Assembly: GCA_948433885.1 (NCBI GenBank)
Contig: CAOJEC010000013.1
Location: 1 to 33,737 of the forward strand
Reading direction: 5' to 3'
Source of the DNA: an uncultured bacterium
GTDB lineage: Bacteria > Bacillota_I > Bacilli_A > RF39 > UBA660
Length of the DNA stretch: 33,737 nucleotides
Each line of letters starts with the position of its first letter. Positions within the stretch are counted from its first letter, which is position 1. Shown in pieces: positions 1 through 33,737 of the stretch. The notes beneath the pieces were generated by a model. That model was not told the origin of the DNA. It did not search any database and saw only the letters and a list, made by a program, of their open reading frames with translations. The translations under genes and the position numbers were made by a program.

Positions 1-64
1 GTACGGTGGTGTGAGAGGGGCGAAATAATTTAATTATTTCTCTCTACTCGATTTTGGAGGACAC

Positions 65-436
65 ATGATTTTGCTTACCATCGACACTTTTTGTAAAGAT
101 CTTTCCCCAATACTTAAAATGATCGGGGACGTTTTGGCCATCTTCAAGTTATTCATCCCTTTGATCTTGATCACTTTGTGCATCTTCGATATAGGCGCTG
201 CCGTCATATCCAATAAACCTGCCAAAGTAAAAGAAAAAATCATAAATTGCGTCAAAAAATTGGCCTTCAGTGTTCTCATCTTCTTCATACCTCTCGTATG
301 TATGGTAATCTTCGGATTCGTCGATCGATTCCGCTTGACAATAGAAAACTCCGGCATAGACTACGAAGTTTGCTACACTTGCATGTTCGATCCGAATGAC
401 AATGTATGCGTCGCAGCTGTAGAATGTGCCAAATGA
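65..436 (+). CDS. VirB2/TrbC-like small membrane protein (pilin-like) of a type IV secretion locus
   Basis: The 123-residue product has no long soluble domain. It has two hydrophobic segments (about residues 26-47 and 65-86) separated by a short basic loop (KPAKVKEK), the layout of VirB2/TrbC pilin subunits. The C-terminal tail carries C103, C106 and C115 in the pattern C-x2-C-x-FDPN-x3-C, which recurs with identical spacing in the protein at 4811-5308. A strong ribosome-binding site (GGAGG) lies just before ATG 65. An AT-rich inverted repeat (GAAATAAT/ATTATTTC, 22-40) precedes it, and the window edge hides the rest of the upstream region. The neighbours are T4SS genes, so a pilus or channel subunit is the best inference. 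No signal peptide is obvious, so TM1 may act as the membrane signal. Family assignment rests on topology and context, not on a recognised catalytic motif. Confidence 0.6.
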   Translation: MILLTIDTFCKDLSPILKMIGDVLAIFKLFIPLILITLCIFDIGAAVISNKPAKVKEKIINCVKKLAFSVLIFFIPLVCMVIFGFVDRFRLTIENSGIDYEVCYTCMFDPNDNVCVAAVECAK

Positions 437-448
437 CACTTTCACATA

Positions 449-477
449 TTGTCATAGTCCAATCATTTTGTTATAAT
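449..477 (+). promoter_or_regulatory. Promoter for the gene at 498
   Basis: TTGTCA (449-454) and TATAAT (472-477) are separated by 17 nt, and the -10 box is extended (TGtTATAAT). The gene at 498 starts 20 nt downstream, behind the ribosome-binding site AGGTGA, leaving a very short leader. An inverted repeat ATGACA/TGTCAT overlaps the -35 box. Confidence 0.7.
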
Positions 478-497
478 GAATTAGAAATAGGTGAATT

Positions 498-1694
498 ATG
501 AAAAAAAGATCATTTTTAAATACATTATTAATCCTTACAGTTTTATTTATGAGTACCATGAACGTACTTGCAGATACCGAAATAGGTATGGATAAAACCG
601 TCCAAGAAAAAAAAGCCATCTTACTTTGCGAATACAAAGATAACGAAAATAATGTTCAAAATAGAATTTATTATATCTTCGATACTACAAATTATACAAA
701 TCAATCGGGACCTTGGGTATATTTTTACCGTTTGAATGGATCTTTGAGGTATCTCATGAATCCCGTTACAAATGCGAATTTTTCTTTAGGAAAATTCGAT
801 CAGGTATTTCAAAATGCTCGAACTAGTTACCAACAAGACGGCAAAAGAATGGAATCATCATTTGAAAATACTTTCAAATGTCCAAAAAATGCTTTTGCAG
901 ACTTAGATTTTTTTGACGAAGTATGTTATGGAGACTTCGATACATGTGGAACTAATTTCGAGTATGGTCCTTTTAAGTTGAACGAGGAAGCAAATACATT
1001 TTACAAAATAATCGACGATTATGCTGCATCGCTAATTGCGGATAAAAGTAATATAGATCTTCTTATAAAGGGATCCGACCTAACTAACTCTATAAGACAA
1101 AAACTAAAATCTTACATCATAAGTAATTATCAATTTGGAACTTCGTATGCCATGCCAGGGTTTGTCGAATACTACATCGACAATTTGAAAATAGACTCTA
1201 GCAATGTCAAAGTAACTCAAGCTATATCAGATCTCAAAAATCATGCTAAACAAGAAATTCAAAAACAAGTCGACGAAGGCAAAATAACACAAGAAGTCGC
1301 CGATAAAAAAATAGAAGAAATAGAAGATAAAAAAACAGAAGACATCATCGCAAGTGTAAATAAAGTTTCTACAAATATAAATATGAGAGACGACCCAAAT
1401 TGTAATGGACTTTTGGGCACGGATATGTCGATTATCATCAATAACATATTCAAATTCGTCCAATATTTAGGACCTGTATTGATTGCAGCCTTTTCTACAG
1501 TAGATTTCTTAAAAGCTGCAACGCAAGGCGACGACGGACAAATGAAAAAAGCTGCCGAAAGACTCATGAAGAGAATCATATGTGGAATACTTTTATTCTT
1601 CGTTCCGCTCATCTGCAGCATCATCTTGGATATCGGTGGAATCACTCTTACTGAAACATGTATCGAACGCTACGGAACTCAAGAATCTCAGTGA
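498..1694 (+). CDS. Secreted/anchored T4SS protein with C-terminal VirB2-like two-helix domain
   Basis: This 398-residue protein begins with a signal peptide (basic MKKR, hydrophobic stretch to about residue 25, then VLA/D). The ectodomain has several cysteines (CPKN, DEVCYG, DTCGTN) and a highly charged segment (about residues 245-290) that is likely helical or coiled. The last 90 residues hold two hydrophobic segments (about 315-336 and 357-378) joined by a polar loop (TQGDDGQMKKAAERLMKR). They resemble the pilin-like proteins at 65-436 and 4811-5308, including the phrase FFVPLIC that matches FFIPLVC in the first. It therefore looks like a pilin-type membrane domain with a large extracellular N-terminal extension. 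It has its own promoter and a strong terminator, so it is probably monocistronic. The ectodomain is not recognised. Surface-exposed T4SS component is an inference. Confidence 0.5.
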   Translation: MKKRSFLNTLLILTVLFMSTMNVLADTEIGMDKTVQEKKAILLCEYKDNENNVQNRIYYIFDTTNYTNQSGPWVYFYRLNGSLRYLMNPVTNANFSLGKFDQVFQNARTSYQQDGKRMESSFENTFKCPKNAFADLDFFDEVCYGDFDTCGTNFEYGPFKLNEEANTFYKIIDDYAASLIADKSNIDLLIKGSDLTNSIRQKLKSYIISNYQFGTSYAMPGFVEYYIDNLKIDSSNVKVTQAISDLKNHAKQEIQKQVDEGKITQEVADKKIEEIEDKKTEDIIASVNKVSTNINMRDDPNCNGLLGTDMSIIINNIFKFVQYLGPVLIAAFSTVDFLKAATQGDDGQMKKAAERLMKRIICGILLFFVPLICSIILDIGGITLTETCIERYGTQESQ

Positions 1695-1702
1695 CGAATA
1701 TC

Positions 1703-1730
1703 AAAGACGATCGCGTCGTCTTTTTCTTTT
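1703..1730 (+). terminator. Rho-independent terminator
   Basis: Stem AAAGACGA (1703-1710) pairs with TCGTCTTT (1716-1723) around a TCGCG loop, followed by a T-rich run. It closes the gene at 498-1694 and separates it from the lipid cassette. Confidence 0.85.
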
Positions 1731-1788
1731 GCCATAAATTAGAACTTTAAGCATAAGATTTATTGTATTACTAAAAGAGGCACGATAT

Positions 1789-2361
1789 ATGATCTACAAA
1801 ATTTTGAGATGTGCAATTGTTCTATTTATGAACCTCGTTTACCGACCGACTATCGAAGGTAAAGAGAACATACCTCTACAAGGCTCAGTCATCCTAGCAG
1901 GAAATCACACCGATTATCTAGACTGGTTTCTCGTCGTAAGTTCGACTAAAAGAACCGTTCACTTTTTGGGAAAGCACACCTTGTTCAAGTGGCCACTAAA
2001 ATCACTCATGAGAGCCATGCACGTCATCCCGGTCGACAGGACAAAAGCAAAAAATGACCAAGCCTTAACAGCATCCGAACGCGTTTTAAAAAACGGAGAA
2101 GCATTGGGCATTTTCCCGGAAGGAACAATCAACAGAACTTCGAACGAGATCTTACCTTTCAAAATGGGTGCAGTCTATCTTTCGAAGAAGACGAACAGTC
2201 CGATCGTGCCATTTGTCATCACAGGAAAATATCGATGCTTTAAGAGGGGACTGAAATTGACATTCCTCGAACCGATCGAAGTGATAGATGAACATTTACA
2301 AAATGAGAACGAATCGTTCATGGCGAAAATAAAACGTAAATTGGAAGGAAAAATTGAATGA
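1789..2361 (+). CDS. plsC: 1-acyl-sn-glycerol-3-phosphate acyltransferase (PlsC family), copy 1
   Basis: The 190-residue product has the acyltransferase HX4D motif (NHTDYLD, about residues 40-46), an FPEGT motif near residue 110, and the short N-terminal hydrophobic segment of membrane-associated PlsC enzymes. The family transfers a fatty acyl group to lysophosphatidic acid to make phosphatidic acid on the cytoplasmic membrane face. Its stop codon overlaps the start of the acyl-CoA ligase gene (ATGA at 2358-2361), so the two are translationally coupled. A second PlsC paralogue follows the ligase. Together they form a three-gene acyl-activation and transfer cassette. Which paralogue handles which acyl position or acceptor cannot be seen. 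Confidence 0.85.
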   Translation: MIYKILRCAIVLFMNLVYRPTIEGKENIPLQGSVILAGNHTDYLDWFLVVSSTKRTVHFLGKHTLFKWPLKSLMRAMHVIPVDRTKAKNDQALTASERVLKNGEALGIFPEGTINRTSNEILPFKMGAVYLSKKTNSPIVPFVITGKYRCFKRGLKLTFLEPIEVIDEHLQNENESFMAKIKRKLEGKIE

Positions 2362-4136
2362 AATTGATGAATTTTTTTGAGAAGTTTTTCGATGAAGAAA
2401 AAGTGTCTTCATCTTATGAATACTACGACGAAAAAACAAAAAGCTTGAAGTTTTCTAACGCATCCATATACGAATACCTGCGTGAATCCATAAAAGATGA
2501 AACCGATCTCTATGCGATCAACTATTTCGACACGCGTATCACTTACGGCGAGCTGTTTAGAAATATAAATCTGATCGCCAAAAGTCTAAAATATTTGGGA
2601 GTAAAAAGGGGTGATATAGTTACAATATGCATGCCGAACACTCCTGAAGCAATCGAAGTCTTTTATGCCGTCAACAAAATAGGCGCAATATCCGACATGA
2701 TTCATCCTCTTTCATCTAAAAGAGAAATCGTAGAATACTTAAAAAAATCTCGCTCGCGCATATTGTTCTTGTACGATCAAAATTACAAAAAAGTATGTGA
2801 CGAACTAGAGTCGACCGACGTATATAGAACCATCTTGATGTCCGTATCATTTTCGATGCCACGTTTGACTAAACTTTTTTATGACCTCAGTCATCCTTTG
2901 AAATTAGAAAGCGACGAACAGACAGGAACTTATCTAAATTGGAAAGAATTTTTGAACCTAGGCTACCTTTACAGAACTCAAACTGAAACTAAAATACATC
3001 ATAAATCTATGGCTTTGATTCTCCACAGTGGAGGAACGACAGGAACTCCGAAAGGAGTAATGATATCCAATTACAGTTTCAATGCTTTGGCAAGACAAGG
3101 GAGTATCAACGTTTTAGGAGTCGAACCGTGCGATAAGATGGTAACCGTTCTACCCATTTTTCACGGTTTTGGACTAGGAGTATGTGTCCATTGTCCATTG
3201 AGTCTAAAAGTAGAAGTAATATTGATGCCCGAATTCGATCCCAAAAGATTTGCCAAAATTATATCCAAATACGAGCCTCAAGTCCTAGCGGGCGTCCCAT
3301 CACTCTTCGATACATTGATACATCTCCCTCTCTTTAAAGGAGTCGATTTGTCATCTCTCAAATACATGATAAGTGGAGGAGATAGCATGAGCATCGAGAT
3401 GGAAACCAAAATAAACTCGTTCTTAAAAGAACACAAATCTAATATCGTATTATCCAAAGGATATGGCATGACCGAGAGCTTAGCCGCGACTATATATACA
3501 TTTGAAGACTCCAACAAACCGGGATCGATCGGTACGCCGATGATCGGTAATCACGTCGTAATATGTAAGCCTAACACGATAGAAAAGCTCGAAAACGGCA
3601 TCGAAGGTGAAATATGTGTAACAGGTCCTACCTTGATGACGGGTTATTATGAAGAGCCAATAGAAACTCAAAAAGTTTTGAAAAAACACAAAGACGGAAA
3701 ACTGTGGCTCCATACAGGAGATTCCGGTTATGTCGATGACTTTGGATGTGTTTATTTCACAGGCAGATTGAAAAGAATGATCGTCTCGAGTGGATTCAAC
3801 ATTTATCCTAATCACGTAGAAAATGTTCTCACTAAACATCCCAAAGTAAAATCGTGCTGTGTCATCGGCATACCTCATCCTCATAAGATGAAAGTTTTGA
3901 AGGCATACATCATCTTAGAAGATAAATTTACTCCGTCGGTCAAAATAGAAGCCGAACTGCGAATTCTTTGCCGCGAGCACTTGGCAGGATACTCTCAACC
4001 GAGAGAATACGAGTTTGTCGAAGATTTGCCGAAGACGATGTACAACAAGACTGATTACAAAAAACTAGAAAGAGAAGAGGAGAGAGTCTATGAACGAAGA
4101 AGAAAAAATCGAACCGATGAAAGAATGGGGCTATAG
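2358..4136 (+). CDS. AMP-forming acyl-CoA/acyl-ACP synthetase (ANL superfamily)
   Basis: The 592-residue product has the full set of ANL adenylation motifs: the phosphate-binding loop SGGTTGTPKG, the GYGMTES motif, HTGDSGY plus FTGRLKRMI at the hinge to the C-terminal domain, and a C-terminal NKTDYKK region holding the likely catalytic lysine. SSGFNIYPNHVE is typical of acyl-CoA synthetases. The family activates a carboxylate as acyl-AMP and passes it to CoA or another thiol. Being sandwiched between two PlsC genes, with a 4-nt overlap upstream and a 47-nt overlap downstream, points to fatty acids as substrate and a role in salvaging exogenous acyl chains into phospholipid. Exact chain preference cannot be read from sequence. 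Confidence 0.82.
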   Translation: MKLMNFFEKFFDEEKVSSSYEYYDEKTKSLKFSNASIYEYLRESIKDETDLYAINYFDTRITYGELFRNINLIAKSLKYLGVKRGDIVTICMPNTPEAIEVFYAVNKIGAISDMIHPLSSKREIVEYLKKSRSRILFLYDQNYKKVCDELESTDVYRTILMSVSFSMPRLTKLFYDLSHPLKLESDEQTGTYLNWKEFLNLGYLYRTQTETKIHHKSMALILHSGGTTGTPKGVMISNYSFNALARQGSINVLGVEPCDKMVTVLPIFHGFGLGVCVHCPLSLKVEVILMPEFDPKRFAKIISKYEPQVLAGVPSLFDTLIHLPLFKGVDLSSLKYMISGGDSMSIEMETKINSFLKEHKSNIVLSKGYGMTESLAATIYTFEDSNKPGSIGTPMIGNHVVICKPNTIEKLENGIEGEICVTGPTLMTGYYEEPIETQKVLKKHKDGKLWLHTGDSGYVDDFGCVYFTGRLKRMIVSSGFNIYPNHVENVLTKHPKVKSCCVIGIPHPHKMKVLKAYIILEDKFTPSVKIEAELRILCREHLAGYSQPREYEFVEDLPKTMYNKTDYKKLEREEERVYERRRKNRTDERMGL

Positions 4137-4698
4137 ATTTCTAAAACCCATACTATCTCCGATTTTCAAACTGTACTATCGGCCAAAAATATACGGTAGT
4201 GAAATAATTCCCACGGAAGGACCGATCATATTAACAGGCAACCACAAACACATACTAGATCAATGCCTAGTGATCATCTCGACTAAAAGAGTCGTTCACT
4301 ACATGGCCAAAAAAGAATATTTCGACGGTCCATTCGCATGGTTCTTCAAGTTTGTAGGAGCCATCTCAGTCGATCGAAGTATACACGACGAAGAAGCTAA
4401 AAGAAAAGCCAAGACAGTTTTAAAACAGTCGAAAGCTTTGGGCATATTTCCAGAAGGCACCCGCAACAAAACGAAAACGACACTTCTACCATTCAAAAAG
4501 GGTACGGTTCGCTTGGCCCAAGAAAACGACGCTACCATAGTACCTTTTGCAATCAAGGGAGAATACAAGTTTTGGAAAAATGACCTTCGTATAATATTTG
4601 GAACTCCGTTCAAAGTTTCAAAAGATGAAGATTTAAATACAGCAAATGAACGTCTTTACCAGTCGATTGAAAGTATATTGCTCGATGAAAAATTATGA
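4090..4698 (+). CDS. plsC: 1-acyl-sn-glycerol-3-phosphate acyltransferase (PlsC family), copy 2
   Basis: This 202-residue paralogue of the gene at 1789 has HX4D as NHKHILD, an FPEGTRN motif and the shared sequence STKRVVHYM. The start at 4090 is supported by AGAGGAGA immediately upstream, although it places 47 nt inside the ligase gene. A later in-frame ATG (MKEWGY) is an alternative that would shorten the protein by 9 residues. It ends the lipid cassette and is followed by a terminator. The long overlap argues for tight co-translation with the ligase. It differs enough from copy 1 to suggest division of labour, perhaps by acceptor or acyl donor. Confidence 0.83.
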   Translation: MNEEEKIEPMKEWGYRFLKPILSPIFKLYYRPKIYGSEIIPTEGPIILTGNHKHILDQCLVIISTKRVVHYMAKKEYFDGPFAWFFKFVGAISVDRSIHDEEAKRKAKTVLKQSKALGIFPEGTRNKTKTTLLPFKKGTVRLAQENDATIVPFAIKGEYKFWKNDLRIIFGTPFKVSKDEDLNTANERLYQSIESILLDEKL

Positions 4699-4703
4699 CA
4701 TCG

Positions 4704-4729
4704 AAAGAGTTTTTGTAACTCTTTTTTTG
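4704..4729 (+). terminator. Rho-independent terminator after the lipid cassette
   Basis: AAAGAGTT (4704-4711) pairs with AACTCTTT (4717-4724), with T residues continuing to about 4728. Confidence 0.8.
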
Positions 4730-4737
4730 TTGTTCTG

Positions 4738-4793
4738 AATAAAGCATTTTAGGGCAATTATTGCTTTATTATATCTAAATATTATGTTATAAT
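4738..4793 (+). promoter_or_regulatory. Promoter with a 9-bp inverted repeat over the -35 region
   Basis: AATAAAGCA (4738-4746) and TGCTTTATT (4762-4770) form a perfect 9-bp inverted repeat with a 15-nt centre. It ends where the -35 box should lie for the extended -10 element TGtTATAAT (4785-4793). The -35 itself is poor, so a protein bound at the repeat could either activate or block the T4SS operon that starts at 4811. The promoter call is firm, the operator role is inferred. Confidence 0.55.
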
Positions 4794-4810
4794 TTTGATA
4801 TGGTGAAATT

Positions 4811-5308
4811 ATGAAAAAGATTGTTATTTGTATTTTGATACTTTTTACGTGCATATTTGCACCCGCGACCGAGGTCTATGCGAGCAATAACTTCGCACTT
4901 TCACATGTCGAACTATTCGATGGAGATAGACCCGACATAGATGTGACTGATTATGATCGAGACGATCATTTCGATACAAACTGTCAAGACTTGGCTAGAA
5001 CCATCCGAATAGGAGGAATCTTGATCTTGATTGTCAAGATAGTATTACCTCTAGTCATCATTGCCAAATCGACTTTCGACATCGGAAAAATTGCTATTTC
5101 GGGAAATCAAGGAGACCTTCAAAAAGCTGGAAAAAAATTGGGCGTCTCCATCGCGGCAGCGATAGTGATCTTTTTCTTACCAACTTTAATCAACACGGTA
5201 TTCAGTTTTATAGGTGGTTTTGAAGATGCACGAACGGCCGATTCTAAAATATGTGTGGCTTGTATATTCGATCCGAACAGTCCTGATTGTACCGATTATA
5301 TCAAATAG
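4811..5308 (+). CDS. VirB2/TrbC-like pilin-type membrane protein with signal peptide
   Basis: The 165-residue product has a signal peptide (MKKIVI start, VYA/S near residue 24), an acidic segment (residues 36-55), and two hydrophobic segments (about 67-90 and 112-136) separated by a polar loop (SGNQGDLQKAGKKLG). The tail C148-x2-C151-x-FDPN-x3-C160 matches the tail of the protein at 65-436 exactly in spacing. Topology fits a mature two-helix pilin of the VirB2/TrbC class, expected to be membrane-inserted before assembly. It lies 13 nt before the VirB6-like gene and heads the main T4SS operon, which is where many Gram-positive systems place their pilin-like gene. Confidence 0.65.
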   Translation: MKKIVICILILFTCIFAPATEVYASNNFALSHVELFDGDRPDIDVTDYDRDDHFDTNCQDLARTIRIGGILILIVKIVLPLVIIAKSTFDIGKIAISGNQGDLQKAGKKLGVSIAAAIVIFFLPTLINTVFSFIGGFEDARTADSKICVACIFDPNSPDCTDYIK

Positions 5309-5321
5309 GGAGGTGTAAAAG

Positions 5322-7427
5322 ATGTTAAACACATTCATGCTGACAGGTGGAAACTTCATCATAGATGCTCTTAAACACCTCACTTTTGCTTTGGATAAAG
5401 CCATATATTCACTAGTTCAATTTGCATATTCGGTCTTCTATTACTTGGCCAACGCTACTATTTTGAACGAAACGATAGTGACCAATTTTACTTATAGAAT
5501 GTATACCTTATTGGGTATCATAATGGTCTTCGTTTTGGCATTCAACTTGTTGAGTTACATCGTCGACCCGGATAAAATTACCGACAAGAAGACAGGCGCA
5601 TCTTCGTTTGTAAAGGATGTCATTTTGGCCATCGTCATAATTTCTGTCTCACCGATGCTTTTCACAAAATTATATTCACTACAGTCTAAAATACTTACTT
5701 CTGGAGTAATCGAAAATCTCGTATTAGGTGGAGCAACTTCGGAAGGTGCAACTAACGCCGAAAACTGGGCAACAGGAGAGAATAGCGATAAATCGTTGAC
5801 TCAATACTACGTCGATAACGGTGGAAATACGATGGTTGCCTCTGTATACGTCGCTTTTCTATATCCAGCGGGCGGAAAATTTACTGCACTGGATTGTAAA
5901 CCTACAGCAAGCGAAAATGGTCAATATACAAATTATTGTGATGCATATAGAAAAGTCAAAGAAGGCTACGGTCTAGGAGCATTCGGCGATTTCATTGCCA
6001 ACGACGACTACGAATACACGCCGTTCTTGACGACAGTCGCCGGCATTGTACTTTTATTCTTCATGCTATCATTTTGTATAAACTTGGCCAAACGTGTCGG
6101 AAAGATGGCACTCATTCAACTGATTGCACCTGTTCCGGTGACACTCGAACTATTACCTAACAAAAAGGGCTTGAGAGATAACTGGTTAAAAACTTTAGGT
6201 AAAGTTTACATAGAAGTTTTCTTCTATCTTCTCGTAATGTTCTTCATCATACTATTGATATCATTGATACCTGGAACGATCGGTAAAATATTCAGTGACA
6301 TCGTAACGGATGGAATCGGTCCAGTCAAGCTGCTAGCAACAGTTATCCTCATCTACGGACTATTACAGTTCGGTAAAGAAGCTCCTCAGATGCTCTTCGA
6401 TTTACTAGGCATCAAAACTACAGGAATCATCAAAGAAGCTGCCAAACGAGCACTTGCTTTACCAGGAGTAATGGCCGGTGCAGCCGCAACATTTGGCGGA
6501 GGCACAATCGGAAATTTTGCAAGAAATATGGCAGCTACAGACGGAAACATCGGTCAAAAACTCTTAAGTGGTGTAGGAGGAGCAGGATCTGCACTAGCGC
6601 GAAATCTTTGGGGACTGCGCAATGTACACAATGCCAAAGATTTGGCTAAATTGAGAAAAGACACCAATAAAAAAGTCATCACTGCAAGAGTCAATCGCGA
6701 TGCATATGCACATGCTCACGGAGGTACTATAGGAGGAGTTTTAGGAGGACACATTCATGACGCAGCAAGAGCAGCCAACTTAGGAACCAGAGCATTCTTC
6801 GGTGCTGAAAATGACTATCAAAAAAAGAGAGGGACAGAACGAGTATTGCAGGACTATAAAAAATTGTATAATGACAGCATTGCTAGTCTTTGGAAAAACG
6901 ATTCCCAATGGAGTGCAGCTAATTCTGAATACAATAAATACAAAAATATGATAGAATCAGGAGCAGTAAAAGCTGATGATAAAGATAATGTAACAGGAAA
7001 AGAATATGGCGAATTGAGAGATCAATACAAAAAAATGGCAGATGGCCGTAAGAATCAAGTTTTGTTGGATAAAAAATTGCAATTTATGGAAGGAGCAGGT
7101 AAACTCAATAACTTCATAGATGCAAACCAAGGTGTAAAAGGAATAACTAAAGATCGTATTAATATTGACGATATAGGTAAAATTGAAAATGTCTCTCAAG
7201 CCAATGAACAAATGAATATAGTCGATCAAATGGTAAAAGACTGGAATACATTAGTGGATGGTGCCCCTGGAGTTTCTGGAGAAGGATTTAAACCTAATTT
7301 AGACAATCTAGAAAAGGCTACTCCTTATCAAACTGAAAAGATTCAAGATAAACTTCGCGAAGATGCTAAAAAAGCTACGCAACAAGCAGCTGAACAAGCC
7401 GCTAACAAGAATGATAATAAAAAATGA
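5322..7427 (+). CDS. VirB6/TrbL-like polytopic T4SS channel protein
   Basis: The 701-residue product has an N-terminal membrane half with about six or seven hydrophobic segments. Examples are near residues 62-85 (LLGIIMVFVLAFNLLSY), 95-118, 238-262, 298-325 and 333-352. It then has a long soluble C-terminal part that is glycine- and alanine-rich around residues 385-430 and highly charged after 470. A large polytopic protein directly after the pilin gene and before VirB3- and VirB4-like genes is the VirB6/TrbL position. These proteins form the inner-membrane part of the translocation channel. The start is set by a strong ribosome-binding site (GGGAGGTG). The last part, from about residue 480, has lower-complexity, more AT-rich codons and may vary between strains. 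The family call is by topology and position. Confidence 0.65.
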   Translation: MLNTFMLTGGNFIIDALKHLTFALDKAIYSLVQFAYSVFYYLANATILNETIVTNFTYRMYTLLGIIMVFVLAFNLLSYIVDPDKITDKKTGASSFVKDVILAIVIISVSPMLFTKLYSLQSKILTSGVIENLVLGGATSEGATNAENWATGENSDKSLTQYYVDNGGNTMVASVYVAFLYPAGGKFTALDCKPTASENGQYTNYCDAYRKVKEGYGLGAFGDFIANDDYEYTPFLTTVAGIVLLFFMLSFCINLAKRVGKMALIQLIAPVPVTLELLPNKKGLRDNWLKTLGKVYIEVFFYLLVMFFIILLISLIPGTIGKIFSDIVTDGIGPVKLLATVILIYGLLQFGKEAPQMLFDLLGIKTTGIIKEAAKRALALPGVMAGAAATFGGGTIGNFARNMAATDGNIGQKLLSGVGGAGSALARNLWGLRNVHNAKDLAKLRKDTNKKVITARVNRDAYAHAHGGTIGGVLGGHIHDAARAANLGTRAFFGAENDYQKKRGTERVLQDYKKLYNDSIASLWKNDSQWSAANSEYNKYKNMIESGAVKADDKDNVTGKEYGELRDQYKKMADGRKNQVLLDKKLQFMEGAGKLNNFIDANQGVKGITKDRINIDDIGKIENVSQANEQMNIVDQMVKDWNTLVDGAPGVSGEGFKPNLDNLEKATPYQTEKIQDKLREDAKKATQQAAEQAANKNDNKK

Positions 7428-7444
7428 GAAAAGAGGAATAAAGG

Positions 7445-7765
7445 ATGAATGGCAATTATTTGATTCCGGCCAACTCGAAAAAGTCGGAAATGATACTAGG
7501 TTTATTTACACCAGTCGATTTGATACTGTTTGCCAGTGGAATAGGGCTGACAGTCATCTTGTTGCTTGCAATACATACTGACTCGCTAGGAGGAATGATC
7601 TTCATCCTCATGCCCGCATTGGTCGCATCGTTTTTGGTTTTCCCTGTACCAAATTATCACAACGTATTGCAACTTATTATAAATATATATACGTTCTTTT
7701 TCGTAAGACAAAGGACTTATAAATGGAGAGGTTGGTGTTATAAAAATGGCCGTGACAAACAATAA
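7445..7765 (+). CDS. VirB3/PrgI-like small membrane protein
   Basis: The 106-residue product has two closely spaced hydrophobic segments (about residues 23-45 and 48-68), then an amphipathic tail ending in FFVRQRTYKWRGW. A short two-helix protein with an aromatic-basic C-terminus immediately before the VirB4 N-terminal gene is typical of the VirB3/PrgI/TcpE class, which anchors the VirB4 ATPase to the membrane. The gene overlaps the next one by 20 nt. Function is inferred from context and shape. Confidence 0.6.
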   Translation: MNGNYLIPANSKKSEMILGLFTPVDLILFASGIGLTVILLLAIHTDSLGGMIFILMPALVASFLVFPVPNYHNVLQLIINIYTFFFVRQRTYKWRGWCYKNGRDKQ

Positions 7766-8297
7766 AACGACAGAGGATTGGCTTCCTATAAGAGCCATCA
7801 ACAATGGAATGATACAATTAGACAATGGATACTTGGTAACCGGAGTCAAAATAGAACCTAAAAATATATTCATATTGGATAGAGATGTACAAAACAACGT
7901 GATATTTTCACTACGTAATTTTTACAATACAATAGATTACGAATTTTGGCTCATCTCGGCCGGAAGACCTGTAGACATAAACGTCTACTTGGCGAACTTA
8001 CAAGTTCAATACAACAACACGAACAATCAACACATAAGAAAATTGTTGATGCAAGATATATCTAAAGCCAACATGTTCATGAGTACACAAATGAATGCAG
8101 TCGACACCGAATACTTCATACTTTTCAAAGAGAAAAAACCTGAAATAATACAAAAGAGACTACAAACATTGATAGGTGGACTTGCAAACTGTACATTGAA
8201 TAGCAAACAAGTATCAAACGATGACTTGCGAATGCTTCTAGATAATTTCTTCAATGGAGCAGAAAATTCGAGATTTGGGGCGGTGACTAGCGAATGA
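7746..8297 (+). CDS. VirB4-type ATPase, separate N-terminal domain protein
   Basis: The 183-residue product resembles the N-terminal domain that normally precedes the ATPase core of Gram-positive VirB4/TraE proteins: DWLPIRAINNGMIQLDNGYL, then VKIEPKNIF, then an alpha-beta region. The stop overlaps the next gene's start (ATGA at 8294-8297), and the next protein begins exactly where the family's middle domain begins. The VirB4 activity is thus likely provided by two co-translated polypeptides. There is no P-loop in this piece. A sequencing frameshift is less likely because the downstream start has its own GGCGGTG ribosome-binding site at a good distance. Confidence 0.65.
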   Translation: MAVTNNKTTEDWLPIRAINNGMIQLDNGYLVTGVKIEPKNIFILDRDVQNNVIFSLRNFYNTIDYEFWLISAGRPVDINVYLANLQVQYNNTNNQHIRKLLMQDISKANMFMSTQMNAVDTEYFILFKEKKPEIIQKRLQTLIGGLANCTLNSKQVSNDDLRMLLDNFFNGAENSRFGAVTSE

Positions 8298-10078
8298 GTT
8301 TGAAAAGTGAAATAGCCCCTAAGGGCATAGAATGGAAACCGACTACTTTCCGTTTGGGAGAAAAATATTGTACTATTCTTACGATCATCAGTTATCCTAA
8401 GTTCATCGAACATGGATACTTGGCGAACATCACGAATATTCCAGGAGTAAAAGTCGTCATCAAGCATATTCCTATCGATTTTGCATTGATGAGAAAGATG
8501 ATAGATAAAGAGATCGCCGATTTGAAAGAACGTTTTCAAAAAGAACATGATCACACACTTCAAGAAAGAATTCGTCAAGATTACGAATCGTTAGAATCGT
8601 TCATTCAACAATTAGCGGCATCTAGTGCTAAAATATTCGATTTCCAAATGCACGTCATGTTGAGTGGAGACACTGAAGACGAACTAGAAAATCGAAAACT
8701 CGAGATGAAGACATACATGACCGGATTGAACATGCGAGGAATACCTTTGATGTTCGAACAAGAAAAAGTATTGAAATCGATGCTCCCTATCTTTCCTAAA
8801 CAAGACATCGAAGATAGAATTGGAACACCAATACCATCGAATACGATTGCGGCAATGTATCCATTCGTCTTCGATTCTATCAAAGATCCAGGCTTGAGTA
8901 CACTTTTAGGAGTTGACTTCTCAGGCGGTGTAGTTTTGTTCAACCAGTTTCTTTATCAAATCAAAAAAGAGAACAACCGTAACAATGCGAACATGCTCAT
9001 ATTGGGTGCATCCGGTTCAGGTAAATCGACCGCAGCCAAATTGATGCTCAGAAACCATTTCAGAAACGAATACAAAATCATCGCCATCGATCCAGAAGGC
9101 GAACTCGAAGAAATGTGTAAAAACTTCAATGGAGATTTCATAGATCTCGGAAAAGGTGGACAACTAGGAATGATAAATCCACTAGAAGTCATCGTCGACG
9201 AAGACGAAGAAGACCTCGCAAAAGGATTGAGTTATTCAGTTTTGACGAGAGCTCTTTCTACATTGAAAGCATTCATGACGTATCTCTATCCGGACATCGA
9301 AGCGGATGTATTGACATTATTCTCAGACGTTGCACAAGATACATACAAGCGATTCAACATAGACTTCAATACCGATTTTAGAAGATTTACGAGTGCCGAC
9401 TATCCGACTTTCGACGACATATATGCGACGATCAGAGGAAGAATATTATCCATGCCTGAACATACGCGCGAAAGAGATGTCATGGAAAGACTCGAATTGA
9501 GAGTTCGTCCGATTACCAAAGAACTTCGTTACTATTTCAATGGACATACAACTATCGAGCCGGAGAGCAACTTCGTCGTCTTCAATATAAGAGAATTGAT
9601 GAATTCCGATTCGCAAATAAGAAATGCACTGTTCTTCAACATATTGAAATATGCATGGAGCCTTTGCTTGGATAAAGACATAAACACTGTTTTATCGGTA
9701 GATGAAGCACACGTCTTACTCGGCAGTCAAAACGAACTAGGAGCAGAATTCTTGGCACAGATTCAAAGACGTAGCCGTAAATACAATACGGGAACTATCA
9801 TCATCACACAACAGCCGACCGACTTTGCCGCTGACAAAATCATCATGCACGGTAAAGCCATATTCGACAATGCAAGTTACTACTTGGCAATGGGCTTGAA
9901 AAAACAAGCTGTCGAAGATCTATCGAAATTGATAGACTTGAATGAAAATGAAATTGAAACTATCAAACGTTTCAGTCAAGGACAAGGATTGTTCGTCTGC
10001 GGATCTAGACGAATGCAAATCAATGTCGTCCTCACTCAGGATGAACTCGATTCATTCGGAACAGGTGGAGGATTATAG
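8294..10078 (+). CDS. virB4: VirB4-type T4SS ATPase, middle and C-terminal ATPase domains
   Basis: The 594-residue product carries the VirB4 ATPase core. It has a Walker A motif GASGSGKS with K244, a Walker B region LSVDEAH with D470 and E471, and RRSRKYNTGTIIITQQPTDF, the downstream sensor/arginine region of the VirB4/TraC family. The first 220 residues form the middle domain with phrases such as GVKVVIKHIPID and MFEQEKVLKSMLP. The protein would energise pilus assembly and substrate transfer as a hexamer at the membrane base. It partners with the 183-residue protein encoded just upstream. About 20 nt separate it from the wall-hydrolase gene. Confidence 0.88.
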   Translation: MSLKSEIAPKGIEWKPTTFRLGEKYCTILTIISYPKFIEHGYLANITNIPGVKVVIKHIPIDFALMRKMIDKEIADLKERFQKEHDHTLQERIRQDYESLESFIQQLAASSAKIFDFQMHVMLSGDTEDELENRKLEMKTYMTGLNMRGIPLMFEQEKVLKSMLPIFPKQDIEDRIGTPIPSNTIAAMYPFVFDSIKDPGLSTLLGVDFSGGVVLFNQFLYQIKKENNRNNANMLILGASGSGKSTAAKLMLRNHFRNEYKIIAIDPEGELEEMCKNFNGDFIDLGKGGQLGMINPLEVIVDEDEEDLAKGLSYSVLTRALSTLKAFMTYLYPDIEADVLTLFSDVAQDTYKRFNIDFNTDFRRFTSADYPTFDDIYATIRGRILSMPEHTRERDVMERLELRVRPITKELRYYFNGHTTIEPESNFVVFNIRELMNSDSQIRNALFFNILKYAWSLCLDKDINTVLSVDEAHVLLGSQNELGAEFLAQIQRRSRKYNTGTIIITQQPTDFAADKIIMHGKAIFDNASYYLAMGLKKQAVEDLSKLIDLNENEIETIKRFSQGQGLFVCGSRRMQINVVLTQDELDSFGTGGGL

Positions 10079-10099
10079 AAAAGTAGGTGACACAACAGT

Positions 10100-12178
10100 A
10101 TGGGATTTTTTGACAAACGAAAAAAGGAAGACGAAAAAGAAAAAGACGGTTCCTTTCTTGCCGGGATGATGGCAGTTTGGCATGCGCTTCCCATATCTGC
10201 AAAATTGTCGATCATCGGAGGATTAGCAGGTATCGTATTATTAATAGTAATCGCGGTAGTTATCTGTTCTATTCCTCTTATTTTTTTGAATTACTCTGAT
10301 GATGCTTCGACGAGCCAAGATTTAAAAGATGAATACGAACAATATTGGATCGAACTTTGTGAAGACCAAGATGCGGGCTGTTCAGAAGAACAAATCGAAG
10401 TTGCTAAAGAATTAAAAAAATCACAAGAAGAGTTCTACAAAAAACTCAACTCTTTGACTGAGAAAAATCATTTGACAGAAGAACAAAAATACATCGTCTT
10501 GACGACCATATTTTATAACTACGAAATCGACGATTTCACTCAGGGAAATTTGGCTTTTTCTCTTGACGATAACGATGAAATAAACTACGATGCTTCTCAA
10601 AATGAAGGAAGCATCTACAATAGAGAAAAAGATTCTCTAAAAGAACTCATCAAACAATTCAAAGTTAATACTATCTTTTGTTCATATACGGGAAAAAATG
10701 AAAGTGGCGAAGATGAAACAAAAACATACGCTTTGAGAAGTCCTGCAGGTAAGACATTTGCGATCAACTTTTTCGAAAGTGTTCAGATCAATTTGGGATT
10801 TTCACCTAAACTCGAAGGATACGAAGAGGCTAAAAGTGAGTGTTTATCATCTACGGACGGTAAGATTTACACCGAGACTTCTTCTAATTCGGCTGCCTCG
10901 ATCGAAGGATACTATAACTATCTAAGAGAGTCGACATATTTGGATGATCGACCTCAAAATGCAATGGAATTTTCAGCATACGCCAAAAATCACGGACTAT
11001 CTTCGGATACGACTACTTGGGCTGACGAAGAACTTTACGCTGTACGTGATAGCATCATAAACGACATCAAAAACATCGTCGCTACACACAGTCCTGCGAA
11101 AACGACGAACAAGGACTTCATCGCTTTGGGATCGGAAACAGGATATTGGTGGCCGATCGGTGGAGCAGATGTCATCGAATCTGAAGGCAAAAAATACGCA
11201 ACTGGGGACCCATACCCTTATGTTGTCACTTCAGAAGGAGGAGGACGTATAGATCCGATAACCGGAGTAGCTGCTAACCACAGTGGAATCGACATCGCCC
11301 CAAAGGGTGCAGCTGCAGGTGTCGTCCCGGTGATCGCAGCAAAGTCCGGTGAAGTAGTTTTTCCCGAAGCCGACGATAATATAAACTACGGTAATGGTTC
11401 AGGTATAAACGGTTCGACATACGGTAACTATATCAAAATAAAACATTCCGATGGTAACTATACGTTGTATGCACACTTGCACGCGAACACTATACTCGTT
11501 CGCAAAGGTGATACGGTCGAACAAGGACAAGTCATCGCCTATGTCGGAAACAGTGGACGTTCGACGGGAACACACTTGCACTTCGAAGTGCGCGAAGGTC
11601 AAGACAATTACAACAGTGTAACCGATCCAAGAAAATACATCAAAGAAGACGATCCACGACCACAATCTTCAGTTTCTGAAGACTTCGTCACATGGTTCGA
11701 TGCCAACTTTGAAGGAACAACCGGCACGGACTCCACTGGTACGAAATATCTCGTCAAAGATGTCGGAGACGGAGTGAGAACTGCTGGTCCGGGTGTCACA
11801 TTGGATGCTCAAAGGAAAAAGTTTGCGGCTCACGGCATAAACGTCGACGATTATCCGAATGGATCATATATTGATAAAAATATCGTCGATGCGATCAAGA
11901 GACAAATTTTAGAAGAAGCCGCCGCATCTATCGAAACGACACTTGCAAATGCTGGACTCACTCTCGAAAAAGAAAAGATCGAAGCACTCGTCGTATTCAA
12001 ATACAATGTCGGAAACATCAGCGGATTCGTCGATGCTTATAAACAGTATGGAGATACCCAAGAATTATACGATAACTACTTTGGCCAATACATTCATGTC
12101 AAAGGAGAAGTATGGCCAGGACTCATCAAACGACGTCAAAAAGAATGGGAATTGTTCCACAATCACGTTTATGTATGA
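10100..12178 (+). CDS. Bifunctional peptidoglycan hydrolase: M23 endopeptidase + GH24-like lysozyme (VirB1 role)
   Basis: The 692-residue product has a cytoplasmic basic tail, one transmembrane segment (about residues 35-63) and a long extracellular spacer. An M23/LytM domain follows, with Zn ligands H394 and D398 in HSGID and the HLHFE motif at 492-496. The C-terminal domain matches the GH24 phage-lysozyme pattern: FEG with E538 as candidate catalytic acid, GDGVRTAGPGVTL, and the terminal GLIKRRQKEWELF signature. M23 enzymes cut peptide cross-links and GH24 enzymes cut the glycan, so the protein can open both parts of the wall for the T4SS, like TcpG/CwlT-type proteins. Presence implies the organism and its targets have peptidoglycan. 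Ribosome-binding site AGGTG precedes ATG 10100. Confidence 0.85.
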   Translation: MGFFDKRKKEDEKEKDGSFLAGMMAVWHALPISAKLSIIGGLAGIVLLIVIAVVICSIPLIFLNYSDDASTSQDLKDEYEQYWIELCEDQDAGCSEEQIEVAKELKKSQEEFYKKLNSLTEKNHLTEEQKYIVLTTIFYNYEIDDFTQGNLAFSLDDNDEINYDASQNEGSIYNREKDSLKELIKQFKVNTIFCSYTGKNESGEDETKTYALRSPAGKTFAINFFESVQINLGFSPKLEGYEEAKSECLSSTDGKIYTETSSNSAASIEGYYNYLRESTYLDDRPQNAMEFSAYAKNHGLSSDTTTWADEELYAVRDSIINDIKNIVATHSPAKTTNKDFIALGSETGYWWPIGGADVIESEGKKYATGDPYPYVVTSEGGGRIDPITGVAANHSGIDIAPKGAAAGVVPVIAAKSGEVVFPEADDNINYGNGSGINGSTYGNYIKIKHSDGNYTLYAHLHANTILVRKGDTVEQGQVIAYVGNSGRSTGTHLHFEVREGQDNYNSVTDPRKYIKEDDPRPQSSVSEDFVTWFDANFEGTTGTDSTGTKYLVKDVGDGVRTAGPGVTLDAQRKKFAAHGINVDDYPNGSYIDKNIVDAIKRQILEEAAASIETTLANAGLTLEKEKIEALVVFKYNVGNISGFVDAYKQYGDTQELYDNYFGQYIHVKGEVWPGLIKRRQKEWELFHNHVYV

Positions 12179-12194
12179 TAAAGGAGAATAGAAA

Positions 12195-12716
12195 ATGGAA
12201 GAAGAAACTGAAAAGAAAAAAAGAAACTTTACCATCATCTTAGGTTTGATAACAGTCGTCATCTATGTAGGCATTTTCTTCATCGTAGATTCGAGTGAAA
12301 AAGAAACAAACAAAAAAAATGCCAAGCCGGTGACCAATTACAGTGAATTTTACACCGTAAGTTCTTGTGCAAACTTGTACATAAACGCCCTGGCATCAAA
12401 AAATACAAAGACCCTTTTGAATCTTCTCACAGATTCTTATAAAAAGAAAAATTTTATAACCGAATCGAACGTCGTCGATTCACTACCGATAATCGCCGGT
12501 GGAAGTGAATTTTCGGCTCACGGTATGTACTATGAGAAATCGAAAAAAGAAGTATACAAATATTACGTCAGAGGATATCTAGAAGTCGGTGGCCTCGATA
12601 TGAACGAAAGAAGCAGAGTAGAAACATATTTGATCGTCTATTTGGATAAAGAGAACAACTTATATTCGATCGAACCATACGACGGACTCGAATTCAAGGA
12701 GGGGACATTTGCATGA
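12195..12716 (+). CDS. Membrane-anchored VirB8/NTF2-like candidate, copy 1
   Basis: The 173-residue product has a basic N-terminus (EEETEKKKRN), one transmembrane segment (about residues 12-32) and an exported domain of some 130 residues. The alternating helix-strand pattern (SCANLYINAL, LLNLLTDSYKKK, then strands YKYYVRGYLEV and TYLIVYLD) suggests an NTF2-like fold, the fold of VirB8 and TcpC domains. It lies between the wall hydrolase and a similar small gene with which it overlaps by 4 nt (ATGA). In T4SS operons that slot commonly holds VirB8-like scaffold proteins. I do not recognise a diagnostic motif, so this is a structural guess. Confidence 0.45.
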   Translation: MEEETEKKKRNFTIILGLITVVIYVGIFFIVDSSEKETNKKNAKPVTNYSEFYTVSSCANLYINALASKNTKTLLNLLTDSYKKKNFITESNVVDSLPIIAGGSEFSAHGMYYEKSKKEVYKYYVRGYLEVGGLDMNERSRVETYLIVYLDKENNLYSIEPYDGLEFKEGTFA

Positions 12717-13177
12717 AAAACAAATACACCTTCATAACGTCCGTCATCATCGTCCTTCTCTTCATAGGAACTATCATAGGAATATTCGTGTTCTACAAAC
12801 TGCCAAAAGTCACCCCGGAATTCGACTATCTCAAAAACTACGAAGATAACGAATACATGCCTGCATACATTTCGGAAGAGAAGATGGTAAATTTGTATTA
12901 TAAAGATTATTTGACATACGTGAAAACTAATATACAAAAAGCTTACGATCTTTTGAATGAAGAATATAAAAAGAAGAGATTTCCGACGATCGACTCTTTC
13001 AAAAGTTTTATAATTCCGTTCGAAAACTTCACCCCAGAATCTTATGCAGTCGAACTAAAAGACGAGAAAAAAGTGTTCTACATTAAACTTACGGACGGCA
13101 ACGAAATAATATTCTCGACGACCGGAGTCATGATTTATGAGGTATATTTCGACGAAATTACAGTGAATATAGAATAA
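12713..13177 (+). CDS. Membrane-anchored VirB8/NTF2-like candidate, copy 2
   Basis: The 154-residue product has a single N-terminal transmembrane segment (about residues 6-28) and a soluble outer domain. It shares the element YDLLNEEYKKKRFPTIDSF with the LLTDSYKKKNFITES region of its upstream neighbour. The two are likely diverged paralogues that could form a heteromeric scaffold. A very strong ribosome-binding site (AAGGAGGGG) lies within the end of the upstream gene. It is the last gene before an apparent internal promoter for the coupling protein. Function is inferred from context. Confidence 0.45.
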   Translation: MKNKYTFITSVIIVLLFIGTIIGIFVFYKLPKVTPEFDYLKNYEDNEYMPAYISEEKMVNLYYKDYLTYVKTNIQKAYDLLNEEYKKKRFPTIDSFKSFIIPFENFTPESYAVELKDEKKVFYIKLTDGNEIIFSTTGVMIYEVYFDEITVNIE

Positions 13178-13225
13178 CGTAGCATTTTCAAAAAAAATAG
13201 TATATAATAGGTCAAAGAAAAGGGA

Positions 13226-15472
13226 ATGATTAGATTGAAATTGAAAGTTAGAGTAAAAAAGAAAGACTTTATCCTATTTATAGGTATATGTTTGGCCCTA
13301 TTCGTGGGATGTGCAATTTTGGCAATAAACTTCATATCTTTTGGTGATAATGCAGAATTAGTTGGCCTAAATATATTTGCTCACATGAATAGCCAAGCAT
13401 TCGGCTTGACAGTGTTTTTATTCATCGTCTCATTAGTAGGAATATTTTTCAGTGTTTCATCGACCATTTTCGATTTCGAAAAAGGCGGTTTGGGACTGAT
13501 CTTCGGAGAAAAAGAAGAGAAGGGTTACAATAGATGGACGACCGAGAAAGAGATGAAAGAAGCCTTCGGTATCAAGAAAGTTCAAGTCAACTTGCCGACG
13601 AGTACGGCAGGCGGAATCGTCATGGTCAACGATGGAAAAAATATGTGGGTAGATGATGGAGAGTATCACTCTCTCATAATAGGTCAATCCGGTTCAGGAA
13701 AAACTACCGCTCTCGTCGATCCACAAGTTTACAGCCTTTGTAAAAATGGCGAATCCATGGTCATAACGGACCCTAAAGGAGAAATTTATAAAAGACATGC
13801 TAATCGACTAAAAGATAAGGGATACAAACTCGTCGTCATCAATTTCCGTGATCCACGTGAAGGAAATGCTTGGAACCCGCTTACCATCCCGTATAGAATG
13901 TACAAACAAGGTAAAACAGATAAAGCAAAAGAGTTACTAGAGGACATAAGCCAAAATATTTTGATCGACCCTAAAAATACGAACGACCCATTTTGGGAGA
14001 GAAGTGCGTCGGACTATTTCTCGGGATTAGCTTTATCATTATTTGAAGATGCCAAAGAAAACGAAGTAAACATAACATCGATAAGCAATATGGCATCCCA
14101 AGGTGAAGAAAAAAATGGATTGAACACATTTGCCAAAGACTATTTCACTTTGAAGGGCGAGACAGCCGCACCTTACGAATATGCTAAGGCGACTATCACC
14201 GCACCGAACGACACAAAATCGAGTATTTTGTCCGTCTTCCAAAGTAAAATAAGAACGTTCAGTACCCGTGAAGAATTGTCAGAAATGCTTTCTTACAGTG
14301 ACTTCAACATGGAAGATATCGGTAAAGAAAGAACTGCCGTATTCTTGATCGTTCACGATGAAAAGACGACATATCACTCACTCGCGACGATTTTTATCAA
14401 ACAATTGTACGAAGTTTTGATCGACGTCGCTCACAAGAACAAAGACGGAGCATTAAAATATAGAACGAATTTCATTCTCGACGAGTTCGCTAATATGCCC
14501 CAACTTCGAGACGTTACTTCGATGGTCACAGCCGCACGTTCTAGACGTATAAGATTTACTTTTATCATTCAAAACTTTGCTCAGCTAGACGAAGTTTATG
14601 GTGACAAAAATGCTGAGACGATAAGAAGTAACTGTGGTAACACTGTCTATCTTTTGACGAACGAACTTTCGGCTCTCGAAGAAATAAGTAAACTTTGTGG
14701 AGAAGTCAAATCCAAAAAAGACGATAAGACAGTTTCGACTCCTCTCGTGACAGTTACCGATTTGCAAAAGATGAAACGAAACGAAATCATCGTCATTCGT
14801 ATGCGTATGCGTCCATTCAGAACTGTACTGAAAGGATCTTACGACATCGATTGGGGGGACTATTTTGAAGAAGCCACTATACCGGAAAGAGATACATATC
14901 CAGTAAAAGTCTTCGACATGAAATCTTATGTCAAAGAAGAAAAAAGAAAAAAGACGATGGATGCCATCAATAAAGCTCAAGAGGCGACTGCCAATGGACC
15001 AAAGAGTCCGGTGCCACCTTTGGGGCCTACATTCGATGATATGTCAACTCCAAACAACTTTAATATTCCAAAAGCACCGATGAGTTCGATGAGTAAAGAT
15101 CCATTCGATCTAGATAAACCTGTCGATATCGACGAACTAGTCAAAAATATCGACGCACAAATCGCCGAACTCGAACGTGAACAAAAAGAAGAAGAAAGAA
15201 AACGTAGAGAGCTAGAAAACAAACCTAAACCTAGACCTACTATAGAACAAAATTTTATCGAATCATTGCCACATGCCGACAGTGTGAGACCGCCGAAAGT
15301 TTTTCCTAAACCGACTATCGAATCCATTAGTGAAGGTACCTTTTCAAAAGGCGATACGACTATTAAAGTACCAGACAACAAAATCAATGTCGACGATTCG
15401 AGTGTCGTTCTAAGCAATCAACTCGTCACAGACGATCAATTCTTCGACGATTTCTTTGGCGATGATGAATAA
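13226..15472 (+). CDS. virD4: VirD4/TraG-type T4SS coupling ATPase
   Basis: The 748-residue product has two N-terminal transmembrane segments (about residues 12-35 and 55-76), then the coupling-protein core: Walker A GQSGSGKTT with K159, the family motif ITDPKGEIY, and Walker B ILDEFANMP with D419 and E420. After about residue 560 comes a proline-rich and charged tail with a coiled segment (AELEREQKEEERKRRELEN) and an acidic end (FFDDFFGDDE), probably for substrate or partner binding. Such proteins bring DNA or protein substrates to the T4SS channel. A TATAAT at 13203-13208 may give separate expression. ATG 13226 sits only 1 nt after AAGGG, so TTG 13235 is a possible real start. No relaxase gene is nearby. 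Confidence 0.9.
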   Translation: MIRLKLKVRVKKKDFILFIGICLALFVGCAILAINFISFGDNAELVGLNIFAHMNSQAFGLTVFLFIVSLVGIFFSVSSTIFDFEKGGLGLIFGEKEEKGYNRWTTEKEMKEAFGIKKVQVNLPTSTAGGIVMVNDGKNMWVDDGEYHSLIIGQSGSGKTTALVDPQVYSLCKNGESMVITDPKGEIYKRHANRLKDKGYKLVVINFRDPREGNAWNPLTIPYRMYKQGKTDKAKELLEDISQNILIDPKNTNDPFWERSASDYFSGLALSLFEDAKENEVNITSISNMASQGEEKNGLNTFAKDYFTLKGETAAPYEYAKATITAPNDTKSSILSVFQSKIRTFSTREELSEMLSYSDFNMEDIGKERTAVFLIVHDEKTTYHSLATIFIKQLYEVLIDVAHKNKDGALKYRTNFILDEFANMPQLRDVTSMVTAARSRRIRFTFIIQNFAQLDEVYGDKNAETIRSNCGNTVYLLTNELSALEEISKLCGEVKSKKDDKTVSTPLVTVTDLQKMKRNEIIVIRMRMRPFRTVLKGSYDIDWGDYFEEATIPERDTYPVKVFDMKSYVKEEKRKKTMDAINKAQEATANGPKSPVPPLGPTFDDMSTPNNFNIPKAPMSSMSKDPFDLDKPVDIDELVKNIDAQIAELEREQKEEERKRRELENKPKPRPTIEQNFIESLPHADSVRPPKVFPKPTIESISEGTFSKGDTTIKVPDNKINVDDSSVVLSNQLVTDDQFFDDFFGDDE

Positions 15473-15476
15473 TATT

Positions 15477-15500
15477 GAGCATGAAAAGTGCTCTTTTTTT
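15477..15500 (+). terminator. Rho-independent terminator ending the T4SS operon
   Basis: GAGCA (15477-15481) and TGCTC (15489-15493) enclose a 7-nt loop and are followed by seven T residues. The stem is short but the T-run is good. Confidence 0.65.
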
Positions 15501-15504
15501 GCCC

Positions 15505-15534
15505 TTGACAAAAAGCTCGGGGGGAGGGTATAAT
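15505..15534 (+). promoter_or_regulatory. Promoter with G-rich spacer (possibly phase-variable type)
   Basis: TTGACA (15505-15510) and TATAAT (15529-15534) are separated by 18 nt. The half of the spacer next to the -10 box is GGGGGGAGGG (15519-15528). The promoter at 33269-33300 has the same layout with an unbroken G11 and a 20-nt spacer. The A at 15525 interrupts this tract and should make it more stable. Confidence 0.8.
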
Positions 15535-15540
15535 CTTGAG

Positions 15541-15663
15541 TAGATAATACAGTAGACAAGATAATCGAATCGAAAAAAAGTTTTTTTCAAAAGATACTAC
15601 TTATAAAATCGACTCGACGTGGCCGTCAAGCTTTTTGTGGGTCTAAAAATGAGGAGTGATAAA
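15541..15663 (+). other. Untranslated leader of the Hint surface-protein gene
   Basis: About 123 nt separate the predicted transcription start from ATG 15664. It contains a G-A7-G-T7-C inverted repeat (15572-15588) and a short hairpin GACG-TGGC-CGTC (15616-15627). The distance from -10 box to ATG is 130 nt, exactly as in the paralogue at 33430, and each leader has a short stem-loop 37-50 nt before the start. This points to a conserved regulatory leader, function unknown. Confidence 0.45.
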
Positions 15664-17103
15664 ATGAATTTGAAAACAAAAAGAACTATATGTTTACTAG
15701 TCGCGATTGCATCGGTATTGACGATCGTAGGAAGTGTATCTTATGCATACTTCACGGCGATTGGAGAAGTCAGTTCTTTAGATGCTAAATTAGATACAGC
15801 AAATGTAAGTGTTACATTTAGAGACAACGATTTGGGATTGAGTGCTGTATTGAATATAGATGAATCGGTCACAAAGAAGTTCACAATTGAAAACACGGGA
15901 ACAGTAGATGCATCGGTGAAGATGTATTTCGATGAGATGATCAATACATATACTGAAGGAAGTTTGACATATACGCTTTTCTACAGTGAAACCAGCGAAG
16001 GGCCTTACACCGAAGTAGTAAGTACCAAAAATGTACCAGTAAGTTCTGCAAGAGTGAGGAAGACACTAGCTAATGAACTTATGATTCCACTAGGTAAGAC
16101 ATATTACTATAACCTAGAAGTAACTTTCAATCACTTAAAAGACGAGAATCAAGATAAAGACTTAGAAGCCATATTCAATACAAAATTCAAAGTAGTGGAT
16201 ATCAAAGAAACCGAAAAGCGTACTTTAATCTTCGATGCAGGAGAAGGAACAGCTGATATGGAAAATCTCACAGTAATAGATGGAGAACCCTATGGAGATT
16301 TGCCTGAAGCAACGATGTATGGATACAACTTCTTGGGGTGGTTCACAGCAAGAGAAGGTGGAATACAAATAACTTCGGATACGATAGTCAATCTAGCAAG
16401 TAGTCAAAATCTTTATGCTAAGTTCGAGCCTAAAATAATAAACGTCACATTGGATGCCAGAGACGGTTACTTAGATAATGATAGAAATCTTCATAAAAAA
16501 GTTATTCAAGTAAGATATGGAGATACATATGGAGAACTACCAATTGCCAAAGGAATGGGAGAATGCAAATACGATTCTATAGGGTGGTCGTTGACTGGTC
16601 TTGAAAAGGATATAATTCCCAAGGATGCGAAAATAACGAATGCCGAAGACCATGTTTTATATGCTTTTGCTCCTTCACCAGCATGTTTCTTAAAAGGAAC
16701 ATTAATTTACACACCAAATGGATATGTACCTATAGAAGACTTAAAAGTAGGCGAAGAAGTATATTCATATAATGAGAAGACAAAAGAAATAGAAATATCA
16801 AAATTGACACAGGTTTTCATAAGACAAGCCACTAACTATATGAAAGTTACATTAAAAACAGGAACAGTTATATATGTAACACCTGAACATCCTTTCTACG
16901 ACAAAGAAACCGAAACATGGAAACCTATAAAAGCATCCAAAGTCGGAGACAAATTCATGGATGAAGAAGGAAATGAAATAGAGATAGCCTCTATAGAAGA
17001 GAATGAAAAAGAAGTGACAGTATACAACTTAGAAGTCGATGGTAACCACGATTACTTCGTTTCAAAAGATAATATATTAGTTCATAATAAACTTGTTTGT
17101 TAA
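15664..17103 (+). CDS. Surface protein: SipW/camelysin-type N-terminus, InlB-like repeats, C-terminal Hint domain
   Basis: The 479-residue product starts at ATG 15664 behind AGGAGTGATAAA. A start 45 nt upstream is possible but lacks a ribosome-binding site. A basic MNLKTKR and a hydrophobic segment run into GSVSYAYFT, the signal seen in TasA/camelysin proteins cut by SipW peptidase. A TasA-like beta domain (to about residue 190) is followed by two InlB/Flg_new-type repeats (about 195-335, with GYNFLGWFTA). The last 135 residues are a Hint domain. C341 opens ACFLKGTLIYTPNGYVPIE, T406 and H409 form block B in VTPEHPFY, and block G ends VHN (H474, N475). Only KLVC follows N475. Hint domains autocleave at the first cysteine. 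Here that would release or esterify the surface part, as hedgehog proteins do with sterol. The anchoring role is inferred. Confidence 0.8.
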   Translation: MNLKTKRTICLLVAIASVLTIVGSVSYAYFTAIGEVSSLDAKLDTANVSVTFRDNDLGLSAVLNIDESVTKKFTIENTGTVDASVKMYFDEMINTYTEGSLTYTLFYSETSEGPYTEVVSTKNVPVSSARVRKTLANELMIPLGKTYYYNLEVTFNHLKDENQDKDLEAIFNTKFKVVDIKETEKRTLIFDAGEGTADMENLTVIDGEPYGDLPEATMYGYNFLGWFTAREGGIQITSDTIVNLASSQNLYAKFEPKIINVTLDARDGYLDNDRNLHKKVIQVRYGDTYGELPIAKGMGECKYDSIGWSLTGLEKDIIPKDAKITNAEDHVLYAFAPSPACFLKGTLIYTPNGYVPIEDLKVGEEVYSYNEKTKEIEISKLTQVFIRQATNYMKVTLKTGTVIYVTPEHPFYDKETETWKPIKASKVGDKFMDEEGNEIEIASIEENEKEVTVYNLEVDGNHDYFVSKDNILVHNKLVC

Positions 17104-17157
17104 AACTGAACTACGATATTTAAATAAATAGTACAATTATTTCTACAAAAAATGCAT

Positions 17158-17186
17158 TTGTATTTTGAAAAAAACTATGTTATAAT
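17158..17186 (+). promoter_or_regulatory. Promoter of the rimP-nusA-infB operon
   Basis: TTGTAT (17158-17163) and TATAAT (17181-17186) are 17 nt apart, with extended -10 TGtTATAAT. Confidence 0.75.
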
Positions 17187-17207
17187 CAATATATCAAGCA
17201 AGAAAGG

Positions 17208-17238
17208 AAGTGGGGAACGACAACCCACTTTTATTTAT
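17208..17238 (+). promoter_or_regulatory. Leader hairpin/attenuator upstream of rimP
   Basis: AAGTGGG (17208-17214) pairs with CCCACTT (17224-17230) around GAACGACAA and is followed by TTATTT, so it can act as an intrinsic terminator about 20 nt before the rimP start. Firmicutes often have a short terminator-like leader at this position (described in the literature as a rimP leader). An antiterminator partner was not found. Confidence 0.6.
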
Positions 17239-17252
17239 GAATGGAGAAGTGT

Positions 17253-17507
17253 ATGCAAGAAAAGTTAGAAAAAATTAGAGAAGCTATTCTCAAACCGATG
17301 AAAGAAATGGCCATAATAGTCGACGAAATAGTCTATGTGACTGAAAACGGATACAAGTTTTTAAAAATCACCTTGGATAAAGTAAACGGACTAGATATGG
17401 ATACGATAGTCGATGCGACTAACGTCATCAACCCGATCATCGACGAACTCGATTTGATCGACGAAGAATACATCTTGGATATATCAAGTAAAGAAAGAGG
17501 TAATTAA
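17253..17507 (+). CDS. rimP: Ribosome maturation factor RimP, N-terminal domain only
   Basis: The 84-residue product resembles the N-terminal alpha/beta domain of RimP (LDKVNGLDMDTIVDATNVIN, then DEEYILDISSK). RimP is normally about 150 residues with a C-terminal SH3-like domain after a VSSPG motif. Here the protein stops just after SSKERGN and nusA starts 2 nt later, so no coding space is left for that domain. The start at 17253 is chosen because GGAGAAG lies 4 nt upstream. ATG 17241 would add 4 residues but has no ribosome-binding site. RimP assists 30S assembly. Position at the head of the nusA-infB operon supports the identity. Confidence 0.75.
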   Translation: MQEKLEKIREAILKPMKEMAIIVDEIVYVTENGYKFLKITLDKVNGLDMDTIVDATNVINPIIDELDLIDEEYILDISSKERGN

Positions 17508-17508
17508 A

Positions 17509-18663
17509 ATGGTTAAAAAAGAAACTGACGAAGAAAAGACAAGAAAAAAGGCAGCACGAGATTTCATCAGAAATGTACATCTCGTTGCTGAAGAAAAGTG
17601 CATAGACGAAAAAATAATCTTCGAAGCTATGGAACAAGCACTCATCACAGCGTACAAGAGAAATTACAATGCCAAAACTAACGTCAAACCTAGAATCGAC
17701 GAAAAGACAGGCGAAATAAAAATTTTCACTTACTATGTTGTCGTCGAAGATTACGAAGATCCTGAAGTTACTATCGACGAAGAAGGAAACGAAATTGTCA
17801 AAGAACCTGAAGTTCCAGTAGACGCTCAAATACTTTTGGAAGATGCACGTAAGAAAGTACCAGATATTTGCATAGGAGAAACTATCGAAGAAGAAGTTAC
17901 CCCTGACGACTTCGGACGCGTAGCCGTTCAAACAGCAAAACAAGTTCTAATCCAAAAGATAAGAACTGCCGAACGCGAAAGTATCATGGCCGATTTCGAC
18001 GGTAAAGAAGGCGAAATGATGATAGGGATGCTCGCCATGGAAGACGAAAAAAATTACTACATCGACTTAGGTCGTGCTCGTGGTATACTTCCTAAGACAG
18101 AAATGATCCCGAACGAAAAAGTTTTGATGGGTACTAGTATAAAAGTGTATCTTCAAAAAGTCGAAGAGACACCGAAAGGACCTCTCATTTTGTGTTCGCG
18201 TAAACATTATAATTTTGTAAGAAGACTTTTGGAAAGCGAAATTCCTGAATTGATCGACGGAACAATCCTACTTCATGGAGTTGCTCGTGAACCAGGAATA
18301 AGAAGCAAGGTGGCCTTATCTTCCATCGACGAACGCATAGATCCGATAGGAGCATGCATCGGAGAAAAAGGAACGCGAATCGCCAGTATTTACAAAGAAT
18401 TGAACGGAGAAAAAATCGACCTCGTTCTGTATTCAGAAGATCCTGCCGAATACATCAAAAATGCTTTGAGCCCTGCAAAAAATGTTTACGTATCTATCGA
18501 CACTGAAGCAGAGAAAAACGAAGCTTTTGTCACTGTCTCTGATGACGATTTGAGCTTAGCTATCGGTAAGAAAGGTTCAAATATTCGACTAGCAAGTAAA
18601 CTGACCAAATATCATTTGACTGTCAAATCTATGAGTCAAGTTAACGAAGAAGGAAATAGGTAA
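17509..18663 (+). CDS. nusA: Transcription termination/antitermination factor NusA
   Basis: The 384-residue product has an N-terminal RNA-polymerase-binding domain, an S1 domain (about residues 165-230) and two KH domains with GEKG and GKKG loops. RNA polymerase pausing, termination and antitermination are its roles. The length equals other Firmicute NusA proteins without the extra C-terminal repeats of E. coli. The N-terminal domain carries an acidic insertion (EDPEVTIDEEGNE). A ribosome-binding site AGAGG precedes ATG 17509, and the stop overlaps rnpM (TAATG). Confidence 0.95.
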   Translation: MVKKETDEEKTRKKAARDFIRNVHLVAEEKCIDEKIIFEAMEQALITAYKRNYNAKTNVKPRIDEKTGEIKIFTYYVVVEDYEDPEVTIDEEGNEIVKEPEVPVDAQILLEDARKKVPDICIGETIEEEVTPDDFGRVAVQTAKQVLIQKIRTAERESIMADFDGKEGEMMIGMLAMEDEKNYYIDLGRARGILPKTEMIPNEKVLMGTSIKVYLQKVEETPKGPLILCSRKHYNFVRRLLESEIPELIDGTILLHGVAREPGIRSKVALSSIDERIDPIGACIGEKGTRIASIYKELNGEKIDLVLYSEDPAEYIKNALSPAKNVYVSIDTEAEKNEAFVTVSDDDLSLAIGKKGSNIRLASKLTKYHLTVKSMSQVNEEGNR

Positions 18664-18920
18664 TGACAACAAAAAAAATACCTATGCGTTCTTGTGTAGT
18701 CACGAGAGAAAAACTTCCCAAAAAGGAATTGCTGCGCATAGTGAGATTCGAAAACGTAGTATCCGTCGATCCGACAGGAAAACAAAACGGTAAAGGATGC
18801 TACATCAAAAAAGACAAGACAGTTTTAGAAACTGCCAAAAAAACTAAAGTTTTAAATAGAGTGCTGGAAACCGAAATACCAGATGAAATATACGATGAAA
18901 TAGAGAAACTCATCGATTAG
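18663..18920 (+). CDS. rnpM: RnpM (YlxR), RNA-binding modulator of RNase P
   Basis: The 85-residue product has the family signature PMRSCVVTREKLPKKELLR, then a GKGCYI turn (usually GRGAYV) and the TKVLNRVL helix. YlxR proteins bind RNA, and recent work links the Bacillus member to RNase P. Start overlaps the nusA stop. The usual next gene, ylxQ (L7Ae family), is absent: infB starts 17 nt after this stop. Confidence 0.9.
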   Translation: MTTKKIPMRSCVVTREKLPKKELLRIVRFENVVSVDPTGKQNGKGCYIKKDKTVLETAKKTKVLNRVLETEIPDEIYDEIEKLID

Positions 18921-18937
18921 AAAGGATGTGACCCTTT

Positions 18938-21040
18938 ATGCTAAGTGTAAAAGATTATGCTGAAGAAATGGGAATAACAGTTCAAGAAGTGCTAAAAAAA
19001 TGTGCTTTCTTGGGAATTAAAGCCAACAATGCGACCGATATGTTAGAGGAAGATGAAGTCATCATGCTCGACAATGCCATAGACATATTAGATGCCGTCG
19101 AAGAAGAAAAAGTAGAATACAATTCGGATGAGGAGGAAGAAACACTCGTCATCGAGACGGAAAAGAAAGATACAAGACGTGGCAAAAGTGACAAAGTCAA
19201 AAAAGGATTCACAGTAGATGCCAAAAACAACTATGCCAAAAAACGTAAAGAAATGTACAAGAACAAAAGCAAGTTGCAATCGAGTACAAATTCAGATGAA
19301 AACATCGTACTATATAAAGATGGAATGACCGTAGGAGAATTGGCTACTGTTTTAGGAGTGAGTGGAACCGATGTAATCGTGAAACTCATGTCGATGGGAC
19401 TTATGCTTTCACTAAATCAAAGCATCGACTTTGAAAATGCCGAAATCGTATCTTTAGAATACGGTAAAACCCTCAAAAAGGAAAGTACACAAGATGTAAG
19501 TAATTTCGAGGAACTAGAAATCGTCGACAATGAAGAAGATTTGAGTTCACGTCCACCGGTCGTAACCATCATGGGTCACGTCGATCACGGAAAGACGACA
19601 CTTCTAGATTACATCAGAAATTCGAATGTCGTCGACAAAGAATTCGGTGGAATAACTCAACATATCGGTGCTTACCAAATAACATATGATGAAAAAAAGA
19701 TAACATTCATCGATACTCCTGGCCACGCAGCCTTCACTGAAATGCGTGCTCGTGGAGCGTCTATCACGGACATCGTCATCATCATAGTCGCGGCAGATGA
19801 CGGCGTCATGCCTCAAACAGAAGAGGCGATCGACCACGCTTTAAGTGCCAATGTTCCGATCATCGTAGCGGTCAACAAAATAGATAAGCCAGATGCAAAT
19901 CCTGAAAGAATCTATACCGAAATGGCCGCTCACAACATAACACCTGAAAGTTGGGGAGGCAATATACCATTCGTGAACATTTCTGCCAAGACCGGAGAAA
20001 ATATCGATGAAATATTGAAGACGATTCTCGTCATTTCTGAAATGAATGAATATAAAGCAAATCCTAACAGATATGCAAGTGGAACCGTCATCGAATCGCG
20101 CATCGATAAGGCTAGCGGAGGAGTGACGAGCTTACTAATCCAAAATGGTACCCTACGTCTTGGAGATCCGGTAGTAGTCGGTACGACATTCGGAAAAGTT
20201 CGTACGATCAAAAACGACTTAGGTCAACCCATTGTCGAAGCAGGTCCTTCGACTCCTGTAGAAATCACCGGATTGAACAGCAATCCTAGTGCAGGAGACA
20301 AATTCATGGCCTTCGAATCTGAACGCCAAGCAAAAGATGTTGCATCGAAAAGAACATTAAATCAAAAAGCATCGAAATATAACACCGATGTCGTCTCGTT
20401 CGATGATCTATTCAGTCAAATCCAATCGGGTGCAAAAGAAATAAACGTCATTTTGAAAGCAGATGTTCGCGGAAGCGAAGAAGCGGTCAAAAATGCACTT
20501 TTGAAAATAGACGTCGAAGGAGTAAAAGTCAAAGTCATCAGAAGTGGAATAGGTGCTATCACTGAATCCGATATAGTTCTAGCAAACGCATCTAATGCGA
20601 TAGTAATCGGTTTCAACGTAGTCGCATCACATTCTACTAAGGAAGCCGCTAAAGAATACAATGTCGAAACTAGACTTTATACGATAATATACAAATTGGT
20701 CGAAGATATGGAAGCAGCCATGAAAGGTATGCTCGATCCTGAATTCGAAGAAAAGACGACAGGAACAGCCGAAATAAGACAACTCTTCAAATTCTCGAAA
20801 GTCGGCAACATTGCCGGAGTAAAAGTCTTAAAAGACAGTCTCAAAAATGGTGCAAAAGTTCGCATCATCAGAGATGGCACTATCATCTACGATGGAGTGA
20901 TCTCTAGTTTACAAAGAGAAAAAGACTCGGTCAAAGAAGTCAAAGAAGGTTACGAATGCGGTGTTACTATCGAAAACTACAACGATATAAAAATAGGTGA
21001 CATCCTAGAAACCTACGAAATGGTCGAGGTAAAAAGATGA
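18938..21040 (+). CDS. infB: Translation initiation factor IF-2
   Basis: The 700-residue GTPase has two N-terminal IF2_N modules ([13 protein letters not shown] and [16 protein letters not shown]) joined by a basic linker. The G domain has GHVDHGKTT with K219, DTPGHAAF and NKIDKPDA, and the C-terminal domains bind fMet-tRNA (ending with the [16 protein letters not shown] type). It positions initiator tRNA on the 30S subunit. The linker is short compared with many IF-2 proteins. Its stop overlaps rbfA by ATGA. Confidence 0.97.
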
Positions 21041-21375
21041 GTTTGAAAACTAAAAGAATCGCTTCCGATATGATGCGTTCTATAAGCATCATTCTTAATG
21101 AAGAAGCTGAAAACGAAATTTTAAAGAAAGTGAGCATTACCGATTTGACTGTCGATTCCGATCTCACTTTCGCCAAAGTTTATTTTATGACTAGATTGGA
21201 CGACAAAGAATTAGTCGAACGCGAACTCAACGAAGCTGCGGGTTTCATTAGAAAAGAACTCGCTCATTCGTTGAATTTAAGAAGTACCCCTGAACTCAAA
21301 TTCGTTTATGATAAATCGTTAGATTATGGAGAAAGAATAGAAAGCATAATAGACAAAATAAAGGAAGAAGATTGA
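21037..21375 (+). CDS. rbfA: 30S ribosome-binding factor RbfA
   Basis: The 112-residue single-KH-like protein shows typical features: SDMMRSISIILNEEAENEI at the start, then SDLTFAKVYFM and LRSTPELKFVYDKSLDYG. It acts in late 16S/30S maturation and cold adaptation. It overlaps infB by 4 nt and lies 1 nt before the next gene. Confidence 0.95.
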   Translation: MSLKTKRIASDMMRSISIILNEEAENEILKKVSITDLTVDSDLTFAKVYFMTRLDDKELVERELNEAAGFIRKELAHSLNLRSTPELKFVYDKSLDYGERIESIIDKIKEED

Positions 21376-21376
21376 C

Positions 21377-21910
21377 ATGGCAGTAATAAAAGATGTACAA
21401 GATATGAATGAAAGAGAGATGAAAGTATTCAAAAAATATTTGGCGAACTACTATAGAAGAATATGCGCAGCTTCTAGTCCCTCTCCAAATTTTTGCAAAG
21501 CTCTTTTATTCTTACAGGCTAATAGAAGTGCTACAAAACTCATCGAAGAAATTCGAGCAGGTTATAAAACGGGATTCGTATCTTTCGATTTCGATTTCGA
21601 AAGTGTGCGTGATTCCGTCACTACCAAGCCGAGCGGTTTCGTAATAGGATACGACACAGGAGAGGGAACTAATAATCTTGAACTTTTCTTTGTCGAACCT
21701 GCACCATCTAGTTATCCACGACACGACGTAATTCACGAACTTTTAAAAGAATATATAACCGTCGCCAAGACCAATGGTTCGTTTTATATTCAAACAGAAA
21801 CCGATTCATCTGACGTCCACTTGAATGAAGATTTAAAAACTTTATCTTTCAAACAAGTGAATAAGAATCACCAACAAAGAATATACAAAAGGGAAATACG
21901 ACGATCATAA
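21377..21910 (+). CDS. Unknown protein, GNAT-fold-like, copy 1 of a tandem pair
   Basis: I do not recognise this 177-residue protein. It opens with a helical segment (NEREMKVFKKYLANYYR). The middle has strand-rich sequence (GFVSFDFDFES, SGFVIGYDTG, LELFFVEP) and then a helix followed by a strand and a hydrophobic LSFKQV ending. That order resembles the GNAT acetyltransferase core, but the acetyl-CoA loop (R/Q-x-x-G-x-G/A) is not visible. It resembles its downstream neighbour in the opening helix and overall plan. Placement inside the infB-rbfA-truB operon suggests a link to ribosome assembly or tRNA modification, or a lineage-specific passenger. Confidence 0.45.
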   Translation: MAVIKDVQDMNEREMKVFKKYLANYYRRICAASSPSPNFCKALLFLQANRSATKLIEEIRAGYKTGFVSFDFDFESVRDSVTTKPSGFVIGYDTGEGTNNLELFFVEPAPSSYPRHDVIHELLKEYITVAKTNGSFYIQTETDSSDVHLNEDLKTLSFKQVNKNHQQRIYKREIRRS

Positions 21911-21929
21911 TAAAGGAGAATTTTATAAA

Positions 21930-22526
21930 ATGGAAATTAAAAATGCAAAAGATTTACAGCCTAGACAATGGCACTTATTCCGAAAATATGTTACAAAGTA
22001 CTACAAAACTAGTGTTTTGGAAAGCAACAAAAATCCTGTCTTAAATAAGGCGAAGATGCGTCTTTTAGGTGAAAGCTATGCTGAGAGAATTCTCAATCGT
22101 ATCAAAAGTGGCAACCTCGTATCTTATGTCGCATTGAAATACGACGATCGAGAAAAAGGTCTTGTCCCATATGCTTTCATCACAGGATACCTAGATATAG
22201 AACAAAGACTTTTGTTCATTTGCAACCTACACGTTATAGAAGACTATCCGTTTAGGCCGATGACATTGAAAGGTTTGTTCACACCGATGCAAAATTATGC
22301 CAAAGAACACGGAATTACTAGGGCATATTCGAAAAGTGACTTATTGACACCGAATCAAACCGATTCATTGGAGATTTTGGGATTCGATCAAGGAAGCTTG
22401 AATGGAACCGAAATTCCATACGGTTTTGGGTTGACTGAAGTAGAAATCGATCAAGTAGATGTACCAGGTAAAAGAGGAAAAGGTGGAAAGAGAATCGCTT
22501 TTAACAGGAATACTTGTCATAAATAA
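21930..22526 (+). CDS. Unknown protein, GNAT-fold-like, copy 2 of a tandem pair
   Basis: This 198-residue protein shares with copy 1 an opening helix of the form RQWHLFRKYVTKYYKT. It has a GNAT-like core: a pair of strands (AFITGYLDIEQRLLFICNLHVI), the region DYPFRPMTLKGLFTPMQNYA in the place of the acetyl-CoA loop and helix, a strand, then LEILGFDQ in the place of the YEKLGF end. The residues that normally bind the pyrophosphate of CoA are not conserved, so it may be a non-catalytic or diverged member. The basic C-terminal tail (GKRGKGGKR) may bind RNA. The gene overlaps truB by about 40 nt. Confidence 0.45.
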   Translation: MEIKNAKDLQPRQWHLFRKYVTKYYKTSVLESNKNPVLNKAKMRLLGESYAERILNRIKSGNLVSYVALKYDDREKGLVPYAFITGYLDIEQRLLFICNLHVIEDYPFRPMTLKGLFTPMQNYAKEHGITRAYSKSDLLTPNQTDSLEILGFDQGSLNGTEIPYGFGLTEVEIDQVDVPGKRGKGGKRIAFNRNTCHK

Positions 22527-23340
22527 ACCGACAGGTATGACGAGTAGAGACGTAGTAAACCGCGTCTCCAAGTTATTGCACACCAAAAAAATAGGTCATA
22601 CGGGAACTTTGGATCCGATTGCCACTGGCATACTAATTTTGACGATTGGCAAGTGTACAAAGTTATCGGAATTTTTGACAAGTAAGTTCAAAGAATATGA
22701 AGCGACATTTGTTCTCGGAAGTGAAACGGACACTTTGGACAATACGGGAGTCGTACTGAAAACGAGCGACATCGCAGTCGATGATGAGACCATCACTTCT
22801 TGCATAAAGAGTTTCGAAGGATCTTACGACCAAACAGTACCAGCTTATTCTGCTGTCAAAATCGCCGGACGTAGACTTTACGACTATGCCCGAAATGGTG
22901 AAGAAGTCGAACTTCCCAAACGACACGTGACCATAAGTTCCATAGACATACTTTCTATCGACAAACGCACGATAAAGATTCGTACGACTGTTTCGAAAGG
23001 AACTTACATTAGAAGTTTAATTAGAGATATAGGACGTGCCTTAAAAACATATGCGACGATGACCGATTTAGTGCGAACAAAACAAGGAAATGTCGACAAA
23101 AAAAACAGTTATACTTTAGAAGAAGTAGAATGCGGAGCTTACAAAATCCTCACTCCAGATGAAATTCTTGCCGACATTCCGACTGTAGAAATGGACGACG
23201 AACTATTTTTTAAAGTATCGAACGGTAGAAAAATCGAACTTTCTATGGACGAAGAATACGTCAAATTCGTTTACAAAAATGAGGTCATCGCGCTTTACAA
23301 AAAGGATGACACTGCGTATCGAATGTACGTCAAATTTTAG
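22483..23340 (+). CDS. truB: tRNA pseudouridine-55 synthase TruB
   Basis: The enzyme makes pseudouridine 55 in the T-loop of tRNAs. Motifs: GILVINKPTGMTSRDVV, then HTGTLDPIATGIL with the catalytic aspartate, PAYSAVKIAGRRLYD, and YIRSLIRDIG. A short C-terminal TruB/PUA-like part follows (SNGRKIEL). I prefer the GTG start at 22483 because AGAGG lies 4 nt upstream. ATG 22459 is in frame but has no ribosome-binding site and would add 8 residues. Length with the GTG start is 285 residues. The gene ends the operon, and ribF, its usual neighbour, is absent. Confidence 0.93.
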   Translation: MERESLLTGILVINKPTGMTSRDVVNRVSKLLHTKKIGHTGTLDPIATGILILTIGKCTKLSEFLTSKFKEYEATFVLGSETDTLDNTGVVLKTSDIAVDDETITSCIKSFEGSYDQTVPAYSAVKIAGRRLYDYARNGEEVELPKRHVTISSIDILSIDKRTIKIRTTVSKGTYIRSLIRDIGRALKTYATMTDLVRTKQGNVDKKNSYTLEEVECGAYKILTPDEILADIPTVEMDDELFFKVSNGRKIELSMDEEYVKFVYKNEVIALYKKDDTAYRMYVKF

Positions 23341-23377
23341 TAAACTCTATGTAAAAGAATTTCGATTAAACGATTAT

Positions 23378-23404
23378 GAACCTACACAAGGTTCTTTTAT
23401 TTTT
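23378..23404 (+). terminator. Rho-independent terminator after truB
   Basis: GAACCT (23378-23383) pairs with AGGTTC (23389-23394), loop ACACA, followed by TTTTATTTTT. Confidence 0.85.
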
Positions 23405-23454
23405 GGCATGGGCATGCAATAATCGAAATAAGAGAAGAATAGGTGAATTTGTGA

Positions 23455-24927
23455 ATGACTAAAAAAACCAAAAAAATGTTGATGATAGGGGCGATCATTA
23501 TAATACTTGCGAATCTAATCCCGACCATCGCGACAAAATTGTCCATGACAAGCCAAAAAAGAAAATTCAACATGATTTCCTCGACATCAAATATGTTCTT
23601 CGAAGATGAACTCAAACTTTTTGCCAAAGAAAACAACATCGACTTGTCCATAGACTACTATGGAGATTTAGAGATTGTCGATACCCGGTAGTCTTGGCTG
23701 TAACAAAAGATAAAGCCAATGAACTGAACCTATATTCACAAGAAATTACCAACGAAAACATATTGAGAGCGATAGAAACGAAAAAGTTGAATTATGTCAT
23801 GCCTAGCGTGACGAAAACTAATATAGGCGCTACTGCCTACTTGGGTTTTTTGAACAGTCTCGCTGGCAGTCCCGAAGTACTCACCGTCGAAATGTTAAAA
23901 AATCCCGATTTGATCGCAAGCATGAAGGCATTCTTTAAAGGCGTCGAACGAGTTAGTGGTGACGAATTATACCTCGAAGAAATGTTCTTAAACGGTTCGT
24001 ACGATGCCATAATAAATTACGAATCTTCCCTAATAGAAATGAATAAATTACTCGAACGCGAAGGCAAAGAACCATTACACTTGATATATCCTAAAGATGG
24101 AGTGGCGATAAACGACATGCCATTTGGATACGTCGAACGAAATCAAGATAAAAAAGAAAACTTTGAAAAGATATTGAATTACCTGAGAAGTGAAAAGGTT
24201 AGCAAACTTCTCGAAAATCATGGCATAAGAACATGGTATGGAGGAGTTAACAATCAATCCGATTCGAACTCTTTCAAAAAAGAATGGGGAATAGACATCA
24301 ACAAATATCTGATACCACTAAAATACCCTAGTAAAAAAGTCATGACTGAAGCATTGGACATATACGTCGAATCGTTGAGAAAATCGACCATACAGTATTT
24401 TGCTTGGACATATCGGGAAGCATGCAAGGAACAGGACTAGAAGAACTAAAAGACGCGATGAATTACATACTAGATAGAGAACAAGTTGGCAAAGACCGAT
24501 TACAATTTTCGAGTTATGATAAAATATCGATCATCACATTCAACTCTCTAGTACAAAAAAATCTTTGGTCTACACTGGAGATGACACGAAAAATGCGATA
24601 AACTTCGTCGATAGCCTCAAAGCATCAGGCGGGACCAATATATACGATCCTTCCCAAGAAGCTTTAAAAATACTAGAAAACACGAATTCGAAAGAGTATA
24701 CTCGCATGGTGATATTGATGACGGACGGCGAATCGAACGTCGGTCAATTTGAAAAACTGAGAAGATACTATCAAAACAACTCACTAGATATTCCTATATA
24801 CAGTATTATGTTCGGAGAATCGAATGAAAGACAGCTTTCCGAAATAGCTCTTTTGACGAACGCCAAAATATTCGACGGCAAAGAGGGTTTAAAAGAAGCC
24901 TTCAAAGAAGTTAGGAGTTATAACTGA
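23455..24927 (+). pseudogene. Solute-binding + von Willebrand factor A protein, broken by three frameshifts
   Basis: Four reading-frame pieces (23455-23691, 23694-24440, 24404-24601, 24565-24927) join into one protein of about 490 residues when one base is added at each of three homopolymers: the C3 run at 23684-23686, the T4 run at 24398-24401 and the A7 run at 24555-24561. The restored junctions read VDTPVVLAVT, QYFCLDISGSM and VQKKSLVYTGDD. The N-terminal part has a membrane anchor and a substrate-binding-protein-like fold. The C-terminal part is a VWA domain with MIDAS residues DISGS, SGGTNIY and LMTDGES. Such proteins sit beside XpaC and TelA genes in Firmicutes. The gene is either decaying or affected by sequence errors. 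The downstream gene overlaps its stop (TGATGA). Confidence 0.8.
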
Positions 24928-25511
24928 TGAAACAAATTCAAAAACGCTATATATACGCCGGTTTCTTGAGTGCTGTATTTTTCATAATAGTTTATGGTAT
25001 TCTCGATTTCGACGTTTGGATATCGGTTCTCTTGACGGCGATAGTCTACTTTGGTGGAATATTTCTATATAAAGAAAAAGATATGAGAGAATTAAACGCC
25101 AAAAATATCGACAATTACTATTTCCTAGCATCCAAATGTGCAAATAAAGCGAGACTTTGTGAAAACGAACAAATAACCAAAGCCGTCGATAAAATTGCCA
25201 CATACACCGATGAAATCATCGTGAGTCTCTCTCAAAGGCCCAAAAAAGTCGAACAGGTCTTCGATTTCTTCGACTACTATTTGGACATCACGAATAAAAT
25301 ACTCACGCGATACTTATTAGTTAAAAAACACAATAATAAGACACAAAAAGATGCCGACTTTGTCGACAACACAGTCTCTTACTTGACGACGATCACCGAT
25401 TGTTTTAAAAAACAACTCGACAACATGAAAGAAGCACGAATGCTCGACATCGAAAGCGAAATAAGAATATTTGAACACACTATCGGTTTCAAAAAAACTG
25501 ATATAGAGTAG
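24927..25511 (+). CDS. XpaC-like membrane protein (5-bromo-4-chloroindolyl phosphate hydrolysis family)
   Basis: The 194-residue product has two N-terminal transmembrane segments (about residues 10-27 and 29-47) followed by a mostly helical soluble domain (KNIDNYYFLASKCANKA, VEQVFDFFDYYLDITNKIL). The pattern matches XpaC-family proteins, whose name comes from a colony-colour phenotype and whose real role is unclear. They commonly neighbour TelA and VWA/solute-binding genes. It overlaps the VWA gene stop and is intact, unlike its two partners on either side. Confidence 0.55.
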   Translation: MKQIQKRYIYAGFLSAVFFIIVYGILDFDVWISVLLTAIVYFGGIFLYKEKDMRELNAKNIDNYYFLASKCANKARLCENEQITKAVDKIATYTDEIIVSLSQRPKKVEQVFDFFDYYLDITNKILTRYLLVKKHNNKTQKDADFVDNTVSYLTTITDCFKKQLDNMKEARMLDIESEIRIFEHTIGFKKTDIE

Positions 25512-25520
25512 GTGAAGATA

Positions 25521-25742
25521 ATGAACTTAAATAAACCAAAAGAAGGAACGATAGAAAAAATAGTCGGCCTAGTGATAGTACTCGTAGTGATCTTGGTCGT
25601 CGTCATCGTAAAAAATGGATTCAACGGTGGTAATGCCAAAATCGACGTCATACGAGTCGCAACTGGCGGAGGTAAAGAAGCTTTCATGGCTGACGAGGAT
25701 GTTAGCAAATTGATGAGAAAAAAATACAGAATAGAAGTTTAG
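25521..25742 (+). pseudogene. N-terminal remnant of a second membrane-anchored solute-binding-like protein
   Basis: The 73 codons start at ATG 25521 behind AGGTGA. A basic N-terminus and one transmembrane segment (about residues 13-32) lead to IDVIRVATGGGKEAFMADED, which looks like the first strand and helix of an extracellular solute-binding domain. It corresponds to FNMISSTSNMFFEDELKLF in the VWA gene upstream. The frame stops at TAG 25740 where the domain should continue, and 24 nt later the promoter of the next gene begins. A 3' deletion is the simplest reading. A genuine small membrane protein is the alternative. Confidence 0.5.
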
Positions 25743-25765
25743 TATTTTTTATTGTCGAATATTTG

Positions 25766-25793
25766 TTGACTTTTCCAAAAAACAATTTATAAT
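25766..25793 (+). promoter_or_regulatory. Promoter of the ATP-grasp gene
   Basis: TTGACT (25766-25771) and TATAAT (25788-25793) are separated by 16 nt. Confidence 0.7.
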
Positions 25794-25819
25794 ATGGAAG
25801 TCAAAAGGGGGCTATTAAT

Positions 25820-26923
25820 ATGCCAATAAAAATATTCGTAGATAAAAACTGGTTAGAAGCAAACAAAGATTTTGCCGATACAACGATTACTTCTAAAAAT
25901 AAGCAATTTATAGACCACAGTATAAAAATATTACACCAAGCACGTCAAGAATTCGTCGAATCGTTAAAAAAGCAAGGATTGATAGTCACTTCTGACCCAA
26001 AAGAATACGATGAAAACACAATTTGTATCATCGATTCTCCTCAGTTGATTTCACATGATAATTCCTTCCAACCGATTTATCAGGTTATAGAAAGAAAGAT
26101 CCATTCTTCCGGAGGTCCGGATTTTAATTATCCGACAACTGTCGATCTACCATCCTTTTGGCAAAGACCTTTCTATCCGGCAGTATTCAAAAATATAGGT
26201 GTAAACCGCGGAATAGATAAATTTCTAGTAGAGACACCCGAACAATTTGCAAAAATATTTGCTTATTTTCAAAAATCTTTGGCTGAAAACATCAAACTAA
26301 ATTGGAGAGATGTAGTATTTCAACAGTACATCGAAACACCTACGAACTACAAAACTTACATGCGTGTATTAGTTTCAGGAGCAGGAAAAGTCTTAGGCTC
26401 GAGTCTCAAGTGTTCGAAGAATATGCCAAATTCTATTAGCTTAGACGGCGATTTCGAGAGAGTTTTCTTGAGACCGGATTCTCCTTTCTTTATAAGAGCA
26501 AAAAAGATGTTCAATTACTATTCAGGTGGAGATAATATTTCCTTAGAAAAACCAGAATTTCTAAATGACGAACAAAAAAGAACGCTTGCTGCTCATGGAA
26601 TAGATCCAAACAATATGCAAGTTCCAAATGAAGTTATGAATGTTTGCAGGAATATCATGGCTAACTGTAACAAGGAATTGGGTGTAATTGCTGGGATAGA
26701 CTTTATTTTGAATGAAAGAGATGGTCATTGGTACTTTTTAGAATTTCACTCCCAACCTGCGATCGACGAATGGGCAGACGTACGAGGCATACCACTCCCA
26801 CCAGACGATGGAGAAATAGAAAACTATATTGCTAGAGAAATGTACGAACTAGTATTGAGAAAAGAAGCACTCACCCAAATAATCGAACAAAGACTGAAAA
26901 AAGATCAAAAGCAAGATTTTTAA
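25820..26923 (+). CDS. ATP-grasp-like ligase of unknown substrate
   Basis: The 367-residue product resembles ATP-grasp enzymes. YPAVFKNIGVNRGIDKFLVE fits the first ATP-binding strands, VVFQQYIETPTNYKTYMRVLV fits the central region with its acidic/basic ligands, and GVIAGIDFILNERDGHWYFLE followed by FHSQPA fits the Mg-binding strand (D, E and a terminal polar residue, usually E-x-N-S-P; here EFHSQPA). ATP-grasp enzymes activate a carboxylate as acyl-phosphate and join it to an amine or thiol. The usual ENS asparagine position is altered, so activity may be diverged. It has its own promoter, ribosome-binding site AGGGGGC, and no obvious partner gene. Substrate is not inferable. Confidence 0.6.
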   Translation: MPIKIFVDKNWLEANKDFADTTITSKNKQFIDHSIKILHQARQEFVESLKKQGLIVTSDPKEYDENTICIIDSPQLISHDNSFQPIYQVIERKIHSSGGPDFNYPTTVDLPSFWQRPFYPAVFKNIGVNRGIDKFLVETPEQFAKIFAYFQKSLAENIKLNWRDVVFQQYIETPTNYKTYMRVLVSGAGKVLGSSLKCSKNMPNSISLDGDFERVFLRPDSPFFIRAKKMFNYYSGGDNISLEKPEFLNDEQKRTLAAHGIDPNNMQVPNEVMNVCRNIMANCNKELGVIAGIDFILNERDGHWYFLEFHSQPAIDEWADVRGIPLPPDDGEIENYIAREMYELVLRKEALTQIIEQRLKKDQKQDF

Positions 26924-26985
26924 TCACTTTTTTTGACAAATTTCCATCGACTTGTAAATAAACTCTAGTAAAAAAATCGATTCTA

Positions 26986-26994
26986 TGTTATCAT
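26986..26994 (+). promoter_or_regulatory. Extended -10 promoter of antisense RNA 1
   Basis: TGtTATCAT (26986-26994) matches the extended -10 form used elsewhere in the window. No good -35 box is present. The predicted start is near 27001, and the sequence is the same in unit 2. Confidence 0.5.
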
Positions 26995-27000
26995 GAATAT

Positions 27001-27112
27001 GTCAAGGAAATTTGCATAAAATAAAAAAGGGAACATTCAGTTTTTGCGAGTTGAATGTCTACCTAGTTTAATTTTAGTAAACACTTATTCTAGCGAATGA
27101 GTGTCACTTTTT
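27001..27112 (+). ncRNA. Candidate antisense (antitoxin) RNA 1
   Basis: A plus-strand RNA of about 110 nt would run from the extended -10 at 26986-26994 to a terminator. The terminator is a 10-bp stem ACACTTATTC/GAATGAGTGT (27081-27104, one G-U pair), loop TAGC, then CAC and six T. The RNA converges on the minus-strand peptide mRNA, covering its last 1-3 codons and all of its 3' UTR. It contains GTTGAATGTCTACC (27050-27063), which copies the peptide mRNA's 5' UTR element with one difference. In unit 2 the terminator stem has different bases but stays paired. Confidence 0.6.
27033..27058 (-). terminator. Minus-strand terminator of peptide mRNA 1
   Basis: ACATTCA (27033-27039) and TGAATGT (27052-27058) form a hairpin. 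On the minus strand it is followed by CCC and a run of six T at 27030-27023, so the mRNA should end near 27023. Confidence 0.65.
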
Positions 27113-27196
27113 TATAACTACTATCATAATGATTAGGAGTAACAAAATGATAGAAAGATACCTAAGAACTTTCAATATAAAAGTTCTTTTTTTCAT
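27104..27196 (-). CDS. 30-residue hydrophobic peptide 1, candidate type I toxin
   Basis: ATG at 27196-27194 (minus) is preceded by GGAGG nine nt upstream. The stop TGA is at 27106-27104. The peptide has a basic start MKKR, one long hydrophobic segment (residues 14-28, rich in Ile, Leu and Val) and a C-terminal KK. Unit 2 encodes a peptide of equal length with 20 of 30 residues identical and mostly conservative changes elsewhere (R/K, L/V, L/F, S/A), so the frame has been maintained as protein. The size and layout match type I toxins such as Fst, TisB or Ldr that insert in the membrane. A small regulatory membrane peptide is an alternative. Toxicity is not shown. Confidence 0.75.
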   Translation of the reverse strand: MKKRTFILKVLRYLSIILLLLIIMIVVIKK

Positions 27197-27226
27197 TTCA
27201 TCAAACCTCCTCTCTATAAGAGATTT

Positions 27227-27240
27227 GGTAGACACTCAAC
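27227..27240 (-). promoter_or_regulatory. 5' UTR fold-back element and SD hairpin of peptide mRNA 1
   Basis: On the minus strand this reads GTTGAGTGTCTACC. It can pair over all 14 positions (one G-U) with GGTAGACATTCAAC in the same RNA's 3' tail (27063-27050 minus). Between it and the start codon, UCUCU-UAU-AGAGA (27221-27209) forms a hairpin directly against the GGAGG ribosome-binding site, and CAAA/UUUG can close around it. Confidence 0.6.
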
Positions 27241-27260
27241 AACTGATATTCCCTAGAAAA

Positions 27261-27311
27261 ATTATACTAAAAGATGCATTCTAATACAATGTGATTACAA
27301 TCTTTTGTCAA
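27261..27311 (-). promoter_or_regulatory. Promoter(s) of peptide mRNA 1
   Basis: On the minus strand TATAAT (27266-27261) has TTGTAT (27289-27284) 17 nt upstream. A further TTGACA (27311-27306) sits 17 nt before TGTATT (27288-27283), so two overlapping promoters are possible. The nearer would give a 5' UTR of about 58 nt. Confidence 0.7.
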
Positions 27312-27403
27312 CTTACAAAATTGATAATCGATTCTTCGACAAATTTTTGTCGATTCGTAAATAAGGCCTAGTAAAAAAATCGATTCTATGTTATCATGAA
27401 TAT

Positions 27404-27520
27404 GTCAAGGAAATTTGCATAAAATAAAAAAGGGAACATTCGGTTTTGACAAGTTGAATGCCTACCTAAATTTAATTAAGTGGACATTTAATTCAATAAA
27501 GAATTAAGTGTCATTTTTTT
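27404..27520 (+). ncRNA. Candidate antisense (antitoxin) RNA 2
   Basis: From TGtTATCAT (27389-27397) the RNA would start near 27404. It would end at the stem GACATTTAATTC/GAATTAAGTGTC (27483-27494, 27501-27512, one G-U) followed by seven T. The stem sequence differs from unit 1 but remains a 12-bp helix, which is evidence for selected structure. It contains GTTGAATGCCTACC (27453-27466). Confidence 0.6.
27437..27460 (-). terminator. Minus-strand terminator of peptide mRNA 2
   Basis: CATTCG (27437-27442) and TGAATG (27455-27460) pair with one G-U. On the minus strand it is followed by TTCCC and a T-run, as in unit 1. Confidence 0.6.
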
Positions 27521-27603
27521 ATAACTACTATCATAATGATAAAGAGAAATAAAATGATAGCAATGAGCTTTAAAACTTTTACAATAAAAGCTTTAGTTTT
27601 CAT
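27511..27603 (-). CDS. 30-residue hydrophobic peptide 2, candidate type I toxin
   Basis: ATG at 27603-27601 (minus) lies ten nt after GGAGG, and the stop TGA is at 27513-27511. It starts MKTKAF and ends IIMIVVIKK, with the hydrophobic segment at about residues 13-28. It is the paralogue of peptide 1 with identical length. The differences include compensated basic residues at positions 3-4 (KR versus TK). The mRNA again has a 5' element GTTGAGTGTCTACC (27648-27635 minus) that pairs with the 3' tail GGTAGGCATTCAAC (27466-27453 minus) over 14 positions with two G-U pairs. The terminator T-run follows at 27431-27424. Confidence 0.75.
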   Translation of the reverse strand: MKTKAFIVKVLKLIAIILFLFIIMIVVIKK

Positions 27604-27668
27604 TTTTATCAAACCTCCTCTCTATAAGAGATTTGGTAGACACTCAACAACTGATATTCCCTAGAAAA

Positions 27669-27719
27669 ATTATACTAAAAGATGCATTCTAATACAATGT
27701 GATTACAATCTTTTGTCAA
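27669..27719 (-). promoter_or_regulatory. Promoter(s) of peptide mRNA 2
   Basis: The arrangement is identical to unit 1: TATAAT (27674-27669 minus) with TTGTAT 17 nt upstream, and TTGACA further up. Confidence 0.7.
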
Positions 27720-27788
27720 CTTACAAAATTGATAATCGATTTTTGTGACAAATATCCATCGATTTAGTAGTTAATTAGAGGGATTCGT

Positions 27789-27817
27789 TTGACAACGAGC
27801 TCCTTTTTTGATAAAAT
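27789..27817 (+). promoter_or_regulatory. Promoter of the rplU operon
   Basis: TTGACA (27789-27794) and TAAAAT (27812-27817) are 17 nt apart. Confidence 0.85.
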
Positions 27818-27823
27818 ACCCTT

Positions 27824-27919
27824 GTTTGTAATTATTTTATAAACCGCACTTAGAAGGTTCAAGAGCGAATGCCACCTTTTGAAGGCGAGTCCTAAAAAAT
27901 ATGATGGGAGGTAAAAATA
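27824..27919 (+). ncRNA. L21-type ribosomal protein leader
   Basis: The 5' UTR between promoter and rplU contains AACCGCACTTAGAAGGTTC, a helix CCTT-TTG-AAGG (27873-27883) and GGCGAGTCC before GGGAGG. Composition and position fit the L21 leader found upstream of rplU in many Firmicutes, thought to let L21 or a partner repress its own operon. The match is from memory of the motif. Confidence 0.55.
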
Positions 27920-28219
27920 ATGAAAGCCATATTCGTAACAGGTGGAAAACAATACTATGTTTCAGAAGGTGATGTTCTTTACGTAGAAAAATTGGATACT
28001 GAAGCAGGAAAAGAAATCGAATTTGATACAGTTCTTGCTGTCGACGATAAGATCGGTACTCCATACGTAAAAGGAGCAAAAGTCGTTTGTAATGTTGAAA
28101 AACATGGAAAACAAAAGAAAATAGTCGTTTTCAAATACAATCCTAAAAAGAAATATCGTAAGACTCAAGGTCATAGACAACCTTATACTAAATTAGTCGT
28201 TTCTAAAATAGTAAAGTAG
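27920..28219 (+). CDS. rplU: 50S ribosomal protein L21
   Basis: The 99-residue product shows the L21 pattern: [31 protein letters not shown] and the basic end [19 protein letters not shown]. It binds 23S rRNA. The first gene of the rplU-prp-rpmA operon, with ribosome-binding site GGGAGG. Confidence 0.96.
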
Positions 28220-28226
28220 GGTAATA

Positions 28227-28520
28227 ATGATCAAAATTGCGATTAAATCCACAAATGTCGTCATAAAGGGTCATGCTGAGTATGAAGATCGTGGAAAAGA
28301 TATCGTATGTGCGAGCGTTTCATCGATCGTCACGACGAGTATCAATGCCATACTTCGCTTCGATAATGATGCCATCGATTACGAATCTAAAGAGGGTTTA
28401 GTAAAAATCGATATACTAAAAGAGGATGAAACTACAAGAAAACTCATCGATAATATGATCGCACTCTTAGAAGAATTGGCATCAGATTATCCAAAGAATA
28501 TAAAAGTAGAAAGAGAGTGA
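28227..28520 (+). CDS. prp: Ribosomal-processing cysteine protease Prp
   Basis: The 97-residue product has GHAEYED with H16 and DIVCASVS with C28, the catalytic His/Cys pair of Prp. Prp removes the N-terminal extension of L27 encoded by the next gene. It lies between rplU and rpmA as usual. Confidence 0.93.
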   Translation: MIKIAIKSTNVVIKGHAEYEDRGKDIVCASVSSIVTTSINAILRFDNDAIDYESKEGLVKIDILKEDETTRKLIDNMIALLEELASDYPKNIKVERE

Positions 28521-28526
28521 AATGTT

Positions 28527-28811
28527 ATGAATTTTATGAAATTGAACATACAGTTATTCGCTCACGTCAAAGCACAAGGTTCTACACAAAACGGAAGAGA
28601 TTCTGCCGGACGTAGATTAGGTGCTAAGGCTGCAGATGGAGAAACTGTGAATGCAGGAAGCATTCTTTACCGTCAAAGAGGTACTAAGATTTATCCTGGT
28701 ACAAACGTTGGAATAGGTAAAGATCATACATTATTTGCTAAAGTCACTGGCGTCGTCAAATACGAAAGACTCGGAAGAGACAAGAAAAAAGTCAGTGTTT
28801 ACGAAGCATAG
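28527..28811 (+). CDS. rpmA: 50S ribosomal protein L27 with Prp-cleaved N-terminal extension
   Basis: The 94-residue product begins with an extension ending LNIQLFA, followed by HVKAQGST. This is a Prp cleavage motif, with cleavage expected after FA. The L27 core follows ([30 protein letters not shown]). The extension would block the peptidyl-transferase site until removed. It is the last gene of this operon, and obgE does not follow. Confidence 0.96.
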
Positions 28812-28813
28812 TA

Positions 28814-28841
28814 TTGACAAATACACAAAAAGAAGTATAAT
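28814..28841 (+). promoter_or_regulatory. Promoter of the infC-rpmI-rplT operon
   Basis: TTGACA (28814-28819) and TATAAT (28836-28841) are 16 nt apart, directly after the rpmA stop. Confidence 0.85.
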
Positions 28842-28847
28842 AAAAAC

Positions 28848-29013
28848 AGTTATAAAAAAGGAAAGCGATGTATCCACATCCACCCGATTTGCATGATTTA
28901 AGCGAATGGGTCGAAAGCCAATGACAAAAAATGTTATTTTTGTAAAACGTGCTTTTAGGTGGATACATATAGTTATCTACCTTTTTATATATTATTGATG
29001 GAGGTGTGTTTTT
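28848..29013 (+). promoter_or_regulatory. infC leader: transcription attenuator with antiterminator
   Basis: A perfect 10-bp helix joins ATGTATCCAC (28868-28877) with GTGGATACAT (28959-28968). Inside it, CCCGATTTGC and GCGAATGGG (about 28883-28911) form a second helix with a bulged A. An alternative terminator pairs GGTGGATA (28958-28965) with TATCTACC (28974-28981, one G-U) and is followed by five T (28982-28986). The two cannot coexist, so the leader is an on/off switch. L20 attenuates this operon in Bacillus subtilis, so a similar feedback is likely here. Confidence 0.75.
28868..28924 (+). CDS. Possible leader peptide (uORF) in the infC attenuator
   Basis: An 18-codon frame MYPHPPDLHDLSEWVESQ starts at ATG 28868 behind the weak ribosome-binding site AAGGAAAG. 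Its first codons are the 5' strand of the antiterminator helix, so ribosomes here would favour the terminator. It may be chance. Confidence 0.3.
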   Translation: MYPHPPDLHDLSEWVESQ

Positions 29014-29544
29014 ATAGCACAATTGAGAAAAGATGAGCAACCTATAAATGACAGGATAAGAGTTTCAGAACTCATGGTCATCGGTCCCAACGGGGAACAA
29101 ATGGGAGTAAAAAAATTGGAAGACGCATTGACTCTCGCAAATTATGCAGGGTTGGACTTAGTTCTAATGAGTGGCGATTCGACACCTGCTGTCGGAAAGA
29201 TAATGGACTACAACAAGTACCGTTATGAAAAACAAAAGAAAGTCAAAGAGCAACAAAAAAAACAAAGAGAGAACATGAAGGAACTCAAAGAATATAGACT
29301 TACTGCCAAAATAGACATTGGAGACTTTGAAACTCGCAAGAAGAATGCTCGCGAATATCTCGTAAAGGGTCACAAAATAAAAGGATCTATCCGTTTCAAA
29401 GGTAGAGAGATGGCCCATGCAGAAATAGGTATCGAAGTATTGACCAAATTCGCAGATGAATTATCAGATGTCGCAGACGTCGAACAAAAACCTGTCTTGG
29501 AAGGTCGCAATATGTCTATAATACTTGCACCTAAAAAGCAATAA
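29014..29544 (+). CDS. infC: Translation initiation factor IF-3, apparent AUA start
   Basis: The 176-residue product has the IF-3 N-domain (NDRIRVSELMVIGPNGEQMG) and C-domain (KEYRLTAKIDIGDFETRKKNA, KGSIRFKGREMAH). It prevents subunit association and checks start codons. GGAGG at 29000-29004 sits 9 nt before ATA 29014, giving (M)AQLRKDEQPIND. The only nearby conventional codon, TTG 29023, is 18 nt from GGAGG, too far. Rare AUU/AUC/AUA starts are known for infC and allow IF-3 to repress itself. The rpmI gene follows. Confidence 0.92.
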   Translation: MAQLRKDEQPINDRIRVSELMVIGPNGEQMGVKKLEDALTLANYAGLDLVLMSGDSTPAVGKIMDYNKYRYEKQKKVKEQQKKQRENMKELKEYRLTAKIDIGDFETRKKNAREYLVKGHKIKGSIRFKGREMAHAEIGIEVLTKFADELSDVADVEQKPVLEGRNMSIILAPKKQ

Positions 29545-29575
29545 ACGAAGTAAAGATTTAAGGAGGAATCGATTT

Positions 29576-29764
29576 ATGCCTAAACAAAAGACACATAAAT
29601 CTACAAAGAAAGTATTGAATGTAAGAAATAGTGGTAGTATCACTTACAAAAAATCTAATGGTAACCACAAAACGGCAAAGGACTCAAGTAAACAAGTTCG
29701 TAAACGTAGAAAGGCCGGAACTTTAAGTAAAGCCCTCGGGTCTAGACTTAAAGACGTAATCTAA
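29576..29764 (+). CDS. rpmI: 50S ribosomal protein L35
   Basis: The 62-residue basic protein (MPKQKTHKSTKKVLNVRNSG start, KRRKAGTLSKALGSRLKDVI end). An upstream in-frame extension is not used because AAGGAGG sits 8 nt before ATG 29576. Confidence 0.94.
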   Translation: MPKQKTHKSTKKVLNVRNSGSITYKKSNGNHKTAKDSSKQVRKRRKAGTLSKALGSRLKDVI

Positions 29765-29777
29765 CAGGAGGTAAATT

Positions 29778-30332
29778 ATGACAAGAGTTAAAGGTGGATC
29801 TGTTGCAAAGAACAGACGTAGAAAAGTTTTAAAGCAAGCCAAAGGTTATTTTGGAAGTAAACACAGATTATTTAAGACAGCACAAGAACAAGTATTCCAC
29901 AGTGGAAAATATGCTTATCGTGACCGCAAAAACAACAAACGTAATTTCCGTAAATTATGGATTACACGTATCAATGCAGGTTGCCGTGCTAACGACATAA
30001 GTTATTCTAAGTTCATCGATGGATTGAACAAAGCAGGTATCGAAGTAAATAGAAAGATGTTGTCGGAAGTCGCTATCGACAATCCAACATTGTTCGCTTC
30101 ATACGTACAAATGGCTAAAGATGCTATCGATGGTAAGGCGCCTAAAAAAGAAGTAGCAACTGAGACTAAAGCCGTCAAAGAAGAGAAGACTGAAAAGAAA
30201 GCTCCAAAAGCTGAAGAGAAAGTCGACTACTCTAAATTGACTGTCGCTGAACTCAAAGAAATTGCCAAAGAAAAAGGCATCGAAGGTTACACTTCTATGA
30301 AAAAAGCCGAATTGGTAGATGCATTAAAATAG
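29778..30332 (+). CDS. rplT: 50S ribosomal protein L20 with C-terminal Rho_N/SAP-like extension
   Basis: Residues 1-118 are a standard L20 ([40 protein letters not shown]). Standard L20 ends near residue 118. Here a Lys/Glu/Ala-rich linker (about 122-148) follows, then [20 protein letters not shown] and [10 protein letters not shown]. That is a helix-extended loop-helix of the Rho N-terminal/SAP kind, which usually binds nucleic acids. L20 also controls the operon by binding leader RNA in Bacillus, so the extra domain might affect that. The gene ends with a terminator. Confidence 0.9.
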
Positions 30333-30340
30333 TAATTTTG

Positions 30341-30359
30341 ACACCTTCGGGTGTTTTTT
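30341..30359 (+). terminator. Rho-independent terminator after rplT
   Basis: ACACC-TTCG-GGTGT with a UUCG tetraloop, followed by T residues. Confidence 0.9.
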
Positions 30360-30375
30360 CATGCCAAATATTACG

Positions 30376-30405
30376 TTGAAAAAGAAATAGACTACATGAT
30401 ACAAT
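30376..30405 (+). promoter_or_regulatory. Promoter of the cardiolipin synthase gene
   Basis: TTGAAA (30376-30381) and TACAAT (30400-30405) are 18 nt apart. Confidence 0.55.
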
Positions 30406-30431
30406 GGAAGAGAAAAAGGATGTGTATATGT

Positions 30432-31937
30432 ATGAAAGACGCGATAAAAAGAGCTATCTTTGTCGCCATTGGTGTGAGTTTACAAATATTGTTAGGAATG
30501 TTCATAAATATCTATTTGATGGAACACATATTCGTCGTCAATATTTTCTATATTTTTATAAGTTTTCTTTTAATTTTGTCACTCATCAAAGATAGCAAAA
30601 ACTATTCTTATACACTTCCTTGGATCATCATCGTTCTACTTTTCCCAATATTCGGGACACTCATGTACATCGTCTTAGGGAATAACATTGCAAAGAGTAA
30701 AACTTTGAAGAGCATTGTCGAACACGAAAAAACAAGTAAAAAATATCTCATCCAAGACGAACAAATTGCCGAAAAGTTCGAAAATAATGGCAGATTGAAA
30801 TACATCAGTAATTTTGCAGGTTTTCCTGTGACGACCGACAACGAAGTAAAATACTATCCTCTAGGAGAACTTGCCTTCGAGGCGATGAAAGAATCGTTGA
30901 GAGAAGCCAAAAAATTCATCTTCTTCGAATATTTCATCGTGTGCCCAGGAAAAATGTGGGGAGAAATATTCGACATATTGAAACAAAAGGCCCATGAAGG
31001 ACTCGATGTTCGTGTGATGTACGACGACATGGGATGCATCTCAACTTTGAAAAGCGATTACCCTAAAAGACTCGCCTCATATGGAATAAAATGTATCTCT
31101 TTCAACAGATTGAACCCCATATCCGGTCTCATCATGAATCATCGAGATCATCGTAAAATACTCATCATCGATGGCAAAGTTGCTTTCTCAGGAGGCATAA
31201 ACATCGCGGATGAATACATCAATCTCGTGAACCATTATGGCCTTTGGAAGGACAACGCTTTCAAAATAGAAGGAAATGCCGTTTGGAATTTCACAGTCAT
31301 GTTTTTGACTATGTGGAATTCGTCGTTACCTAAAGATGAAGACGTAGATTATACGAAGTTCAAATACTCTTTTCCGAATAGAAAAATTCAAAATGGCTTC
31401 ACTGTACCGTACGGTGAAACTCCTTTAGATAAAGAGGTGACTGGAGAAGACATTTATTTGAACATCATCAATCAAGCTACAAAATACGTATACATTTTTA
31501 CACCTTATTTGATCATAGATACCGACATGATAAATTCCCTCATTTTGGCTGCCAAAAGAGGAGTCGACGTCCGTTTAGTAATTCCTGGCATTCCCGACAA
31601 AAAAATAGTCTATACTTTATCCGAAAGTTATGTAACTCCACTAGTCAAAGGAGGAGTGAAGGTTTACAAGTATACGCCAGGATTCGTTCATTCTAAAGTC
31701 TTCGTCGCCGATGATCAAGTCGCCACTGTAGGAACTATTAACTTAGATTATCGCAGTCTCTACCTACATTTCGAATGTGGCTGTTATTTCGAAAACTGCG
31801 ATGTGGTCGCGACGATCAAAGAAGATTTGGTAAACTCTATCGAACAAAGTCATCAAGTCACCAAAGAGGAAGCAGAACCGAGTTTAATCAAAGCCATATG
31901 GCAAGCCATTCTTAGACTCATCGCTCCATTGATGTAA
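30432..31937 (+). CDS. cls: Cardiolipin synthase, phospholipase D superfamily
   Basis: The 501-residue product has two or three N-terminal transmembrane segments (about residues 6-28, 34-52 and 58-80). Two PLD motifs follow: HRKILIIDGKVAFSGGINIAD and HSKVFVADDQVATVGTINLD, each with H-x-K-x4-D. It condenses two phosphatidylglycerols into cardiolipin at the membrane. ATG 30432 is favoured by AAGGATG about 6 nt upstream. An ATG at 30420 would add four residues, and upstream extensions overlap the promoter. It converges with the flippase gene, leaving a 2-nt gap. Confidence 0.92.
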   Translation: MKDAIKRAIFVAIGVSLQILLGMFINIYLMEHIFVVNIFYIFISFLLILSLIKDSKNYSYTLPWIIIVLLFPIFGTLMYIVLGNNIAKSKTLKSIVEHEKTSKKYLIQDEQIAEKFENNGRLKYISNFAGFPVTTDNEVKYYPLGELAFEAMKESLREAKKFIFFEYFIVCPGKMWGEIFDILKQKAHEGLDVRVMYDDMGCISTLKSDYPKRLASYGIKCISFNRLNPISGLIMNHRDHRKILIIDGKVAFSGGINIADEYINLVNHYGLWKDNAFKIEGNAVWNFTVMFLTMWNSSLPKDEDVDYTKFKYSFPNRKIQNGFTVPYGETPLDKEVTGEDIYLNIINQATKYVYIFTPYLIIDTDMINSLILAAKRGVDVRLVIPGIPDKKIVYTLSESYVTPLVKGGVKVYKYTPGFVHSKVFVADDQVATVGTINLDYRSLYLHFECGCYFENCDVVATIKEDLVNSIEQSHQVTKEEAEPSLIKAIWQAILRLIAPLM

Positions 31938-31939
31938 AT

Positions 31940-33235
31940 TCATCGTTTTAACACCTTTTTTAGATTTATAAAATTGAGTCCGACGATCGTCAAAATATCG
32001 AGAATCTCTCCGACTATCAAGCCGTACAGTCCGATTTTGAAATAACTGAACACTGTAAGCGAAATAGTTTTGACGATTATACCCGCGGTGGCCGATCTAA
32101 AAGCTAAATCGGTGTGCCCTAAAGCCTGCAATGTACTAGATAATGGCCCTTCCAAATTGTAAAGAACGAATATGAAGGCCATTATTCTTATGTAAGTGGC
32201 GCCTTCTACTGTTCCATATATCGTGTTTAACAAAAACTCCGGGAATAAAAATACGACCGTATTGGAAATCAATCCTAATATTAAAGATAACATCAAAGAC
32301 TGCTTAAGCCGTCTTTTTATATTGGTATGATCCCTGAGTTCATAAGATTTACTCACCTCGGGAACTAATGCCGTGCTGACTGCTTGAATGATGAACGACG
32401 GGATCATCAGTAAAGGCACTACATACGCATTATAAATACCGTACTCACTTACTATAAATGAATTTGAATATCCGACACTTTTCAAAACGAAAGTCAAAAT
32501 GATCGGTTCGAAGAAGTAAGCTACGTTTCCTATAATTCTACCTCCGACAGTAGGAAGACACAAATCCAATACTTCTTTAGTCGTCTTCAAATCGGGTTTA
32601 AGATCTTTTTTTTTGATAGTAAAGTTTTTAGGAAGATATAAAAGGAAGATGACTATGGAGATAAATTCACTTATTATGGATAAAAGAATGAAACCACACA
32701 CTCCATACATGGGACTTTGATGGACTAATCCTGGCAAGAAAGTGACAATTATTAAAAACCTCGCGACTTGCTCGATGATATTCGACATAGTATGAGGAAG
32801 CATCCTCTGCTTACCAAAAAAGTACCCACGAAGTATGCTCGAGATGGAGATGAAAGGAAGAATGAAAGCCATTGACATCAAAGGAAATTGGGCAGATGGC
32901 TCATCTAACAAGTTGACCGCGATGTATTTTGCTGAAAATATTATGATAATCATCATGACCAAGTTGAGTAATAAAGTTATGGGTACTACTGACATGACAA
33001 TCTTCTTCCCACGTTTTGTTCCACGAGCCACCAAAGTACTTATAGCCATCGGCAACCCGAGTTGTGTTAAGGCGATCAAAAGAGAATATGTAGGCATAAC
33101 TAAACTGTAAAGATTTATCCCTTCTTGTCCGACGATTCTCGTAAAGACGATGCGTATCAAAAAACCCAACACTTTCGTGACCATCGATCCTATTAACAAA
33201 ATAAAAGCACTTTTAAAAAATAAACTTTTTTTCAT
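31940..33235 (-). CDS. SpoVB/MurJ-like polysaccharide flippase (MOP superfamily)
   Basis: The 431-residue polytopic protein has about 12-14 hydrophobic segments. Its opening resembles SpoVB and related lipid-linked sugar exporters: KVLGFLIRIVFTRIVGQEG, LYSLVMPTYSLLIALTQLGLP, STLVARG. In Firmicutes such proteins move lipid-linked cell-wall or polysaccharide precursors outward. The start at 33235 is the only good one, but its ribosome-binding site is weak (GTGAT). Its promoter region overlaps the -35 box of the divergent promoter at 33269. Confidence 0.8.
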   Translation of the reverse strand: MKKSLFFKSAFILLIGSMVTKVLGFLIRIVFTRIVGQEGINLYSLVMPTYSLLIALTQLGLPMAISTLVARGTKRGKKIVMSVVPITLLLNLVMMIIIIFSAKYIAVNLLDEPSAQFPLMSMAFILPFISISSILRGYFFGKQRMLPHTMSNIIEQVARFLIIVTFLPGLVHQSPMYGVCGFILLSIISEFISIVIFLLYLPKNFTIKKKDLKPDLKTTKEVLDLCLPTVGGRIIGNVAYFFEPIILTFVLKSVGYSNSFIVSEYGIYNAYVVPLLMIPSFIIQAVSTALVPEVSKSYELRDHTNIKRRLKQSLMLSLILGLISNTVVFLFPEFLLNTIYGTVEGATYIRIMAFIFVLYNLEGPLSSTLQALGHTDLAFRSATAGIIVKTISLTVFSYFKIGLYGLIVGEILDILTIVGLNFINLKKVLKR

Positions 33236-33268
33236 ATCACAAAATTTTATTCGAGTGAAACCTTTTTC

Positions 33269-33300
33269 TTGACAAACAAGTTCGGGGGGGGGGGTATAAT
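33269..33300 (+). promoter_or_regulatory. Promoter with G11 spacer tract, candidate phase-variable switch
   Basis: TTGACA (33269-33274) and TATAAT (33295-33300) are 20 nt apart, three more than optimal. Eleven consecutive G (33284-33294) form the spacer end. Polymerase slippage would change the spacing and hence promoter strength. At the present length it is probably weak. Confidence 0.8.
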
Positions 33301-33306
33301 CTCAAG

Positions 33307-33429
33307 TATAAGGTATAGTAGGCGAAGTTTATTTCAGTAGAAAAAGAGAATATTCTAATGTCTATTAAAAGCAAAAAAGGGTGGAAACGCCAATCTTTAA
33401 TGTGTTAAAAATCAGTTAGGAGTGACAAT
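33307..33429 (+). other. Untranslated leader of the second surface-protein gene
   Basis: The leader contains GGTG-GAAA-CGCC (33380-33391), a hairpin with a GNRA tetraloop, and AGGAGTGACAAT before ATG 33430. Its length equals that of the paralogous leader at 15541-15663. Confidence 0.45.
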
Positions 33430-33737
33430 ATGAATAAGAAAACCAAAAGAATGTTATATACAACTATTGCAGTACTGTTGTTGATTACTATAATAGGTGC
33501 AGTATCTTATGCTTATTTCACGACAACAGGTACAACTCAAAAACAGGATACTTCTTTGTCGATGGCAACTCTTTCTTTGAGATTCGCAGATAACGATAAT
33601 GGTATAGATGCCGAACTAGGTTTTGGTGAAACAGTCACCAAAAAGTTTTTGATCGAGAATACTGGAACTGCAGAAGCATCTCTCAGTTTGGATTGGAACA
33701 ATATGATTAATACCTACTTGAATGGTAGTCTCACATA
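33430..33737 (+). CDS. Surface protein with SipW/camelysin-type N-terminus (partial, runs off window)
   Basis: The first 102 codons are visible. The protein begins MNKKTKRMLYT, has a hydrophobic segment into GAVSYAYFTTTG, then a domain with VTKKFLIENTGTAEASLSL. These match the protein at 15664 (SVSYAYFTAIG, VTKKFTIENTGTVDASVKM, and MINTY..GSLT). It is a clear paralogue, so SipW-type export and a TasA-like beta domain are expected. The window ends before it can be seen whether InlB-like repeats or a Hint domain follow. Confidence 0.85.
   Translation, partial: MNKKTKRMLYTTIAVLLLITIIGAVSYAYFTTTGTTQKQDTSLSMATLSLRFADNDNGIDAELGFGETVTKKFLIENTGTAEASLSLDWNNMINTYLNGSLT

Follow-up and report, generated by a model that had tools for sequence, protein, structure and literature searches.

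Tandem modules beside rplU point to a candidate type I toxin-antitoxin family with a 3′-overlapping antisense RNA and a predicted self-locking mRNA in an uncultured family of Bacilli

The window analyzed here is a 33,737-nt stretch of DNA from an uncultured bacterium (contig CAOJEC010000013.1). Between a gene for an ATP-grasp-like protein and the L21 leader of rplU lie the two tandem direct repeats that an earlier note on this DNA had described, copy 1 at positions 26929–27331 (403 bp) and copy 2 from 27332 to approximately 27744. The L21 ribosomal protein leader, directly downstream at 27831–27902 (37.2 bits), was the sole match above the gathering score in an Rfam 15 scan of the whole window, and a scan of 26900–27800 gave nothing significant. 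Each repeat encodes a 30-residue single-helix peptide on the minus strand, namely MKKRTFILKVLRYLSIILLLLIIMIVVIKK in copy 1 (27196–27104), whose hydrophobic helix has cationic ends, and MKTKAFIVKVLKLIAIILFLFIIMIVVIKK in copy 2 (27603–27511); the two are identical at 20 of 30 residues (67%), as the note had stated. A GGAGG Shine-Dalgarno (SD) sequence precedes each frame on the same strand, at 27206–27210 and 27614–27618, respectively. The predicted promoter also proved to be as described in both copies, with a −35 TTGTAT (27284–27289) placed 17 nt from a −10 TATAAT (27261–27266) in copy 1 and the same arrangement at 27669–27697, offset by +408, in copy 2; the −10 is conserved in the family consensus. 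From these positions, mRNAs of ~233 nt (27022–27254, minus strand; from A27254 to the U-tract) and ~238 nt (27425–27662, minus strand) were predicted. As claimed, the mRNA of copy 1 is predicted to end at a hairpin of its own (27058–27033) followed by a T-run (27028–27023).

A second, convergent transcription unit was predicted on the plus strand of each repeat. In copy 1, its promoter (26966–26994) consists of a degenerate −35 (TAGTAA), a 17-nt spacer and an extended −10, as the earlier note had reported, of the sequence TGTTATCAT, and its terminator (27081–27113) of a hairpin at 27081–27104 and a T-run. The resulting RNA, a candidate antitoxin, would run from 27001 to 27113, and its length of ~113 nt agrees with the ~110 nt proposed previously. 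By the predicted ends it overlaps the 3′ end of the peptide mRNA by 92 nt and reaches the last codons of the ORF. The corresponding RNA of copy 2 (27404–27521, plus strand) is ~118 nt long, with a terminator at 27483–27520 (hairpin 27483–27512 and T-run). The stems of the two antisense terminators differ in sequence and both still pair, as had been observed; they were the only two terminator-like sites in the region, 0.3 being expected from shuffled sequences. Three features were missing from the earlier note: the dispersed genomic copies of the module, a 5′ hairpin in the antisense RNA and a 5′–3′ fold-back of the mRNA, all of which are treated below.

Elsewhere in the window, translations inspected by eye revealed at 65–17103 a cluster resembling a type IV secretion or conjugation apparatus beside the housekeeping genes nusA and infB, with pilin-like, VirB6-like and PrgI-like proteins, a cell-wall hydrolase and a VirD4-like coupling protein; its VirB4 takes up the two overlapping ORFs 7746–8297 and 8294–10078. 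The protein encoded at 15619–17103 begins, again as judged by eye, in a signal-like manner and appears to contain a TasA/CalY-like domain, segments of repeats and, at its C terminus, a Hint-type domain with VHNKLVC as its last residues, which recalls proteins that cleave themselves ahead of a variable end. At 23455–24927, four consecutive or overlapping short ORFs appear to be the pieces of one gene encoding a protein of the substrate-binding/VWA type; this suggests frameshifts, due either to a pseudogene or to an assembly error.

The module was found to be repeated well beyond the rplU locus. The DNA of copy 1 had nine matches within the same metagenome-assembled genome (MAG), and the core TTGCATAAAATAAAAAAGGGAA occurred in it seven times (the reversed control gave no match); other copies in this MAG encode different peptides of the same type, such as MHKKDFLILSLILIIFLLIALLFTLVK and MNKKDFLILSLVIIIFLLILLLFITLI. 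Among 147 relatives, the core was present in 71 genomes and a DNA match in 68. A scan of GTDB genomes for the exact core returned MAGs from the guts of rabbit, goat, deer and chicken and from other sources, nearly all of them labelled Bacilli, Tenericutes, Mycoplasma or Bacillales, and some Candidatus Onthousia or Ventrenecus. Using a covariance model of the 5′ region of the antisense RNA, we detected the module in 100 of 145 genomes of the GTDB family, representing 99 of 144 genera, with 1–24 copies each; the genomes are metagenome assemblies, and these copy numbers are minimum values. About 31% of the family's genomes had no detectable copy. In a class-wide draw of 395 genomes, 37 genomes of the same family were matched and one other, so that outside the family the match was confined to 1 of ~340 genomes of the class. 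Given 100 of 145 genomes within and one outside, the module is a standard possession of one uncultured family of Bacilli. The single outside match (L188; G320:C32:11739-11833) is strong (E 7e-15) and lies in a genome of another family, beside ORFs unlike those at the family's loci; it could reflect transfer or mis-binning.

Approximately 120 distinct complete modules were extracted, a recurrence of the layout above what chance would give. They were gathered by the conserved promoter core, and distant relatives with another promoter would escape. A neighboring core was found at a distance of at most 800 bp for 45 of 121 modules, always in the same orientation and often belonging to another subfamily. 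No neighboring gene was common to most modules; the only recurring neighbors were ABC transporter-type genes, one putative protein near five modules and small frames on the module itself. A conserved site beside rplU was considered and rejected, as rplU adjoins no other module that was fetched. Likewise, carriage on plasmids found no blastn match in PLSDB, and carriage on phages found no blastn match in INPHARED and no core match in IMG/VR (two patterns). Contigs often stop inside or beside modules (G000:C27:1, G083:C41, G199:C71, G287:C52 and others); the repeats probably break MAG assemblies, and copy numbers are probably underestimated. One module (L044, G050:C1) and its neighboring frame are nearly identical to those of another (L007, G000:C27) in a MAG of a different genus, which suggests recent transfer or a shared mis-binned contig. 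A further copy (L004, G000:C14) lies ~150 bp from an IS200-like transposase gene.

The peptides encoded by these modules are 24–30 residues long, short hydrophobic single helices conserved as proteins, and fall into seven subfamilies that share one layout. The window's own peptides belong to subfamily A (MKTKTFIIKVLKLIAIILFLLIIMIVVIKK-like); the others are exemplified by MKKKDLLISFLILIIILLIVSLMILCIKK (B), MHKKDFLILSLILIIFLLIALLFTFVI (C), MNKKDFLILSLVIIIFLLLFLLFIVLI (D), MRKSEKYLCSIIILLIIVILIILIKIVPTV (E), MTKKDFLIFALIVIIILLILLLFK (F) and MTKRELSQFIIILLLFFIVITLLFK (G). The frame and its SD sequence are kept in all subfamilies. The dN/dS of the frame was 0.36 in subfamily A, 0.21 in B, 0.20 in C and 0.19 in D, with values of 0.86 in E (six sequences) and 0.60 in F (two sequences). 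Among the four larger subfamilies, these ratios indicate purifying selection on the peptide frame. Between subfamilies the sequence varies freely and hydrophobicity is kept. No significant match to the peptides was found among the profiles of Pfam, NCBIfam, PHROGs and PADLOC, the sensitivity of which is limited for peptides of 30 residues; as no profile library names either peptide or RNA, the previous description of the modules as not obviously of a known family holds. Recombination between modules is suggested by a chimera, L096, whose peptide is of subfamily F and whose 3′ trailer (the antisense region) is the same as that of L008, a module of subfamily C.

The predicted mRNAs of the window fold at −75.7 (copy 1) and −69.3 kcal/mol (copy 2), which is 8.5 and 7.5 standard deviations better than dinucleotide shuffles, respectively. 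In copy 1 the leader (27227–27254, minus strand) forms the 5′ arm and the 3′ end (27028–27063, minus strand), within which the terminator hairpin is contained, the 3′ arm of a predicted 5′–3′ fold-back. RNAalifold recovered the pairing of leader and 3′ end independently in all seven subfamilies. The duplex energy of a leader with its own 3′ end was −33 to −37 kcal/mol, compared with −11 to −26 kcal/mol for partners from other subfamilies, and permuted partners never reached the observed mean (z of −18 when permuted among all modules and −10 within subfamilies; 0 of 2000 in each case). In an alignment of 116 sequences, 84.8% of the cells of the fold-back were paired, a value that fell to 29–49% when the partner was slid by 1–3 columns. 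Compensatory double changes were observed in 23 of 28 pairs (for example, pair 24–13 is C-G in 55 sequences and T-A in 47), and cells with double changes numbered 337, the maximum in 500 permutations being 185 among all modules and 316 within subfamilies. The support for the panhandle is one of covariation. The SD sequence lies inside a hairpin when the leader is folded alone (27227–27202 in copy 1). Its mean unpaired probability in the leader plus 30 nt was 0.06 in subfamily A, 0.00 in F and 0.09 in E, and 0.41–0.50 in B, C, D and G, where occlusion is partial; in full-length mRNAs the prediction was 0.03–0.28, mostly paired in all subfamilies. When the last 70 nt were removed from the window's mRNAs, the leader was predicted to pair with one arm of the hairpin at the stop codon. 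In this folding model such pairing might act as a second lock, and the prediction therefore allows trimming of the 3′ end either to open or to close the start.

The antisense RNA has the order 5′ hairpin, A-rich linker, SL1 and terminator. Its promoter, CTTGnnAAAA-17-TGnTATnAT, was present in 114 of 120 core-aligned modules as counted by the extended −10, and 110 of these 114 match TTGACA in at least 4 of 6 positions at a spacing of 16–18 nt; the −35 of copy 1 deviates from the family motif. The position of this block sets the start of the RNA near 27001 in copy 1. An alternative start at TGCATAAAAT (85 nt) was rejected since the conserved block sits upstream; that stretch comprises the 3′ half of the 5′ hairpin and the A-rich linker, which is complementary to the U-tract of the toxin mRNA. 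The 5′ hairpin, identified by eye, is CAAG-GAAA-TTTG in copy 1 (27003–27014, plus strand) and takes the form CAAG-GAAA-CTTG or GCAAG-N4-CTTGC in other modules, with GAAG/CTTC and TCAAG/CTTGA as variants. In SL1, seven of eight pairs covary. A terminator that satisfied a strict stem criterion (score of at least 8; 0–5% in shuffled sequence) was present in 92% of subfamily A, 71% of B, 94% of C, 57% of D, all of E and F, and 20% of G, and in A and B, including copy 1, the terminator's U-tract lies opposite, and is complementary to, the two Lys codons at the C-terminal end of the frame. Judged by sequence, an antisense RNA with its own promoter and terminator appears to be a part of the module. 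SL1 and the mRNA leader are almost identical in sequence, and leader and antisense RNA would therefore compete for one 3′ tail. In predicted interactions, the antisense RNA of copy 1 bound its own mRNA at −151 kcal/mol and that of copy 2 at −84 kcal/mol, and the reverse was alike. The repeat carried by the leader has an inverted orientation with respect to the 3′ end, and pairing of the antisense RNA with its own leader was just 0.5–10 kcal/mol better than with cross partners.

Taken as a whole, these results probably define a new family of type I toxin-antitoxin systems in which a 3′-overlapping antisense RNA is combined with a 5′–3′ self-locking mRNA. The convergent, 3′-overlapping candidate proposed earlier is borne out across ~100 genera, in which peptide frame, promoters, terminators, SD hairpin and overlap are kept. 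New is meant here as giving no match in Pfam, NCBIfam, PHROGs, PADLOC and Rfam, and the family may have been listed before in T1TAdb. From their signals we infer that both RNAs are transcribed, and the peptide is presumed to be toxic by its resemblance to known toxins in hydrophobic helix, cationic C-terminus and antisense control. In the proposed mechanism, the 24–30 residue peptide would disturb the cytoplasmic membrane, and its ~230-nt mRNA would be made in a locked state. The leader hairpin is predicted to hide the SD sequence as a first lock; after synthesis of the 3′ end, the leader (about GGGAAuAUCAGUUGUUGAGUGUCUACC) would form the panhandle with the 36 nt that precede the U-tract, and a second lock may arise by pairing of the same segment with an arm of the hairpin at the stop codon. 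The convergent promoter would yield the ~113-nt antisense RNA, nearly all of which falls inside the mRNA's 3′ third. Through SL1 it would compete with the leader for the 3′ tail, and the pairing would then extend to a duplex of ~92 bp, which RNase III would be expected to cut. Activation would need trimming of the 3′ end or loss of the shorter antisense RNA. Tandem and dispersed copies are expected to keep their own pairs, the cognate duplexes of copies 1 and 2 being predicted to be ~65 kcal/mol better than the crossed ones. SL1 and leader have also changed together across the seven subfamilies. That the leader is an internal copy of the antitoxin, the same pairing silencing the mRNA in cis and being used by the antitoxin in trans, is an extension of this scheme on which we are evenly divided.

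The same RNA anatomy might serve a small membrane peptide that is under antisense control and is no toxin, such as a regulatory or signalling peptide or an effector of membrane stress. Conservation within subfamilies A–D would fit a functional regulatory peptide too, several paralogous subfamilies occur side by side, and toxicity rests on resemblance. However, the combination of SD hairpin, fold-back and antisense RNA is a costly form of silencing that is typical of harmful products, peptides of different subfamilies diverge freely in sequence and yet stay hydrophobic, and the copies are dispersed without common neighboring genes, as toxin-antitoxin modules are; a harmless product is therefore considered unlikely. 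Dispersal of an element of ~300–400 bp in many copies, with ends that form an inverted repeat, also recalls a MITE-like short non-coding mobile element, in which leader and 3′ end would be terminal inverted repeats and the ORF incidental, and both the frequent breaks of MAG contigs in copies and the copy near the IS200-like transposase gene would suit such an element. Against this, conservation is not limited to the inverted repeats and takes in two promoters, facing inward, that lie well outside them, the ORF keeps its frame, start, SD sequence and low dN/dS, and complementarity survives wholesale sequence change between subfamilies, all of which makes a MITE very improbable.

No segment of the module is better conserved than the plus-strand promoter and the 5′ part of its RNA, and this RNA might instead be the main product, a trans-acting sRNA for which the minus-strand transcript would be a sponge. 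We find this scarcely credible, because a peptide frame with SD sequence is kept in all subfamilies and SL1 varies in step with the leader, as expected for a partner in cis and not for a fixed target in trans.

Type I systems are regarded as poorly conserved and difficult to find by homology. Here, one RNA architecture could be traced by a covariance model through ~100 genera while the peptide changed almost wholly between subfamilies, and the module unites two schemes that usually occur in separate systems, the 3′-overlapping antisense RNA and the self-locking mRNA. The natural alignment is deep enough for testing models of metastable folding. In addition, type I modules are placed in an uncultured gut lineage with genomes of ~1–1.7 Mb, in which up to 24 copies need explanation. 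If the leader is indeed an internal copy of the antitoxin, two RNAs would compete for one 3′ tail, and this device would be a standard, multi-copy and lineage-specific one in about two-thirds of the genera of one uncultured family of Bacilli.

The likeness to TxpA/RatA, BsrG/SR4 and Fst on which the earlier note relied applies to half of the anatomy, and the self-locking mRNA is nearer to hok and AapA. In B. subtilis, the 3′ ends of toxin mRNAs are where the antitoxins bind, and short stems conceal the toxin SD sequences (PMC6562991); txpA/RatA, bsrG/SR4, bsrE/SR5 and yonT/SR6 resemble the present modules in the local SD stem and an overlap of ~100 nt. Pairing of 3′ ends over ~100 nt, as in txpA/RatA and bsrG/SR4, has its counterpart in the 92 nt predicted for copy 1. 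In contrast to those systems, the peptides here gave no profile match, and the covarying fold-back and the near-identity of SL1 and leader are features for which the accessible part of that source holds no description in B. subtilis. The peptides of the CD2517.1/RCd8 group of C. difficile have 50–53 residues, whereas those reported here have 24–30. Fst systems combine convergent promoters and direct repeats with one bidirectional terminator that is shared, and they carry a PXXXG-type motif (PMC7472228). Fst/RNA I-RNA II (pAD1 par) and the Fst/Ldr superfamily are alike to the modules in convergent promoters, an mRNA of ~230 nt, a peptide of ~30 residues, the SD stem-loop and intramolecular pairing of the mRNA 5′ end (PMC7472228). 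The P/D/S/TXXXG motif of Fst/Ldr is absent here; the window's peptides contain neither proline nor glycine, and they gave no Pfam or NCBIfam match. Instead of one shared bidirectional terminator there are two separate ones, at 27033–27058 for the mRNA and 27081–27104 for the antisense RNA, and where Fst has direct repeats spanned by both RNAs, the repeat seen here, of leader and own 3′ end, is inverted.

The antisense RNA of aapA/IsoA is aimed at the 5′ part of the mRNA. The same holds for hok/Sok according to PMC6562991, whereas the antisense RNA described here covers the 3′ third of the mRNA, including the 3′ arm of the lock. In aapA mRNAs, a long-distance 5′–3′ lock follows metastable hairpins and activation occurs by 3′ trimming (PMC6733600). 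An mRNA locked 5′–3′ with metastable intermediates, several chromosomal copies and a peptide of 30 residues are common ground with aapA/IsoA of Helicobacter and hok/Sok (PMC6733600; PMC8309996), and a lock of this kind is predicted for the modules by RNAalifold in seven of seven subfamilies, by covariation and by permutation; those systems occur in a different phylum, and no sequence match was found in the profile libraries. Zor/Orz and Ibs/Sib of E. coli are alike in their tandem or repeated, very short hydrophobic peptides (ZorO, 29 residues; IbsC, 19 residues) with antisense RNAs (PMC8309996); the present modules differ from them in the lack of a profile match, confinement to an uncultured family of Bacilli, a 3′-convergent antisense RNA and a fold-back mRNA. 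Type I systems are stated to be known from Tenericutes (PMC12390103); our literature search returned no paper joining toxin-antitoxin systems with RF39 and none that matched for Mollicutes or Tenericutes. The modules share the position of the antisense RNA with the B. subtilis systems, their size with Fst and the lock with aapA. They depart from each of these in a defining respect and have been filed as type I-like in mechanism and as a new family.
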